Of a stretch of 64,000 nucleotides of DNA, positions 1 to 64,000 are shown piece after piece. The stretch's first letter is position 1; every line of letters starts with the position of its first letter. The position numbers were made by a program, and so were the translations under genes. Source of the stretch: Bradyrhizobiaceae bacterium (GTDB lineage Bacteria; Bacteroidota; Ignavibacteria; Kapaibacteriales; Kapaibacteriaceae); the NCBI GenBank assembly GCA_024103135.1, contig JAGFIZ010000102.1, positions 1 to 64,000 on the forward strand, written 5' to 3'. The notes below the pieces were generated by a model. That model was not told the DNA's origin. It searched no databases and worked only from the letters and a program-made list of their open reading frames with translations.

Positions 1-8
1 TGATTTAC

Positions 9-31
9 TTGGTCGATGTTTGATCGACCAA
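9..31. promoter_or_regulatory. Perfect inverted repeat upstream of the first gene
   Basis: Nine-base arms TTGGTCGAT and ATCGACCAA flank a 5-base spacer. No T-run follows, so it is a poor intrinsic terminator. It may be an operator for the gene starting at 178 or the end of an upstream transcript. The window edge prevents a decision. Confidence 0.3.
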
Positions 32-177
32 ATCATAGTCAATCCACGCCTGATAGAGATTCCGATTGTGCAGTTACAACCTGGTGTCTACCTCTTGACT
101 ATGGTGTCACCAAAAGGGTTTACAACACAATTTTTTCAACGCTGAAATCACATAATTATCTCAACAGAGGAGTTGTT

Positions 178-3100
178 ATGCATCGTCGATTCGCTCTTTG
201 GAGTACCTACACACTTGGTGTAGCCGTACTTCTCGCGGTGCTGATTGGGATCGGTACTCAGAGTGCGCATGCACAGGCAAATAAGCCAGAGTTGCCCACG
301 CTCAGTCTTACTGGCACACAAAGTGGTTGGAATACCACCTACTACCCTGACGGGCGGATCTGGTCTGCTCAACAAGGAACCAATGGACGCCGTGAAATGC
401 TTGTTCCGGTATTCATCAAGAATTGTTGGCGAACAACCGCTGACTATGAAGCTTTCCCTATCTATAGCTTCAAGTTTAAGGTTCAGTTCGACTCCAGTGC
501 TTTGAAGTTCATTGGTGTTGAGAAGAATGGTCCACTTCGTGGAATCCAGAATACTCCGCTGACCTGCCTTGCACGTGATTTCGAGTTCTCGTCACACGTT
601 GCTCGTGATACCACGTATCAGTCAGTCATCAATGCACCAATTCAGAACCGTTTGCGTGGCAAGCGTGTTATGATTGATGCAGTTTCTTCAAAGCCACTTC
701 CACAAACTGGTGACATTACCACACCATGTGATCAGCGTCCATTCACGGAGCTGTGCTTCTTGCGCTTTGAAGTAATTGCACGTCCAGGTTCGGATCCTGT
801 GAGCTCACGTACCCCAATGATTCTGACCAATGACACCTTGTGGTACAACGACTTCCAAGTTGGCTTCGAGCGTCCATTCCCTAACGATCCACAGCCATCA
901 ACGTATGCTGGTTTGGGTGGCGTCGACAACTTCTACTTCGATAACAACCTTATCGAGCAAGTTCGTGACCCACTACGTCCATCACGTCCTGGCATGCTTT
1001 GGGTTGAAGTAACTGACCTTATTCCTGCCTTGTCATTCACGAACGTTGCTGACCCACGTTTCCGCTTGGTAGACTCAGTTGCCAATTCAAACGGTACGGA
1101 GTGGTTCGTTGTAGATCCTATCACGATTGACTCTGGTTCGAACTACGACGACAACGTAAACGGTATCGGTACCCGCGACATTGATGTGATCAATGCTGTT
1201 CTTGGTACACGTGCTTACGACATCACGGTTCAGTCTGATCAGCCATGGCTGAAGTTCAAATCGTTCCTTAAGGGCGGCCCTGGTGAAATCAACCCATTCC
1301 CACAGCCATCACGTGAAGGCTATGTAGCATACCTCGACAAGGGTATCCTTGGTACAACGCTCGGTATGACGCCAATGGGTGACAATACCACACCAATGCG
1401 CGACTTGAACATGCGCATTATCTGTGATCCAAATGAACTTCCAAAGAATGACAACGACCCGATCGAACTCGCAGGAATTTATGTTGGTCACCTGACGTTC
1501 GAATCAAACTCGATTGCATTCTCTCCAGTTCGCATCAAGGTTACCTTCATCTACTTCCGTGCTCCATTTGAGCCAAATGAGTTTGATGAGAACAACCAAT
1601 GGCAAACACGTCCAGGTGGTGCAGAACAAACAGGCATTCGTATCGAACTCCGTAACTCAGCCGATCCAGTTCAAAGAACCTACCTCGTAATGGGTGTTGG
1701 CGCTCGTGCAACAGACAATGCAGATCTTCTGTTCGGCGAAGGTGTTTGGGAAAACCCACTGTCCGGCTTTGGTGCTCGCTGGTATCCAAAGGATAAGGAA
1801 GGTAACGACATCTATCCTAACGGTTTGAGTGACTTGTGGGCAGCTACGGCTTCACGTCCAAAGGCTGCTTCACGCGACATTCGTAACATCTACTCGGACA
1901 CTACACTGCTGTACTGGTGCCGTTTCAACGCTGGCAATGCAGCTAACTATCCAGTAGTTGTAAGCTGGGACGTTGATAACTTCTCACCGTCATCTGACCT
2001 GTTCATTCGCGACACACTGAACGGTTCACGTTTCAACGTGAACATGCGCAATGCAACTAACATTGGTGGTTCTAACTACTCATTCACAATCCGTGATGCA
2101 GACATCAACGCATTCGTGATTGAGTACACATTGCCAAAGGTTGCCCGCTTCCCTGTTATCAACAAGGGATGGAACCTCTTGTCAGTGCCAGTTAACCCAT
2201 CATCGTCATACTGGAAGGACGTGTTCAAGAATTCCTTGAACATTCCAATTCGCTTCTCACAGAACATGTTCCAGACAAGTGAAACAAGCTTAGCTCCTGG
2301 TTTCGGCTACTTCGTAAAGTATAGCAACACTGTCGACAAGACGGTTGCTGGTAGCAGAATCAACAAGATCAATAGCGACGTATTCCCAACCCTGCTTACT
2401 GAAGGTTGGAATACCATCGGTTCGCTTTCTACTCCTGTTGGTACAAACAAGGTTAATGTACTTGCACTACCAACATCAACCTCAAATCCAACTATCGAAA
2501 GCGACATCTATCGCTACGTAACAGATCGTGGCTATCAAGCAGTTTCAGAAATCACACCTGGCTTGGGCTATTTTGTAAAGATCGCTGGTGAAGCCTATCT
2601 CCAGATGGATCCATCGATGCCAAAAGCTGGTGTTGACTTCAGCGCAGTTCGTTCCGCAATGCAATCGTCTGCAACACGCGTTACGGTTCTTGATGCCGAA
2701 AACCGCACGGCTGATGTATTCGTAGCTGAGAATGGCACTGTAGAAGCTCTCAACGTATTTGAGTTGCCACCGCTTCCACCGAACAACCTGTTCGATGTTC
2801 GCTTCAGCAACAACGCCTACGTTGAAACAGCAAACAACCCACTGATCCGCCTGCAAGGTGTAGACTTCCCAGTTGTTCTTACAATGAACAACCCAGCTCA
2901 GAACTACACAGTTGTAAACCCAGTAAGCGGTGAAGTTCTTGGTACAATCCTCGCTGGCCGTAGCAACTCGATCACTCTTACAGACAGCCGCACTCCTGCT
3001 GTTCGTCTGATGGGTGGCGACGTTGTAGCTGGTTCAGCTGTGGTTGTATCACCAAACCCAGTTCAGAACGCTGCAAACGTTACCTACACGGTTTCTGTAG

Positions 3101-3288
3101 CAGGTAACGTTACTGTTGAGCTGTTTAACGCAGTTGGCCAATTGGTTCAAACACTTGTAGCTGATGTTAAGACAGCTGGTGTTTACGATGCCAACTTCAA
3201 TGCAAACACACTGGCAGCAGGTCGGTACATCGTAAAGGTTACAAACGGCAACACCGTTAACACCAGCACGATCACCGTTGTTCGCTAA
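178..3288 (+). CDS. Large T9SS-exported surface protein
   Basis: The start at 178 is preferred over the longer frame from 16. It has an AGAGGAG ribosome site at about 165-171 and gives a clean signal peptide (MHRRFALW... to SAHAQ). The product is 1036 aa. A cohesin-like stretch follows the signal ('FDSSALKFIGV'). Near residues 659 and 739 are two tandem repeats with 'GWN' at the start and 'PG.GYFVK' at the end. The last 80 or so residues ('SPNPVQNAANVTYT' to the end) are a typical T9SS type A sorting domain. Codon choice is strongly restricted (Pro mostly CCA or CCT, Arg mostly CGT or CGC, Asn mostly AAC), as in very highly expressed genes. That suggests an abundant surface-layer or cell-wall protein; the precise function is unknown. 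A terminator follows directly. Confidence 0.85.
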   Translation: MHRRFALWSTYTLGVAVLLAVLIGIGTQSAHAQANKPELPTLSLTGTQSGWNTTYYPDGRIWSAQQGTNGRREMLVPVFIKNCWRTTADYEAFPIYSFKFKVQFDSSALKFIGVEKNGPLRGIQNTPLTCLARDFEFSSHVARDTTYQSVINAPIQNRLRGKRVMIDAVSSKPLPQTGDITTPCDQRPFTELCFLRFEVIARPGSDPVSSRTPMILTNDTLWYNDFQVGFERPFPNDPQPSTYAGLGGVDNFYFDNNLIEQVRDPLRPSRPGMLWVEVTDLIPALSFTNVADPRFRLVDSVANSNGTEWFVVDPITIDSGSNYDDNVNGIGTRDIDVINAVLGTRAYDITVQSDQPWLKFKSFLKGGPGEINPFPQPSREGYVAYLDKGILGTTLGMTPMGDNTTPMRDLNMRIICDPNELPKNDNDPIELAGIYVGHLTFESNSIAFSPVRIKVTFIYFRAPFEPNEFDENNQWQTRPGGAEQTGIRIELRNSADPVQRTYLVMGVGARATDNADLLFGEGVWENPLSGFGARWYPKDKEGNDIYPNGLSDLWAATASRPKAASRDIRNIYSDTTLLYWCRFNAGNAANYPVVVSWDVDNFSPSSDLFIRDTLNGSRFNVNMRNATNIGGSNYSFTIRDADINAFVIEYTLPKVARFPVINKGWNLLSVPVNPSSSYWKDVFKNSLNIPIRFSQNMFQTSETSLAPGFGYFVKYSNTVDKTVAGSRINKINSDVFPTLLTEGWNTIGSLSTPVGTNKVNVLALPTSTSNPTIESDIYRYVTDRGYQAVSEITPGLGYFVKIAGEAYLQMDPSMPKAGVDFSAVRSAMQSSATRVTVLDAENRTADVFVAENGTVEALNVFELPPLPPNNLFDVRFSNNAYVETANNPLIRLQGVDFPVVLTMNNPAQNYTVVNPVSGEVLGTILAGRSNSITLTDSRTPAVRLMGGDVVAGSAVVVSPNPVQNAANVTYTVSVAGNVTVELFNAVGQLVQTLVADVKTAGVYDANFNANTLAAGRYIVKVTNGNTVNTSTITVVR

Positions 3289-3306
3289 TCAAGGCAAGCT
3301 ATAACC

Positions 3307-3337
3307 AAGGGCAGCAGTGATCCTGCTGCCCTTTTTT
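3307..3337 (+). terminator. Rho-independent terminator after the first gene
   Basis: Arms GGGCAGCAG and CTGCTGCCC (9 bp, extended by two A-T pairs) surround a 5-base loop and are followed by a T-rich tail. It closes the monocistronic surface-protein gene. Confidence 0.9.
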
Positions 3338-3380
3338 ATTCACGGTACCATTTGCCACGATCTAATTAGGACGGACGCTC

Positions 3381-4214
3381 ATGAAGTATTTGGCCTATAT
3401 AACATTGGGGTTGCTACTCCTGGTGAGCTCTCTATGCTTGGCGACTGAGTTGCATGCACAGAAGATCGAGCTACCTCTTACAGTCAAGAACATCACTCCG
3501 GTGAAGACTGGCGAATTCTTGTTTACGGTAGGGGCTCATCCTCAGGGTACGAATGGCCTTGATACAGCGATTGGTGAAAGAGAAATCCCTAGTATTCCTT
3601 TGCCGGGCGACATCTACTATGTGTGGACCATAGCCCCTTACGAAGAAGAAATTTGGCTGAGCCCTCGAGAGTACCGTAAGCTTTTGCCGGATTCAGCATT
3701 TATGGTGTCTTACGACCTCAGAATTAACTGGAGTGGTGGAAAGGTCGAGATTACATGGCCAGGTAAGCTACATGAGGGAATCGACTCGGCTTGGATTACT
3801 GACGGTTATAGTGACTTTCCTGACAACTTCCTTTCGGCAAAGGTCACCCCTGGTGGAAAGTTCCTTACAGACAATCCAAGTATAACGCGCCTTAAAGTTC
3901 TTGTCTGGTACAACAGTAAGGTGCTAAGCGTGGACGATGATCGTGGAATGGAGGAAAGGGGCAATGGAATTGCACACATACCTCACATTGGCATTGCACC
4001 TCATCCAGCTGTGGGAATGACGAAGATTACCTGTACTTCGAATATTTCGCAGATTGTAGTAACTGATGCTTCGGGTAGAGAGTTGATACAATTCCAAGCG
4101 CAGAACCAGACAGAATGTCTAGTCAATCTGTCCGATCTTTGCAGTGGTCTATACACCCTGTGTGTTGTAGAACAAGGCGGAAACACAAACTGCATTCCTT
4201 TTATCCATGAGTGA
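3381..4214 (+). CDS. Secreted protein with T9SS-type C-terminal domain
   Basis: The 277-aa product begins with a signal peptide (MKYLAYITLG... to ELHAQ). It ends with a beta-rich domain of about 70 residues carrying 'APHPAVG', 'VVTDASGREL' and 'LCSGLYTLCV', matching the layout of T9SS type A sorting domains. The central region resembles nothing I recognise. The gene starts 43 bp after the preceding terminator, and its stop overlaps the start of the GT2 gene, so it probably heads the glycan-gene transcript. Function unknown. Confidence 0.75.
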   Translation: MKYLAYITLGLLLLVSSLCLATELHAQKIELPLTVKNITPVKTGEFLFTVGAHPQGTNGLDTAIGEREIPSIPLPGDIYYVWTIAPYEEEIWLSPREYRKLLPDSAFMVSYDLRINWSGGKVEITWPGKLHEGIDSAWITDGYSDFPDNFLSAKVTPGGKFLTDNPSITRLKVLVWYNSKVLSVDDDRGMEERGNGIAHIPHIGIAPHPAVGMTKITCTSNISQIVVTDASGRELIQFQAQNQTECLVNLSDLCSGLYTLCVVEQGGNTNCIPFIHE

Positions 4215-5241
4215 AGAACACTCCATAAATAGAAGTCAGCACAACAAGAATCGATACCGAGGTAGGCGAAGATTCCGCAGCAATGATGCCGGCGGACGTA
4301 TGCGACCTGTTGGAACGGTAACGGTAGTGATTCCACTTCTCAACGAAGAAGAGTCGCTACCAATTCTGGGTGCAAAGCTCGAAGAGGTACTTAATCGTAT
4401 CGCTCCGGACTCGTGGAATGTGTTGTTCATTGATGACGGTAGCACGGACGGATCGTATCGTGTTCTAGAAGACCTTCATACCAAGAATCATCGCTTCACG
4501 GCTATTCGATTCAGACGGAACTACGGTAAGAGTGCAGCCCTGGCTGTTGGTTTTGCCGAAGCTCGAGGCGAATACGTCATCACCATGGATGCAGACCTGC
4601 AGGATGATCCTCAGGAACTGCCGGCTCTCATTGCAAAACTGGAAGAAGGGTACGACCTGGTGTCAGGTTGGAAGCGGAAACGGTATGACCCTTGGCACAA
4701 AACAATCCCATCAAAGCTGTTCAATGCCGTAACATCTATGATGTCGGGTATCAAGTTGCACGACTTCAATTGTGGACTCAAGGCATACAGACGGGAAGTT
4801 GTCGAGACCGTACAGGTGTATGGCGAAATGCATCGCTACATCCCGGCGCTGGCACACTGGGAAGGCTTTCGTGTAACTGAGCTTCCTGTTCAGCATCATC
4901 CGCGCAAGTATGGCGTCTCCAAGTTTGGTGTAAGTCGATTCCTTAAAGGGTTTCTAGACCTACTCACCGTGCTCTTTACGACCCGTTTTGTCAAGCGCCC
5001 CATGCACCTGTTTGGTGGTGTAGGAGGGTTGTTTGCGCTAATTGGATTTGTTACCGACCTATATCTTGCCATTGAGTGGGCACTAGGCCTTACATCGCTA
5101 AGTAACAGGCCCCTTGCCTTGTTTGGTGTAGCGATGATTATTGTAGGCGTTCAACTTGTTTCGATCGGACTAATTGGAGAGCTCATCGTCAAGAACAGTT
5201 TGAAGCGCGAACGGTATTCTATTAAGGAGAGGATTCCATGA
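4207..5241 (+). CDS. Glycosyltransferase family 2, DPM1/GtrB-like, membrane-anchored
   Basis: The product is 344 aa. Its GT-A domain carries 'VVIPLLNEEESLP', 'FIDDGSTDGSYRVL', and the metal-binding 'MDADLQDDPQ'. Two C-terminal membrane helices follow (around 'LFGGVGGLFALIGFVTDLYL' and 'LFGVAMIIVGVQLVSIGLIG'). This is the architecture of enzymes that load a sugar or aminosugar from a nucleotide donor onto polyprenyl phosphate at the inner membrane. The first 30 residues are a basic, low-complexity extension. An internal ATG at 4300 would start just before the catalytic fold, so the true start is uncertain. The gene overlaps both neighbours by a few bases, implying translational coupling. Confidence 0.9.
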   Translation: MSEEHSINRSQHNKNRYRGRRRFRSNDAGGRMRPVGTVTVVIPLLNEEESLPILGAKLEEVLNRIAPDSWNVLFIDDGSTDGSYRVLEDLHTKNHRFTAIRFRRNYGKSAALAVGFAEARGEYVITMDADLQDDPQELPALIAKLEEGYDLVSGWKRKRYDPWHKTIPSKLFNAVTSMMSGIKLHDFNCGLKAYRREVVETVQVYGEMHRYIPALAHWEGFRVTELPVQHHPRKYGVSKFGVSRFLKGFLDLLTVLFTTRFVKRPMHLFGGVGGLFALIGFVTDLYLAIEWALGLTSLSNRPLALFGVAMIIVGVQLVSIGLIGELIVKNSLKRERYSIKERIP

Positions 5242-5999
5242 GCTTTCGCAATGCGATTGTGGTACTGGTCTTTGTCACCTGTGCTGTTGGACTTTCTGCC
5301 CAGGTGAGATTTCGCATTGCGGCAGGCCTAAGTACGGATTGGATTACCAACAACAACCCAGCAACGTATCGAATGGTTGCCGAGGATAATGCGAGCGATG
5401 ACAAGCCCGCAGGTGGCAGTCTTGATGGAATGCAGATGGGTTGGGGTTTGCATGGTTATGCCGACATCGACAAACAGAAGTACTTCCGGATTCCGTTCGG
5501 TGTTGACTATTGGATGTACGATGGTACACAGTCGATACAGAGCTACCTCAGCGGAGTTCAGGTCCGCCATGAAGTGAACATCGTTAGCACCAAGGTTGGT
5601 TTCGAATGGTCGTTTGCAGAGTTCCCGCTTGCATACGCACGAGCATACCTAGGTGGCGAGATACGACCAACCTTCATTGGCGCAAACAATGTTCATTCGC
5701 GGTTGTGGGAGTACGGTAACTCGGAGATTCGTACCGACACAACAACCGATGTGAGTCTGAAGGAAGCCTGTACCCGCGTTGGTGGAATGGTTAGACTAGG
5801 GATCGAGGGCGAACTGTACTACCCAGTGTTTATCAACACCAGTGTGGCATGGGGCGTAATGAATCTGATTGGACGAGATACTAGGCCCACATGGGAAGGG
5901 GGCAGAGGAGAGCTTCTGACCGTCTCCAAATTGAATGAAGCAGGTGAGAGCTACGTTGAACACCTGAACTTTACCTTCATGATTCAAGTTCGACTGTAA
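5238..5999 (+). CDS. Exported protein, probable outer-membrane beta-barrel
   Basis: The 253-aa product has a signal peptide ending near 'GLSAQ'. The rest is rich in alternating aromatic and polar strands such as 'FRIPFGVDYWMYDG' and ends in 'FTFMIQVRL', which resembles a barrel closing strand. No family is recognised. It overlaps the upstream GT2 gene (ATGA) and the downstream GT9 gene (TAATG), so it is transcribed with glycan-assembly genes. It may be an outer-membrane component linked to surface glycan; that is inference. Confidence 0.65.
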   Translation: MSFRNAIVVLVFVTCAVGLSAQVRFRIAAGLSTDWITNNNPATYRMVAEDNASDDKPAGGSLDGMQMGWGLHGYADIDKQKYFRIPFGVDYWMYDGTQSIQSYLSGVQVRHEVNIVSTKVGFEWSFAEFPLAYARAYLGGEIRPTFIGANNVHSRLWEYGNSEIRTDTTTDVSLKEACTRVGGMVRLGIEGELYYPVFINTSVAWGVMNLIGRDTRPTWEGGRGELLTVSKLNEAGESYVEHLNFTFMIQVRL

Positions 6000-7057
6000 T
6001 GAACTACCGTGCAGATTGCATTCACTTTGTTGGATGTGTTCCCTGCAAACCAAACAAGATGTATGGTGCTGAATGTAGCGACTGCTCGTACTACACTCAG
6101 CGGAAGGGTAGAATACTCGTCATTAAACTGGGTGCTGCTGGTGACGTGATTCGTACCACCGTCATCCTTTCCTCGATTCGTGAGGTCTACCCGGAGCATG
6201 AGATATGGTGGATAACGGAAACACCACAACTGCTGCCTTCCAGCGTACACAAGCGCCTTGAGTTCAACCTTGCCAATACGCTGTTGGTACAGGCAACAGA
6301 GTTCGACGTTGTCTACAGTCTTGATAAGGATGCGTTTGCCTGCGCTCTGGAACTGTCCGTAACGAAGAAGCAGACCTTTGGTTTTACCCTGCAGGATGGG
6401 TTACCTGCTCCTGCCAATGAACTTGCTAGGCATAAGTTTATCACGGGCATTTTTGATAGGGCAAACAAGGCCAATACACTCTCATATCAGCAAGAAATAC
6501 TTGAGTTGTGTGGCTTTACGTATACAGGACAAGAATACGAGCTTGATGTACCGGGTGCTTCACCGCTCGTTATCGAAAGCAGTGCACCAGTCGTTGGTTT
6601 GAATACTGGTTGTGGGGATCGATGGGTGTCGAGAGAGTGGCCCTTGGACTACTGGAAGCAGCTCATCACTCAGCTTGCAGATTGGAAGTACACCGTCGTA
6701 CTCCTTGGTGGGCCTGCAGAACATGAACGAAACATTGAGTTGTCTAGTCAAACACAGGCAGTCTATCGGGGCACGTATTCACTACCAGACTTTGTTGCCG
6801 TAGTCAACAGATGCGATGTGGTGGTGAGTGCTGTTACAATGGCAATGCACGTTGCAATTGCAATGAAGAAGCCCTTGGTGCTAATGAACAACATCTTCAA
6901 CAAGCATGAGTTCGAACTCTATGGTCGGGGAGAGATCATTGAACCACCCCTCGAATGCCAATGCTTCTTTGGTCAAACATGCACGAACACAGAGTATCGA
7001 TGCATGGACCATTTAATGCCACAAACGGTGGCAGATGCTGTTAAACGTTACTTGTAG
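5999..7057 (+). CDS. Glycosyltransferase family 9 (heptosyltransferase-like) with Cys clusters
   Basis: The product is 352 aa. After a Cys-rich leader it has the GT9/GT-B signature 'ILVIKLGAAGDVIRTTVILS', the donor-side segment 'GLNTGCGDRWVSREWP' and 'DVVVSAVTMAMHVAIAMKKP'. Family members transfer heptose or related sugars onto LPS or other surface glycans. The unusual features are Cys 7, 13, 16, 26 and 29 at the N-terminus and Cys 320, 322, 328 and 335 at the C-terminus, which could bind a metal or Fe-S centre. The end overlaps the convergent GT2 gene by 10 bp. Confidence 0.85.
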   Translation: MNYRADCIHFVGCVPCKPNKMYGAECSDCSYYTQRKGRILVIKLGAAGDVIRTTVILSSIREVYPEHEIWWITETPQLLPSSVHKRLEFNLANTLLVQATEFDVVYSLDKDAFACALELSVTKKQTFGFTLQDGLPAPANELARHKFITGIFDRANKANTLSYQQEILELCGFTYTGQEYELDVPGASPLVIESSAPVVGLNTGCGDRWVSREWPLDYWKQLITQLADWKYTVVLLGGPAEHERNIELSSQTQAVYRGTYSLPDFVAVVNRCDVVVSAVTMAMHVAIAMKKPLVLMNNIFNKHEFELYGRGEIIEPPLECQCFFGQTCTNTEYRCMDHLMPQTVADAVKRYL

Positions 7058-8052
7058 TACGTCTGTTCGAATGCATGTCCGTCCTTCCTGCCAAGGATCA
7101 TGCGAAACCATAGCCCCCTGACAAAGCCAAGCCCGTAACCAAATAGTTGAACGCATGAGGCAACGACACTTAGGATTCCAACGGTAATGGATCGCTGACG
7201 AAGTGTTGCATGAAGTAGGATGAGAGCTAGGTACAATGCAAGCGGAAGGAGTGTAGACCAGCCAAGGGGAACGACGATGGTATACACGATGGCAGTGATT
7301 GAGTAGGCCAGAAAGGCGACTGGGAAGAAATGCGTGAGCTTGAGCGTGCCAGGATGCTTGATGGTTAGGTTGATACGGGCATCCCCACTATTGAACACCT
7401 GCCGGTAGAACTTGCGTAGATCAGTACGTCGTTTGTGGTAGACCCACGCCTCCGGAATAAGGCCAACCTTGAAACCTGCCTTGATCATACGAATGCTCAA
7501 GTCGATGTCCTCGCCAAAGCGCATAGGTGCAAAGCCCTTGGTGACGTTGAACACCTCACGATCCATACCCATGTTGAATGACCGAGGGTGGAATGCGCCA
7601 CCAGTTCTCACTGCCGAGCCACGTATGCCTCCAGTGGTGAGGATGGACGTCATGGCATAGCTGATGGCCTTCTGAACAGGCGAAAACGCCGTATGCTCCC
7701 TGTCTGGTCCACCAAATGCCTGAAGTCCCCTTTGCGTACGCGCAGCATCGATCGAGGCTAGCCAGGTGGGTGGTACGGTACAATCGCTATCCAGGAACAG
7801 GAAGACATTGCCATCGGCAATGGTACACCCATGGTTACGTGCCGGACCAGGTCCACCATTCGGAATCGTGACGTAGGTAATGTCCAAACTTCCCGTCCAT
7901 CGTTCGCAGACGTCTGCAGACGTAACCGTGGAGCCGTCCTCGACAACGACGATCTCGAAGTCCTTCAGCGTCTGTGCAGCCAAGCTCTCAAGGAGCTCGG
8001 CCATCTCATCTGGTCTGTTGTACACAGCCACGATGATGGAATATTTCACCAT
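7048..8052 (-). CDS. Glycosyltransferase family 2 with C-terminal membrane helices
   Basis: The 334-aa product has a GT-A fold: 'YSIIVAVYNRPDEMAELLES', 'VVVEDGST', 'GGPGPARNHG' and the acceptor-side metal motif 'FLFLDSDC'. Two or three hydrophobic helices lie near the C-terminus ('HFFPVAFLAYSITAIVYTIV', 'LLPLALYLALILL'). It is the only minus-strand gene of the glycan cluster. It is convergent with the GT9 gene and divergent from the methyltransferase. Its likely role is polysaccharide or lipid-linked oligosaccharide synthesis; donor and acceptor cannot be read from sequence. Confidence 0.88.
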   Translation of the reverse strand: MVKYSIIVAVYNRPDEMAELLESLAAQTLKDFEIVVVEDGSTVTSADVCERWTGSLDITYVTIPNGGPGPARNHGCTIADGNVFLFLDSDCTVPPTWLASIDAARTQRGLQAFGGPDREHTAFSPVQKAISYAMTSILTTGGIRGSAVRTGGAFHPRSFNMGMDREVFNVTKGFAPMRFGEDIDLSIRMIKAGFKVGLIPEAWVYHKRRTDLRKFYRQVFNSGDARINLTIKHPGTLKLTHFFPVAFLAYSITAIVYTIVVPLGWSTLLPLALYLALILLHATLRQRSITVGILSVVASCVQLFGYGLGFVRGLWFRMILGRKDGHAFEQTYYK

Positions 8053-8149
8053 ACCTCCATGATTGGAATTGTTGGCCCGAATGGATCATGTAACCAGGCA
8101 AACCATCTACTTGTGGCTACGAACTTAGCTCATGGTATCTTTGGTATCC

Positions 8150-8980
8150 ATGACTACATCAAGTAATCGCGATTTAGCTGCAGTTGTAGAGCAATTTGCA
8201 AAGCATCCACGTACCCGACGCAATTTTCGCATGCAGTATCGGTTGGCTGTTCACACCCTGATACCGTGGTTGGAGAAGCTCGGCGTTCTGCCTGCAAATC
8301 CAGCAGTCTGTGAAATTGGTTGTGGCGAAGGTGGCGTCATCGATGCATTTGCACAACACGGTACGTCGGCAGCACTAGGGACTGACATCGTTGGATTGTT
8401 GCTAGAGCAGATATCGATTCCCATTGCAAAGGAGCTCAACCTGCCGGTTGATTTCACCGCTCACGATGTGATCGGCGATGCAATACCACCAGAGTGGGAT
8501 CAGCGCTTCGACGTAGTTGTCCTCCGTGACGTTATTGAACACCTGGACGACCAAGGGGCTGCAATGCGTTCGATACGACGTATTCTCAAGCCCAACGGAA
8601 CGATTCTCCTGACGTTTCCACCGTATACGTCGGCCTTCGGCGGACACCAACAACTACTCGGCACCACACTAGGAAATCTACCGTTTGTACATCTCCTGCC
8701 ACGGAGTGTGTTTGAGCAGATCATTAAAAAAGGTGATGAGGTAAACCAGGACGAAGTTCGCAGACTACACGCAATTCGAGCTAGCGTAAAGGGCGTAAAG
8801 GATGCAGCACGGAGGGCAGGACTAGAAGTACTCGCAGAGCGCTACTTTGGTTTACGTCCTGTTTTTCGATGGAAGTACAACCTTCCCATCCCTACGCTTG
8901 AGCTTACTGCAGTCCGTGGATTTCCACTTGTGAAAACATTGGCAATGGAAGCAGCAATTGTTTTCCGGCCGGCACGCTAG
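8150..8980 (+). CDS. Class I SAM-dependent methyltransferase
   Basis: Starts at 8132 and 8150 are both possible. I prefer 8150 because the family region begins soon afterwards. The product of about 276 aa has motif I 'VCEIGCGEGGVIDAFAQHG', the post-I region 'DVVVLRDVIEHLDD', and 'LKPNGTILLTFPP'. It fits the family often found in surface polysaccharide clusters that methylates sugars or quinone-like acceptors. Its position between glycosyltransferases favours a glycan substrate. The divergent promoter for this gene and the minus-strand GT2 must lie in about 8053-8149. Confidence 0.85.
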   Translation: MTTSSNRDLAAVVEQFAKHPRTRRNFRMQYRLAVHTLIPWLEKLGVLPANPAVCEIGCGEGGVIDAFAQHGTSAALGTDIVGLLLEQISIPIAKELNLPVDFTAHDVIGDAIPPEWDQRFDVVVLRDVIEHLDDQGAAMRSIRRILKPNGTILLTFPPYTSAFGGHQQLLGTTLGNLPFVHLLPRSVFEQIIKKGDEVNQDEVRRLHAIRASVKGVKDAARRAGLEVLAERYFGLRPVFRWKYNLPIPTLELTAVRGFPLVKTLAMEAAIVFRPAR

Positions 8981-9031
8981 TGGTGAACTCGCGAACCAGT
9001 GCCGTGAGTCCTGCAGTCTAACATCACAACC

Positions 9032-10348
9032 ATGAAGAAAACGGTTCTTGTCATCGCCTATCATTTTCCGCCAGGTGGCGGACCCGGTGTGCAACGCATC
9101 CTCAAGCACGTGACTTACTTGCGCGAGGCTAATTGGACGCCTGTTGTCCTCACCGTCGAAAACGGAGACTTCCCCGCTCGCGATGAATCACTGCTTGAAC
9201 AAGTCCCTGCTGACGTAACGGTAATCCGCGTACCCATCGTCGAACCGTACACCATCTACAGAAAGTTTATGGGGTCGAAGGGGGCTGCGGTAGACGTGAA
9301 CGTAAACAAGAGTGCAGCCGAAATGCGCGGACTCAAGGAGAAGCTCGCTCATGCCGTGCGAGCGACGTTCTTTGTGCCAGATGCACGCGTAGCCTGGTGG
9401 CGTCCAGCAGCACAAGCAGCGCTCAAGGCCGTTCGGCAACACAATGTCAACGCCATTTACAGCTCCTCCCCACCTTACACGTGCTCCTTGATCGCACGGT
9501 CAGTCAAGCGCAGCACTGGCTTGCCATGGGTTGCTGGTTTTCGAGATCCTTGGACGGGATTTCTGACAACACCTGAACGATGGTGGCTGCCGGCGTCGGT
9601 AGATAGAGCAATGGAGCGATCCGTATTTCACGAAGCCGATGCAGTGGAATGTGCGTGGCAAGGGATCATTGACGATGCGATGGAGAAAATGCCAGATCTA
9701 CGGCGTGACAAGTTCCATCATGTGCCCAATGGGTATGATCCAGCCGACTTCCCTCCCAACCGGTATGTGCCAAACAACCGCTTTACGATAACGTATACTG
9801 GATCGTTGTACGGCAGACGAACGCCTGCAGCATTGCTTCAGGCACTCGATGAACTTCGGAAGGACAACAAAATTTCTGTTGCCGACGTCCATCTGGTCTT
9901 CGTTGGACGGTTTGGCAACGAAGTCCATAGCATGTTAAGTGAATCGGCCTTTGCTCAGTCCATCACAACCATCGACTATGTAACACACACCGAAAGCATT
10001 GCTTATCTACAATCATCGGAAATGAGCTTACTCATTGTAGATGATGCCAAGGAGAGTGCTGGAATTGTGCCTGGCAAGGTGTACGAGTATCTAGGTGTAG
10101 GCCGACCAGTCATTGCCATTGCACCAGCCCAAAGTGCCGTCGAACAATTGATAACCGAAACTCAGGCTGGTTTCTCCGTCCCTGGTACAGATGTTGCTGC
10201 ACTTTCGTCCAGATTGCTCACAGCCATCACCAGATGGAAGAATGCCGAGCCGATAGCTACCCCTAATGTCGACGTAATACGTCAGTACGAACGAAGGACC
10301 TCAGCTTTCAAGCTTGCATCCATCCTTGACCAACTCACAACCACATGA
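9032..10348 (+). CDS. Glycosyltransferase family 4 (GT-B)
   Basis: The 438-aa product starts with the GT4 acceptor-domain motif 'AYHFPPGGGPGVQRILKHV'. It later has the donor-domain elements 'FTITYTGSLYGRRTPAALLQ' and 'GIVPGKVYEYLGVGRPVIAI', which include the conserved glutamate region of the E-x7-E type. The likely role is assembly of cell-surface polysaccharide at the cytoplasmic face of the membrane. Its stop codon overlaps the start of a 58-codon gene. Confidence 0.9.
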   Translation: MKKTVLVIAYHFPPGGGPGVQRILKHVTYLREANWTPVVLTVENGDFPARDESLLEQVPADVTVIRVPIVEPYTIYRKFMGSKGAAVDVNVNKSAAEMRGLKEKLAHAVRATFFVPDARVAWWRPAAQAALKAVRQHNVNAIYSSSPPYTCSLIARSVKRSTGLPWVAGFRDPWTGFLTTPERWWLPASVDRAMERSVFHEADAVECAWQGIIDDAMEKMPDLRRDKFHHVPNGYDPADFPPNRYVPNNRFTITYTGSLYGRRTPAALLQALDELRKDNKISVADVHLVFVGRFGNEVHSMLSESAFAQSITTIDYVTHTESIAYLQSSEMSLLIVDDAKESAGIVPGKVYEYLGVGRPVIAIAPAQSAVEQLITETQAGFSVPGTDVAALSSRLLTAITRWKNAEPIATPNVDVIRQYERRTSAFKLASILDQLTTT

Positions 10349-10521
10349 AAAAAATTCTCTCTGCTGCACTGGCCATCGTTGCTGCCTACATCGTGTTCAA
10401 GGTGTTGTACTGGATCTTCTGGTTTGCTTTCTCCTTTGCAGTGACGATGATCCAAGTCCTCCTGGTACTGGCACTGGCAGTTCCACTGTATGTTATCATA
10501 AGCAGGAAGTTGTTTAGATGA
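10345..10521 (+). CDS. Small membrane protein, 58 aa
   Basis: The frame runs from the ATG at 10345 to the TGA at 10521. It overlaps the GT4 stop by 4 bp and the next start by 4 bp (ATGA at both ends), a strong sign that it is translated. The peptide (MKKILSAALAIVAAYIVFKV... to SRKLFR) is almost wholly hydrophobic, with basic residues at both ends. It most likely forms one long or two short membrane helices. No family is recognised. It may assist the glycosyltransferase or the exported protein that follows. Confidence 0.7.
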   Translation: MKKILSAALAIVAAYIVFKVLYWIFWFAFSFAVTMIQVLLVLALAVPLYVIISRKLFR

Positions 10522-11813
10522 TCTCGAGCTATCGCTACATAGCCCCCTTCCTAATGCTTATGTGCATTGGGTCGGCCACGTTGAATGCACAAGCGCTGTG
10601 GAATCCGCTTGCTGTTGACGTTACCCGAAGTCTAACGCGCGACCTGTTTGAAAACAACGCCGTGCCCTATGTACAACCGATGGTAACGGCAATCAATGCA
10701 ACGTCGAATGCACGGTTCTATGATGCTGCATATGTTCCCGAGAAGGTCGACAAACCATACTTCAGGGTCAGCGTCCATGGAATGATGGGCAAGGTTACCG
10801 AGTCCATGAAGTGGTACACTCCAACGCTCGAGTTTGGTCCACGTGTTAATGTCGTGGAGGTACTTGCACGACATGGCAACACAACGTTCGAGGACGGCAA
10901 GCTTAAGTACACTATAAAGCCAACGTATGCCGACACGTTAGGGCTGACCACTGCCTTGGTGAAGGAGTTGTTAAGGGACGGACTCGATAGTGGTTACTTC
11001 TCGCTACCAGACCAAGGCGCCACGTTGTTTGGTTACCTGCCCGATGCAAAGGTTGGTCTACCAAGCTCTGAACAGATGACAATGCTCTTGCACAACAGAG
11101 CAGAGTACCTGATTCAAGACAGTGCTGGGCGGGCACAACTTGACTCGTTGTTGGGCAAGCTAACATTACCATCTGGACTCACCCTACCACCAGGAGTAAA
11201 CCTAAGCTCGCTCATAGCAGCAGTACCACAGGTGGAGGTTGGCTCATTGTTTGGGACGGAGGCACTGATTCGATTTGTGCCACCAGTTCAGTTTGACAAG
11301 AACATCGGACGGTTTGCTTTCTGGGGTTTTGGTCTGCGGCATAGTCTCTCACAATACTTCCCCGACCGTTGGTTTGATCTAGCTGCGCAAGCCGTCTATC
11401 AAGGAACGAGTTTGAAGAACACGGTTGGCTTCACGAAGGCAGAGCTTGACGCCAGTGCCCGCATTTGGAGTGCTAACATTCATGCAAGTAAGGAGCTCTG
11501 GGGCACCCTGGCTGTGTACTCAGGTGTGAACTGGGAACGAATCGACGTCACAACATCCTACACATACGCTCTCCCACAAGAAGTGCAAATTCAATTGGGC
11601 TTGTTGCCTGATGTTCCAATTGGTGAAGAGTCAAAGCCAACACCAGAGCAACCAGGTGATACCAAACCGCAAACGAGTACGGTGGTATCGGGTGATACCA
11701 ATGTCAAGTGGACGATTGGTGCGACTGCTGCAATTGGTAACCTGCGGTTAGCCGTAGACTATTCGATGAGCAACTTCAACATCTTCACAGCTGGCTTGTC
11801 GTATACCTTCTAG
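10518..11813 (+). CDS. Exported beta-barrel-like protein, possibly DUF6588-type
   Basis: The 431-aa product has a signal peptide ending at 'TLNAQ'. Its second half contains 'FAFWGFGLRHSLSQYFPD', 'FDLAAQAVYQGTSLKN' and 'WGTLAVYSGVNWERIDV', and it ends in 'FNIFTAGLSYTF', typical of an outer-membrane barrel. The 'GFGLRHSLSQYFP' block resembles Bacteroidetes proteins I recall as DUF6588, but I could not test this. The gene overlaps the preceding small gene (ATGA) and the end of mutY on the opposite strand by 4 bp. Confidence 0.7.
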   Translation: MISSYRYIAPFLMLMCIGSATLNAQALWNPLAVDVTRSLTRDLFENNAVPYVQPMVTAINATSNARFYDAAYVPEKVDKPYFRVSVHGMMGKVTESMKWYTPTLEFGPRVNVVEVLARHGNTTFEDGKLKYTIKPTYADTLGLTTALVKELLRDGLDSGYFSLPDQGATLFGYLPDAKVGLPSSEQMTMLLHNRAEYLIQDSAGRAQLDSLLGKLTLPSGLTLPPGVNLSSLIAAVPQVEVGSLFGTEALIRFVPPVQFDKNIGRFAFWGFGLRHSLSQYFPDRWFDLAAQAVYQGTSLKNTVGFTKAELDASARIWSANIHASKELWGTLAVYSGVNWERIDVTTSYTYALPQEVQIQLGLLPDVPIGEESKPTPEQPGDTKPQTSTVVSGDTNVKWTIGATAAIGNLRLAVDYSMSNFNIFTAGLSYTF

Positions 11814-12706
11814 TCACTGAGTGCAATTGTCTTGCCGACGTTGATCACACCGTCTGCCTTTAGTCCGTCAATCAACGTCATCCACTCAGCTAACTCCACT
11901 CCACACGCCTTAGCATCGGGGAGAAGTGCCTCCAGGTGCAGTCCATCCTTTCCGGCATCGCGCAGCTTCTCTACCAACCGACCACGCCACAACCGTCGGG
12001 GCTCCCCACGTAACAGTGGTTCCTTCTTGCGCTGTGTCTGGAAGGGGGCTTTAGGCAGGTAGGCAGAAGGGCAGATATTGGTAAGAGGACATGCCTCACA
12101 ATGCGCCGAACGTGCTTTGCAAATCGTAGAACCCAGATCCATCACCGCATGATGCCATGTAGCAGCTTCACGATCAGGGATAATGGACTTGGCAAAGGTT
12201 CGCACGGAGGACATAGACTCCAGGGCACCCGTGTGCGGTTGTGACGTCATGAGTCGTGAGTACACACGTCGAACGTTTACGTCGACTACGATTGTCCTCG
12301 TACCATAGATAAAGCACGGCAGGCTTTCCGACGAGTAGGCACCAATGCCAGGCAGAGTCCGCAGTACGCTTGGTTCATCTGGTACGACGCCATTGAACGT
12401 TGTGGTTATTGCCAAGGCTGTATCGCGCAGGCGAATCGCACGGTTGTTATAGCCGAGACCTCTCCACGCTGTTATGATCTGAGCATTTGTTGCTGCCGAC
12501 AGTGATTCAAGCGTAGGAAACACCTTGAGAAATGCCGGTAGTAACGATGCCACCCTGCTGGCTTGGGTTTGCTGCAACATGAACTCCGAAACCAGGATCA
12601 CGTATGGGCTAGCCCCCTTCCCTCTCCATGGATACGGGATTGCTGATTGTGCATACCAATCAAGTAAGGCCGACTGGATGTGCGTGGTATTTTTGACCGA
12701 AATCAT
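11810..12706 (-). CDS. mutY: A/G-specific adenine DNA glycosylase MutY
   Basis: The 298-aa enzyme removes adenine mispaired with 8-oxoG during base-excision repair. It shows the catalytic-Glu segment 'VSEFMLQQTQASRV', the helix-hairpin-helix 'LPGIGAYSSES', the catalytic Asp segment 'VVDVNVRRVYSRL' and the 4Fe-4S ligand pattern C-x6-C-x2-C-x5-C near residues 192-208. The C-terminal NUDIX-like 8-oxoG recognition domain of long MutY proteins is replaced by a short tail of about 70 residues, as in the short MutY forms of some phyla. Its start lies only 21 bp from the divergent cdd start. Confidence 0.9.
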   Translation of the reverse strand: MISVKNTTHIQSALLDWYAQSAIPYPWRGKGASPYVILVSEFMLQQTQASRVASLLPAFLKVFPTLESLSAATNAQIITAWRGLGYNNRAIRLRDTALAITTTFNGVVPDEPSVLRTLPGIGAYSSESLPCFIYGTRTIVVDVNVRRVYSRLMTSQPHTGALESMSSVRTFAKSIIPDREAATWHHAVMDLGSTICKARSAHCEACPLTNICPSAYLPKAPFQTQRKKEPLLRGEPRRLWRGRLVEKLRDAGKDGLHLEALLPDAKACGVELAEWMTLIDGLKADGVINVGKTIALSD

Positions 12707-12727
12707 TCATTGCAACCTACACACACA

Positions 12728-13141
12728 ATGGTAGACGAAGCACTTGTCCAACAAGCAGTAGCTGCTGCAACCGAGGTTCGACGTCATGCCTACGCACCCT
12801 ACAGTGCCTTTAGCGTCGGAGCTTGTGTAGTCGATTCGCAAGGCAATGTCTATCGTGGCTGCAATGTCGAAAATGCCTCTTATGGGCTAACGCAATGTGC
12901 AGAGAGAGCTGCTGTAACGGCAGCAACAGCTGCAGGCAACCGAGACATTGTCCTCTGCGTCATTGTAACCGAGGCAGCAGAACCAACAGCACCTTGTGGT
13001 GCATGCCGACAAGTCCTGAGTGAATGTAATCCATCAATGCTGATTGTTTCGCTGACCACCACAGGTTCGGAGAAACGATGGACACTATCCCAGCTATTGC
13101 CTGATGCATTCGGTCCATCCAACCTAGGATCAACCAGATGA
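12728..13141 (+). CDS. cdd: Cytidine deaminase
   Basis: The 137-aa homotetrameric-type enzyme deaminates cytidine and deoxycytidine to uridines in pyrimidine salvage. Zinc and catalytic motifs are clear: 'GCNVENASYGLTQCAERAA' (Cys-Ala-Glu) and 'PCGACRQVLSE'. The start at 12728 is preferred because the frame upstream lies inside the opposite-strand mutY and the family normally begins here. Its end overlaps the MFS transporter start (ATGA), so the two are probably co-transcribed. Confidence 0.93.
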   Translation: MVDEALVQQAVAAATEVRRHAYAPYSAFSVGACVVDSQGNVYRGCNVENASYGLTQCAERAAVTAATAAGNRDIVLCVIVTEAAEPTAPCGACRQVLSECNPSMLIVSLTTTGSEKRWTLSQLLPDAFGPSNLGSTR

Positions 13142-14421
13142 GGAGCTCAACAACCGACGGTTCGAAGCTTGGTTTTGCCGTCGGATTTCAACTCTGGTTG
13201 GTTGTAGCCGTATGTGCGCTTGGGTACTTCGTCGACATCTACGACCTGATCCTCTTTTCGATAGTTCGAGTAGAGAGTCTTAAGGACATCGGCGTGTCAG
13301 CCAGCCAAATTCTTCCAGCCAGCGAGTTAATCCTGAACTCACAGATGGCGGGCATGTTGTTAGGGGGCTTGTTGTTTGGTGTCCTTGCCGACAAGCGAGG
13401 GCGGATGGGTGTACTGCTCGGTTCGATCCTGCTTTACTCCATCATGAACATCATCAACGCATTTGTTAGCAGTGTTCCTGCCTATGCCGTGATGCGTTTC
13501 TTTTCCGGGATTGGCCTAGCAGGCGAGCTCGGTGTTGCCATTACGCTCGTGTCGGAAGTCATGCCAAGCAGGTCACGTGGCCTAGGAACAACCATCGTTG
13601 CCTCCACAGGAATTCTTGGGGCAGTAGCTGCCTATGCCGTCCATTCTACCTTCAACTGGCGCATGGCCTTCATTGCTGGTGGTGTGCTTGGTCTGCTACT
13701 CCTGGTGATGAGGGTGCGATTGCACGATAGCGGCATGTTTCATCGTACCAAGGAGCAGGACGTGCCACGAGGTAGTTTGCGGATGTTGTTCTCCAGGAAG
13801 CGCATCGTCCCATACCTCAGTGCCATTGCGATTGGCATGCCCACATGGTACATCATTGGCGTGTTGGTCACCTTCTCGCCTGAGTTTGCCCGCGAGCGAG
13901 GGTCCACCGAGCTTGTCATCGGTGGTCTAGGCGTCATGTGGGCCTACGTAGGTCTTGTTGCCGGTGACCTGGCCAGTGGACTAGCAAGTCAGCTCCTTCG
14001 CAGTCGGAAGGCAGTGATCCTTCTGTTCCTGATTCTCATAGCCACGACGGTCTGGTGGTATCTCACGTCGGAAGCCCTCTCTGCCAACACCGTATACTTT
14101 CAGTGTGGTCTGCTTGGCTTTGCTGGTGGCTATTGGGCCGTATTCGTAACCACAGCAGCAGAACAATTTGGTACCAATCTTCGTGCTACTGTTGCCACAA
14201 CAGTTCCGAATTTTGTACGAGGTGCCTTGGTTCCGATTCTCATGCTTTTCCATCAATTCAGGGATGCTTTGCCGGTGAGTACGGCATGGCTAGGTTTGAC
14301 GAATCGAACTCTTGCTTCTAGTGCAGCGTTGGTTGGTATTGTTGTACTCGTCGTTGCACTTACGGGCTGGATATCGTTGCGCGAAACGTTTGGTAAGAAT
14401 CTCGATTATCATGAGTCCTAA
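13138..14421 (+). CDS. Major facilitator superfamily transporter
   Basis: The 427-aa protein has about 12 predicted membrane helices. The loop 2-3 MFS motif is 'GVLADKRGRMGVLLGS', and 'GIGLAGELGVAITLVSEVMP' follows in helix 4/5, resembling the metabolite:H+ symporter/SV2-like group. The substrate is unknown. Co-transcription with cytidine deaminase leaves nucleoside or nucleobase uptake open, but nothing in the sequence proves it. Confidence 0.88.
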   Translation: MRSSTTDGSKLGFAVGFQLWLVVAVCALGYFVDIYDLILFSIVRVESLKDIGVSASQILPASELILNSQMAGMLLGGLLFGVLADKRGRMGVLLGSILLYSIMNIINAFVSSVPAYAVMRFFSGIGLAGELGVAITLVSEVMPSRSRGLGTTIVASTGILGAVAAYAVHSTFNWRMAFIAGGVLGLLLLVMRVRLHDSGMFHRTKEQDVPRGSLRMLFSRKRIVPYLSAIAIGMPTWYIIGVLVTFSPEFARERGSTELVIGGLGVMWAYVGLVAGDLASGLASQLLRSRKAVILLFLILIATTVWWYLTSEALSANTVYFQCGLLGFAGGYWAVFVTTAAEQFGTNLRATVATTVPNFVRGALVPILMLFHQFRDALPVSTAWLGLTNRTLASSAALVGIVVLVVALTGWISLRETFGKNLDYHES

Positions 14422-14452
14422 TCCACTACCCTCATTTTCAAAAAGGTGTGCT

Positions 14453-15100
14453 ATGCGTAAGTATGTGGTTCTTGCTCTGATGGCAACTTGCTTGGTTGCT
14501 GGTGCCTCCGCTCAGAAGGTGTTCTTGGGTCCGACGTTGTTGTTTAAGGCCGGTGTAAACGGTGGCAACATTCCAGAAGGACAAAAGACGGCGATGAACT
14601 TCAATGGTGCGCCTGACATCTCTGCGAACCTATTGTGGCTGTTCAACAAGGATGCCAACATTGGTCTTATTGCCGACCTTGCCTATAACACGGTTTCGTA
14701 TCGCATGCGCCCTGAAAGTGAGGCACTTGCAACAGACGATAACACAATCATCATTAAGCCATCATACTTCACGATTGCACCAAGCATCTACTTCAGCGGC
14801 TTTACTCTTGGAGTGGGCTTTGGTTTTCCAACTGCAATCAGCGTTGCAACGGTAAGCGGAGCAAGCATGTCGTCGAATACAGACAACATGCAAAGTCCAG
14901 CCATTGATGTACGCGTAGGGGGCATGATTCCCGTCCTTGAACATTCAACAGGCAGACTCAGTGCGCTTATTCACTTTGCCTACTCCCTTACCGGCATCAA
15001 CAAGAGCATAACGGGTGTGGACGACACCTACAATCCAAAGGTTATCTCTGGTGGTCTGGGTCTCGCATATCACTTCAACCTCACCAAAATGATGGAATGA
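14453..15100 (+). CDS. Outer-membrane beta-barrel-like protein
   Basis: The ATG at 14453 starts a clean signal peptide ([21 protein letters not shown]), unlike the longer frame from 14312 that overlaps the transporter. The product is 215 aa and ends in a strand-like '[11 protein letters not shown]' followed by a short tail. It shares with the protein at 28000-28776 the blocks 'YFTIAP', 'LGVG..FP', 'DVR.GGMI.V' and 'GRL', so the two are paralogues. Its stop overlaps the guaA start (ATGA). Function unknown. Confidence 0.75.
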
Positions 15101-16638
15101 CGCATTCTCAACGCATCGTAGTACTTGACTTTGGATCGCAGTATACACAGCTCATCGCCCGCAAGATTCGAGAGGTGGGCGTGTATGCCGAGATTCATCC
15201 ATACTCAATAGAACGCGAACAACTCGAAGCCCTGCAACCGCAGGGCATCGTGTTATCGGGCGGACCCCAGAGTGTGTATGCCGAAGGAGCACCACATCCG
15301 TCGTTCGATGTATTTGCACTTGGCATCCCCGTTCTGGGTATCTGCTATGGCCTTCAGCTCATTGCCTGGCAGCTAGGTGGAAGCGTCGACAAAGCCGCGC
15401 GCCGTGAGTTTGGTCGGGCAGAGCTGACCATTGACGACGATGGCGATCTGCTTAAGGGGCTTGGTAGTAGTACCCAGGTGTGGATGAGCCATGGCGACCA
15501 CCTTACGGCAATCCCACAAGGATTCGACAAGATTGGTCATACCGCCAATGCCGATATCTGTGTAGTTCGCAATGCAGAACGAAGGATCTGGGGTGTCCAG
15601 TTCCATCCAGAAGTACACCATACGCCGTTGGGTACAACCGTCCTGCGAAACTTCGTCATTGACATTTGTGGCTGTACACCTGATTGGAATGCAGAGTCGT
15701 TCATTGAAAGCGCTGTCAGGTCGATCCAGGAAACCGTCGGCAACGGCGGTGTGATCTGTGCACTCAGCGGTGGTGTAGACAGTACGGTAACTGCAGTTCT
15801 CCTTCACCGTGCAATTGGTAAGCAGGTGCATTGTATCCATGTGGACAGTGGACTCATGCGTCAGGGTGAAAGCGAACAGATTGTTTCGTTGTTTAAGGAG
15901 CATTTCCAACTAAGTGTCGACCTGGTTGACGGATCGGAACTGTTTCTTTCAAGACTCGAAGGTGTAGACGATCCCGAGAAGAAGCGGAAGATCATTGGTG
16001 GTACATTCATCGACTTGTTTGAAGTCGAGGCAAAAAAATTCTCCGATGCAAAGTTCCTGGCTCAGGGAACACTCTATCCGGACGTTATCGAAAGCGTCAG
16101 CATCAAGGGTCCATCGCAGACAATCAAGACTCATCACAATGTTGGTGGCTTGCCCGACAGGATGAACCTGTCACTCATCGAACCATTCAGAGAATTGTTC
16201 AAGGACGAGGTTCGCGCTGTAGGTAAAGCACTCGGCATACCGGACTGGTTCGTGGAGCGGCATCCATTCCCTGGGCCTGGTCTGGCAATTCGCATTCCAG
16301 GGGCAGTCACAGCTGAGAAAGCCAACATTCTTCGGAAGGCCGATGCCATCTACATCGAAGAGATTCGCAATGCCGGGTTGTACAACGAGATATGGCAGGC
16401 CTTTGCCGTCCTCCTGCCCGTTAAAACCGTCGGCGTAATGGGCGACGAGCGCACCTACGAGTATGTGTGCGCTTTACGGGCAGTTACTAGCACGGATGGG
16501 ATGACGGCAGACTGGTATCCGTTCCCATACGACCTCTTGGCAACAATCAGCAGTAGAATTATCAATGAAGTTCGCGGTATCAACCGTGTTGTCTATGACG
16601 TTTCGTCGAAACCACCTGCAACTATCGAATGGGAGTAA
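15097..16638 (+). CDS. guaA: GMP synthase (glutamine-hydrolysing)
   Basis: The 513-aa enzyme converts XMP to GMP using ATP and glutamine. The class I amidotransferase domain shows the nucleophile segment '[15 protein letters not shown]' (Cys near residue 82) and '[12 protein letters not shown]'. The ATP-pyrophosphatase domain shows the P-loop '[15 protein letters not shown]'. The C-terminal dimerisation domain ends '[11 protein letters not shown]', as in the family. Length is normal. It overlaps the upstream barrel gene by 4 bp. Confidence 0.97.
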
Positions 16639-16640
16639 AC

Positions 16641-17126
16641 ATGGATCCTGTCTGGATGCACCTTTTGGTTAACCACATTCCAATCATCGTACCTGTTTTC
16701 GGACTGCTTGTTGTGATCGTTGGGCTGCTGCTGAAGAATCCAACGGTTAAGCGTGTTGGAATTGTCGTTTACGTTGTTTCGGGACTTGCCATCTACCCAG
16801 CGAATATGACTGGTGAATCTGCCGAAGACAAGGTAGAGCAGATCAGCGGTGTTTCGAAACACCAAGTACATGAGCACGAAGAAGCAGCAGAGCTGATGCT
16901 TACGCTAATGTCCGTTGCCCTGGTCTTGGGCTTGCTTCACCTTTTCAATCGTCCAGCCAACCCCATGTTCCAACGCATGGTGCTGATTGCATTCATCCTT
17001 GCTGCTACGTGGAGTGCCGTGCAGGGTGTAATAACAGGACATGAAGGAGGGTTGATTCGCAGACCCGACCTTGGCAACACCCAGGCATCTGGCATGCCGG
17101 CAGAAAATTCACAGCAAACACACTAG
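16641..17126 (+). CDS. Four-helix membrane protein, DUF2231-like
   Basis: The start at 16641, 2 bp after guaA, gives 161 aa. Four hydrophobic segments are visible. It opens with 'MHLLVNHIPIIVPVFG', has an acidic His-containing loop 'HQVHEHEEAAE', and 'GVITGHEGGLIRRPDLG' near the end. The 'H-x4-HIP' opening and paired histidines resemble small DUF2231/cytochrome-b561-like proteins, so haem or metal binding is possible but unproven. It is probably co-transcribed with guaA. Confidence 0.65.
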   Translation: MDPVWMHLLVNHIPIIVPVFGLLVVIVGLLLKNPTVKRVGIVVYVVSGLAIYPANMTGESAEDKVEQISGVSKHQVHEHEEAAELMLTLMSVALVLGLLHLFNRPANPMFQRMVLIAFILAATWSAVQGVITGHEGGLIRRPDLGNTQASGMPAENSQQTH

Positions 17127-17156
17127 TCATCCAAACATTCCCCAGAGCACATTCTC

Positions 17157-17705
17157 ATGCACTGCCTAGTACCTATTGCCAATGGCTCCGAAGAGATGGA
17201 AGCCGTCATCGTAATCGACATGCTGCGTAGAGCAGGTGTAGATGTTACGGTTGCAGGTGATGGAGACATGGTAACATGTTCACGGGGAATTCGCATCGTT
17301 CCCGACATCGCCATTGATGATATCGCCGATGACGATGAGTTCGACATCATTGTTCTTCCAGGTGGCAGTCAAGGTGTTCAGAATTTTATCGAGAATGATG
17401 CACTACGGCAAATCCTGGCCAGACATAGAACCAGACGCAAACCACTTGGTGCCATCTGTGCCGCACCCCTTGTGCTGCACGAGTATGGCTTGCTCCGCGG
17501 CGATGCCAAGATCACCTCTCACCCTTCATGTGAGACCGAGTTAAGCCCGTACAACTATTCAACAGATCGCGTTGTTGAAGACATGGGAATAATCACCAGC
17601 CGCGGCGCGGGAACAGCGTTTGAGTTTGCTCTTGAGCTCATCCGACGGTTTGTGGATGAAGCAACGGCACGACGCGTATCAACCGACATTGTCCTTTACG
17701 AATGA
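17157..17705 (+). CDS. DJ-1/PfpI family protein (YajL/ThiJ-like)
   Basis: The 182-aa product matches the family length. It shows 'VPIANGSEEMEAVIVIDMLR', the conserved Glu, and the nucleophile-elbow Cys in 'LGAICAAPLVLHEYGLL' near residue 103. Members act in protein or nucleotide deglycation or as oxidative-stress chaperones. This copy is closest in pattern to YajL/DJ-1 rather than the PfpI protease branch. Its last codons overlap the metG start. Confidence 0.88.
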   Translation: MHCLVPIANGSEEMEAVIVIDMLRRAGVDVTVAGDGDMVTCSRGIRIVPDIAIDDIADDDEFDIIVLPGGSQGVQNFIENDALRQILARHRTRRKPLGAICAAPLVLHEYGLLRGDAKITSHPSCETELSPYNYSTDRVVEDMGIITSRGAGTAFEFALELIRRFVDEATARRVSTDIVLYE

Positions 17706-19792
17706 AACGATACCTGATAACCTCTGCACTGCCGTATGCCAGTGGCATAACCCACCTTGGCAACGTTGTTGGCAGTACGCTACCGGCAGACATCTATGCA
17801 CGATACTGCCGACTGGCAGGAAGAGACACCCTGTACATCTGCGGGTCCGACGAACATGGTGTGGCAATCACCATTGCTGCAGAGAAGGCCAAAACGAGTC
17901 CGCAATCTCTCGTTGATCAAATCCACACCACTAATGCTGCAGCGCTCAAGGCCATAGGCATTGACTTCGACTACTTCGGTCGGACAACCGATCCATTGCA
18001 TGCGCAGACTGCACAAGAATTCTTCACCACTTGGATTGATAAGGGGCTCCTGGTAGAGCGAGAAGAAGATCAGTTCTTCGATACACAGTCTAACATCTTC
18101 CTTCCCGACAGGTACGTTGAAGGGGTGTGTCCTAATTGTGGGTACGACAAAGCCCGTGGAGATCAATGCGATAATTGTGGTGCCTACTACAATCAGCTGG
18201 ATCTAAAGAACCCACGCTCCGTTGTGAGTGGTAATGTGCCAGAAGTTCGGAAGACCAAACACTGGTACTTCCGTCTTGACGCATTTCAAGAGTGGACGGA
18301 GCAGTACATCGAGCGTCATGCAAAGGAATGGAAGGACAACGTCCTCCAGCAAAGCCGATCATGGCTAAAGCAAGGCCTTGCAGAGCGCGCCGCAACACGT
18401 GATATGGATTGGGGCATCCCTGTACCGGTCGACGGTGCCGCAGGAAAGGTCCTATACGTCTGGTTCGAGGCAGTACTCGGCTACATCTCTGCAACAAAAC
18501 GATGGGCCGTCAACCAAGGAACACCGGACGAGTGGGAGCGTTGGTGGAAGAATGCCGACACGCAGTACACGGCATTTCTCGGCAAGGACAACATCGTCTT
18601 CCACACCATCATCTTCCCGATTCTTCTTCACACAAGAGAATCGGAAGGATACATTCTTCCTGCGCAAGTACCAGCCAATGAGTTTCTGAATCTTGAAGGA
18701 CAGAAGTTCTCCAAGAGCAGAAACTGGGCTATCGACATTGTCGAGTACAGAGAACGTTTCCCACTCCCTGAACACATCGACGTTCTACGGTACGTACTCA
18801 CGATGAACATGCCAGAGACTAAGGACAGTGACTTTACCTGGCGTGATTTTCAAGCGAGAACGAACAACGAGCTGGCAAGCATCTACGGAAACTACGTGAA
18901 CAGAGTGATGCTGTTTGCTCACAAGCAATTCGAAGGTCGTGTTCCAGTGGTTCCGTCCAACGTTCAGGACGGACCCGACGAAGTGGCCTTAAATGAAGCA
19001 CTTCAACATGCAGTTACAAGTGTGGCCAGTTCGTTGGATGCATTCCGATTCAGGGATGCCGCTACCGAAGCCATGAATGCTGCACGCGCTGCAAACAAAT
19101 ACTTCAACGATTCTGCTCCGTGGAAGAGTATCAAGACCAACCCAGAGCAGTGCGCTTATTCCATCAATGTTTGTTTGCAAGCAGCTCGAACGCTTAGCAT
19201 ACTCTTTGCACCATTCGTTCCTGTTGCAGCACATGCCGTTCAAGACATGTTAGGTGAACCACACCATGCTGGAGCTGTTGCCGAAGGATGCCAGAATGTA
19301 TGGGATGACGCTGCAGAGCGCACACTTCCAGGTGGCCGACAACTGGGTCAGCCAACCATCTTGTTCCAACGAATCGAAGACGACATAGTGAACGCACAAC
19401 TTCAGATGCTTCAGAACTCAGCCGCAACGAGTGGAGCTCCTTCAGCCGATGCAGAACAAACACCGCAAATCACCATTGATGATTTTGGTAAGGTTCAACT
19501 ACGCACGGCCGTGATACTTGAGGCAGAGCCAGTTGCAAAGAGTAAAAAGTTGATGCGACTCCAGGTTGATCTAGGTTCAGAGAAACGTCAGATTCTCGCT
19601 GGCATTGCGCAACACTATTCTGCTGAGGAACTGGTAGGGAAGACCATCGTCGTCGTCGCCAACCTCAAGCCAGCAAAGCTGATGGGACTTGAGAGCCAGG
19701 GCATGGTACTGGCAGCATCCAATGCAGAAGGCAAGCTCACGCTCATAACCCCGTCCGACGTAGCAGTTGGTATTGGTGCAGAGGTTCGATGA
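17702..19792 (+). CDS. metG: Methionyl-tRNA synthetase
   Basis: The 696-aa enzyme charges tRNA-Met. The class I HIGH box is 'HLGN' within 'ALPYASGITHLGNVVGS'. A zinc knuckle 'CPNCGYDKARGDQCDNCG' lies around residue 143. The KMSKS loop is 'KFSKS' near residue 336. A C-terminal EMAP/Trbp111-type tRNA-binding domain starts around 'ITIDDFGKVQLRTAVILEAE'. The stop overlaps the FtsL-like gene (ATGA). Confidence 0.97.
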   Translation: MKRYLITSALPYASGITHLGNVVGSTLPADIYARYCRLAGRDTLYICGSDEHGVAITIAAEKAKTSPQSLVDQIHTTNAAALKAIGIDFDYFGRTTDPLHAQTAQEFFTTWIDKGLLVEREEDQFFDTQSNIFLPDRYVEGVCPNCGYDKARGDQCDNCGAYYNQLDLKNPRSVVSGNVPEVRKTKHWYFRLDAFQEWTEQYIERHAKEWKDNVLQQSRSWLKQGLAERAATRDMDWGIPVPVDGAAGKVLYVWFEAVLGYISATKRWAVNQGTPDEWERWWKNADTQYTAFLGKDNIVFHTIIFPILLHTRESEGYILPAQVPANEFLNLEGQKFSKSRNWAIDIVEYRERFPLPEHIDVLRYVLTMNMPETKDSDFTWRDFQARTNNELASIYGNYVNRVMLFAHKQFEGRVPVVPSNVQDGPDEVALNEALQHAVTSVASSLDAFRFRDAATEAMNAARAANKYFNDSAPWKSIKTNPEQCAYSINVCLQAARTLSILFAPFVPVAAHAVQDMLGEPHHAGAVAEGCQNVWDDAAERTLPGGRQLGQPTILFQRIEDDIVNAQLQMLQNSAATSGAPSADAEQTPQITIDDFGKVQLRTAVILEAEPVAKSKKLMRLQVDLGSEKRQILAGIAQHYSAEELVGKTIVVVANLKPAKLMGLESQGMVLAASNAEGKLTLITPSDVAVGIGAEVR

Positions 19793-20142
19793 GTAGAGAC
19801 TCACAAACGCCAGACCATGGTGAGCCACTCGTCAATGCAGCCGGCAAGGAGCCCGTTGCCATTGTCAAGCAGCGACGTCTGCTAAACAGATGGGGACTCT
19901 TTGCATTGTTCTTCATCACAGCGACAGCAACTGTTCTGTACGTGAGCAACGTGATTGCAGTTAACAAACTTTCGGCAGAAGTCGACGTTTACCGCAAGCA
20001 ATGTGACTCACTCGAAACGCTGAACAAGAGTCTGCGAACAGAAGCATACAAACTCCAGGGTTCAGAACGAATAACGCGTATTGCGGCTGACAAGCTTGGC
20101 ATGATACCGCCACCAGAAGCACCAGTGGTAATCAAGGAGTAG
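19789..20142 (+). CDS. ftsL: FtsL/DivIC-like division protein
   Basis: The 117-aa bitopic protein has a basic cytoplasmic tail, one membrane helix ('WGLFALFFITATATVLYVSN') and a short periplasmic coiled coil. It ends in the family-typical 'ERITRIAADKLGMIPP'. FtsL proteins join the divisome subcomplex that activates septal transpeptidase. It sits 4 bp upstream of a PBP gene, as expected of an ftsL-ftsI pair. Sequence alone does not separate FtsL from DivIC/FtsB, so the symbol is provisional. Confidence 0.75.
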   Translation: MSRDSQTPDHGEPLVNAAGKEPVAIVKQRRLLNRWGLFALFFITATATVLYVSNVIAVNKLSAEVDVYRKQCDSLETLNKSLRTEAYKLQGSERITRIAADKLGMIPPPEAPVVIKE

Positions 20143-20146
20143 CGTT

Positions 20147-22201
20147 TTGGCCGAACGTGAGTCATACGACGCTATACGCTGGAAAGCTGGGGTGATGATC
20201 CTGTTCTTCGGCATTGCCTTTACCGTGGTTATTGGCCGACTCTTCTGGATCCAAGTGATGCAGGGCTCTCGGTTCCGCGAAATGGCACGTCGCCAATATG
20301 AGAGCAAGGTCGAACTACGTGCAGAACGTGGCAGCTTGTTCGATAGACATGGCAGAGAAATCGTCGGCATGCTACGCACGACGTCGTTTGCCGTTGACCC
20401 AACCATGATCGAAAACCCACAGCTCATTGCACAAGTGTTGAGTGTGGCAACGGGAGAATCGGCGGACCGCTATCTCGCGCAGATGGCCGACAAGAGTCGA
20501 CGGTTCGCATGGCTCGCTCGTGGTATCAACACCGCATTGAATGAAGACCTTGAACATCTCAACGATCCCGGCCTGATTCGCGTTACCGAACCAAAGCGCA
20601 ACTTCATCTATGGACCTGTTGGTGCTCAGCTTGTTGGGACAACGGACGTTGACAACAACGGTCTCACCGGTCTTGAACTTCAATACGATAGCTTGCTCCG
20701 TGGCAAGAGCGGTTTCATGATCATGCAACGTGATGGACGTGGACGACTTCGGCCCGGCGTAAACCCCGAGCGGCAGCGTCCTCGCGACGGTTACGACCTT
20801 GACCTCACCATTGACATCGACTTCCAACGCGTGGTAGAGCAAGAGTTGCGACGCGGTGTTCAGGATGCTGGAGCCGTTGGTGGTACTGTTGTTGCAATCG
20901 AACCGTCAACAGGCGACATATTAGCCATGGCCTCCGTGCCGTCGTTCGATCCAAGTAGACTCGACAAAGCATCCAGCAATGCAATCAGAATCCGCGCCAT
21001 TACCGATCAATACGAACCCGGATCTACCATCAAGGCAGTAACTGCATCGGCATTGATCGAAGAGCGTAAGCTTGCACCAAATGATAGAGTAGACGGGAAT
21101 GGAGGTCAGCTTACCATTGGTTCTACCGTGATCAGGGACGACCATGCCCTTGGACCAACCAGCTTCAAAATTGCTCTTGAGCAAAGCAGCAACGTTGTAT
21201 TTGCATCTAGCTCCAGACTATTGAACGACAAGGTGTTCTACAAGTACGTCAGAGACTTTGGTTTTGGTATTCCAACTGGCGTCGACCTCCCCGGCGAAGT
21301 ACGTGGCATCTTGAAGCGTCCGTCGGAATTTGGTGACTATACCAAGCTCTACATGGCCTTTGGTTATGAGATGAGCTGTACAGCACTGCAGATGCTCAAT
21401 GCCTATGCTGCAATTGCCAATGGCGGAGTGATGATGGAGCCACGCTGCGTTCGTGCAATCAAGGATGCAAACGGCAAGACTGTTAAGGAGTTTCCACCAC
21501 AACGGATTCGTCAGGTTGTCTCGGAACGCACTGCACACGACGTTACTTCGATGCTGGTCGGTGTTGTAGAGAAAGGGACAGGCAAGAATGCGCAGATACC
21601 CGGCGTACAAATCGCTGGAAAGACAGGTACGGCACAGCAGCTGGTTGATGGATCGTACTCGCAGAAAGCGTACACGGCATCGTTTGTGGGCTTTTACCCA
21701 GCACATGCACCACGTATTGCCATGATTGTCATGCTTGACCGCCCAACAACAAGCATCTACGGTGGTACGGCATCAGCTCCAATCTTTCGGCGCATCGTAC
21801 AGAAAACGATGACCATGCTGCGGTTGGACCTGAATACCATCGAGCGTATCACTGCGTCGGCAACTGCCGATAGCGTCATCGTACCAGACATACGTGGTCT
21901 ATCGCCCCTTACCGCCGACACGGTATTGCGAAGACTTGGTCTGTCGGTGGACGATCCTGCCGACTCTGGCGTCGTGCTCAAGCAGCACCCTCCATACGGT
22001 CAGCACGTAGAGCGTGGCACAAAGGTGACGGTGACGCTAACGCCCCGGATGCCTCAGAGCCAGCCCGATGTTCGCGGAATGCTTCTTCGAAGGGCCATCA
22101 CGGTGCTGCATGCAGCGGGCTATGAAGTGCGGGTACGCGGACATGGCAAGGTGGTAAGCCAGCAATGGTCAGGAAAAACGTGTACCGTCGTTGCACAATA
22201 A
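20147..22201 (+). CDS. ftsI: Division-type penicillin-binding protein (FtsI/SpoVD-like) with PASTA repeats
   Basis: The 684-aa transpeptidase has an N-terminal membrane helix, a PBP dimerisation region and a catalytic domain. Its motifs are SxxK ('GSTIK', about residue 292), SxN ('SSN', about 347) and KTG ('GKTGTAQQ', about 491). Two PASTA modules occupy about 578-684 ('VPDIRGLSPLTADTVLRRLG' and 'PDVRGMLLRRAITVLHAAGY'). The only suitable start is TTG at 20147, preceded by GGAG at 20136-20139. PASTA domains bind peptidoglycan or lipid II. The pair with ftsL lies beside metG rather than in a mur gene cluster. Confidence 0.9.
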   Translation: MAERESYDAIRWKAGVMILFFGIAFTVVIGRLFWIQVMQGSRFREMARRQYESKVELRAERGSLFDRHGREIVGMLRTTSFAVDPTMIENPQLIAQVLSVATGESADRYLAQMADKSRRFAWLARGINTALNEDLEHLNDPGLIRVTEPKRNFIYGPVGAQLVGTTDVDNNGLTGLELQYDSLLRGKSGFMIMQRDGRGRLRPGVNPERQRPRDGYDLDLTIDIDFQRVVEQELRRGVQDAGAVGGTVVAIEPSTGDILAMASVPSFDPSRLDKASSNAIRIRAITDQYEPGSTIKAVTASALIEERKLAPNDRVDGNGGQLTIGSTVIRDDHALGPTSFKIALEQSSNVVFASSSRLLNDKVFYKYVRDFGFGIPTGVDLPGEVRGILKRPSEFGDYTKLYMAFGYEMSCTALQMLNAYAAIANGGVMMEPRCVRAIKDANGKTVKEFPPQRIRQVVSERTAHDVTSMLVGVVEKGTGKNAQIPGVQIAGKTGTAQQLVDGSYSQKAYTASFVGFYPAHAPRIAMIVMLDRPTTSIYGGTASAPIFRRIVQKTMTMLRLDLNTIERITASATADSVIVPDIRGLSPLTADTVLRRLGLSVDDPADSGVVLKQHPPYGQHVERGTKVTVTLTPRMPQSQPDVRGMLLRRAITVLHAAGYEVRVRGHGKVVSQQWSGKTCTVVAQ

Positions 22202-22312
22202 CGGTGTCAGTCAGGGGGCTATCGTCCTGTATGCCCTGTTGGTTATGTTGCTCTTTGTAACAACATTCCCTGTTACGGGTTCTTTGTCGGCACACCACAC
22301 ACCTTGTCATTC

Positions 22313-24346
22313 ATGAATCGCATTACTCTGTCCATCGTGGCACTTGCGTTGTTCAGCGTGCTGACGCAAACCGTCAGCGCGCAAGGGATGCGTACAACCT
22401 TCTTCAGGTTTGCCCCAACCCTCGTAAACGACGTCGAGCAGAAGACGGAGATCATTGATCGTCTACCAGAAGGTGTACGGTACCAGCCACTACCACACAG
22501 TGGAGTGTTTGCCTTATTGACTCCACCTCCGGAGCTAGTTGTTAAGAATGGTCGGCTAGTGTTGACGGCTGCCTTCAAGCCAGCCAATACTTTTTCATAC
22601 CAAGAAGACATCCTTCTGGTAAGAATTCCGCAGAACATTCCCGATACCTTGCGATTGCGAATGACAGGTACGGGTTATCGCATCAATCGTGAAGAGAAGC
22701 TCGATTTTGGAGCCGTTGTTATTGGTGATGAAGCAGTTCTCGAGGTATATGCCCGGGCAGGGATTGCTGGTCTGAACAAGTGGCAGTTTAATGTTAACGA
22801 TCTTGAAAAGCCGTTTGCTCTTCAAACGTTGAATGAGCCGGATAAACGGGGTGACACGCTGGTGTTCAAGTTCTCGTTTGCTCCTATAAAAATTGGTCAG
22901 TATGCTGATACCATCCGTCTAACGCGAACCATTGACGCAAAACCCGTCGAGACCATCGATGTTATCCTTACTGGGTCTGGTATCAGATTTCCGATTAAGG
23001 ACAAGGTGTCGTTTGGTGCGGTGTTAACGGCCGACACCGTCCGCAAGATGCGCACGTTCAAAACCTTTGGTCATACACCACGATATCGAGTAGAACATCT
23101 ACCCGAAGCCCCCTTTGCCATGATTCTGGCTGCAGACAACACACCGATTCCCAAGCCCCCTGACAGCATCGTTGTTGGAGCCACATTCAAGCCAACGGTC
23201 CGGGGTGTGTTTACGGACAGCTTGGTACTCGTCCGCATTGGAAACTCACCAACTGATGTCTTCGACACCATCGTAGTAACGTTTACTGGCGAAGCAGTCA
23301 CGCAACCAGCCAAGGACTTCGTCGAGTTTGTGGACCTGATGGTAGGTGATTCCGTTGCAAAACCAGCAGTGATCACCCTTCCCACACCTACCGTCAACAC
23401 ACAGTTCTCCTACACTGTTCAACAGCATGATGCAGGCCCAGCGTCCAGCGTAGGCACAAAGGCAGATGGTAACACCGTCACCATCAAGTTCGACTGTAAG
23501 CCTACGAGTTATGCTGCAACACAAACGCAGGTATTCACGCTGTTCAGAAAACTCAAGAACATCGTTGTCGACTCAACACAACTATTCGTAACTACAACAA
23601 TGAAACGCAGACCGGTTCACCTTACCGTGTGGGCCGATAGCGTGAGTGGTAGGATTGGCGACACCGTTGAAGTGCCCATACGGTTTAGTGTTGGCGACAA
23701 CGTCGATGCTACCGTTCTCCTTGGCCGGCTCATGATTCGACTGTCGTATAACCCGACCTTGTTCGTACCACAACAGAATCAATTTCTCAACACTTCAGTC
23801 GCAAATGATTCGGCCTTTGCGGAGCTCATCGCTCAGAACGTGAAGGTAGACGCAGGTAGTCAAAGTGGCGTGCTGGGTGTAGTAGAAGGGATACTCACCA
23901 TGGGCGATGCTGACCGTTGTGCAATTCCACTTGTGGTCGAAAAACCAGATGTTGACGATGGAATCGAGCTAACGGTTACGACGGTTGCTGGTAGTGTGGC
24001 CATTACGAACGTGTGGACGTATGGCAACGGCACACCACGATATGTGAATCCGCTACAAGGCATGCTTACGCTGGATGCACAGCCAAATCCCGTTACGTCC
24101 GCTTCTACACTCGTTGTCACGAATGTACCCGCCCAACAGGGATCTCTGATTATCACCGATGCTACCGGAAAGCTTATTGCAAACCTTACCGATCAGTTGC
24201 GTTCAGGGACAACATCGTGGACACTTGCCAAGGGTTCTGGATCCCCAGTGTCGCTGAGCCCTGGCAGCTACTATGCCCGCCTTGTGGTTGCGGGAATTTC
24301 GGCCGACCAGATTTATGCAGTTACGCGGCTGATAGTAGTCCAGTAA
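22313..24346 (+). CDS. T9SS-exported surface protein with Ig-like domains
   Basis: The ATG at 22313 is preferred over a TTG at 22304. The 677-aa protein has a signal peptide (to 'QTVSAQG') and two or three tandem Ig-like modules of the choice-of-anchor/SPD-2 type, each with 'FGAV....V.......' and 'GSG..FP'-like ends. A cohesin-like region follows ('IGDTVEVPIRFSVGDNVDA'). A T9SS type A sorting domain starts near residue 587 ('LDAQPNPVTSASTLVV'). It is likely anchored at or released from the outer membrane. It and the following OmpA-like gene are 8 bp apart, suggesting shared transcription. Confidence 0.8.
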   Translation: MNRITLSIVALALFSVLTQTVSAQGMRTTFFRFAPTLVNDVEQKTEIIDRLPEGVRYQPLPHSGVFALLTPPPELVVKNGRLVLTAAFKPANTFSYQEDILLVRIPQNIPDTLRLRMTGTGYRINREEKLDFGAVVIGDEAVLEVYARAGIAGLNKWQFNVNDLEKPFALQTLNEPDKRGDTLVFKFSFAPIKIGQYADTIRLTRTIDAKPVETIDVILTGSGIRFPIKDKVSFGAVLTADTVRKMRTFKTFGHTPRYRVEHLPEAPFAMILAADNTPIPKPPDSIVVGATFKPTVRGVFTDSLVLVRIGNSPTDVFDTIVVTFTGEAVTQPAKDFVEFVDLMVGDSVAKPAVITLPTPTVNTQFSYTVQQHDAGPASSVGTKADGNTVTIKFDCKPTSYAATQTQVFTLFRKLKNIVVDSTQLFVTTTMKRRPVHLTVWADSVSGRIGDTVEVPIRFSVGDNVDATVLLGRLMIRLSYNPTLFVPQQNQFLNTSVANDSAFAELIAQNVKVDAGSQSGVLGVVEGILTMGDADRCAIPLVVEKPDVDDGIELTVTTVAGSVAITNVWTYGNGTPRYVNPLQGMLTLDAQPNPVTSASTLVVTNVPAQQGSLIITDATGKLIANLTDQLRSGTTSWTLAKGSGSPVSLSPGSYYARLVVAGISADQIYAVTRLIVVQ

Positions 24347-24354
24347 ATTCGTAG

Positions 24355-26340
24355 GTGCCCCGCCACCTGCAATTCCTTTGCATACTCCTCTTCCTTACCC
24401 TTTGCGTTGGAAGAATCCATGCTCAATCAGATGTGATTCTGAGAGGGGGCTTTGGCGTTAGTGCACAGTTTCCTGTCGGCCTGTTTGTTTCGCCGGTGGC
24501 ATTACCAAATCCACCAGACCGGTTGTTGTTTAGTCCAGCAGGGGGTGGACTCCGACCTTCGTTGATGCTAGGTGCCGACATTGGTCTTACCGACCCGTGG
24601 CGAGTAGGTGCATCCATACTCGTCTCAAGCGTGGGCATGGATTACACAGCTCAAGAGCGAACCATCATCGCAACGCCAAATGGAACAACGAGGACGGCAA
24701 CTCTTGAGCATACGTTGCAATTAGGTCTTACCTTGGCAGCACTGCGTCCCTATACTCGATACCAGCTCACCCAGAATTTCGCCCTAGAACTAGGTCTGCC
24801 CATTATGGTGATCACCGGATCAACCTACACGCAGACCATGCGGTTTATTGACCCAGCAAACCTGACCTTTGTTGATGGTCGGCTAGAGCAAACAACAGGC
24901 AGTGGTTCCACACCTGGAAGTCCTTCAGTTGCCGTCGGACTGGATGTTGGTGCCGAGTGGGACATTCCCGTAAACGAACGACTCTGGATTACGCCTGGCT
25001 TAAGCGTCGGTACAAATCTTACGTCATGGAACACTGGTGCCATGATGCGAACCATTGCGATTACGCCGAGCATTGGCGTAGGCTATGCACTCTTCCAAGC
25101 CGAGCCGCAGCTCATCAGCGACACGTCGTATGTGCGCGACACAGTGGTGATCCTGAGCAATCGCGTGAAGGCGGACAGTACGGAGCTGCTTGAGCGTACT
25201 GTGCAGACGACGCAGACCGATACCTTGATCAGCACAGTCATCACCGAGCACTACCGCACCTACGTGCCAAAGCCCCCCTCCGTCCTCCGTGCATCTCTGA
25301 GACTGATGTTTGAGAATGCCGACGGTGGACTAAGCAAGGAAGCCACCCTACGAGTGCGAACAGTCAAGCGTACTAGGGTTGTGCCAGTGCTCCCGCTGGT
25401 AGTGTTCGACGAAGGCCGTGCAGAGATCCCATCGCGATACGTCCAGTTGGACAAGCATGCAGCAAGAGGGTGGACGCTTGATCTGGCCCTTACAGGCGGA
25501 CGTCACTGGCAGTATCACGTCATGAACATCGCTGGTGCACGACTACGCGCGAATCGCGGACAAAGCGTACAACTGATTGTGTATGACGACGGAACGGACG
25601 AAGGCAAACAACTAGCACAACAGCGCGTCGAGAATGTGCGTTCATACCTATCCACAACCTTTGGCTTGTCTGCACAACAGCTCAAGGTCGAGGCACGTAA
25701 CGGTCAGCGATCTCAGCAGCCCTGGGTGTTTATTGTCGACACCACACGTAGAGTGTTGGCACCGATTCAAGCCACCGACACAGTAACCGAGTCGAGACTA
25801 CCACGCGTGCGTATCACACCCGAAGTCGTAAGTGAAGCCAGTGTACGTTCCTGGCAATTGGTTATGTCGCAAGGAACAAAGCACGTTGACTCAAGCAAGG
25901 GCGTAGGTGCCGTTCCATCTACGCTTGTGTGGGACATGAATGAAAGTCTCGAGCCAGGCCAAGCATTCGACGCACCGATCACCATTCAACTCTCCGTTAC
26001 CGACGCCGAAGGAACGAAGGCACAAAGTGATCAAGGCCTTGTCACGTTGGTCGAGAAAGCAACAACCAGCACAGAGTCCACCTCTACACGTCTGGAAGTA
26101 CTCCGTTGGATTGGTGCAGACTACTTGCATACACCTGATGTAGACATCTTTGGCACGAGTCCCAAGTTCGACAGGATAGAAGTGTATCCCTCACCTTCCA
26201 GACGTGCCGACTTCTTCGTTGTCGATGCACCAGCAACCGTACATCCCGTTGGTGCGAAGGTGTGGTTCAGGGACGGACTACAGGAACCTGAGCGTGCACT
26301 GTTCGAACATGCAGAGCTCTACATCACGGAGAGCAGGTAG
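24355..26340 (+). CDS. Outer-membrane protein with barrel-like N-terminus and OmpA-like domain
   Basis: A GTG start at 24355 yields 661 aa with the signal peptide 'LCILLFLTLCVGRIHAQ'. The N-terminal 230 or so residues look like a beta-barrel. A coiled linker follows (around residues 260-310). An OmpA/MotB-type peptidoglycan-binding region lies near residues 390-460 ('QLAQQRVENVRSYLSTTFGL'). About 190 further residues repeat an Ig-like pattern. It is probably an envelope-spanning anchor that works with the upstream surface protein. The canonical peptidoglycan-binding Asp/Arg pair cannot be assigned with certainty. Confidence 0.7.
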   Translation: MPRHLQFLCILLFLTLCVGRIHAQSDVILRGGFGVSAQFPVGLFVSPVALPNPPDRLLFSPAGGGLRPSLMLGADIGLTDPWRVGASILVSSVGMDYTAQERTIIATPNGTTRTATLEHTLQLGLTLAALRPYTRYQLTQNFALELGLPIMVITGSTYTQTMRFIDPANLTFVDGRLEQTTGSGSTPGSPSVAVGLDVGAEWDIPVNERLWITPGLSVGTNLTSWNTGAMMRTIAITPSIGVGYALFQAEPQLISDTSYVRDTVVILSNRVKADSTELLERTVQTTQTDTLISTVITEHYRTYVPKPPSVLRASLRLMFENADGGLSKEATLRVRTVKRTRVVPVLPLVVFDEGRAEIPSRYVQLDKHAARGWTLDLALTGGRHWQYHVMNIAGARLRANRGQSVQLIVYDDGTDEGKQLAQQRVENVRSYLSTTFGLSAQQLKVEARNGQRSQQPWVFIVDTTRRVLAPIQATDTVTESRLPRVRITPEVVSEASVRSWQLVMSQGTKHVDSSKGVGAVPSTLVWDMNESLEPGQAFDAPITIQLSVTDAEGTKAQSDQGLVTLVEKATTSTESTSTRLEVLRWIGADYLHTPDVDIFGTSPKFDRIEVYPSPSRRADFFVVDAPATVHPVGAKVWFRDGLQEPERALFEHAELYITESR

Positions 26341-26431
26341 TCAGCAACGCACGTAGAAGCAGCCATCAACGGCATTAACGCACTTGCGCATGACCTGTAG
26401 AATTCAAGCTGCTCCTAGCCCAACCAAATGA

Positions 26432-27319
26432 TTACCGCAAAGCGTCCAGCGCTTCTTGATATTCCTCGAATGCAAGTCCTGCAGAGCGCGCCAACTCGAT
26501 AGCCTTTGACAATTGCAGACGTGCTTCTGCAGTGTTTCCACCATCGCGGGCAACGAGTCCGAGCGAGCCATGTGCAGCAACCTGGTACTGGACGATGCGT
26601 GCTGTACGTGCCTGCTGCAGTGCAGCATTCAAGTATTCCGTTGCCTTCTGCAGGTTGTTGCGTTGTCTGTACTGATTGCCGATTTGAAGAGCAATCTGTG
26701 CACACTGTAGCGTTTTCTTCTGCGCCACACATTGTGCATAGTCAGACTCCAGCTCTGCAAGTACCGAGTTCGGTGAGTTTGCCTCTGCTGTGGCACTCTT
26801 GGAGATCTGTTGTTGAGGCACTACTGGAGTTACGTGGTTATCAGGTGCCTGTGGTTGCGGCTTAGGTGTTGTTTTCGGACTCGTAGGTTCAGTGATGGGG
26901 CTTTGTACCTGTGGTGCCTGAACCTGTTGGCTCACCACTGGTTGTTGCCGAACAACTGGTGCTGGCTTAGGAGCAGGAGAAGTCGACTGTAGAGCAAGGT
27001 AAACAGCACCACCACCAACAGCAACGACGCCAGCGCTTGCAATCCAGCCCCATGAGCTAGAAAGAAAATGTCCAATACCAACAGCACCAACGGAAGCAGC
27101 AGCGATCTTGGCCACCATTGAGCTTTCGACCGATTGGAGAAAGCCCACTGGGGCCGGTGCTGTATCTGTGCCTTTGCGGAGCAGGTTTTCAACCGACACC
27201 ATGTCGTCGACCTCTGCGGCGAACGCTGGGTCAGCAGAACGGCGTGCTTCAAACTCAAGCATCTGCTCGTTTGTTAGCGTACCATCAAGGTAACCAGAGA
27301 GGAGTTCGTCGTTCGTCAT
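26432..27319 (-). CDS. Anti-sigma factor with TPR periplasmic domain
   Basis: The 295-aa protein starts with an anti-sigma-domain-like helix bundle ('DELLSGYLDGTLTNEQMLEF'). One membrane helix follows near residues 87-107 ('WIASAGVVAVGGGAVYLAL'), then a long Pro/Gln-rich linker, and two or three TPR-like repeats at the C-terminus ('ALQIGNQYRQRNNLQKATEY', 'GLVARDGGNTAEARLQLSKA'). It overlaps the ECF sigma gene by 4 bp. By analogy it holds the sigma factor at the membrane and senses an envelope signal through the TPR. Confidence 0.82.
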   Translation of the reverse strand: MTNDELLSGYLDGTLTNEQMLEFEARRSADPAFAAEVDDMVSVENLLRKGTDTAPAPVGFLQSVESSMVAKIAAASVGAVGIGHFLSSSWGWIASAGVVAVGGGAVYLALQSTSPAPKPAPVVRQQPVVSQQVQAPQVQSPITEPTSPKTTPKPQPQAPDNHVTPVVPQQQISKSATAEANSPNSVLAELESDYAQCVAQKKTLQCAQIALQIGNQYRQRNNLQKATEYLNAALQQARTARIVQYQVAAHGSLGLVARDGGNTAEARLQLSKAIELARSAGLAFEEYQEALDALR

Positions 27320-27864
27320 TTCAGTTCGTTCAGGATCGGTGACAGGTGATTCGTGATTTGTTGTTTTGCTCTGAACACTCTCACCTTGGCAAGTGAAACA
27401 GAGATACCCAAGGTTTGGGCGATTTCTTCATATGACAGTTCGTCGAAGTATCTAAGTTCAAGCGCTTCTCTAAACTCATCGGCCAGATGTTTGATGGCAT
27501 GTTGCAATGCGTCCTTCAGCATGAAGTCGGCACTCCGTCCATCGTGCTCGTCCGGCGTGTGAATATCCTCATTCAATTCCGTGGTATTCTTTCGATTCCT
27601 GATTGCTTTCAGACACGAGTTGCGTGTAATGGTAAACAACCAAGCAGCAAAAGAACCATCAACGAAAGCCTGTCGTTTGTCATAGATCGTCATCATCACC
27701 AACTGAAACACATCCTGTGCTTCTTCGTGGTTGCCTAAGGCGCGTAGACAGTAGGCATACACACGTTTGTCGTACCTGCGATAGAGAGCGGTGAAGGCCT
27801 GTTCATCGTTCTTGTCGCGGATAACGGCAAAGACCTCTTCGTCGGACAACAAGTCAAATGTCAT
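27316..27864 (-). CDS. ECF-family RNA polymerase sigma factor
   Basis: The 182-aa protein has region 2 ('FTALYRRYDKRVYAYCLRAL', 'EEAQDVFQLVMMTIY') and region 4 with a helix-turn-helix ('LSYEEIAQTLGISVSLAKVR'). The length is typical of ECF sigma-70 factors. It is the first gene of a two-gene operon with its putative anti-sigma factor and is divergent from the barrel gene at 28000. That gene and the sigma operon itself are the obvious candidate targets. Confidence 0.92.
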   Translation of the reverse strand: MTFDLLSDEEVFAVIRDKNDEQAFTALYRRYDKRVYAYCLRALGNHEEAQDVFQLVMMTIYDKRQAFVDGSFAAWLFTITRNSCLKAIRNRKNTTELNEDIHTPDEHDGRSADFMLKDALQHAIKHLADEFREALELRYFDELSYEEIAQTLGISVSLAKVRVFRAKQQITNHLSPILNELK

Positions 27865-27999
27865 ATTCCAGTTGATTGAGATTCGTCCAAAGAATCCGCA
27901 ACCAGTAAACCCGTTACAAACGGTTTCATGGTAGGCACGCTGAACCTACGGGAATTTTCGTAACATGGTATGATTTTTCAATCCATCGGGTAGGGAACC

Positions 28000-28776
28000 A
28001 TGAATAAACTGATAGTCCTTGCAATGCTTGTACTTGGAACAATCGGACTCCAAGCACAGGACGACACACGAGCCATGGGTGCAGATTCTGTAACCGTGCA
28101 TGGCAGCAATGCCGAGACGGCAAGCTCCGACAAGTACAACCTTGGCGTTGGAGTAAGTATCGGCGGATTCGGAGGTGGAATTTCCATTGAGAATGCCGAA
28201 GGTAGAAAGGTTAATCCTGCCTTCTGGGCACTACCCAGCTACGGTGCCGTGATCTATGCTCCGTTTGGGAAGGGGTCGGAGATGGGTGGACGCCTGGATA
28301 TCGGCGTGAGCTCGACAGGCACCAAGACACGTCCATACGAGAACTACGACGGCAAGGGCAACTGGCAGGGCTTCTTCAACGAGAAGTACACCTACTTTAC
28401 GATTGCACCACAGGTAAGCTTGATGGGCGTAATCCTTGGTGTAGGCATCAACTTCCCGATGTCCGGAGAGCGGTGGAATCCCAATAGCTCGGCTGCACGG
28501 TACTATGTTGACAAAGAGATTCTCACAAGCCCAAAGCTCGACGTTCGCCTTGGCGGGATGATCACAGTTTGGAAAACAACGCATGGCCGTCTATTCGTCG
28601 ACCTACAAGCCAAGTATGATTTGGGTGGAGGATTCAAGGACGATATGTACCTCTACGGCACACCCGTGACGAGTCTGGGCAATCCAGTGCCTGCACAACA
28701 GGCTGACCCGACAATCAACCTTACCACGGCAAGTTGCAGCATTGGCATCGGCTACATCTTCAATGTTGGCTTCTGA
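28000..28776 (+). CDS. Outer-membrane beta-barrel-like protein, paralogue of 14453-15100
   Basis: The 258-aa product has a signal peptide (to 'TIGLQAQ'), a Gly-rich segment 'NLGVGVSIGGFGGGISIENA' and strand-rich sequence ending in 'GIGYIFNVGF'. It shares 'YFTIAP', 'LGVGINFP', 'DVRLGGMI' and 'GRL' blocks with the product at 14453-15100. Its promoter region is shared with the divergent ECF sigma gene, so control by that sigma factor is plausible but not shown. Confidence 0.75.
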   Translation: MNKLIVLAMLVLGTIGLQAQDDTRAMGADSVTVHGSNAETASSDKYNLGVGVSIGGFGGGISIENAEGRKVNPAFWALPSYGAVIYAPFGKGSEMGGRLDIGVSSTGTKTRPYENYDGKGNWQGFFNEKYTYFTIAPQVSLMGVILGVGINFPMSGERWNPNSSAARYYVDKEILTSPKLDVRLGGMITVWKTTHGRLFVDLQAKYDLGGGFKDDMYLYGTPVTSLGNPVPAQQADPTINLTTASCSIGIGYIFNVGF

Positions 28777-28823
28777 TACCAAGCCCCCTATCAAACACTT
28801 TGATCACAACCTGACCTTTGAAC

Positions 28824-29489
28824 ATGAAAACACTCAGCAAGAATCTCGCATTGATCGCAGTATTGGCAGGCATTGCAACGTCATGTCACGTTGGTCCTTC
28901 GGGTCCGGATCCAGGACAAGAGCTTCGGATAAACTATACGGAAGGTGCGTTGAACATTCCGCAGACGTATGAGAAATCGGCCGACCTGATTATCTCTGGT
29001 GATAGCGTGAAGCTTACCAGCGCTGTGTTCTTGCACGACACGATCCGCAATTCCGACCTCTATTTCAGCAGTACACCGATCTCGGCGTTTAGTCAGCCCG
29101 ACATCGACATTCGTTTTCTAGGTAGTCTACCAACAGGCCCCGCAACATTCGAGTGGGAGCCAACCAAGTTCAACAAGAATACTCCACCATCGAATGGCGA
29201 CATCACCACGGGTGTTGTCGTTCGCTACCGTGGCATCGAATACTATCCGGTAGAAGGGACAACGGTTATTACGCACGTCCGCAAGCAGGACAATGGCAAC
29301 ATTGCCGGCATCTCTGGTTACTTCAACGGCAAGCTCCGCGCCATCTGGCCAGCTTGGTTCAGGTCAACTGTTGGTGCACCAGTGCCACCAGGATACGATC
29401 CGGCAAATCCATCGTTGGTTGGAGAGAACCTCACGGTACATAGCTGTGTGTTCTCCAATCTTTCAACGAGTAATATTCCGGTGAAGTAA
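28824..29489 (+). CDS. Putative lipoprotein
   Basis: The ATG at 28824 gives 221 aa beginning with a lipoprotein signal (MKTLSKNLALIAVLAGIATSC), with the lipobox Cys at residue 21. The mature part is rich in Pro, Thr and beta-type sequence. It matches nothing I recognise. It lies 47 bp after the barrel gene in the same direction. Confidence 0.7.
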   Translation: MKTLSKNLALIAVLAGIATSCHVGPSGPDPGQELRINYTEGALNIPQTYEKSADLIISGDSVKLTSAVFLHDTIRNSDLYFSSTPISAFSQPDIDIRFLGSLPTGPATFEWEPTKFNKNTPPSNGDITTGVVVRYRGIEYYPVEGTTVITHVRKQDNGNIAGISGYFNGKLRAIWPAWFRSTVGAPVPPGYDPANPSLVGENLTVHSCVFSNLSTSNIPVK

Positions 29490-29521
29490 ACTATCGCAGT
29501 TAACTCAACATTCTTCGAAGC

Positions 29522-30715
29522 ATGATTAGTGCAAACAACCCATCGTTCTGGGATTCCGATGCACAGCTTGAGTGGCATGCAGACAACGAGGAAGCCTCCA
29601 AGAATGCTGATGTAGCAATTATCGGTGGTGGGCTGCTTGGCTCGATTATCGCCAGGCAGCTCCACCAGCGTGAACCAGAACTACGATGCGTTGTCATTGA
29701 ACGCGGCAAGCGTCCTTACGGCGCCAGTACCCGCAATGCCGGCTTTGCCTGCTATGGTTCGCTCGGCGAAGTCGTGTCCGATATCGACCGTCTAGGCAAG
29801 CAGGGGGCTAAGGATCTTGTTGCACGTAGAGTCGACGGTCTGCAAAAGCTTCGCTCAATGGTCGGCAATGATGCGCAGGTTGGATTTGAAGTAACGGGTG
29901 GACATGAAGTGTACCTATCCGACGATCCGGCCTTGGAGCGCATCGAAGAGGTCAACGCACTCCTAGCACCCATCTTTCCCGACGTGCCATACGTCTTACG
30001 GGACGATCTAATTGCCGCCAATGGTTTGTCCAATCGCGTTCAACACCTTGTGTACACACCGTACGAGGGTATGCTGCATAGTGGACATCTATTGCAAGCA
30101 CTCGAACCTAACACGATTGTTCGTGGTACAGTCGTTGGTATTGAGCGTCACGCCACACAGGACGCTCAGGAGCGGTGGACGCTTTCGATTGAATCATCGG
30201 TTGATGGCGTCGCCATGCGCAGTACCATGCATGTGCCTCGCGTAATCGTCGCCACCAATGCATGGCTACCAGAGCTGGTGCCAAGTCTAGCCGTAGAGCC
30301 TGGCAGAGGACAGATGCTCATTACCAAGCCCCTTGCCAACCTAGCTCTTCGTGGAACCTTTCACATGAGAGCGGGCTTCGTGTACTTCCGCAATGTTGGG
30401 AACAGGGTGATGTTAGGGGGCGGACGAATGGTGGCGTTCGACGAAGAGCGCACGTTTAGCATGGATACCACACCGATCATCCAGGACTACCTACACGAGA
30501 TACTCACCACCATCATTCTTCCCGACCAGCACGTTGATATCGACGCGCGCTGGTCCGGCACGATGGCCTTTACCCCTGACCACCTTCCATTTATCAAGCA
30601 GGTGAGTGATGGTTTGTGGGCGGCGATGACCTGTAACGGTATGGGTGTGGCGTTAGCCAGCAACATCGCATCGGAAGTGGCTGCCGTAGTTTTGCAAGAT
30701 GTTGCCAGCACGTGA
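29522..30715 (+). CDS. FAD-dependent oxidoreductase, DAO (DadA/GlpD) family
   Basis: The 397-aa product has an ADP-binding Rossmann motif 'VAIIGGGLLGSIIARQLHQ' near residues 32-51 and 'YGASTRNAGFACYGSLGEV'. The C-terminal segment 'WSGTMAFTPDHLPFIKQV' with 'GLWAAMTCNGMGVALASNIA' is typical of glycine/D-amino-acid oxidase-like enzymes. The substrate is unknown. The first 30 residues precede the FAD fold. Its end overlaps rlmN by 17 bp. Confidence 0.88.
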   Translation: MISANNPSFWDSDAQLEWHADNEEASKNADVAIIGGGLLGSIIARQLHQREPELRCVVIERGKRPYGASTRNAGFACYGSLGEVVSDIDRLGKQGAKDLVARRVDGLQKLRSMVGNDAQVGFEVTGGHEVYLSDDPALERIEEVNALLAPIFPDVPYVLRDDLIAANGLSNRVQHLVYTPYEGMLHSGHLLQALEPNTIVRGTVVGIERHATQDAQERWTLSIESSVDGVAMRSTMHVPRVIVATNAWLPELVPSLAVEPGRGQMLITKPLANLALRGTFHMRAGFVYFRNVGNRVMLGGGRMVAFDEERTFSMDTTPIIQDYLHEILTTIILPDQHVDIDARWSGTMAFTPDHLPFIKQVSDGLWAAMTCNGMGVALASNIASEVAAVVLQDVAST

Positions 30716-31793
30716 TAGAGTAGCAGGTCTGCCCGAACTTAAAGGCCTTACCGTTGCTCAACTTGAACAAGTATTTCTAGACCTTGGTCAGAAGAAGTAT
30801 CGTGCGCAACAAGTGTACGATGCCTTGTACGTGCATCGCATACCAGACGTGCATGGGATGACGACGCTTCCCGCAGACCTACGAGCGTTGCTACATGAGC
30901 GCTTTCGTACGTCGAGTGTTGAGCTTGAATCACTACAGCATAGTGAAGATGGGACGAAGAAGTTCTTGTTTGCACTCCACGATGGAAGGGTAATCGAGAG
31001 TGTTCTCATTCCAAGCGAAATGGTCGAAGCCGATGGTAAACCACGTCGGCGCACACTATGCATCAGCACGCAGGTCGGATGCAATCTCGGTTGCACCTTC
31101 TGTGCAACGGCCACCATGAAGCTTGCCCGCAACCTTAGTGCTGGCGAGATCATTGATCAGTTCCTGCAAGCCCAGTTGCATAGCGAGCAGCCCATCACCA
31201 ACGTCGTCTTCATGGGCATGGGCGAACCGATGAACAACTACGACAATGTGATGCAGGCAACGTCGATTCTGAACGACCAACGTACATTGATGGTAGCACC
31301 ACGTCGTACAACGCTTAGCACAGCAGGCGTACTTCCTGGCATTGTGCGCATGGCTGATGAAGGACGAATAATCAAGCTCGCTCTGAGTCTGCATGCAACA
31401 ACGCAGGAAACACGAGTCAAGCTTATGCCCATTGCCAAGAAGTGGCCGCTCGACCAAGTGCTAGAAACGCTGGACTACTACTACAAGAAGACTCGCAAGA
31501 GCGTTACCTACGAATACATTGTGTTCAAGGGGCTCAATGATACGCTGGATGATGCACGCCGACTTGGACGTATGGCACGAAGGTTACCGACGAAGGTGAA
31601 TTTGATTCCCTTTCATGAGATTGACTTTACTCACCCGACGGGATTCTCTGCCGAGTTAAAGCCAGCATCGCCAGAACGCTTTCAGTGGTTTATCGACAGG
31701 TTGCGTGAAGAAGACGTTCGGGTGTTGGTACGAAGCTCTTCGGGGTTGGATATTGATGCAGCATGCGGACAATTAGCACTAAGTGCATCGTGA
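30699..31793 (+). CDS. rlmN: Dual-specificity 23S rRNA/tRNA adenine C2 methyltransferase RlmN
   Basis: The 364-aa radical-SAM enzyme methylates A2503 of 23S rRNA and A37 of some tRNAs. The Fe-S motif CxxxCxxC lies in 'QVGCNLGCTFCATATMKLAR' near residue 127. 'FMGMGEPMNNYDNVMQA' and the C-terminal 'SSGLDIDAACGQLA', with the second catalytic Cys, are present. No other in-frame ATG lies near the family N-terminus, so the start inside the oxidoreductase gene is accepted. Confidence 0.95.
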   Translation: MLPARDRVAGLPELKGLTVAQLEQVFLDLGQKKYRAQQVYDALYVHRIPDVHGMTTLPADLRALLHERFRTSSVELESLQHSEDGTKKFLFALHDGRVIESVLIPSEMVEADGKPRRRTLCISTQVGCNLGCTFCATATMKLARNLSAGEIIDQFLQAQLHSEQPITNVVFMGMGEPMNNYDNVMQATSILNDQRTLMVAPRRTTLSTAGVLPGIVRMADEGRIIKLALSLHATTQETRVKLMPIAKKWPLDQVLETLDYYYKKTRKSVTYEYIVFKGLNDTLDDARRLGRMARRLPTKVNLIPFHEIDFTHPTGFSAELKPASPERFQWFIDRLREEDVRVLVRSSSGLDIDAACGQLALSAS

Positions 31794-31811
31794 TAACGTT
31801 TCGTCGGCCAC

Positions 31812-32804
31812 ATGCTCCCAAGCCCCCTCACACCCATCCTCACTACCCATAACAAACAACCATTGCTCACGCTTCAAACCATCGTACGATCATTCGCAGT
31901 CATGCTGTGCTTGTTGATACCGACAGCATCGGCATGGTCGCTCACCGATGCCGAATTGTCGGCCATGGAGTTTGTTGACGAGGCAACGTACATCGTCAGA
32001 CTCAACAATGCCGACATGTTATCGGGTCCGATTGTCGAAACCAGTTCCGATGCTGGCGGCGCCTACATTCGCATTGGCGCGTCTATCGGACGAGCCAAGA
32101 TTTATGCAAAGGAAATTGCGTGGATAGGGACGTCCGACCAGCAATACCGTCACCGACACCGCGGTTTCCTCATGCCTACGGCGCAGCCCATTCGCAATGA
32201 TCACTTTGCCAGCCTTATTGAAGGCATATTCCCATACATCGGTGCAGGCATCGGTGATATGATGAGCATCACGGCTGGACGAACCCTAATACCAGGGCTG
32301 CCGTGGTCGGACCAGGTATCGGTCATCAACGCCAAGGTAACCGTCAGCCAGGACGAGAACGGACTCGTCGAAGACGGCTTTCAGTACTACGCACTTGGCG
32401 CGAATGTCGGCTGGTTGAATGATGTAAACTTCATGGCACATCTATACGGCGTTGCAACGTGGACAGGTAAGCGAACGCAGGCCAGCACGATGTTCTTTGC
32501 CAAGGTTGCCGGTGAGGACGCTTACGTGATCAGTGCAGGGAACATCATCAGTCCCTTTGGTTTTGTTTACTCCAACGGCACCATCGGAGCAGCGTTGAGT
32601 TTAGACACGCGCTTTCCAGAGTTTCACGACCTACATTTTGTCGGCGAGTTATGGGCACAGGACCTAACCAAGCCAGCCAACACCATGTTGTACCTGGGGC
32701 TCCGTACAGCGAACACAGCCGTTGCAATGGACTTTGGATTATCCATCGTGCCGGGGCCAATGGTCTTCCCGCTTGTTGCCTTTGCATGGACGCCATTCAA
32801 GTAG
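31812..32804 (+). CDS. Exported protein of unknown function
   Basis: The frame is 330 codons from the ATG at 31812. A TTG at 31863 would give a more standard signal peptide (about 26 residues ending 'LIPTASA'), so the start is uncertain. The mature protein has Gly-rich amphipathic strands ('FPYIGAGIGDMMSITAGRTL', 'GFVYSNGTIGAALSLDTRFP', 'LGLRTANTAVAMDFGLSIVP') suggesting a beta-barrel of about 12 strands. No family is recognised. Confidence 0.65.
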   Translation: MLPSPLTPILTTHNKQPLLTLQTIVRSFAVMLCLLIPTASAWSLTDAELSAMEFVDEATYIVRLNNADMLSGPIVETSSDAGGAYIRIGASIGRAKIYAKEIAWIGTSDQQYRHRHRGFLMPTAQPIRNDHFASLIEGIFPYIGAGIGDMMSITAGRTLIPGLPWSDQVSVINAKVTVSQDENGLVEDGFQYYALGANVGWLNDVNFMAHLYGVATWTGKRTQASTMFFAKVAGEDAYVISAGNIISPFGFVYSNGTIGAALSLDTRFPEFHDLHFVGELWAQDLTKPANTMLYLGLRTANTAVAMDFGLSIVPGPMVFPLVAFAWTPFK

Positions 32805-32883
32805 GTCGAGCAGAGACAAGTGCAGTTTTCCCGAGCCCGTGAGGCATCGAGTTACGCATCGAAGAACATCAGAGCGCAGAAGG

Positions 32884-32915
32884 AAGGGATGCCAGTGTAG
32901 TCACCAGCATCCCTT
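32884..32915. terminator. Hairpin between convergent genes, possible bidirectional terminator
   Basis: Perfect 9-bp arms AAGGGATGC and GCATCCCTT enclose a 14-base loop with a further GTG/CAC pairing. The T-tails are weak on both strands. It sits between the convergent genes ending at 32804 and 32926, where a two-way terminator is expected. Confidence 0.55.
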
Positions 32916-32925
32916 ATGTATTCAT

Positions 32926-33690
32926 CTACAGCGTTGGAGAGGTAACGTCCACCTTGAATTCGTTACCATTCTTGAATTTCACAATTGCACCAAACGGACC
33001 GTACTTATGATTGGCGATGTAGGTAACCTTCTCGATTAGCGGATCGTCTTGTTCGACCGATTCAACCTTGAAGACCTTAAATCGCCAGAAGTACAAATCG
33101 TAGTCATCCGTTGTGGACTTATGGACAACCTTTCTCGTCACCGTTTTCCCTTCGGGAGTAGTCATGGACCATGAGTCACCCACGTTCATATTGTACTTCA
33201 CGATCGTAAACGGTTTTGACAGATTACCTCCACTAGTAACGTATTCCTGAATACCCTCATTGGTGGCTTTGAAGTTCGGGCTTGCCTTGACGATAGCCAT
33301 GCCAGGAACGGACACCGTATCGATAGTGGCACCCAACTTTTTCAGGACGGCATCAAGGGCCAGTTGTTTGGCTTCAAGTGGTAACGATTCAGTACCAGCG
33401 AGGGTATCAATAGAAAGCAGGATACGTTTATCGAAGGTGAGCTTCACGTCCACCGTTAGCACACCATTGGAGTTCTTGACGATTTTGACATCGTCTTTAA
33501 ACTCATAGTCGACAGGAACCAGGTCATAGATACGGGGCGAGACATCCCAGACCGACCCTTCCTTGGTCATCTCAAGATTCGGGTCGCCCCCTAACGAATT
33601 CGGTCCATCGTCATCCGACTCCAACAAGGAGCAGCCCATCAAGGCAAGGCACAGTACAGCAACAGCTGACGGCAATACAATTCGATTCAT
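32926..33690 (-). CDS. Putative lipoprotein
   Basis: The 254-aa product has a lipoprotein signal with lipobox 'LALMGC' (Cys at residue 20), then an acidic linker 'SLLESDDDGPNSLGG'. The rest is beta-type sequence with no recognised domain. It is a single gene on the minus strand between the barrel gene and tRNA-Phe. Confidence 0.72.
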   Translation of the reverse strand: MNRIVLPSAVAVLCLALMGCSLLESDDDGPNSLGGDPNLEMTKEGSVWDVSPRIYDLVPVDYEFKDDVKIVKNSNGVLTVDVKLTFDKRILLSIDTLAGTESLPLEAKQLALDAVLKKLGATIDTVSVPGMAIVKASPNFKATNEGIQEYVTSGGNLSKPFTIVKYNMNVGDSWSMTTPEGKTVTRKVVHKSTTDDYDLYFWRFKVFKVESVEQDDPLIEKVTYIANHKYGPFGAIVKFKNGNEFKVDVTSPTL

Positions 33691-33812
33691 ACCAACTCCG
33701 GCAAGTTGTGATTGAAAGGTTTGTAGCGAGTGTTTCTTTACAGCAAGTTCTCGAACCTTTCAGATTCTTACTGTGTGTATGGTCACATTTCTGTATTTTC
33801 GCAGTTCTCTCC

Positions 33813-33885
<73 letters not shown>

Positions 33886-33935
33886 CAAGGCGGTTTCTCT
33901 GGATTTCTCTCGAATACCGCAAGTGACGTAAAATC

Positions 33936-33970
33936 AAGCCCCTAGCCTCGATTCAGGCAAGGGGCTTTTT
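33936..33970 (+). terminator. Strong intrinsic terminator downstream of tRNA-Phe
   Basis: Arms AAGCCCCT and AGGGGCTT, one A-A mismatch, inner arms GCCT/AGGC and the loop CGATTC are followed by a T-run. It closes the tRNA transcript and insulates it from the integrase gene. Confidence 0.9.
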
Positions 33971-34076
33971 CTTGCGATGCATCGATTATCCTCGATTTCG
34001 ACTACTTTTGGCACTACATTTTTGACACTTCTCCAAGTAGTGTCAGTTTGTGCAATCAGCCAGTCGAGGCTTAAAG

Positions 34077-35417
34077 ATGAGCACCAGGAAAGCGCATCGG
34101 CGGAGCAGAAAGACATTTGGGGAGCACAAGTACGCGGTGAAGATCGTGTATCGCCGTCAGTCCGAGTTTGATAGAGGAGCGCTTGCACTGCATGTAACGC
34201 ATGCCAGCAAGCGCCTCCGCGTATCGCTTGGGTATGACCGCATAGCACCTAACGAGTGGGATGAACGGCGTCAGAGAATGGCTGGACGCTCTCTACGGGC
34301 AACCACCATCAATGCCGAGATCGACCAGTTGCTGGAAGAGGTTGGCGCATACTTTGAACGTGAGAGAACTGCAAACCAAGCACCAACCCTTGAGGAGCTG
34401 AAATCCGAGCTATTTCCGGAACTGGACGCTACGGTGCCTGATGCCAACGCGGGCAGCCTGGTGTGGTATTTCAAGCGATTCATGGATGCACATACCGTAG
34501 GCGGTCGGCCAGTTTCCGCCAACACTCGAAAGAGCTACGGCGTTGTTCTTAGAGCATGGCTGGCGTTTGAGGCACACACACGCGTGCAGTATCGTTTGCA
34601 GGCATTCCGTAGTATCAGCGTGAAAGGCAGTAAGGATGCCAAGGCACTTGTTACGGCCTTCGACAGGTTCCTTGTGGAGCATGGACCGAATGGAACTCCG
34701 GTAGTGGACAACACCAGGCGCAAGTACCTGAAGATTCTGTCCACGTTTCTCCGTTGGGCTGAGCAGGAAACGGGCTTCCTGTTGTTGCGTGGCATCAACG
34801 CTGGTGGCGAAATCATTGCTCGAAGCAGCGTTGCATTCACCGAGTCGGAGCGCATAGCGATAGAGAACCTTGAGCTTCCCAAAGACTCAAGGCTCCATCA
34901 CATTCGAAACGCCATGGTGATGGCGATGTACACGGGACTAAGGTTCAGCGAATGGCGTCGCGTAAACCCTACCCTTTGGCGCGAGCCTTCACAGCCCGTT
35001 ACCACTCCAAAAACAGGTCGGACGGCGTTGGTCATTCACCGGGAGCCCGTACGCCGCGTGCTCAAGGAATACGCAACATCTGGCTGGCCAGGCGTGCTGA
35101 GGCACAACAGCAAGGTCAACGATGTAATGAAAGACATTGCGGCAAAGGCAGGCCTGAACAGGCTTGTTGCCGTGACCTATGCCGTTGACGGTCAGGATAG
35201 GAGTGAGCTGCAACCATTGCACTCCGTCGTAAGCACGCATACGTTGTGCAGGACCAAGGCTACACTCGACCTTGATGCTGGTGCAACCCTCAGAGATGTG
35301 TCAATCGAGACAGGCAAGGACGAAGAAACCATCCGCAAGCACTACGACAGACCGAACTCCGCAACTCACGTGCAGAAACTCGGTGTGGATAGAGTTGAAG
35401 ACGAGGTTGGCGGATGA
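34077..35417 (+). CDS. Tyrosine-recombinase integrase (island/phage type)
   Basis: The ATG at 34077 (446 aa) is preferred over a GTG at 34050 in the same frame. The N-terminal region resembles an arm-binding domain and the middle a SAM-like core-binding domain ('NTRKSYGVVLRAWLAFEAHT'). The catalytic part shows Arg289 in 'MYTGLRFSEW' and Tyr423 in 'IRKHYDRP'. The HxxR box reads H388-T-L-C-R392, with Cys where the second catalytic Arg is expected. The gene lies 192 bp from tRNA-Phe and transcribes away from it, the usual layout for an element integrated at a tRNA 3' end. Confidence 0.85.
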   Translation: MSTRKAHRRSRKTFGEHKYAVKIVYRRQSEFDRGALALHVTHASKRLRVSLGYDRIAPNEWDERRQRMAGRSLRATTINAEIDQLLEEVGAYFERERTANQAPTLEELKSELFPELDATVPDANAGSLVWYFKRFMDAHTVGGRPVSANTRKSYGVVLRAWLAFEAHTRVQYRLQAFRSISVKGSKDAKALVTAFDRFLVEHGPNGTPVVDNTRRKYLKILSTFLRWAEQETGFLLLRGINAGGEIIARSSVAFTESERIAIENLELPKDSRLHHIRNAMVMAMYTGLRFSEWRRVNPTLWREPSQPVTTPKTGRTALVIHREPVRRVLKEYATSGWPGVLRHNSKVNDVMKDIAAKAGLNRLVAVTYAVDGQDRSELQPLHSVVSTHTLCRTKATLDLDAGATLRDVSIETGKDEETIRKHYDRPNSATHVQKLGVDRVEDEVGG

Positions 35418-36169
35418 CCAACTACACGCAAGGCAATCCGCACCTCTGGATAACCGATGATCCAGCAATGTTTTTCGGCAGCGAGCTAAACGTCGCTTTG
35501 GCATGGGATCAATGGGACAACGGCATTGTCATCGAGGAGTCGGATGGGCAGCGATACCGTCCTTCCGGTCCGCCGTGGTTCTACCCATCCGTTCGCCTGG
35601 CAATGAACACTGACTATTTCCGAGACAGCGACATCGAATTGTTCATCACGCGAGCGAAGTTGGAAGGGGGTCGCGCTCTTGACCGCTTGCAAAAGCTTGA
35701 CAAGAGCCAAGCCGAAGTAGAGTTCAGAGTACAAGCAGAAGCGGAGTCCAGCGGTGGCTTGTCTCCAGAGTTGCAACTGGATTTGATGGTCAAGAACTGG
35801 CGGACCGAAGTAGGAATGAACATGGCCATTCCAGGTATGGTAACCACCTATGTCCAATCCCTGGAAGCTGTCCTTCAAGTCAGGTCGCGATCAGCCAAGT
35901 ACCTGCCGACTGTACTAGTGAGTCTGGACCTGCTATGCTACTGGTGGAGATGTGGAAGCATCGTGCACGCCGATCACGAGCCTGGTAGCAAGGAAGGACT
36001 GATGGCTTGGATTCGTGATACAAACCCCAGAGTTCGAAACATGCGGGGGGAACTCATTACAGCAGATGGTATTCGCAAGGTGTTTCTCCGTTCGTACGAA
36101 CTGCAATCGGAGACTAGGCTTGTGTACGAGAGGCGTTTCGGTGAGCTTGACGCACTCGTTGGTGCGTAG
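35414..36169 (+). CDS. Island protein of unknown function, coupled to the integrase
   Basis: The 251-aa product starts inside the integrase stop codon (ATGA). It has no signal peptide or obvious membrane helix except a weakly hydrophobic stretch around 'LPTVLVSLDLLCYWWRCGSI'. The composition is mixed alpha and rich in Arg, Glu and Asp. I do not recognise it. Its coupling to the integrase and position ahead of an excisionase-like gene suggest a role in element maintenance. Confidence 0.6.
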   Translation: MTNYTQGNPHLWITDDPAMFFGSELNVALAWDQWDNGIVIEESDGQRYRPSGPPWFYPSVRLAMNTDYFRDSDIELFITRAKLEGGRALDRLQKLDKSQAEVEFRVQAEAESSGGLSPELQLDLMVKNWRTEVGMNMAIPGMVTTYVQSLEAVLQVRSRSAKYLPTVLVSLDLLCYWWRCGSIVHADHEPGSKEGLMAWIRDTNPRVRNMRGELITADGIRKVFLRSYELQSETRLVYERRFGELDALVGA

Positions 36170-36177
36170 CAGCAAAC

Positions 36178-36189
36178 GCGCATGTGCGC
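36178..36189. promoter_or_regulatory. Palindrome GCGCATGTGCGC upstream of the excisionase-like gene
   Basis: Five-base arms GCGCA and TGCGC flank TG, 38 bp before the start at 36227. A small palindrome directly upstream of a helix-turn-helix gene could be its operator. Its short length makes this tentative. Confidence 0.25.
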
Positions 36190-36226
36190 ACATTGTGCAG
36201 TGAAGCGGTGCATGTAGGTTGACGGC

Positions 36227-36526
36227 ATGGACGCCAACACGCAAACTACGATTATGGTGGTTGTCGAAGTCAATCAACTCAAGCAGCTCATCACGGACGC
36301 CGTGCAAGAAGCTCTGTCCCCTATGTCTAAACAACCGAGCCCGTCTGCGCCATCGGATCGGGTTCTTTCGCTCGATCAGGTGCGTGTTCGACTCGGGCTG
36401 AGTGCTCCAAGTGTGCGAAAGGCTATCCTTTCTGGAAGGCTGAAGGCAACGCGAGTTGGAAGAAGAATACTCATAGCAGAATTGGACTTGAAGCAGTTTA
36501 TGTCTGGGGATGACCAACTACTTTGA
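36227..36526 (+). CDS. Excisionase-like helix-turn-helix protein
   Basis: The 99-aa protein has an N-terminal helix ('NQLKQLITDAVQEALSPM') and a C-terminal MerR/HTH_17-type winged helix ('LSLDQVRVRLGLSAPSVRKA' followed by 'GRLKATRVGRRILIA'). Such proteins next to integrases act as recombination directionality factors or element regulators. Its 3' end overlaps the convergent YgjP-like gene by 29 bp, where plus-strand element-control genes meet minus-strand cargo. Confidence 0.78.
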   Translation: MDANTQTTIMVVVEVNQLKQLITDAVQEALSPMSKQPSPSAPSDRVLSLDQVRVRLGLSAPSVRKAILSGRLKATRVGRRILIAELDLKQFMSGDDQLL

Positions 36527-36824
36527 GTTGCAGCCTAGCCTGCAACTCTTCCCAATCCCCCAAATGCGCCATCATCAGGCTCTTCCAAAGCCTCCCATGG
36601 TTCGGGACTGAAAAGTGCAGGAGTTCGTGGACAATGACGTAGTCCCACAAGTCACGGTCGAGCCGCAAGAGATCGTCACTAAAGTTCAATCGACCGTTTG
36701 TTGAACAGGAGGCCCACTTGTTCTTCATTGGTCGTACTGCCAATCCCGTGACTTCCACGCTGAGCTTTTCCGCCCAAGAGCGCGCTCGCAGTTTAAAGTC
36801 TTGCTTGAAAGAATTCTGGTTCAC
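36498..36824 (-). CDS. Short YgjP/M48-like zinc metallopeptidase of the restriction operon
   Basis: The 108-aa product has the zinc motif 'VIVHELLHFSVPNHGRLWKS' (HExxH plus a downstream His), preceded by 'MKNKWASCSTNGRLNFSDDL', as in the YgjP/DUF45 family. E. coli YgjP-like proteins are about twice as long. Short copies beside type I restriction genes are something I recall as common, so this may be complete rather than truncated. It overlaps hsdR (ATGA) and is the last gene of the operon. The target is unknown. Confidence 0.8.
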   Translation of the reverse strand: MNQNSFKQDFKLRARSWAEKLSVEVTGLAVRPMKNKWASCSTNGRLNFSDDLLRLDRDLWDYVIVHELLHFSVPNHGRLWKSLMMAHLGDWEELQARLQLKVVGHPQT

Positions 36825-39739
36825 GATTTCCTCGTTCGAAGGAGCACATCCATAACATAGGCCACCAACTCGTTTACACGGTCAAGGTCATTCACCTCAG
36901 TATGAATGGTCACCCAGAAAGCTCGCCTTACCTCTCTTAAGTGTTCTTCGCTGCTAGGCCAGCTTGGATACTCAACGATTGCCTGTTTCATCTTGTTGGC
37001 AAGATAAGCGGGATTGGTGATGCCATTGATTTCGAAGGTCCTATACATGAAAAATGTCAGATTGTCGAAGCCTGTACGCGCTTGTTCCTTCTTCTGCTCG
37101 TCGTGCTTCCCCAATTCAGCGATAAGGCTATCCAGAGCCTCCTTGGTAGACGTCTGACGCGCCTCGAACGCCTCTTGAATGGCACGCGCACGATCTGCCA
37201 TGGCTATAAGGGCTGGGTCTCCTGCTTCTTCAGACTCTCTCTCAATGCTCCTGATCAGGTTGATCACCTTGGTACCGTCGCCCCCTGACATACCCTTGAT
37301 TACGTTGACAGTCTCTTCATCGATCTTCACTAAGAGAAGGGGCGCTGACGGATTTGCTGATGCCACTTGCTCGCGCACGAGTTGTTCTGTTTTTCGAAGC
37401 GTCTCGCGGTCAACAACTATTTGGCGGGAGTAGGCTTTTCTGACCACCCGGTATATCGAGGTGAGTGTGGCGTAGTCTTCGAGATATGGCCGCAGGAACT
37501 TGTCGGGTGAGATTATCTCAAACAACATCTCGATGGAGGTGTAGAGTTTGAAGAAGCGTTTGCGCCGGTCCGGGTCTCTGAAGTGCTCGATGAGATTGTC
37601 AACATCCCGGTCATCAAACGTTTGCTGGACCAGCGCCAGGTAGGCAGACGCTTCGGTTTCCATCTTGGTCTGGAACAATGCCTTGAGGAGTTGCAGATCC
37701 TTGACGACAGCGTCCACCTCGGACTTGTCAAACCGCAGTGCTTCTCCCAGCTTGTCGAATAGCCCAATGAAATCAAGGACGAAGCCGTGGGGTTTGACCA
37801 TATCGTGGACTTCGTTCTCGTACGGTCTGTTCACCCGCGCGATGGCCTGAAGCAGTGTATGGTCGCGCATCGGCTTATCCAGATACATGGTATAAAGCAC
37901 AGGCGCATCGAAGCCCGTGAGCAGTTTTTCGGTTACGATCAGAATCTTTGGCAACTGTTCCACCTTGCCGAAGCTCTTCCGAATCTGTCTCTCCTTCTTC
38001 GGGTCAATGTGGAACAGCTTCAGCAATGCCGAGTCGTTGTTGCTCCCTGTAAACACCACCTCGGAATACTCGGGAGGCAGAAACTGATCGAGTGCTTGCT
38101 TATATAAGGCGCATGCCTCGCGATCCACTCCAACAAGGAAGGCTTTGTATCCGAGCGGCTCTACGTTTTCACGGTAGTGGTTGGCCACAAACTCTGCCAC
38201 CTTCTGGACACGCTCACGCCCTTTGAGAAAGTTCTTAAGGTTCACTGCCCGCTCAAGGATTTTGTTCAGCTCTTCGATATCTGCCACGCCCTCGGTTTCT
38301 GCAAGGGAAAGGAACTCCTTATCCAGCGTCTCGTGCGGTACGAGTAGTTCGTTTGGTGCCAACTGGTAGTAGAGGGGCAGGGTGGTACCGTCCTCAATGC
38401 TCTCAGCTATTGAGTACTTATGTAAGTAACCCTGATCATCGTCAATGCCAAAGGATTTGAAGGTACCCTTCCCATAGACAGTCTTGTCTATCGGCGTGCC
38501 CGTGAATCCGATGAATGTTGCATTCGGCAGACCGGCCATGAGGTAGGTACCAAGGTCGCCGCCCGTGGTGCGGTGAGCCTCGTCGATAAGCACATAGATG
38601 TTCGATCGCGTGTTCAGGTTTGCTGGCATATCACGGAACTTGTGGATCATCGTAACGATGATGCCCCGGTAGTCGTCGCGCAGCAGTTGGTTGAGCCGGG
38701 CGATGCTGCTGGCGTGCTCCAGGTTGCCGAGGCCGAGCGCGGCGAGGTTCTTCAGCATCTGATCTTCCAACTCATTGCGGTCAATCATCAGCAGGACGGT
38801 CGGCTTGTCCGCCTCCGGTGCGCGGAAGAGCCGCTCCGCCGCCTTGATCATGGTGAAAGTCTTGCCGCTGCCCTGCGTGTGCCAGACGAGACCGCGCGTG
38901 CGTTTGGGATCGAGGGCACGCACGACGGTCGCGTCCACCGCGCCGGTCTGGTGCTGGCGCAGGATGTATTTGTTCAGCTCCTCGTCCTTCTCGGCAAAGA
39001 CGATGTAGTCCTTCAGGAAGGCGAGCACCTGCGGGATAGCGCAGAAGCTTTTCACCTTGGCTTCCAGATGGCCAACCTCGCTGGACTTCCAAGTGAAGAT
39101 GTTCCGTCGGACAATATTCCAGGTAACGCCATAGGAAAAGCCAATCGCATCGGTGGCGGTGAACAGTTGCTGCGGAACAAACAGTTCTGGTGTCTCTCGG
39201 TGGTAACGCCTGATCTGATCAACCCCTAAAGCAATTGCCTCATCTTTATCAGCATTCTTGCACTCAATCACCAGCACAGGAATACCGTTGATGAGAAAGA
39301 CCACATCCTCGCGCGTTCCATAGTGGCCGTTGTGAAAGGCCCACTCCTCGGTGACTTCGTAAACGTTCCGTCTCGGCTCGTCGTAATCGATCAGGATCAG
39401 GTCGCGCTCGCGCGTCTCCTCGTGATCGAAGAACTTGCCCCGGTTGCGCAGGTGCTCGACGAATTCCCAGTTCCCGTAGATGTCGGTGTGAAGATGGCGA
39501 AACTGCCCGAGCAACGCGCCCTTGGCCTCGGCATAGCGCGGATTGAACTCCCGCACCTTGTCGTCGAGCAGGTCGTCGAAGAAGAGCAAACGGTTCTTGG
39601 CGCGGTCGGCGGGCGGGACCTCCGGATCAAACCCTCGCCGCTGCTCGGCTTCCTCGCGGGACACAATCGTCCAACCGATGGCCTCGGCGTAGGCGAGGAT
39701 CCGGGCTTGGACGGTTTTGTGTTCTCCGGGTGTGGGCAT
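36821..39739 (-). CDS. hsdR: Type I restriction enzyme R subunit
   Basis: The 972-aa motor-nuclease subunit cleaves DNA after ATP-driven translocation when HsdM/HsdS find an unmethylated site. A PD-(D/E)xK nuclease motif is at about residues 145-160 ('INGIPVLVIECKNADKDEA'). Walker A is 'HTQGSGKTFTM' near residue 290, and DEAH is in 'VLIDEAHRTTGG' near 386. Helicase motif VI lies in 'HTLLQAIARVNRPY'. The 5' half is visibly more GC-rich than the 3' half. It is separated from hsdS by two inserted genes (helicase and nuclease). Confidence 0.95.
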   Translation of the reverse strand: MPTPGEHKTVQARILAYAEAIGWTIVSREEAEQRRGFDPEVPPADRAKNRLLFFDDLLDDKVREFNPRYAEAKGALLGQFRHLHTDIYGNWEFVEHLRNRGKFFDHEETRERDLILIDYDEPRRNVYEVTEEWAFHNGHYGTREDVVFLINGIPVLVIECKNADKDEAIALGVDQIRRYHRETPELFVPQQLFTATDAIGFSYGVTWNIVRRNIFTWKSSEVGHLEAKVKSFCAIPQVLAFLKDYIVFAEKDEELNKYILRQHQTGAVDATVVRALDPKRTRGLVWHTQGSGKTFTMIKAAERLFRAPEADKPTVLLMIDRNELEDQMLKNLAALGLGNLEHASSIARLNQLLRDDYRGIIVTMIHKFRDMPANLNTRSNIYVLIDEAHRTTGGDLGTYLMAGLPNATFIGFTGTPIDKTVYGKGTFKSFGIDDDQGYLHKYSIAESIEDGTTLPLYYQLAPNELLVPHETLDKEFLSLAETEGVADIEELNKILERAVNLKNFLKGRERVQKVAEFVANHYRENVEPLGYKAFLVGVDREACALYKQALDQFLPPEYSEVVFTGSNNDSALLKLFHIDPKKERQIRKSFGKVEQLPKILIVTEKLLTGFDAPVLYTMYLDKPMRDHTLLQAIARVNRPYENEVHDMVKPHGFVLDFIGLFDKLGEALRFDKSEVDAVVKDLQLLKALFQTKMETEASAYLALVQQTFDDRDVDNLIEHFRDPDRRKRFFKLYTSIEMLFEIISPDKFLRPYLEDYATLTSIYRVVRKAYSRQIVVDRETLRKTEQLVREQVASANPSAPLLLVKIDEETVNVIKGMSGGDGTKVINLIRSIERESEEAGDPALIAMADRARAIQEAFEARQTSTKEALDSLIAELGKHDEQKKEQARTGFDNLTFFMYRTFEINGITNPAYLANKMKQAIVEYPSWPSSEEHLREVRRAFWVTIHTEVNDLDRVNELVAYVMDVLLRTRKS

Positions 39740-39748
39740 GCTCGCGAA

Positions 39749-41629
39749 TCAGGTTCCAGGCTTCTTGAACTTGAATCCCATCTCTTCGAGAAACCGCGAG
39801 GGCCGCTTGGGATATCCGTTGTAGGTCCGTGACCAACTAATATTTAGTGTCTCCTCAGCCCGCGTGATCGCTACAAAGCAATTCCTTCTCTCTTCTTCGA
39901 TCTCCTTGCTGTCCGGGCCCATCTTCGTCGCCTGATAAGAAGGGAAAACCTCATCAGCCATTCCCATTAGAAACACGTGTTTGAACTCCATCCCCTTCGA
40001 TCCGTGGACGGTTAGGCAACGCACAGAACCAGGTATTTGCGCGGGTGCTTTTGATTTCAGATCCATCTCCTGCAAGTAGAGATGCAGCGTCATACTCTCT
40101 AGTGGGTGCTCCCTCGCAAGGCTTGCTTGAAGTTCCTGCCAGATGCCGATTTCCTCAGCTTCCAGATCGTCGCCGACGTAGGTTTCGCGCCAGAATAATT
40201 CAAGTAGCTCAAGGAAGTCAATTCGCTCGACCAATCGATTGCCGATCTCCGCCAATAGTAGGGCGTGGGTTTCCTTAGGTGCCCTCGCGGAAGCTGCATT
40301 CACCCAAGCCCGCAGGAAATCACCGCCGCTAAGTGCCGCTTCGGCTTCAACGTCCTCGAACTCGATCAGCGAACCAGTGAAGGCATTCCACGCGACGCAA
40401 ACCCGCCTAAGCAACTCTCTATCATGGCGGGCATTCGCGAGACGCAAAACGCAGAAGAGCCAGCGGACTGCCGGACTTTCGAACTCCGTCTTTCGTTTCG
40501 CGACAAATGGCTGCAACCCGCTCTCTGCCAGCGCACCTGCGGCTCGGTCTAGCAATTTGGCGTTACGTGTGAGCACCGCACAATCCTCAGGACGCCAGCC
40601 TGACTCCTTGATAACTTTTGGGATGTTTGCAGCCTCTTCTTCTTCGCTATTAAACATCTCAGCTTTCAGAGCAGGGGAATCAGTAGCCGCCTTTTTGGCA
40701 ACAAGCGGCTGCTTTCCCTCTGATCGGGTTTGGTTAAATCCAATCAGATTGTTTGCTAACTGAATGATGACCGGCGGGCAGCGAAAGTTTTCTGGTAGTT
40801 GGACGACGTCCATTCCAAAGTCGGAACGAAGAGCAAGGAGTCGTTCAGGACTGGCTCCATTCCACTGGTAAATAATCTGGTCATCGTCCGCCACCACGAA
40901 AAGGTTGGGGCGATCACCCACAGCCAGAAGAGCGAGCAGGTCATACTGTGCTCTGTTCGTGTCTTGAAACTCGTCAACGCTGACATACTGCCATGCGAGA
41001 CGTGTGAGACGAGCAACGCCAACGTTGGTCGAAAGAAGCAGCCGAGCAAAATGAAGCAGAGCTCCGAAGTCGAGACGATTGCTTGTTTGGAGCTTTTCAC
41101 AATACGCCTTAAATAGCGGAGGTATCCACGGGGGAGTCTTGGTCATCCCCGGCGCGGTAGGCTCCCCATTGTAGGACTCGGCAAACAAGCGGTCCAAAAG
41201 GAACAGGAGATTTTTTCTATCGGTCGGAAGGGCGGAAGTATCACAGCTCAAATCGGCGATCACCCCCTCCAACACCGCAATCCGGTCTTCATCATTGGCG
41301 AGCATGGAGAAGTCAGGTTGAATGCCGACGTGACTTCCATGCTGTCGCAATACGTCGCCCGCAAATGAATGAAAGGTGCATAGGTGCGCCCGATCTGCCC
41401 GACCTCCCATCAATGCGTCGAGACGCTGCCGCATCTCATCGGCTGCTTTCGTTGTGAAGGTCAGCGCGAGCATGCTCGCATCTGGATCTTCCTGAAGAAT
41501 TCGAGCTGCGCGAAGTGTGAGCACGAGTGTCTTACCCGAACCGGGGCCTGCCAAGACGAGCAAGGGCCCATCCGTCCACTCGACAGCGGAACGTTGATTC
41601 GCATTAAGGGTGTCAAGATTCGGCTTCAT
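39749..41629 (-). CDS. UvrD/Rep-like superfamily 1 helicase (GajB-like)
   Basis: The start at 41629 overlaps the OLD nuclease stop (ATGA) and gives 626 aa. The frame extends further upstream, but only as the shadow of that gene. SF1A motifs are complete: Walker A 'LAGPGSGKT' (residues 27-35), 'VSVDEFQDTNRAQYD', 'VVADDDQIIYQWNGASP', 'CLTVHGSKGMEFKHVFLMG' and 'VAITRAEETLNISWSR'. A UvrD-like helicase translationally coupled to an OLD nuclease is the arrangement of class 2 OLD/Gabija loci. In Gabija, GajB acts with GajA against phage. Here the protein is longer than the GajB I remember (about 500 aa). Confidence 0.88.
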   Translation of the reverse strand: MKPNLDTLNANQRSAVEWTDGPLLVLAGPGSGKTLVLTLRAARILQEDPDASMLALTFTTKAADEMRQRLDALMGGRADRAHLCTFHSFAGDVLRQHGSHVGIQPDFSMLANDEDRIAVLEGVIADLSCDTSALPTDRKNLLFLLDRLFAESYNGEPTAPGMTKTPPWIPPLFKAYCEKLQTSNRLDFGALLHFARLLLSTNVGVARLTRLAWQYVSVDEFQDTNRAQYDLLALLAVGDRPNLFVVADDDQIIYQWNGASPERLLALRSDFGMDVVQLPENFRCPPVIIQLANNLIGFNQTRSEGKQPLVAKKAATDSPALKAEMFNSEEEEAANIPKVIKESGWRPEDCAVLTRNAKLLDRAAGALAESGLQPFVAKRKTEFESPAVRWLFCVLRLANARHDRELLRRVCVAWNAFTGSLIEFEDVEAEAALSGGDFLRAWVNAASARAPKETHALLLAEIGNRLVERIDFLELLELFWRETYVGDDLEAEEIGIWQELQASLAREHPLESMTLHLYLQEMDLKSKAPAQIPGSVRCLTVHGSKGMEFKHVFLMGMADEVFPSYQATKMGPDSKEIEEERRNCFVAITRAEETLNISWSRTYNGYPKRPSRFLEEMGFKFKKPGT

Positions 41630-43314
41630 CTTGATTTCGCTAAGTTGGCGGCTGTGACGACTGCCCATTTCAATAGGCGAGGCACCCGGCGTCCGCTTCG
41701 CATCTCCTGAAGAACAGTCTGAATTGCCACGGTCTTCTGCTTGCTCACAGCCTTGGTCACCTGTTTCCAATAGGCGGGATCGGTGTTTGGAACGGTTACC
41801 TGTTCTCGGGTTTGGGCGGTAAGCAGGTTCTCGTAAACATCTCCGAATCCGTTCACGCAAAGATGCTGCTCAAGGTCATCTTCAGGCATTATGTGCAACA
41901 TGCGGTTTTCACTTCTGCCGTTCAGCGCAGCACGAACTTTCTGGATCGTTGATTGCCCCTGTTGATCGTTATCCGTCAGAGTCACCCAGCTGATCCCGAG
42001 TCCGTCCGCCACGGTAAGATACAGACCAATATCAGATTGCCTGAACGGAACGCAGCGAACGCCAGCACGCTCAAGGTTGAATCCCACGATTCGAGCAATC
42101 TCTGGGAGCAGAGTCACCTCAGACTCCCCTTCTCCGAGCAGCCAACCTTTAGCGAATAGGAGCTCTCCGCGAGCGTGCCGGATGTGAAAATTGAATTGCC
42201 GTGACTGCGGGTCTGTTAGCGCCACACCCGAAACTGGCCATGCGCCCAATTGACCCGCCACGCGGGCGAGCCTTACGACTGCCGCTGGAGGAACTTCAGA
42301 AAGGAGGTCTCCGCTGTGCGTAGAAATGATCTTCTGACCGGGAATCTTTTCGATAAGCTGCCAAAGGGCTCGGACAGCGCTTGGGTGAAGATGCGCTTCT
42401 GGTTCTTCAAGTGCTACGATCGGGTCTCCTTTGTTCCACGCCTGCAAATAGGCGTTGAACAGGGTCAATACAGCAAGGCTCTGGGTTCCTTCGCCGTGGC
42501 GGCCAACGGGTATCTTCGCGCCTGTTGTCGTGTTGATCGACACAGCGGCTTTCGACAGCATATCAAACAGCCTACCAGGGACAGCGTCGATTGAAACAAT
42601 ATCATTCCCTCCGTTTGCTACGGAAACAACTTCGCGAACGGCCTTCAAGCGCGACACCACCTGCGAAAAGCTTGTGTGCGACGAAATGATCAACTCGTTC
42701 ACCTCGGAAAGCTTCGATTCGATCTCGGCGCGTTTCTCCGGTGTCAGCTGCGATTCTTTCAGGAATGGCCGCCAAAATGGTCCTTTTGCGTCGAATTGCT
42801 TGCTCGCGTCCCTCAGTGCGGAGAGGTAAAAATACGAGACCTCCGAATGGAGGGTTGCCAGAGACGTATCTGACAGGCCAGTCAAAGCTGCTCCCTGTGG
42901 GTTTTGGAACTCCCAATCTTGAACAAAATCCTGTGAGGCAGCATCGAATCGCGCTCCGACCTTCAGAATCACGAGTGAACATCCGGCCCCATCGACCTGT
43001 AGGATTTTCGCACGGTTGAGCTTCGCCACCTGCTGGTTATCCCACTCCCCAGGTTGGTCTTCTTTGAACGTCAGTCGGATCGATATTGCTGGCGAATCCG
43101 ATGGCTCTGCATTGGGCGTCGGCAAATGGAAGTCATACTCCTCGAAAGCACATCCTCTTCGAGTCTTGATGCTTCGAAGTGCGAATCTAAGCGCATCCAA
43201 AACGGCAGTCTTGCCGGTATTGTTTTCGCCAATCAAAACGGTAGTGTTCCCAATCGCTAAGTCGAGCTTGGTGACCCCTCTGAAGTTCTCGATTTCTAGG
43301 CGTCGAAGTTGCAT
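41626..43314 (-). CDS. OLD-family ATP-dependent endonuclease (GajA-like)
   Basis: Start 43314, one base after the hsdS stop, gives 562 aa. The N-terminal ABC-type ATPase shows Walker A 'IGENNTGKT' (28-36), signature 'GEGTQSLAVL', Walker B 'IVALEEPEAHLHPSA' (about 300) and the H-loop 'IISTHSGDLL'. The C-terminal TOPRIM domain shows 'LLGEGESEVTLLPEI' (about 395) and 'TLTDNDQQGQ' (about 446). This architecture and length match GajA/OLD nucleases that nick DNA. The downstream UvrD helicase overlaps by 4 bp. The pair sits inside a type I restriction operon. Confidence 0.9.
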   Translation of the reverse strand: MQLRRLEIENFRGVTKLDLAIGNTTVLIGENNTGKTAVLDALRFALRSIKTRRGCAFEEYDFHLPTPNAEPSDSPAISIRLTFKEDQPGEWDNQQVAKLNRAKILQVDGAGCSLVILKVGARFDAASQDFVQDWEFQNPQGAALTGLSDTSLATLHSEVSYFYLSALRDASKQFDAKGPFWRPFLKESQLTPEKRAEIESKLSEVNELIISSHTSFSQVVSRLKAVREVVSVANGGNDIVSIDAVPGRLFDMLSKAAVSINTTTGAKIPVGRHGEGTQSLAVLTLFNAYLQAWNKGDPIVALEEPEAHLHPSAVRALWQLIEKIPGQKIISTHSGDLLSEVPPAAVVRLARVAGQLGAWPVSGVALTDPQSRQFNFHIRHARGELLFAKGWLLGEGESEVTLLPEIARIVGFNLERAGVRCVPFRQSDIGLYLTVADGLGISWVTLTDNDQQGQSTIQKVRAALNGRSENRMLHIMPEDDLEQHLCVNGFGDVYENLLTAQTREQVTVPNTDPAYWKQVTKAVSKQKTVAIQTVLQEMRSGRRVPRLLKWAVVTAANLAKSR

Positions 43315-43315
43315 G

Positions 43316-44587
43316 TTACTTGGAAATCTCCAGTTCATGAACACGGGTCTTCGCGGCCATCAGTTCGTGAAGGAGGGTGCGGAAGAGGTCTTGGAGTTGC
43401 TGGCGCTTCCGCCCATGTAGCAGGTTCTTTGAGTCGAGCGATTCAAGGGCGGCCACGATGTCGGCTTGCTCGTCGGCTTTCGGGAAAGAAAGTGGGAAGC
43501 TGCGTATCAATGCGGCGTTCATGTTTCGCTGGTTCGCTCCGTGACCGAGCTTGCGCAGGTCTTCGTAGTGATACTCAAAGAAGTAATACAGGAAGACCGA
43601 AGAAAGCCGCTGCTTATCGGTCGGCGTAATTGAAGCGCACGCTTGGTTGGTTGCGGCATCAATCCCCAGCAGTCCCACCCTTCCGCGAGTGATGCCTTGG
43701 CCATACATCGCCATCAGCAAGGTCCCTTTCGGGAAAAGTCGGGCAGCGGAATTGGCGAGGCCAGTTGGCGTGATCTTCTCTTCCGTGTCGCGGATCACAC
43801 AATAGTTGATCTCTCCAGTTTTCACCCACGGGATGGTCCCGCCACTCCAGTTCTCTGCGGTCTCTCGCGTGGGCGTTCCCCCGCTTTGGATCTTCGCCAC
43901 ATCGCCGACTTTGCAAACCTCCCAGCTTTCGGGGATTGGGCCGATTTCGGTTTGTTTTTGGGGTTCGCCTCTAAGGCCTTCGGTGAAGAGCTTGTGCATG
44001 AGGGCCTTTTTCAGCTCAGTGGTGGTCTGAATGATCCGCTCCTGCGCTTCGATCGCCCGCTGAACCGTTGAAAGGATGTGTACGATCTTCTTCTGCTCGG
44101 CGATTGGGGGTAGCGGGATCAGCCGGTCTCCAACGACCGTCTTGCTCAAGCGTTGTCTCCCTGTAGTTCCCTCCATTTTGCCCGCGAGGTCAGATCGAAC
44201 TTCAGGGTGCAGGAGGTAGAAAAAGAGAAATAGCGTTTCCGATTCTCCCTTCCTGCCACGTATAGGAATGACTTCGGTTGTGGCGTAAGCGTAGTCGGTC
44301 TCGATATTGACGATCGCCTGCTTCCCGTTCTCGAACGACGGAGTGATCTTGGCTACAATAAGATCACCATTCTCGACGTACGTGCCGCTTCCGAGTTCGG
44401 CCAGTGGTTTTGGCATGAACTCGGAGACATGAATTCTTCCCAACGGAATCAGATCCATCGGGAAAAACGGAACTTCGTCACCGTTCTTCACGCGGTCGAG
44501 GCCACGCGGCTTGCCGGTGAAATCAAAAACGCCGGAGATTGGGCCGACCTTCCAGTCTTTCGGAAAGTTGAACCGTTCGAGCTTCAT
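43316..44587 (-). CDS. hsdS: Type I restriction enzyme specificity subunit
   Basis: The 423-aa protein has two target-recognition domains, each followed by a conserved helix. The first half ends 'LPPIAEQKKIVHILSTVQRA', and the second begins 'IGPIPESWEVCKVGDVAKIQ' and ends 'FPKADEQADIVAALESLDSK'. Each domain reads one half of a bipartite site. It overlaps hsdM (ATGA). The recognition sequence cannot be read from sequence. Confidence 0.93.
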   Translation of the reverse strand: MKLERFNFPKDWKVGPISGVFDFTGKPRGLDRVKNGDEVPFFPMDLIPLGRIHVSEFMPKPLAELGSGTYVENGDLIVAKITPSFENGKQAIVNIETDYAYATTEVIPIRGRKGESETLFLFFYLLHPEVRSDLAGKMEGTTGRQRLSKTVVGDRLIPLPPIAEQKKIVHILSTVQRAIEAQERIIQTTTELKKALMHKLFTEGLRGEPQKQTEIGPIPESWEVCKVGDVAKIQSGGTPTRETAENWSGGTIPWVKTGEINYCVIRDTEEKITPTGLANSAARLFPKGTLLMAMYGQGITRGRVGLLGIDAATNQACASITPTDKQRLSSVFLYYFFEYHYEDLRKLGHGANQRNMNAALIRSFPLSFPKADEQADIVAALESLDSKNLLHGRKRQQLQDLFRTLLHELMAAKTRVHELEISK

Positions 44588-46176
44588 ACCCCGATCCTCT
44601 CTAGTATCTTCTTCAACGCTTTGTCCGTCTCCCGCGCCACCGCTTCGATGGCGTCTAGTTCCTCAACTATCTCGGCGATGGATCGGTAAGTTTCGGCGTC
44701 GCTGGTATAGATGTACCGACTCGGAGAGATGTTATAGTCGTTCTTCCTTAGCTCTGCAATGTCAACAGTTCGACTAAATTTTTCAACCTCCAACCAACCG
44801 ATGAGCGTTTGCGTGATCCGGTCAATACCGGCGCCAGGAATGTAGTTTTTAGGATCACCCTTATCGAAGATCTGACTAGCATTAACCAGCAACACTTTGC
44901 CTTTTCGATTTTTGGTCTTGGCTTTGTTCAGAAAGAGGACAATGCCAGGAGCAGTGGTGTTGTAGAAGAGGTTCTCTGGGAGGTAGAGCACGCTTTCAAT
45001 GAAGTCCGAGTCCACGAACCACTGACGAACACTTTTCTCCTTGCTAGTACCCGCGTTACCCGAGCCCCTTGAAGCAGCTCCGGTGTCAAGAACGATGGCT
45101 GCTCGACCGGTTTCGTTCAAGCTGGCATGTATGTGCTGCACCCAGCCCCAGTCAGCAGAGGATTGGCCTGGAAAGCCTGCGCCAGAGGGAAACCGTCCAA
45201 GCTCGTCGGCGTCGTAGTCAGCCTCGGTGTACTCCTTCTGATTCCACATTGGGTTGGCTACAACTCTATCGAACGTGCGCAGCTTACCGCGTTGATCCCG
45301 GAACTTGGGATTCTTGAATGTGTCGCCAATCTCGATCTGACCTTCCATGTCGTGAATGATCATGTTCATGATCGCCATGGCCCATGTATCCGCGGTGTAC
45401 TCCTGACCGTAGAGTTTGAGAGGTGCAGCCGCGCGTTTTGCTGCTGCTCTCGTATTCGCTTCCATTGCGATCTCGCATTTGATCAGCAGGCCGCCAGAAC
45501 CACAACAGGGATCGTATATCTCCATCCCCGGCTCTGGCTGAAGTACACGCGACATGATGGTACCAACCTCTGCTGGTGTGTAGAACTCACCCGCACTTTG
45601 TCCGCCCCCTTCGGCGAACTTTCGAATCAGGTACTCATAACTCTTACCGATTATATCCGCCTCGACATCATTGAGACCTAGGCGCTTGGTGCTGATGGCC
45701 TCGATGAGCCTGGAGAGCCGATCATCGTCTATTTCTCGCTGACCGTGCGTGACGGCATTGAAATCCACCCTGTCAACAATCCCTAGCAACCGCGGGCTCT
45801 CCCGAGCGATGGCACGCATGTGCGATGTTACCTGCTCGCCGATTCCGTCAGACAGCGTACGGATCACGCTCCACACAGGCTGCTGCGGGTCTGCGGGTTC
45901 AAGTGGGAGATAGAAGCGCACCAGACCATGGTCGCGCTTCACAATTGCCAGCGCCTTCTCCCGCGAACCGACATCACGTGCTAGCCGGTCGATCTCGTCA
46001 TCATACACGTCACATAGACGTTTCGCAAAGATGAGCGGGAGAATGTAGTCCTTGTATTTCGGGGCATCCCTTGCACCACGGATAGAACATGCCGCATCCC
46101 AAATCCACGACTCCAGCGATTTGTCTGCTGTGCGTACTGAATCGTTTGTGGAATTTGTGGTGGGGCGTTTGGGCAT
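44584..46176 (-). CDS. hsdM: Type I DNA (adenine-N6) methyltransferase subunit
   Basis: The 530-aa subunit has the HsdM N-terminal helical domain ('YKDYILPLIFAKRLCDVYDD'), SAM-binding motif I 'DPCCGSGGLLIKCE' (about 221-234) and catalytic motif IV 'VVANPMWNQKEY' (about 308). The motif is NPMW rather than the usual NPPF/NPPY, a variant that may belong to a subfamily. It forms the modification complex with HsdS and starts the six-gene minus-strand operon. Its promoter should lie in 46177-46352. Confidence 0.94.
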   Translation of the reverse strand: MPKRPTTNSTNDSVRTADKSLESWIWDAACSIRGARDAPKYKDYILPLIFAKRLCDVYDDEIDRLARDVGSREKALAIVKRDHGLVRFYLPLEPADPQQPVWSVIRTLSDGIGEQVTSHMRAIARESPRLLGIVDRVDFNAVTHGQREIDDDRLSRLIEAISTKRLGLNDVEADIIGKSYEYLIRKFAEGGGQSAGEFYTPAEVGTIMSRVLQPEPGMEIYDPCCGSGGLLIKCEIAMEANTRAAAKRAAAPLKLYGQEYTADTWAMAIMNMIIHDMEGQIEIGDTFKNPKFRDQRGKLRTFDRVVANPMWNQKEYTEADYDADELGRFPSGAGFPGQSSADWGWVQHIHASLNETGRAAIVLDTGAASRGSGNAGTSKEKSVRQWFVDSDFIESVLYLPENLFYNTTAPGIVLFLNKAKTKNRKGKVLLVNASQIFDKGDPKNYIPGAGIDRITQTLIGWLEVEKFSRTVDIAELRKNDYNISPSRYIYTSDAETYRSIAEIVEELDAIEAVARETDKALKKILERIGV

Positions 46177-46352
46177 AAGAGAGGCGTGGGAGATAGTCGA
46201 AAAGGGAAGAAGTCGAAAACTAGGAATGTGGCCCGAAAAAATGGGTCTGTTCGCTGCGGTCGTGCTCTGGAGTCCAACCTGAAAAACGCACTCAAGAACC
46301 TAGAACAACCAAGATCGATGCTGAAACGCCACCTCAGCGTTTTTGACGCAAA

Positions 46353-47099
46353 TTATATGTTTGAAAAACGAGATTGTCGAACCTCGCAATCAACTCCATA
46401 GTCAGTCAGTGTGTCGTTCCAGTAACGAAGAAATCGGTTCGGTGTACTAGGTGACAAGTAGACTCTCTCTATCAGCCTTCCAAGGTCAACCTCAACGCGT
46501 AATCCTGCACGGTCACTGCTAGGTAGAGCGCAATACTGCTCTTCAGATAGGGACACTAACATTCGCCACTCATTCTCATAGGAGTGGCCGACGTCTTTGT
46601 ACCAGAAAAGCTCGTCGTCAGTTGGCTGTCTGTAGAAGTGATTGTATCTACCTCTGGTAGCAATATTCACGTATTCAACAGGTCCTGCTGCAATGGTGTA
46701 GTCCCTTGGATCAACAATCAACGGTCTCTTGCTGTGAATGTAATTCCACGGATCACTCTGGATAGCAACACTGTCGCTTCCCTTGCCATAAATCTGCCAC
46801 ATACCGTATGATTCCATCTCAGCCTTATACCAGCATGATAAAAAGTTGCGATGTCCGGATTTACTCGAATATTTGTTGATGTAAGGATCAAGGGAATCCC
46901 CTGGACTCCGCTTCCACCAATCACCATCAATGGATCTGTACTGTCCTTCAAGCGCGAATTTGAACGCTGGATTGGAAGCCGACGGAAAGTAAAGGCATCG
47001 CGTCTGAAGTAGACTGAGAAACTTACACGCATCAATGTACCTCCATACCCAACGGGATTTGTTGCTGCTAGGCAAACGTTCCTTTAGTTTCAGAATCAT
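46353..47099 (-). CDS. DUF2971-like protein
   Basis: The 248-aa soluble protein follows the DUF2971 pattern: 'WRYIDACKFLSLLQTRCLYF' at the start, 'FLSCWYKAEMESYGMWQIYG' with 'SDSVAIQS' in the middle, and 'SYENEWRMLVSL' near the C-terminus. The biochemical role of the family is unknown to me, although it is frequent in defence islands. Its start overlaps the upstream related gene by 4 bp. It ends 176 bp before the hsdM start. Confidence 0.75.
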   Translation of the reverse strand: MILKLKERLPSSNKSRWVWRYIDACKFLSLLQTRCLYFPSASNPAFKFALEGQYRSIDGDWWKRSPGDSLDPYINKYSSKSGHRNFLSCWYKAEMESYGMWQIYGKGSDSVAIQSDPWNYIHSKRPLIVDPRDYTIAAGPVEYVNIATRGRYNHFYRQPTDDELFWYKDVGHSYENEWRMLVSLSEEQYCALPSSDRAGLRVEVDLGRLIERVYLSPSTPNRFLRYWNDTLTDYGVDCEVRQSRFSNI

Positions 47100-47848
47100 G
47101 ATGTTTCCGTAGCAGCATCGAGAGATGATCTCAACACCTCAATTTCTGGTTCCTGCCTTTGTATCTCTGCAAAGATTGTCCGAAACACAAATTCAGCAAC
47201 GTTAGGTCTGACAAGAACGCGCTCAACAAGAACGCTGGTATCGACTGGTACAATTCTGATGTCAGTCCGAGAGTCGGAGTCGTCAACTGTTGCTGACCCA
47301 AGAGGCACAGTAAGAAAGACGCCACTCTCAAATTCATAGCCTGAGTCACGTACACAAATCCAGCTCGAATTTGATTTCTGGTCATTGAGGCTAAACATAG
47401 AGGCAATAGTATAGGGTCCGGCATCAACGTATTCGACCGGTCGCAACTCAAATGATTGGGAGAGAGAATCAGGTAGGGCTCTAGTAATCAACTTGGGAGA
47501 TGTTTCAAGTGCTACTATTGGTGCGCTAGGCTGATCAAATCGCCAAAGGGCGTGCGATTCATGTTCACCCTGAGAAAGGTCCCAGATATGGTATGAAGCC
47601 GCCTCTACTGACAGCGGGATCAAGCTGAGGTCACTATGCCTTTCAGCTCTGGTGAAATCATTCATCACGGCTCTAATGGTCTTTTCGCCCGACTTGTAGG
47701 AGTACATGTTTTTGTAGGAATACGCACAATCGGCCCGTGTCATCGGGATTTCACGATACTTTAGCAAGTATAGAAGATCAGCAAGCGTCGAATATCGTCT
47801 GAGCCTGGCATCAGGCTTAAGTTTTGGGTCAATTGTGATTGGATCCAT
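47096..47848 (-). CDS. Second, divergent DUF2971-like protein
   Basis: The frame is open from 47983. The ATG at 47848 (250 aa, MDPITIDPKLKPDARLRRY) is preferred because the family similarity begins just after it. The blocks 'LRRYSTLADLLYLLKYREIP', 'GEHESHALWRF' and 'VEYVDAGPY' parallel those of the neighbouring DUF2971-like protein, so I read the two as distant paralogues acting as a pair. It lies between that gene (4-bp overlap) and the nucleotidyltransferase gene. Confidence 0.6.
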   Translation of the reverse strand: MDPITIDPKLKPDARLRRYSTLADLLYLLKYREIPMTRADCAYSYKNMYSYKSGEKTIRAVMNDFTRAERHSDLSLIPLSVEAASYHIWDLSQGEHESHALWRFDQPSAPIVALETSPKLITRALPDSLSQSFELRPVEYVDAGPYTIASMFSLNDQKSNSSWICVRDSGYEFESGVFLTVPLGSATVDDSDSRTDIRIVPVDTSVLVERVLVRPNVAEFVFRTIFAEIQRQEPEIEVLRSSLDAATETS

Positions 47849-47989
47849 GGGCATACAGCTAGGAAGAAAAAATCGGTTCTGTTCACAATTGACCTGCATT
47901 AACAGTAAACAGGGCAATGCAGGCACGTACGCGTAGTGCGAGAAACCCGACATATAAAACATCAGCGGAGCTAGGAGTCGCATGAAGAT

Positions 47990-48769
47990 TTATGGTACAA
48001 GCTTTTTTATCTCTTGCTCGGCTAATGCGGGCTTACCATTTAGCTCATACTCGTTCACTCTGCTTACAATGGACTTAGCCTGTTCTATTCTGTCTTTACG
48101 CCATTGGGCAGAGTTCCACTCAACACTTAGATTTTCGACTAAGTCAAAGAAATAGTCCCTCAAGCTTGTGCAGAAAAAGAAGTAACGTCCGGCGGCCCAT
48201 TGCTCTAGACTGAACGAATCAAAGACATATCCAGACCGCGCGTTCCAGTACTTTAATAGTCTGATCGCAGGCTTCAATTTGCTGTCACATCGTGTGTTGG
48301 CTGATGTGAGCTTAGTATTAAAATCGCGGGGCGATGTACCCATCCACTCCAGAAAACTTGTCTGAGGAGCAGGAATTCTGAACTCATAAAAAAAGCCCTC
48401 AATAGCTGGGACTAGGTCAAACTTGATGTGATTTAGGCTTAACACCACGGAGGGGTGCGATTGGACAATGTCCGACGACGAATAGTACTTCTCGGCGAAT
48501 CTCTTCAATCGACTCACATACGTTTGCGGTTTGTAGGTGTTATCGGCAAAGACAATCATGTAGTCTATGTCAGATTGCGAGTCCATGTTGCGCGGCAGGA
48601 TCGTTCCGCGGGTTGATGAACCGAACACAAACTGTTCCGAGATATCGTCACCGAAATGCAAGTCAAGACGGTTACGCAACGTATCGACCGATGAGCTGAT
48701 CGAACTACGTTCTTTTTCAGACAGGATCGCACTACCAGCTTTACTTGTCAGATGCGTCTGGACTGACAT
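47990..48769 (-). CDS. CD-NTase-like nucleotidyltransferase (SMODS/CBASS type)
   Basis: The 259-aa protein has the nucleotidyltransferase motif G50-S51 in 'FVFGSSTRGT', D67-x-D69 in 'SQSDIDYMIVF' and a third carboxylate, D118, in 'HIKFDLVPA'. An OAS1-like helical C-terminus follows ('LKPAIRLLKYWNARSGYVFD'). CD-NTases make cyclic or linear oligonucleotide second messengers on phage infection. It is shorter than most (about 300-400 aa). It lies 3 bp after a SLATT effector gene, a pairing known for CBASS-like systems. Confidence 0.82.
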   Translation of the reverse strand: MSVQTHLTSKAGSAILSEKERSSISSSVDTLRNRLDLHFGDDISEQFVFGSSTRGTILPRNMDSQSDIDYMIVFADNTYKPQTYVSRLKRFAEKYYSSSDIVQSHPSVVLSLNHIKFDLVPAIEGFFYEFRIPAPQTSFLEWMGTSPRDFNTKLTSANTRCDSKLKPAIRLLKYWNARSGYVFDSFSLEQWAAGRYFFFCTSLRDYFFDLVENLSVEWNSAQWRKDRIEQAKSIVSRVNEYELNGKPALAEQEIKKLVP

Positions 48770-48772
48770 TGC

Positions 48773-49264
48773 TTACTCACTGTAATCGGACTCCCCATTC
48801 TTGATTCCAATCTTTGCTTTGTTGTACGCCCAGTCCGGTATCTGTGGGGATGACGCATTTAGGTCGTCTCGCTTGACGACTAGTTCTTCGAATACGGCCT
48901 GGATATCATCGTCGGATCTGTCGCTTTTTGTGACAATGTTTAGAAATATCCTGGCCCTATTTCGCAGAGTAAGGTACTCTCCTGCACATCTCCTATGAGA
49001 CAGAGTCCATTCATTCGGATTCAAGAACGTGCTGACTGCAGTAATAGCCGCTACCGTGACTGCTAAGCTTCCGGCTAAAATATCCGATCCCTTAAAAGCA
49101 CTGACCCCAGCTAACGCCGCAGCGATAACATTGGGGATACCAATCCAGAGATGAATCGATCTCCATCGAGTAGCAGCGTTGTAGTGAGACTTCGCTGAGT
49201 GCAGTGCGTCTTCTGCAATCCGCTTAGCTTCGTTTCTGTACTCTGATAGTAGTTCGGGGCGCAC
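48773..49264 (-). CDS. SLATT-domain two-helix membrane effector
   Basis: The 163-aa protein has an N-terminal amphipathic helix, two membrane helices at about residues 36-57 and 61-81, and a helical C-terminus ('NEWTLSHRRCAGEYLTLRNR'), the SLATT (SMODS- and SLOG-associated 2TM) layout. Such effectors are thought to form membrane pores on binding the CD-NTase product and so kill or arrest the infected cell. It is the first gene of the cassette. No start downstream of 49264 would retain the N-terminal helix. Confidence 0.83.
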   Translation of the reverse strand: MRPELLSEYRNEAKRIAEDALHSAKSHYNAATRWRSIHLWIGIPNVIAAALAGVSAFKGSDILAGSLAVTVAAITAVSTFLNPNEWTLSHRRCAGEYLTLRNRARIFLNIVTKSDRSDDDIQAVFEELVVKRDDLNASSPQIPDWAYNKAKIGIKNGESDYSE

Positions 49265-50580
49265 TTGTGTTGTTCTGATCTGCCGTGACTAGCATACTGT
49301 CAGTAAAATATAGTCACAACTATCCGCATGCACCTCATCAACTCACAAGAAAACATGCGTCGGACGGATGTAAGTCTTTGAATCCATTTGTATTAGTTGG
49401 CAGTGCCGGAGTCATTCGCGTCCCAATCGGTCCCAATACATCACAAATTCGCACAAGAATGCCCAAGAATGCACGAAAGGTCTCCCAAACTCGCACAGGA
49501 ATTCAAGGCGAATGGCTCCGCACGATGTGAGTGGCTACCACAACTTGCCTCCTAGTGATCTTAAAAAGTCAGGTTTGAGGATTGCGCGAGCCTTCCATAT
49601 CTCACACAGCTCGGTACCGCAGACGGAAGCTCAATCTTCACCTTGTGCTCCACCATTTCCGAAAGTTGTAAGGTGCAAATGCGTTGGTCTCAGAACCCGG
49701 GATTTAGGCTGACCTCGGATACGAGTCATTTCGTTGGTGACTTTGCAAGAAAGGTCAGAGTAGCCAAAGCCTCCTGTGAAGTTCAGATGGAGCTTGCCGT
49801 ACACGGCGTCTTCTGTAAAGGAGTTTCTCACATAAAAAGAAGCTGGCCGCTGGTCCTTATTCGGAGTTTAGAGTGATGGGGATTGCTTTTTTGCCAGGCT
49901 ACCATGCTGGGACCATTGCCTCGACCTTGTCTATCTGTTCTTTGTCTGCCCCGCAGTTGCCGAAACTTTCACCTTGAAGAACCATGTCAGCGTTTTCGCG
50001 GTAGCCGATGCCACTGCCGCCAAATCAATGCTGGCACATGTCGTAGGATCCGCCTTCGTCAATACTTTGTTCCTCGCCTGCATGAATGATCAGGGCAAGG
50101 ACCTCTTTGAGAATTCATCTCGCAAAGAGATTCGTCCCCAGCAGAACTGTAGCGTGGCAGGATTCAAGATCGAATTCCAGCAACTAATGCTAGTGTTCAC
50201 AATATCAAATTGTTATCAGCTCGGCTGTAAAGGTCGTGACTGCGTTAGGCAGTCCATTAGCAATTGCCTGTGTTCTCAACAGAATAGGTCTGCACTTTTG
50301 AGTGATGAGAGTTCATGAATACGTGTTAACACGGATTTTTTGTTGACTAAACACTTGCAGTGGCAGTGACAATAATGTATACTTGCCATCGCTGATGACG
50401 AAGCTTTTGCGGGAAGTGGGACTCCCAACCAGGCGAAGTCGTTCGGCAGAGATTACTGAATTTTGGTGACTTGTGGTCTTAATGTAAGACTCCAATCCAC
50501 CGATCAATTGTACATGTTGGGGATGTGCATTCTATTAACCGAATGATGTGGATTTTCCACATCTAGTAATAGAGGTGTAT
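49265..50580. other. Gene-poor stretch, probable right end of the island
   Basis: About 1.3 kb holds no reading frame with recognisable family features. The longest (49974-50318 plus, 114 codons) has no signal, motif or coupled neighbour. The sequence should contain the promoter of the minus-strand CBASS-like cassette near 49265-49330 and the promoter of the plus-strand operon starting at 50581. I looked for a copy of the tRNA-Phe 3' end here and saw none. Decayed genes or a non-coding RNA are possible. Confidence 0.5.
50545..50563. promoter_or_regulatory. Perfect hairpin just upstream of the surface operon
   Basis: Arms GATGTGGA and TCCACATC (8 bp) enclose a 3-base loop. The hairpin ends 17 bp before the ATG at 50581 and lies in the expected 5' untranslated region. 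It may be an operator or an mRNA structure controlling translation of the first operon gene. Confidence 0.35.
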
Positions 50581-51471
50581 ATGGTCAGGATTCTTTCGCT
50601 CCTTGCCGTCCTCGTGGTGATCACGTTAAGTGCGCTCAATGTTTCTGCGCAAGGTGTTCCACCTCCCTGTGTCCCGGATTGTTTTGGCAATCCATTTGGT
50701 CCAACCCAGAAAATTGTATTTACCACACCGGGTGGATGCACCGTTCGTGTCTGGTACTCGTGGAGAATTGCATGTGGCTTATACCGCGATCTAGCTATTC
50801 AGAAGATTGAGATCCTGGGTTCTTGCGGGCAACCGTCCTCCATGTTAATGGACGACATCACGGAACACCTGTTTCTTACAAACCCCATGGGCTTCCCCGA
50901 ACCGGATACGGCTGAGTGCGACACGCTTTATCGCGTTACCAGGGGTCAGTGTTGGCGCAGAGATACGGTTGACTGTGATGGGGACACTCTTATGCTTCCA
51001 TGTAGCAGTGGTCCAAGCTGCTGCTTGGTGCGATATGAGGTTTGCCTTGACTCCGCAGGCACCAAGACCGTTCGACCCTTTGCGGCTGAGGTGTTAATCG
51101 ACACATGTATCGTACCACCTGGTGCCACATGCGAGAATGTGTGCACTGTGCCTCATTACAAAGCCCCATCTCACAGTGGAGCAACGATAAGCACTAAGCA
51201 TTCTTCAATTGGTGCTAGCTCAGTTAGAGTTATCCCTAATCCGGTGAGCAGTGATCTAACTGTTGCGGTTCGCGGACTAACTCCTGGTGTTTGGACGGCT
51301 ACTGTTGTCACAAGCACAGGGCAAAGCGTAGTTACGGAAGTCCTAATAGTGAATGCTTCAGGTATTGGTGAGATCTTCATCGACTCCAGAAGTATGGCTA
51401 TTGGTACACACGCGCTGCGACTAACAAATGGTTCTGAGTCTTACAGCTCAACCTTTGTCGTGAGCAGGTAA
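50581..51471 (+). CDS. Cys-rich exported protein with T9SS-type sorting domain
   Basis: The ATG at 50581 follows an AGAGGTG ribosome site and opens the signal peptide MVRILSLLAVLVVITLSALN. The product is 296 aa. The N-terminal domain is Cys-rich ('PPPCVPDCFG', 'GGCTVRVWYSWRIACG', 'GQCWRRDTVDCDGD', 'GPSCCLVRYEVC'), implying several disulphides. From about residue 217 a T9SS sorting domain follows ('VRVIPNPVSSDLTVAV'). The Cys-rich part is related to the product at 61113-61859. It is the first gene of the surface operon. Confidence 0.78.
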   Translation: MVRILSLLAVLVVITLSALNVSAQGVPPPCVPDCFGNPFGPTQKIVFTTPGGCTVRVWYSWRIACGLYRDLAIQKIEILGSCGQPSSMLMDDITEHLFLTNPMGFPEPDTAECDTLYRVTRGQCWRRDTVDCDGDTLMLPCSSGPSCCLVRYEVCLDSAGTKTVRPFAAEVLIDTCIVPPGATCENVCTVPHYKAPSHSGATISTKHSSIGASSVRVIPNPVSSDLTVAVRGLTPGVWTATVVTSTGQSVVTEVLIVNASGIGEIFIDSRSMAIGTHALRLTNGSESYSSTFVVSR

Positions 51472-51494
51472 TCGGTTACTAACCAGGTAACGTC

Positions 51495-53681
51495 ATGAAC
51501 CCTCGACACAACATCTCCTTGGTTCTGCTGTTGGTTGCAGTCGCTGGCGGTGCTCAAGCCTCCAGCGATTCAGCAGCAAAGGTTCGGAATCCCGACCTGA
51601 TAATGAGACATCGGTTTGTCTACACGGATGATGTAGACAAGGATGTGGCTGCGTTGCGACTCAAGCCTTCAACACTACTAGCTGGTGTCAAAGTTGCCCT
51701 TGGTGGCGAAAAGGGGGCTCTGGTACGTTTGAGAGTTGTTAACGCTCCGCACTACGTCAGCACAGCCAGAGGTGCTCTGGACTTTGTTCCTCCCGTTGAG
51801 GTAGTAAAGGAAACTGCTGGACCAGAGGTCGCAACTCTAACCTTTCAAGAACCTGTGTCCATTCCGCACGGCTGGTGCTTTGTGGTCGTTGAGAGGGTAG
51901 TAGGAAAGGCGGCGTTGCTTACTAGTAACGCAGACTGTCCATTATTGTGTGAAGGAAGCCAGGGGGACATTTACCCACGACAGTTAGTTGTCCATGGTGA
52001 TAAATGGACACATGCAAAATCACAATACGCGGTAGAAGCACTCACCGCACCTGCCGACTCAGATGGTTCGAATTCCTGGACGTTAGATACTGTTCCTACT
52101 AGCACCTTCAACGTTGTAGCAGATCGCAAAAGATTCACGTGCAATGCTGTGCTACAATCGAAACCCGGAAGCGTGCCCATGGTGCTAGTCAATGGGTCGC
52201 AGTATAAGATCAATCAGAATTCTCTGGACACCACCATCGAGGGCCAACATCAAGATCTACTGCGCATTGGAAGTGTTGTTGTACCAGTATCTGGTGAGGC
52301 GCCGTTGTTTGTTGAGTTGCCACTTGGAGACCACATTGGCAGAGTGTATCAACGAACTGGATTGAAGGCGACTGCGCTTGTTTCAGAATTTTCCATCCCT
52401 CGCATAAACAGGATATTAAGCGCCGCGGTTGCTGATGTCAATGGAGATGGACTAGAAGATGTTATAGTGATTTCAGAATCGGAATCAGGAAAACCTGATG
52501 TCTTTGTGGTGGAGAGCGGTGATGATAGCGGGTACGATGTGCATCTCCAAAATGCTTTTCAGCTCATAACCACTCCCACTTCCGTTAATGCAGGTGATCT
52601 TAATGATGACGGTTTGGTAGACCTTGTGTGGACTGTTGCTGATAGACCAGCGTTGCTTGTCACATTCCAATCTCAAATTGGAGGATGGAAACTGGACAGC
52701 ATCAACCGCGATGCTTCGATAAGTGAAAGTCTGCGCCCTGTCTTTTATCCTAATCATGGGATGAGACCGGGTTTGACGGCGGGCTACCGCAGGACAATTG
52801 AAGTTAAGGATGCAGCTCACATTGAGCTGTGTGGTCAAGCAGTCTCAGTCTCACAATCTTCGTTTCTAACGAGGGATGCCGCACAGATTCTTCCGATATC
52901 GGTCGGTCAGAATAGTTCCCGGAGCCTAGTCATTCCAGGATGTACTTGTCAGCCGACGATGGTTGTAAATGTAGATGAAGGCATAGCGTCTGACATGACT
53001 GGGCAGTGTCCAATTGGAAAAGGACTTCCCGTTAGCGAAGCACTTGTTTTCACGAGCGCATCTGGTTCGTTAGGTATCATAACTGTGGGCGATAGCGGGA
53101 TAGCGCTCAACTCTCAGAGGGCCAATGGCTCAAAACCCGAGATCTTACTTTACAGGAATGGACCACATAACGGTGCATTTGTGAGATATCAAGTTGCTGG
53201 TGTATGGTACTCTACAATTGCATCACAGTCGTTTGGAGGGGCAAGCCAGCTTACAGATGCCTCCGTCGCGGGGATAGACACAGACGAAATTGATTCCCTG
53301 ATTGTCACCTGGCCCGGACAGCCCAGAAAACAAGAGTTGTTCACTAGGACTCTGGATGGATTCCCATCCGTGATAGCATTTGGAACAGGCCGTCCATATG
53401 AACAACCTTCCCGTCTTGAAATCTCCGTGGTGCCTAATCCTGTTTCCGATCATGCGCGAATTGTCGTTAAAGGTCCACCAGATGTTTCGCTTACCGTGCG
53501 AGTCACAAACACACAAGGCCGCGTCCTATTCGAACAGATGTGTGTAACCGATGCTACTGGTCAAGTAGAGATATCATTTGACCCAGATGATACCGAGGTC
53601 TCAGCAGCAGGTTCGCTCATTGCAACAGCCTCTGGGCAGGGTATGCAGGCTTCGAAATCTTTTGTTGTTATCAAGAACTAG
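51495..53681 (+). CDS. T9SS-exported FG-GAP/VCBS and ASPIC-like protein
   Basis: The 728-aa protein has a signal peptide (to 'GGAQAS'). FG-GAP/VCBS-type calcium-binding repeats lie around residues 310-375 ('VADVNGDGLEDVIVIS' and 'AGDLNDDGLVDLVWTV'). A region near 'VAGIDTDEIDSLIVTWPG' resembles the ASPIC/UnbV domain that often follows FG-GAP repeats. The C-terminus is a T9SS sorting domain ('EISVVPNPVSDHARIVVKG'). It is probably a surface adhesin or complex scaffold. It starts 23 bp after the Cys-rich gene. Confidence 0.8.
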   Translation: MNPRHNISLVLLLVAVAGGAQASSDSAAKVRNPDLIMRHRFVYTDDVDKDVAALRLKPSTLLAGVKVALGGEKGALVRLRVVNAPHYVSTARGALDFVPPVEVVKETAGPEVATLTFQEPVSIPHGWCFVVVERVVGKAALLTSNADCPLLCEGSQGDIYPRQLVVHGDKWTHAKSQYAVEALTAPADSDGSNSWTLDTVPTSTFNVVADRKRFTCNAVLQSKPGSVPMVLVNGSQYKINQNSLDTTIEGQHQDLLRIGSVVVPVSGEAPLFVELPLGDHIGRVYQRTGLKATALVSEFSIPRINRILSAAVADVNGDGLEDVIVISESESGKPDVFVVESGDDSGYDVHLQNAFQLITTPTSVNAGDLNDDGLVDLVWTVADRPALLVTFQSQIGGWKLDSINRDASISESLRPVFYPNHGMRPGLTAGYRRTIEVKDAAHIELCGQAVSVSQSSFLTRDAAQILPISVGQNSSRSLVIPGCTCQPTMVVNVDEGIASDMTGQCPIGKGLPVSEALVFTSASGSLGIITVGDSGIALNSQRANGSKPEILLYRNGPHNGAFVRYQVAGVWYSTIASQSFGGASQLTDASVAGIDTDEIDSLIVTWPGQPRKQELFTRTLDGFPSVIAFGTGRPYEQPSRLEISVVPNPVSDHARIVVKGPPDVSLTVRVTNTQGRVLFEQMCVTDATGQVEISFDPDDTEVSAAGSLIATASGQGMQASKSFVVIKN

Positions 53682-53696
53682 TTGCCAAGAGCACCT

Positions 53697-54263
53697 ATGA
53701 ACAACCTCGCAGTTAGCGAAACGAAATCTTTGAGTCGTGTTGCTTTGATAGCAAGCATCGTAAGCGCAGTTCTCTCGTTGCTACTTGTTGTGGCAGTAAT
53801 GACGGGATGGCTCACAGGTGCACCTAAGGTAGGTTATGTCCGGACAGGTGAGGTTATCTCCGGAAGCGTCGCATTCAAAAGTGCGCGCTCTAGCTATGAG
53901 AAACAGATCATGGCTTGGCAGACAAATCTTGATACGTTGGAGTCAGAGTATGCAAGGAATCTGAGTCAGTTTAACAGCGCCTCACTGCAAATGGACGATG
54001 ATGCAAGGGAAAGCCACCAGATAGGACTTGCAGAGCAACGCGCAACAATCGAGCGTTACTCGACGGCTATCAGCCAACGGGCAAAAGAAGAAGAGAAAAG
54101 GTTGTCAGATAGTCTGCTCAAGCAGATAAACGCATCGGTTGAACAGTATGGCCGAGAGCATGGATACGATGTAATCCTGGGTACCACATCAGAAGGTAGT
54201 CTGTTGTATGGATCCGAAGCGACAGACATTACAAAGAACGTGCTCGACTTTATCAACAGATGA
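53697..54263 (+). CDS. OmpH/Skp-like periplasmic protein with membrane anchor
   Basis: The ATG at 53697 is chosen over a TTG at 53682 in the same frame. The 188-aa product has one N-terminal membrane helix ('VALIASIVSAVLSLLLVVAV'), then 'VGYVRTGEVISGSVAFKSAR', a long charged coiled coil and the C-terminal 'YGREHGYDVILGTTSEGSLL', all typical of OmpH/Skp. Skp chaperones carry unfolded outer-membrane or secreted proteins through the periplasm. In this operon the natural client would be the 2122-aa RHS-like protein or the barrels; that is inference. Confidence 0.8.
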   Translation: MNNLAVSETKSLSRVALIASIVSAVLSLLLVVAVMTGWLTGAPKVGYVRTGEVISGSVAFKSARSSYEKQIMAWQTNLDTLESEYARNLSQFNSASLQMDDDARESHQIGLAEQRATIERYSTAISQRAKEEEKRLSDSLLKQINASVEQYGREHGYDVILGTTSEGSLLYGSEATDITKNVLDFINR

Positions 54264-54748
54264 AACTTCATGTTGCGATATCGGCTTCGCTGATCGCCGC
54301 TGCGGTGCTAATAGTGTTGTACCTGGTACGCATCTCCGGCCCAGTTATAAACGGGGAGCTGGCTTTTCGATTTACTGCGAGGAATCTCGTAGTACAGCTC
54401 TATAGCATGTCGACCACCAAAGAAGACATAGCAAAATACCGGCTGGAAGTTGTAGACACTGCAAGTCAGATCAACCCATTGGTTCGTGGCGTACATGACT
54501 ACAACGATTTCCGTCAACGAGTAATGGTTGCTACGATCAGCGATGTTAGTGGATGGTCTGTCTCCACAACTGGTGGTAGCATTGTTGAAGGCAAGTGGCG
54601 ATGTGAGGACACACAGACTATATCGGGTAAGCTCATCTTCCATATCGTGTTCCCGAATGTGCAAGTTCAGGATGTGGTGGAGTTGAGTTGGCGCGATCAG
54701 CTATTCGAAACAGGAACGCACAAGTTCAAACCTGGACAGGGAATATGA
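54260..54748 (+). CDS. Single-span membrane protein of unknown function
   Basis: The 162-aa product overlaps both neighbours by 4 bp (ATGA at each end). One N-terminal membrane helix ('VAISASLIAAAVLIVLYLVR') is followed by a small beta-type periplasmic domain. No family is recognised. Its place between the OmpH-like gene and the giant RHS-like gene suggests a helper role in its export or display. Confidence 0.62.
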   Translation: MKLHVAISASLIAAAVLIVLYLVRISGPVINGELAFRFTARNLVVQLYSMSTTKEDIAKYRLEVVDTASQINPLVRGVHDYNDFRQRVMVATISDVSGWSVSTTGGSIVEGKWRCEDTQTISGKLIFHIVFPNVQVQDVVELSWRDQLFETGTHKFKPGQGI

Positions 54749-57700
54749 ACATCTTCAGAATTAGAAATCGTCGTGTATTCCGCACCCTTGCCCTTGTGCT
54801 AGGACTTTCTATGGTAGCTGAGATGGTTGCACCAGCAGCAGTTTTTGCAATCACCTCTGGACCGTCTCAGCCGGACTTCGCATCATTTGAACCGGTGGCC
54901 ACAACAAACATGGTCGACCCTGCATCGGGTGGGTTCACGTACAATCTTCCTGTTGTGCAGATTCCTGGACCGGGTGGTGGCTATGCCTTGTCGCTATCAT
55001 ATCATTCAGGCGTTCGACCCACCGACGATGCTAGTTGGGTCGGATATGGTTGGACCTTAAATCCAGGCGCAATCAACAGGTCTGTTCAAGGTGTGCCTGA
55101 TGATTTCTCGGGTCAGAATGTGAAGACATTCTATAAAGGTCCAGCCGACGAGACAATCGCTGCTGGATACGATGTATCGTTTGAAGCATTCAGCATCGAT
55201 GTTGTCAAGCTAAGCGTTGGTTATAGTAAGATGGTCAGGTTCAACAACTATCGCGGCTTGAGCTTTTCTGAAGGGCTAACGACCAACATAGCGGGCTACG
55301 GAACACTCTCGTATCAAGCGGATGGTCATACTGGCAAATTTGGGATCTCAATCTCGCCCATGCCTTTGCTGGGAGAAATCGCTCAGTTCGGAATCAGTCA
55401 GATGGAGTCTATTTTATCGACTGCCGATCCTTCCGGGAGTCTTGGAGGATTCCAGTTGGCAAAATCTGTTGCCGTCGGTCTTGCTCGAAATGCAGTAAGT
55501 GCCACGTCCTCTTTAGCCAGTGGCTACACAGTTCAGCTACTCTCACCGCGCATTCTTGCGACGAGTTCACCGCAGTTTAGTTCCGATTGCTTCAAGGTTG
55601 GGATACGGGCAAAAATTGCACTCGTACCGATAGTTCCAGGAGAGATAGGACCGAGTGCAGGATTTGAAGGTTCGTATACGGTTCAGAGACCTAGTGACCA
55701 CGTTACAAACCAAGCCTATGGGATCATGTATCAAGGCCGAACTGAAAGGCTCAGTGCTCAAGCAAAGTCCAGCGTTGTCTATGACTACTCTACTGATCGT
55801 GAAAACCCATACACAGATCGCGACCTCTATTTACACGCCCCCTTCAGCACTCCGGATTCTTACAACCTTACAGGTGAATCTCTAGCAGGATCTTTTCAAG
55901 CGCACAATCGAAAGCTTGGAATCGTACATCCACCGCAAAGAAGTTCGGTCACCAACATGCACGACATCGACGCGCGTGTGAGCATAGGCTTTGCCACAGG
56001 AGGTGGAGGTTCTGGTACCAAGGGCAAGCAAGAATCGAAGGTTCGTCCCTGGAGCGACCCGGATACAATCAGGTTCGCAAGTGCCACTGACACCATGGAG
56101 TCATGGTACGATGGTGAACCAGTCTTTTTCAGATTTACCGGTGATCTTGGTGGCAAGGTTGGTTGGACAGAATCGGACGATGCCGTAAGAGTGCCTGCAA
56201 GTAGGAATGGTCCCAACTACGATGGGCTTGGTATTGACACACTGATGAACGATGGTGCAAGATCAGGGAGGAGTTCAAACATCTCTTACGTAACGAACCG
56301 TGAAATGTATGCGCATTACAGCCTAGGCAAACTTCGACGTGCATACACTCCGATCTCCAAGATGATGGAACATGTAGATCGCTCAGAAGCATGCCTTGCA
56401 GATTTAGTTGGCGAGTTTACGGTTACAAATGAGAGCGGTGTAACCTATACATATGGCTTGCCGGTATTCGCCCGCAACGAAAAGAATTTGCAGTACGGAG
56501 TAGCTGGAAGCTGGGGTGATGCCTTCAAAACACACCCTAAGAAGGAGCAATCTCATCATTCAAATGCTCCCACAGTCAACGGTCAAGTCAGAGAGGATCC
56601 GTATGTATCAACTTACTTGCTGACGCAGATTCTTAGCTCGGACTATGTGGACAGAACGGATAACGGACCGTCGTCAGACGACTTCGGATCATATACTGTC
56701 TTCAGCTACCAGCGCTGTGCGGGTACTTATCTGAAGGAGATGGATCCCGCCACGTCACACCAATGGTATCGTTGGCGAACCCCTTATACGGGCCAATATT
56801 ATCAGCCAGGCAGAATGCTTGACAACAAACTCGCAGGTGATTACAAAGATGACCGGGGCATCGTCTCTTCTGGTGAGAAGGAAGTATACTTTCTTGAATC
56901 TATCCAGACAAAAACACATACAGCCGTATTTGTCACGAACAAGACAAACTTCGAAGCCAACGGAGTTTCCGGTGCTATGACCATCAGTGGATCACAGCGT
57001 GAACGTCTAGACGCATATGAAGCCTACAATCCACCAGAGGTCATGCCAGAGTCTGAACTAGAGAAAGTAAGTGCAAGTGACCCAGGGAAAATCCAAACTG
57101 GGTATGATGGAATCTGGAATTCTGAGTTCGCCGGCAGATACTACGATGGCAAGGTAATGACTCCGGACAAGGTGGTATCTGGAGTAAAGGCAAACAAGAA
57201 TCGGTACCTTGAGCGAATTGAACTGTGGTCAATGGACTCCACTGGTGTGTTCAATGAGCTTCTGCAGACGGCGAGGTTCGAGTACGACTATTCGACTATG
57301 ATGGCTGGGACCGGGAAGTGGGAAGCGTACGACTCCATTGCACATGTTACTAGGCACTATTATTCACCACCTACAGATTTGAACTCAGCCGTAGGGCTCA
57401 CGCTTCACAATCTGTGGCCGGAGACAGCGGAAACAGCTGTAGGTCTCTACAGATATGGTAAACTCACGTTGAGACGAGTTTGGTTTGAGTACGGTGGCGT
57501 CAAGTCAGCGCGCATTTCGCCATACGAGTTCGACTACAGGAATCCTCCGAAATCAGAGTTTGCCTCGCATATCACAGACAAGTATGGGGCAGTTTTCGAT
57601 GGATATCCAGAATCACCACCTACGCTGGATTCAACAGGGTGGTTGATAGATAAGGAAAATCCAAGCTATGACGAAGCAAGCACGGATCGCTGGGCATATC

Positions 57701-60700
57701 ATACTGGGTATGCTGGAGCTGTGAAAAGATCTAACTATGCCCCCTACGTACCTCAGGTGCCGGACGGCTTCGATCCGGCTGCATGGAATCTGAAGTCGAT
57801 TACGTTGCCATCGGGAGGCAGGATTCTAATTCAGTACGAACAGACAGATTACCTGTACGTGCAGGACCAGATCGCTACGGCAATGACTCCGCTTACGTTA
57901 GTCAATAATGACGACAATTATGTAGAAGTCAACGTTAAGAAGATTGGAGTAGCAGCAGACAAGATTGATCAGTACGCAACAATGCTCAGGTCGTATGTCA
58001 AGGATAGACGGCTAAACCTTAGAGCGCTGTATCAATTTCAGAATTGCGCTCCATATGTTGGGACAACGTTCCCAACGGATCGTCCTGTAGACTTTGTCTC
58101 TTGTTACCTCAATTCACAGAATGTTGAAGTTGTTAATGACTCGACGATTAGAGTAAGCTTCAATTCAGATCAAACACCACACGACGCAGCCGTGGATTAC
58201 GCTCGCGCAAACCGGGCAAAGGACTATGACTGTAGTGGCAAGTCGCGAGTGAGTATGGACAAGATCAAAGAGATCGAGTTCTGGGGAGCGTTTGTCGCAA
58301 ACTTGCTCCCATTGTCCCAGATACTTCAACAGTTTCAGGTTCCACCAACCCAACCGATTCTTCAATTCAGCTACCTACGATTGCCTGTTCTTAAAGGCAA
58401 ACTGGGTGGAGGAATTCGAGTTAAACGATTGCTGATGTATGATAAGGGGCTTGAGGCAGGCGATGAAGTGTTGTATGGCACAGAGTATATCTACAAGAAG
58501 TGGCAAGAAGTTGGTGGCGTGAACACGCTGGTCAGTAGTGGCGTAGCATCGAATGAGCCTAACCCTGGCCGCGAAGAGAACTGCCTTGTTCAACCAATCA
58601 AACAAAGGGAGACCCAAGACCTCCTTGAGGAGATTCTGTACGGGGCTGATTTGGACAAGTTTGAGGGTCCATTGTGCGAGTCGTGTCTACCTTCTCCTGG
58701 CATAACTCATTCACAAGTGGTGATGCAGTCAATCAATGATGGCGTTACAAACACCGGGCATACAATTGCGAGTTTCTGGACCTGGCAAGACCACCCGGTG
58801 TCGATTGCGTGGACTACAGTCGAAAAGGATGCAATCGTCCCGATACCAGTCATCGACTTCCTGAGCTCAATATCTACCGAAAAGTTCTTCTCGTCCCAAG
58901 GATATGCAATCATTATTCCGGGAATGAACGCAAGACAAAAGTCAACCATCCAATGCCAGGGTAGATTCAGTACATCACAACCGGAGTCTCCAAGTACAGT
59001 AGCAACGATTGAGTACGAGTACTTTAAAACAGGTGAAGGAATCCCGGTTCTGGACAGTGGAGTCTTTGGTGGGATATCACTTCAGAAACTTGGACGTGAG
59101 GAACAGATAACTCTGGAGAATCGGATTGTCACGGACAGGACTGAACTGTCTACGATTTCCATCGATGCTGGAATAAACTTTCCTAGCCTGGCCTTGCTTT
59201 TCCCGACGCCGTTTTTCACAGGGGCGTATACCTACTCCTTGAACGACAAGGCATGTGCCATGAGTGTTGTAACGAAGGTGATTTCCTACCCGGCTGTTGT
59301 AAAGAGAGTGATTCAAGAACATAGAGGTGTACGCCAGGTTACAGAGAATGTGGCCTTCAATCCTGAAACGGGCAGACCAGCAATAACCATGACCTATGAC
59401 GCATTCAACAAGAAGGATCTGCAGCAGTCAACAGGTCACATAGGTACGCTCACACAGATCGAAGTACCGGGGTCTGCTGTGTACGCGCAGCTTGGGCAGA
59501 TGGCTGCCAATGATCGCATGTATACGCGCCTCGTGTCTTACGAAAGAATTTTACCTGACAGTTTCAAACTCAAATTCCCTGTCAACCCAGTAAACAGACA
59601 CTGGTTGGGAGACCTAGTGCATGTTCGAGCGAATGCGGTTTTTAAAGCAATTGGTCATGTGACACGGATTTCCGGAGACACCGTCTTTTGTAAAACAGTT
59701 TCATGGAGTGCGATCGCTAGCCCAGTGCCAGCGACTGGAAATGCAACTGTTGAACTACTTCGGTCGGGGAGGAAGAACTATCTGACACAAACGGTCGGGT
59801 CAGTTGTTGCGTATGGGCTCGACTCAGCATTCTTTGCAAACACCACTAGTATCCTCAACGATGCGGATGGCATCATTAGTGCGTCAGCCTCGATCCTTAC
59901 AGAAAACTGGCCGATAGATCAGGCTGAGTATGGAACGGTCAGCGGTACAAACCCAAACAGCTTTGAAAAGGGAAATCGAGGTAGGTGGGCTCCATCGAGT
60001 AATTGGGTCTACTCTGATTCTACACTGGGTTCCACACAAGGTACCCAGAGAATCTATAAGGGTGGTGTTGTGGCAAGTGCCTGGGCCCCATTCGACTGGA
60101 ATGCGAGTTCTCAGAATTCCAAATGGATAATGACGGACTCCATAACCAAGTTTGATCCATTCGCCAATCCCACAGAGTCAAAGAATGCAATCAACGTGTA
60201 CTCATCAGTTCGGTTTTCACACTCTCAGACCATGCCTTCCATCATCGCTGTTAACGCTCAGCGCAGTGGCATTCTGTTTCAGAGTTTCGAGGATAGAAGT
60301 GGAGTAGACACTTCAGCCGCTCATACAGGTAGACGATCATTGAAGCTGACCGATACTAGTGTGGCGACGACTATCGACAACATTGACGCTGATGCGCCGA
60401 ACAATGCAACTGGTGTTGTTGTGCGATTGTGGGTGAAATCAGTAAGCGGCGCAGTAAACGTCAAGATTGGATCAATTGAAAAAACGCCTGCACAGATAGG
60501 CAGATCTGGGGACTGGCGCTTGGTTGAGGCTAAGTTTAGTCCCAGCGATTTCAGCGGGCTAAGTGCTACAGAAGCCCTATCAGTAAGACCCACGGGTTCG
60601 ACCCCTGTATGGGTAGATGATGTTAGAATGGTGCCGTTTTCTTCGAAGAGCACCTGCTATGCCTACGATCGCTCTTCCCTGCGTCTGATCGCACAATTCG

Positions 60701-61113
60701 ATGAATCGCACTTTGCAACCATTTATCAGTACGACGGTCAGGGCCGACTTACACGTCTCGTTAAAGAGACTGAGCGCGGAATAAAGACTGTCAAGGATGG
60801 CTCATACCATCAACCCCTCGTTGAACGCCATGAGTGTACTGGCGACAATGCTGTTGCATATTTCTCAGTCATGAAACGGTTCGGGAATATGGGAATCAGC
60901 AGAGTAGGATCTATACTTAACGATGGTGTTCAGAAGCTCATTCCAACTAACAGCAGTCCAGGCAGTTTGGAAGGTCAATTCGATGTTCTTGAAATGAACA
61001 TTGGGATTGACTCAACAAGCACGTCGATCTTTGGCAGGCGGGTGGATACGTTGCTTATTCCTAAGCAACAAAAGCAGGAAAAAGTTGGCGAGGTAGGAAG
61101 GGGGCCGAAGTAA
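54745..61113 (+). CDS. Giant RHS-like cell-surface protein
   Basis: The ATG at 54745 gives 2122 aa with an N-terminal signal-like helix ('TLALVLGLSMVAEMVAPAAV'). The N-terminus has the Bacteroidetes RHS/SpvB-like hallmark 'PASGGFTYNLPVVQIPGPGG' followed by 'GYALSLSYHSGVRPTDDASW' and 'GYGWTLNPGAINR'. A carbohydrate-binding-like beta domain lies near residues 1845-1955. One RHS YD motif, 'YQYDGQGRLTRLVKETERG', lies near residue 1995, about 125 residues from the end. No Hint, toxin or T9SS sorting domain is visible, so it seems to lack a classic polymorphic-toxin tip. It is likely a large secreted beta-cage or filamentous surface protein. Confidence 0.8.
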   Translation: MNIFRIRNRRVFRTLALVLGLSMVAEMVAPAAVFAITSGPSQPDFASFEPVATTNMVDPASGGFTYNLPVVQIPGPGGGYALSLSYHSGVRPTDDASWVGYGWTLNPGAINRSVQGVPDDFSGQNVKTFYKGPADETIAAGYDVSFEAFSIDVVKLSVGYSKMVRFNNYRGLSFSEGLTTNIAGYGTLSYQADGHTGKFGISISPMPLLGEIAQFGISQMESILSTADPSGSLGGFQLAKSVAVGLARNAVSATSSLASGYTVQLLSPRILATSSPQFSSDCFKVGIRAKIALVPIVPGEIGPSAGFEGSYTVQRPSDHVTNQAYGIMYQGRTERLSAQAKSSVVYDYSTDRENPYTDRDLYLHAPFSTPDSYNLTGESLAGSFQAHNRKLGIVHPPQRSSVTNMHDIDARVSIGFATGGGGSGTKGKQESKVRPWSDPDTIRFASATDTMESWYDGEPVFFRFTGDLGGKVGWTESDDAVRVPASRNGPNYDGLGIDTLMNDGARSGRSSNISYVTNREMYAHYSLGKLRRAYTPISKMMEHVDRSEACLADLVGEFTVTNESGVTYTYGLPVFARNEKNLQYGVAGSWGDAFKTHPKKEQSHHSNAPTVNGQVREDPYVSTYLLTQILSSDYVDRTDNGPSSDDFGSYTVFSYQRCAGTYLKEMDPATSHQWYRWRTPYTGQYYQPGRMLDNKLAGDYKDDRGIVSSGEKEVYFLESIQTKTHTAVFVTNKTNFEANGVSGAMTISGSQRERLDAYEAYNPPEVMPESELEKVSASDPGKIQTGYDGIWNSEFAGRYYDGKVMTPDKVVSGVKANKNRYLERIELWSMDSTGVFNELLQTARFEYDYSTMMAGTGKWEAYDSIAHVTRHYYSPPTDLNSAVGLTLHNLWPETAETAVGLYRYGKLTLRRVWFEYGGVKSARISPYEFDYRNPPKSEFASHITDKYGAVFDGYPESPPTLDSTGWLIDKENPSYDEASTDRWAYHTGYAGAVKRSNYAPYVPQVPDGFDPAAWNLKSITLPSGGRILIQYEQTDYLYVQDQIATAMTPLTLVNNDDNYVEVNVKKIGVAADKIDQYATMLRSYVKDRRLNLRALYQFQNCAPYVGTTFPTDRPVDFVSCYLNSQNVEVVNDSTIRVSFNSDQTPHDAAVDYARANRAKDYDCSGKSRVSMDKIKEIEFWGAFVANLLPLSQILQQFQVPPTQPILQFSYLRLPVLKGKLGGGIRVKRLLMYDKGLEAGDEVLYGTEYIYKKWQEVGGVNTLVSSGVASNEPNPGREENCLVQPIKQRETQDLLEEILYGADLDKFEGPLCESCLPSPGITHSQVVMQSINDGVTNTGHTIASFWTWQDHPVSIAWTTVEKDAIVPIPVIDFLSSISTEKFFSSQGYAIIIPGMNARQKSTIQCQGRFSTSQPESPSTVATIEYEYFKTGEGIPVLDSGVFGGISLQKLGREEQITLENRIVTDRTELSTISIDAGINFPSLALLFPTPFFTGAYTYSLNDKACAMSVVTKVISYPAVVKRVIQEHRGVRQVTENVAFNPETGRPAITMTYDAFNKKDLQQSTGHIGTLTQIEVPGSAVYAQLGQMAANDRMYTRLVSYERILPDSFKLKFPVNPVNRHWLGDLVHVRANAVFKAIGHVTRISGDTVFCKTVSWSAIASPVPATGNATVELLRSGRKNYLTQTVGSVVAYGLDSAFFANTTSILNDADGIISASASILTENWPIDQAEYGTVSGTNPNSFEKGNRGRWAPSSNWVYSDSTLGSTQGTQRIYKGGVVASAWAPFDWNASSQNSKWIMTDSITKFDPFANPTESKNAINVYSSVRFSHSQTMPSIIAVNAQRSGILFQSFEDRSGVDTSAAHTGRRSLKLTDTSVATTIDNIDADAPNNATGVVVRLWVKSVSGAVNVKIGSIEKTPAQIGRSGDWRLVEAKFSPSDFSGLSATEALSVRPTGSTPVWVDDVRMVPFSSKSTCYAYDRSSLRLIAQFDESHFATIYQYDGQGRLTRLVKETERGIKTVKDGSYHQPLVERHECTGDNAVAYFSVMKRFGNMGISRVGSILNDGVQKLIPTNSSPGSLEGQFDVLEMNIGIDSTSTSIFGRRVDTLLIPKQQKQEKVGEVGRGPK

Positions 61114-61859
61114 TGAGAGCCGTCAACCTGCAAGTGCTTCTACTACAGATATGCCTTGCTTTAGTGCTTCCTGGCACGCTGATCGCCCAGGGAATCAATC
61201 TTGATTGTGATGTCTGTGCTCCACCCGACACGCTTCATCATCCTAACACGTGGTTCCAGACCACGATAGCTATTGGAAGTGGTTGCGCGGTCCAAGTGCA
61301 TTATTCTACCAACAAGTGCATGCCTAGCGGATGTCATGTGCTGAACATTGATCGCATGTCATTCATTGGCGAAGGATGTGTGTTGTATTGTCCATGGGAG
61401 TTGTTCGCATTGGTGGTTGGCACCATGATCACAGACAACACCATCAACTTTCCGTTCGATTCTCTCGCGGAAAAGGAATGCCTATTACTGGCGCAGCCAA
61501 GATGCTGGCGGAGACACTCCGGATATGATACATGTTTTATCTCGGAGAACTATTATGAGCGGTACATTCCTTGTGACATGGACGAGTGCTGTTTCATGAA
61601 GATTGAACTATCTCCAGATGGCTGTGGTCAATGGTTGTTGGCCGACGTTGACACAAGCGTAGTGCATGATTATTACGGTTCAGAAGTGTGGGAAGCGCAA
61701 ATGGGGACCGAACCTTGCGATGTGTGTATGAATCCGGGTCCACCCATACCGAATCCAGCTGCTCCGGCAGATTGCCGTGACGATCACGTTTGCTATTGGA
61801 GCTGCAAGCAAGATCTGGTGAAAAGATTCTTGACCATGCAAAGAAAGTTCGTCAAGTGA
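61113..61859 (+). CDS. Cys-rich exported protein, paralogue of 50581-51471
   Basis: The start overlaps the RHS-like stop (TAATG). The 248-aa product has a signal peptide (to 'GTLIAQ') and a Cys-rich domain sharing with the first operon gene 'GCAVQVHYS', 'ECLLLAQPRCWRRHSGYDTC' (compare 'CWRRDTVDC') and 'CCFMKIELSPDG'. Unlike that protein it has no clear sorting domain; it ends in a basic helix. A GTG start for the next gene overlaps its stop. Confidence 0.72.
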   Translation: MRAVNLQVLLLQICLALVLPGTLIAQGINLDCDVCAPPDTLHHPNTWFQTTIAIGSGCAVQVHYSTNKCMPSGCHVLNIDRMSFIGEGCVLYCPWELFALVVGTMITDNTINFPFDSLAEKECLLLAQPRCWRRHSGYDTCFISENYYERYIPCDMDECCFMKIELSPDGCGQWLLADVDTSVVHDYYGSEVWEAQMGTEPCDVCMNPGPPIPNPAAPADCRDDHVCYWSCKQDLVKRFLTMQRKFVK

Positions 61860-62566
61860 ACGCCAACCTATCGATATCGGTTCTCGTAGCCGTGGTATTA
61901 ACTACGTGCGGACAGATTGTATATGCCGGAAACGCAATTGACGACATAAGGGAGTCGCTTAAGCACTATGAGGCAATGGTTAAGCGAGGCCGATCCGGAT
62001 GTGGTCGAATCAAGGCAGTGATGATTACAGAGTCTCGCAAATCAAAGGTAGATAGTGTGGAAGTCTGCATCACCACGTCCAACGATGCAACTGAAGTCAA
62101 GACGGGTTCGTCCATCGTGCGCTCAACGAGCAAGAAGCTCGTAGCCGTATACCCTGCAGCTAAAAAGATTCTGATCAAGTCCAACTACTCAACTGGACCC
62201 GAATTGGAAGGGGCGGCCACGTTAAACAAGATGACATCGGTTCTCCTTGGTGGCTGTAAGGTAGAAAGCGATGTGATCTCTGGTAAGAGCAGACGTGTTG
62301 TAGCTGTCATTTCAGGCACAAAAGGTAAGCCTGCCAACATCCAGAGCATTGTGTTCATCCTAGATGCAACAAGCAATCGACTTGTTGAAGCAACGATGAC
62401 CTATCGCGAAAACCAACCATTGGCTCGGGCAACACTTAAATACACTGAAGTAAGCGTTGACATACGATCACCAGAGTTTGCTACTGGCAGGCTCGACGTT
62501 GGAATTCTTGACGGCAAAGGGAAACCCGAGAGATCCTACGCCGGATATGAGATTGTCACGAATTAA
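61856..62566 (+). CDS. Exported protein of unknown function (LolA-like fold possible)
   Basis: The frame opens at 61790 (TTG), but a GTG at 61856 overlapping the previous stop gives a standard signal peptide ('NLSISVLVAVVLTTCGQIVYA') and 236 aa. The mature part has alternating short strands and 'DDIRESLKHYEAMVKRG' at its start, reminiscent of LolA/outer-membrane lipoprotein-sorting proteins, but the similarity is faint. It is part of the surface operon. Confidence 0.58.
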   Translation: MNANLSISVLVAVVLTTCGQIVYAGNAIDDIRESLKHYEAMVKRGRSGCGRIKAVMITESRKSKVDSVEVCITTSNDATEVKTGSSIVRSTSKKLVAVYPAAKKILIKSNYSTGPELEGAATLNKMTSVLLGGCKVESDVISGKSRRVVAVISGTKGKPANIQSIVFILDATSNRLVEATMTYRENQPLARATLKYTEVSVDIRSPEFATGRLDVGILDGKGKPERSYAGYEIVTN

Positions 62567-62584
62567 CAAGAACGGACTACCTGA

Positions 62585-63706
62585 ATGCAACGGAACCATT
62601 TGACTACGAACCAGACATTGCTGTTCACATTATTACTCATGTGCACTGGACTATATCTGACTGGTTGCAGTAGTAACCCAGACGATCCGGGTGGAAATCC
62701 ACCTCCTACAAATGCCGGAACAATGGTTGTGAAGGTTCTGGACTACCACGGCAACCCGATTAGCTCGGCCATGGTGAATATCCAGGGAACGGATGTCTCT
62801 GTAGATGGTAACGGACTAGTGACCTACCAGGCAAAAACTGTCCCGGAATATGTAGAAGTCAAGGTTCACAAGTCAGGGTGGATGTTTACACCGGATTCGT
62901 TGAAAAATCTGATCGAAGCTAACGACAAGGATACCATCACCATTCGTGGTGAGCAGCCGTCGGACCCGTTGTTTGTTGACATGGTTATAGTGTCTGCAGG
63001 TACCTTCATTATGGGGTCAGACTCAACCTTTGACCGTACGGAGAATTCAAGACCGACATATGAAGCAACCATTACGAGGGCATACTACATTGGAAAGTTC
63101 GAAGTAACTGAGAAGTTATGGAGAGCGGTAATGGGAAGTGACTCAAAGTCTACAGGATGTGATAACTGCCCAGCGGTTGGAGTTACTTATATGGATGCGA
63201 TAACCTTCTGCAATGAACTTTCCCGAAAAAAGGGGTTAGAGCCTCCCTATACAATCAGCGGACCATATGTTTCATGGAATGATGCAGCAGATGGATTCAG
63301 ATTACCAACCGATTGTGAATGGGAGTTTGCCGCAAAAGGTAACCTGACCACTGCATGGTATCGAGGCTCATATGGTGACTGGGCTGAGTTGAACAAGATT
63401 TCCTGGACAGGAGACAACTCGGGTAATACTAAACATGAGGTGGGGTTACTGGAACCAAATGCGAGAGGCATGTTTGATGTACTTGGGAATGCAGATGAGT
63501 GGGCATGGGATTGGTATGCAGATCCAAACTCAGACGCGAAAACTGATTACAAAGGACCATCATCAGGTGAGCGGAGAATATTGAAAGGCGCATCCTTTCT
63601 AACTGGTCAAGGTGGCCATTTCTTGTACAAACGCACCGGAACACCACCAGTGCCAACTAACTCAATATTGCCTGGTGCTGGGTTGCGTTTAATACGGAGA
63701 CCGTAG
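62585..63706 (+). CDS. Lipoprotein with Ig-like and formylglycine-generating-enzyme-like domains
   Basis: The 373-aa protein has the lipobox 'LYLTGC' (Cys at residue 28). A carboxypeptidase-regulatory-like Ig domain follows ('VVKVLDYHGNPISSAMVNIQ'), then a SUMF1/FGE fold from about residue 138 ('VIVSAGTFIMGSDSTFDRTE', 'GFRLPTDCEWEFAAKG', 'GMFDVLGNADEWAWDWY'). The paired C-terminal cysteines that bind copper in active FGE are absent ('ILKGASFLTGQGGHFLYK'), so a structural role is likely. T9SS lipoproteins GldJ/GldK also use this fold, but this is not clearly either. Confidence 0.82.
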   Translation: MQRNHLTTNQTLLFTLLLMCTGLYLTGCSSNPDDPGGNPPPTNAGTMVVKVLDYHGNPISSAMVNIQGTDVSVDGNGLVTYQAKTVPEYVEVKVHKSGWMFTPDSLKNLIEANDKDTITIRGEQPSDPLFVDMVIVSAGTFIMGSDSTFDRTENSRPTYEATITRAYYIGKFEVTEKLWRAVMGSDSKSTGCDNCPAVGVTYMDAITFCNELSRKKGLEPPYTISGPYVSWNDAADGFRLPTDCEWEFAAKGNLTTAWYRGSYGDWAELNKISWTGDNSGNTKHEVGLLEPNARGMFDVLGNADEWAWDWYADPNSDAKTDYKGPSSGERRILKGASFLTGQGGHFLYKRTGTPPVPTNSILPGAGLRLIRRP

Positions 63707-63708
63707 TC

Positions 63709-64000
63709 ATGCTTAAGAATGCAGCTTGGAATAGCTACGTGACCGGATACTTCCTGTATACCACCAAGGCATGTATGCTGGTGGTTGTCAGCATCTTCAT
63801 GCTTTCACAGCCGCTAACGGCACAAAAAAGCTCGGAAACAATTCAAGAGTATTACACGCAAACGCGCACCACTTTTGATAAGAGGGAAGGATTAGTTTTA
63901 CAGCTGGACTCAGCATGCGGGTTGAATCTAAGCGCAAATCCTAGACCGGATTATTGTGCAGATAGATGCATTTCGAAAGCCTTTCTCCGAATCTCTTTTG
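63709..64000 (+). CDS. Exported protein, 3' end beyond the window
   Basis: An ATG at 63709, 2 bp after the previous stop, opens a frame that stays open for 97 codons to the window edge. It starts with a signal peptide ('ACMLVVVSIFMLSQPLTAQ'). The mature N-terminus has three or four Cys ('LQLDSACGLNL', 'YCADRCISKAF'). It may be another Cys-rich surface protein, but too little is visible to name it. Confidence 0.6.
   Translation, partial: MLKNAAWNSYVTGYFLYTTKACMLVVVSIFMLSQPLTAQKSSETIQEYYTQTRTTFDKREGLVLQLDSACGLNLSANPRPDYCADRCISKAFLRISF

What the first reader, a model, noticed from the sequence alone, without database searches (positions are those of the whole stretch)
50581..64000. Nine-gene surface operon around a giant RHS-like protein
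From 50581 all genes are plus strand and either overlap or lie within about 25 bp: Cys-rich T9SS protein, FG-GAP/ASPIC T9SS protein, OmpH/Skp-like chaperone, single-span membrane protein, 2122-aa RHS-like protein, second Cys-rich protein, unknown exported protein, FGE-fold lipoprotein and another exported protein. A dedicated periplasmic chaperone and lipoprotein coupled to an RHS-like giant without a toxin tip suggests an undescribed secreted machine, adhesin or contact-dependent system.
Basis: partly seen in the sequence, partly recalled or inferred. Interest (0 to 1): 0.65.

Follow-up and report, generated by a model that had tools for sequence, protein, structure and literature searches.

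The report
Two-giant Rhs toxin operon with chaperones
A bacterium related to Candidatus Kapaibacterium carries a ten-gene operon for a two-part giant toxin capsule whose variable, probably toxic tip lies just past the window's end, together with its own transport helpers; the same set of genes recurs across the Bacteroidota phylum and I found no paper that describes it.

Summary
The tight plus-strand gene run is real, but the window cuts it off. On the contig (C98, 85,364 bp) it continues to 71,768: ten genes, 21.2 kb. Gene 9 is not "another exported protein" but the start of a second, 2,539-aa Rhs giant (RHSb) with YD repeats, a TcC/Rhs core and a hypervariable C-terminal tip, followed by an overlapping 147-aa exported gene, the candidate immunity gene. 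The first giant (RHSa) is a TcB-like partner: its predicted N-terminal half matches TcB and SpvB structures (VIA Z about 15). Of 56 homologous loci with both flanks, 36 carry membrane-anchored Skp/OmpH, lipoprotein, RHSa, LolA-fold protein and RHSb in that order, across Kapaibacteria, Flavobacteriia, Cytophagia and Chitinophagia. Tips differ completely between relatives (6-8% identity after a 34-59% identical body), and some loci carry orphan tip/immunity arrays. So it is a polymorphic Rhs toxin system with dedicated periplasmic helpers: a new variant of a known kind. The exit across the outer membrane is unproven: T9SS is present but almost universal in relatives; a T2SS lies beside the cassette in other Bacteroidota but is not found in the window's genome. 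Toxicity, immunity and delivery are untested.

The parts
50581..51471 (+). gene 1: Cys-rich exported protein (296 aa), CWRR family, with a weak T9SS type A C-terminal domain; Kapaibacteria-specific add-on
   Evidence: ORF; TIGR04183 19.3 bits, cut-off 23; same family as gene 6 and as the Cys-rich gene before the RHS gene on contig C106
51495..53681 (+). gene 2: FG-GAP protein (728 aa), predicted T9SS substrate; head gene of the Kapaibacterial operons
   Evidence: FG-GAP_3 39.2 bits; orthologues head the operon in relatives, and TIGR04183 is above cut-off in two of them
53697..54263 (+). gene 3: Skp/OmpH-like chaperone (188 aa) with an N-terminal membrane anchor
   Evidence: PF03938 82 bits, cut-off 32.4; two other OmpH genes lie in tandem on contig C118; anchored N-terminus in most orthologues, by eye
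54260..54748 (+). gene 4: divergent, shortened member (162 aa) of a ~210-aa lipoprotein family; this copy lacks the lipobox
   Evidence: leave-one-out HMM hit E 5.9e-6; family alignment A4
54745..61113 (+). gene 5: RHSa (2,122 aa), TcB-like giant, no RHS core and no tip
   Evidence: full-length homologues 31-39%; AF2 model of residues 30-1190, VIA Z 15.3 to TcdB1-TccC2 and 15.1 to the SpvB N-domain
61113..61859 (+). gene 6: second Cys-rich exported protein (248 aa), CWRR family
   Evidence: conserved directly after RHSa in Kapaibacterial operons
61856..62566 (+). gene 7: exported LolA-fold protein (about 236 aa from GTG 61856)
   Evidence: AF2 pLDDT 85.5; Foldseek PDB hits led by LolA, 8cgm E 4.5e-12; NF053579 LolA3 family matched by 8 of 35 members, window copy below its cut-off
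62585..63706 (+). gene 8: FGE-fold (C-type-lectin-like) lipoprotein (373 aa); 0 to 5 copies in relatives
   Evidence: PF03781 114.9 bits; GldK 50.9 bits, far below its cut-off 350; five copies in G029:C56
63709..64000 (+). gene 9: start of RHSb, a 2,539-aa TcC/Rhs-type giant that continues to contig position 71328 with YD repeats, RHS core and a polymorphic tip (residues ~2300-2539); gene 10, a 147-aa exported candidate immunity protein, follows at contig 71325-71768
   Evidence: contig sequence; YD repeats; profile matches to RhsP and YenC2; tip polymorphism

Best explanation
The operon (50581-71768 on the contig) makes and handles a two-subunit Rhs polymorphic toxin. SHOWN by sequence or structure comparison: RHSb (gene 9) has a conserved body, an RHS core and a hypervariable tip; RHSa (gene 5) is a TcB-like RHS shell protein with no tip; both are linked across Bacteroidota to a membrane-anchored Skp/OmpH-like chaperone, a lipoprotein and a LolA-fold protein. 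INFERRED: RHSa and RHSb are secreted by Sec, kept soluble in the periplasm by the anchored Skp-like protein and assembled with the LolA-fold protein and the lipoprotein. RHSa and RHSb then close into a TcB-TcC-like cocoon around the tip, reach the cell surface (in this lineage probably by or with the T9SS, whose predicted substrates head the operon), and the tip is freed by core autoproteolysis and kills neighbouring bacteria. The exported gene 10 protects the producer, which suggests that the tip acts in the periplasm.
For: RHSb pairwise identity is 0.34-0.59 over most of residues 1500-2300 and drops to 0.06-0.08 over 2301-2539 among eight loci. Orphan core-plus-tip fragments share 50-95% identical cores and then diverge, interleaved with small genes, in G125:C81, G013:C20 and a flavobacterium. 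RHSb profile matches RhsP E 1.6e-11, YenC2 E 7.6e-9 and Tse5. RHSa model matches TcB, SpvB and Rhs shells at Z 8-15, unrelated chains from Z 6.2 down. Conserved cassette: OmpH+lipoprotein+LolA+RHSb around RHSa in 36 of 56 loci with both flanks; 48/50, 54/54 and 55/55 adjacency. LolA fold. A second complete operon in the same genome at C27. SprA present. Gene 10 overlaps gene 9 by 4 bp and begins with a signal-peptide-like sequence.
Against: No tip family is known: Pfam, NCBIfam, PHROGs and PDB sequence searches of this tip gave nothing. RHSa and RHSb show no sequence homology to each other. Neither giant has a T9SS C-terminal domain, and SprA is over cut-off in 147 of 149 relatives, so its presence discriminates nothing. 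Eleven of 56 loci have RHSa and RHSb without the helpers, so the helpers are not strictly needed. The RHS core of the window's own RHSb is below the TIGR03696 cut-off (15.4 against 32.5 bits).
Confidence: 0.75

Rival explanations
1. The Rhs pair leaves the cell through a type II secretion system, and the Skp, LolA and lipoprotein helpers feed that route.
For: In Flagellimonas, Aquimarina, Joostella and Ekhidna, GspE, GspF, prepilins and a prepilin peptidase (plus secretin in three) lie downstream of the cassette; in a flavobacterium (L079) the locus as fetched reaches two proteins that accompany that cluster; in Hymenobacter, a Flammeovirgaceae, a Sphingobacteriales and Flavipsychrobacter such genes lie upstream. 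T2SSF is found in 13 of 20 further RHSa genomes.
Against: T2SSF is absent from the window's genome and from every Kapaibacterial genome with a strong RHSa match, and 7 of 20 other RHSa genomes also lack it.
Confidence: 0.15
2. The giants are a surface adhesin or structural coat; the variable RHSb end serves recognition, not killing.
For: FG-GAP, Cys-rich and FGE (lectin-like fold) proteins accompany the giants in Kapaibacteria; no tip has a confident toxin family.
Against: Complete replacement of the tip right after the RHS core, a small gene after each tip and orphan tip/small-gene arrays are the hallmarks of polymorphic toxins. One relative's tip is phospholipase-A2-like, just below its Pfam cut-off.
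Confidence: 0.12
3. A Tc (ABC) holotoxin aimed at eukaryotic cells, with a TcA-like pore encoded elsewhere.
For: TcB-like fold of RHSa and TcC match of RHSb.
Against: No TcA gene near any locus seen; TcA_TcB_BD not found in the own genome, although the control genomes were silent too. The small, usually exported genes after the tips fit self-protection of a bacterial target.
Confidence: 0.06
4. Ordinary co-location: unrelated envelope genes happen to sit together in a fragmented metagenome assembly.
For: The window's genome is a draft in 137 contigs.
Against: The same order recurs in dozens of genomes, including cultured strains such as Ekhidna lutea DSM 19307 and Flagellimonas pacifica DSM 25885.
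Confidence: 0.01

Closest known systems
Rhs/WapA-type polymorphic toxins (reviewed by Zhang et al. 2012, PMC3482391)
   Same: RHS/YD body, RHS core, hypervariable C-terminal tip, small gene directly downstream, orphan tip arrays
   Different: Two giant proteins instead of one, and a conserved anchored-Skp/lipoprotein/LolA trio in the operon
Tc (ABC) toxins, TcB and TcC subunits
   Same: RHSa folds like TcB and SpvB in its N-terminal half; RHSb matches the TcC core of YenC2
   Different: No TcA found; both proteins carry probable Sec signals; RHSb is 2,539 aa (97.2% of TcC proteins are 851-1,050 aa, PMC7861908); periplasmic helpers are encoded alongside
TANFOR polymorphic toxins of Bacteroidetes (Jana et al. 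2020, PMC7073777)
   Same: Large secreted Bacteroidota proteins with polymorphic C-terminal tips near predicted T9SS substrates
   Different: No TANFOR domain (TIGR02542) hit in either giant
LolA3 of Flavobacterium johnsoniae (Commun Biol 2025, PMC11885536)
   Same: Gene 7 has the LolA fold and touches the LolA3 family model
   Different: Below the family's cut-off. F. johnsoniae LolA3 was reported as a separate locus whose deletion did not affect gliding or T9SS secretion; I did not examine its neighbours
T9SS ring lipoproteins GldK/GldJ
   Same: Gene 8 shares the FGE fold and is a lipoprotein
   Different: 50.9 bits against a cut-off of 350 for GldK

Membership tests
Rhs polymorphic toxin | RHS/YD repeats | tested here: met
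   TIGR01643 32.9 bits, cut-off 15.8, in RHSb; PF05593 over cut-off in the search of the own genome for the RHSb frame at 68524 and the RHSa frame at 60664
Rhs polymorphic toxin | RHS-associated core before the tip | tested here: met
   TIGR03696 aligns nearly full length but sub-cut-off in the own copy (15.4 of 32.5 bits); the profile of eight RHSb matches the YenC2 core E 7.6e-9
Rhs polymorphic toxin | conserved body with hypervariable C-terminal tip | tested here: met
   identity 0.34-0.59 falls to 0.06-0.08 after residue 2300
Rhs polymorphic toxin | orphan tip cassettes | tested here: met
   G125:C81, G013:C20 and a flavobacterium; none seen at the window's own locus
Rhs polymorphic toxin | immunity gene directly downstream | tested here: inconclusive
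   a 147-aa exported gene overlaps RHSb by 4 bp; no known immunity family
Rhs polymorphic toxin | toxic activity | not testable with these tools
   needs expression
Tc (ABC) toxin | TcB-like subunit | tested here: met
   fold level only: VIA Z 15.3, 299 residues, 4.0 A; no PF03534 or TcdB_toxin_mid hit by sequence; Foldseek alone gave no significant match
Tc (ABC) toxin | TcA pore subunit | tested here: inconclusive
   PF18276 not found in the own genome, but the control genomes were silent too
TANFOR polymorphic toxin | TIGR02542 domain | tested here: not met
   no hit at E 0.1 in RHSa or RHSb
T6SS Rhs effector | N-terminal PAAR domain | tested here: not met
   no PAAR hit in RHSa or RHSb; VgrG or T6SS genes elsewhere in the genome not searched
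T9SS substrate (RHSa, RHSb) | C-terminal sorting domain | tested here: not met
   no TIGR04183 or PF18962 hit in the giants
T9SS substrate (genes 1 and 2) | C-terminal sorting domain | tested here: inconclusive
   window copies 19.3 and 14.0 bits, cut-off 23; two gene 2 orthologues are above cut-off, 28.5 and 37.1
T2SS-linked export | T2SS present in the genome | tested here: not met
   T2SSF absent from the own genome
LolA (gene 7) | LolA fold | tested here: met
   Foldseek E 4.5e-12, TM 0.50 query and 0.62 target
LolA (gene 7) | curated LolA family cut-offs | tested here: not met
   no Pfam LolA hit; NF053579 24.3 bits, cut-off 83
Skp/OmpH (gene 3) | OmpH domain | tested here: met
   PF03938 82 bits

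The most novel reading that the evidence does not exclude
A Bacteroidota-wide, undescribed assembly-and-export pathway for giant two-part Rhs toxins: a membrane-anchored Skp-like chaperone, a LolA-fold carrier and a dedicated lipoprotein hand a TcB/TcC-like cocoon to whichever outer-membrane exit the lineage has (T9SS in Kapaibacteria, T2SS in Flavobacteriia and Cytophagia).
Probability: 0.4. Interest if true: 0.85.

Novelty: new variant of a known kind. Interest (0 to 1): 0.7.

Why it matters
Rhs proteins in Gram-negatives are usually linked to T6SS or Tc injectosomes; how Sec-exported Rhs giants leave Bacteroidota cells is open. A recurrent cassette with its own Skp-like and LolA-fold proteins names concrete genes to delete and makes that question testable in cultured marine strains. 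It also gives a genomic context for extra Bacteroidota LolA-like proteins, and a TcB/TcC-like pair with no TcA found bears on how Tc toxins evolved.

Tried and rejected
(1) RHSa as an outer-membrane beta-barrel translocon: a crude strand-amphipathicity score was 1.5 times shuffled for RHSa against 3.2 for SprA, and the fold match is to Rhs shells; rejected. (2) T2SS as the general exit: T2SSF absent in Kapaibacteria; rejected for this lineage. (3) T9SS presence as evidence: SprA is in 37 of 37 RHSa genomes but also over cut-off in 147 of 149 relatives, so it is uninformative. (4) Tip identity: Pfam, NCBIfam, PHROGs and PDB sequence searches found nothing for this tip. By eye it has Cys and GHS motifs that could fit an NlpC/CHAP-like peptidase; not claimed. 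(5) Single-protein scan of genome contigs found nothing; the alignment scan worked. (6) Foldseek alone gave only chance matches for RHSa; VIA-align on the same candidates gave the TcB/SpvB/Rhs group. (7) hhalign RHSa against RHSb: no homology. (8) I first read the ~1,680-aa RHSb of Flavobacteriia as a tipless form; longer regions showed a second 3,550-3,770-aa RHSb-like giant with its own end downstream. (9) Literature: nothing on DUF6443 or on Kapabacteria with Rhs; only open-access PMC papers were searchable, so an existing description cannot be excluded.
Full report
WHAT IS THERE. The window is positions 1-64000 of contig C98 (85,364 bp) of a 2.71-Mb, 137-contig genome. From 50581 there are plus-strand genes with gaps of 23, 15, -4, -4, -1, -4, 18, 2 and -4 bp. 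Gene 9, cut at base 64000, is a 2,539-aa protein (63709-71328), and a 147-aa gene overlaps its stop (71325-71768), after which minus-strand genes follow. Gene 7 most plausibly starts at GTG 61856, overlapping the gene 6 stop as GTGA. A sigma-70 scan found no more promoter-like sites than shuffles.

THE TWO GIANTS. RHSb (gene 9) has a DUF6443-like stretch (24.6 bits, cut-off 27.8), YD repeats over cut-off and a sub-threshold RHS core. A profile of eight RHSb proteins matches RhsP (E 1.6e-11), YenC2 (E 7.6e-9, in the core region) and Tse5. Aligned over eight loci, pairwise identity is 0.34-0.59 over most of residues 1500-2300 and 0.06-0.08 over residues 2301-2539. This sharp break just after the core is the signature of polymorphic toxins. 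RHSa (gene 5) gave only weak DUF6531 and RHS-repeat hits. An AF2 model of residues 30-1190 (61 sequences, pLDDT 74, pTM 0.75) gave no significant Foldseek match. VIA-align on the same candidates placed 18 chains first, 17 of them TcB/BC complexes, the SpvB N-domain or T6SS Rhs cores and one a mosquito salivary surface protein: TcdB1-TccC2 Z 15.3, 299 residues, 4.0 A; SpvB N-domain Z 15.1; Rhs core Z 12.8. Unrelated chains begin at Z 6.2. So RHSa resembles TcB and RHSb resembles TcC/Rhs. A shared fold does not show function.

THE HELPERS. Gene 3 is OmpH/Skp (82 bits); two other OmpH genes lie in tandem on C118, and the second operon on C27 has its own copy. Most orthologues begin with a hydrophobic anchor and no evident cleavage site (by inspection). 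Gene 4 is a shortened copy of a ~210-aa lipoprotein family; other members carry a lipobox, the window copy does not (leave-one-out E 5.9e-6). Gene 7 is a LolA-fold protein (pLDDT 85.5; the best PDB matches are LolA proteins, best E 4.5e-12); 8 of 35 family members touch the LolA3 model. Genes 1 and 6 are Cys-rich proteins of one family; gene 2 is an FG-GAP protein whose orthologues carry T9SS sorting domains, two above cut-off; gene 8 is an FGE-fold lipoprotein. These four were found in Kapaibacterial operons and hardly elsewhere.

CONSERVATION. RHSa homologues occur in 17 of 149 relatives. A scan of named genomes with the RHSa alignment found 268 relatives; the 79 loci kept span Kapaibacterium, Flavobacteriia (Aquimarina, Maribacter, Flagellimonas, Joostella), Cytophagia (Fulvivirga, Ekhidna, Hymenobacter) and Chitinophagia. 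HMMs built on Kapaibacterial loci found OmpH, lipoprotein, LolA-like and RHSb genes next to RHSa in most of them. Of 56 loci with both flanks, 36 have all four partners, 11 have only RHSb and the rest are partial. Adjacency on the same strand was 48/50 (OmpH), 54/54 (lipoprotein) and 55/55 (LolA-like) among 826 ORFs. The loci were collected through RHSa, so this measures what accompanies RHSa and not the reverse. The own genome has a second complete operon at C27 and Rhs loci at C106, with its own Cys-rich gene, and C94, beside an IS21-like element.

TOXIN ARRAYS. In G125:C81 the operon is followed by core fragments with different tips alternating with genes of 145-192 aa. Cores are 50-84% identical there, 51-95% in G013:C20 and 67-88% in a flavobacterium. 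Several of the small genes, including the window's gene 10, start with signal peptides or lipoboxes, which suggests a periplasmic site of action (inference). In Flavobacteriia and Ekhidna the RHSb part is split into a ~1,600-1,680-aa and a 3,550-3,770-aa protein.

EXIT FROM THE CELL. Not settled. The own genome has the T9SS translocon SprA, but so do nearly all relatives, and the giants have no sorting domain. In Flagellimonas, Aquimarina, Joostella and Ekhidna T2SS genes lie downstream of the cassette; in Hymenobacter, a Flammeovirgaceae, a Sphingobacteriales and Flavipsychrobacter they lie upstream. The window's genome and the Kapaibacterial RHSa carriers lack T2SSF, as do 7 of 20 other carriers. 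A plausible reading is a common periplasmic stage with lineage-specific exits.

WHAT IS KNOWN. Rhs polymorphic toxins (PMC3482391), Tc toxins (PMC7861908) and TANFOR toxins (PMC7073777) are the nearest published kinds. TANFOR is excluded by domain content; Tc membership is open because TcA could not be tested properly. F. johnsoniae LolA3 had no gliding or T9SS phenotype (PMC11885536). I found no paper on this cassette in eight searches of an open-access library, which does not exclude one.

VERDICT. Observation confirmed; interpretation partly supported and improved. The locus is a polymorphic Rhs toxin operon of a new variant, with a two-protein shell and dedicated periplasmic helpers. Toxicity, immunity, complex formation and export are inferred.

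Noticed in passing
window 47990-49264 (-): CBASS-like pair: oligonucleotide cyclase (PADLOC 359.6 bits) and a 2TM/SLATT effector (190.4 bits) directly upstream of the operon.
   Followed up: partly
window 39749-46176 (-): Type I restriction-modification genes (M and S by inspection) followed by an AAA ATPase and a UvrD-like helicase that resemble Gabija GajA/GajB by eye; not searched.
   Followed up: no
L010:2157-8496 (contig C98 about 72156-78495): Downstream of the operon: a candidate defence gene (PDC-S54, 369 bits) and a second type I restriction-modification set, so the operon sits in a defence island.
   Followed up: partly
L163-L172, L106, L137, L140, L141: Type II secretion-like clusters in Bacteroidota beside the Rhs cassette, together with two conserved unknown proteins (~280 and ~420 aa).
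   Followed up: partly
L046:16274-20000 and L047 (G029:C56): Five tandem FGE-fold lipoprotein genes between the LolA-like gene and RHSb; near-identical pairs suggest recent duplication; purpose unknown.
   Followed up: no
G000:C106 (L011:139-10214, -): A further Rhs giant (2,558 aa) preceded by a Cys-rich gene and a weak T9SS-domain gene, without RHSa or helpers; its tip has a HELYGH motif.
   Followed up: partly
G000:C94 (L012:121-9667): A 2,336-aa Rhs gene lying just after an IS21-like istA/istB pair; the insertion may have removed its start.
   Followed up: no
window 54260-54748: The window copy of the lipoprotein family has lost the lipobox and about 50 residues, while its orthologues keep them.
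   Followed up: partly
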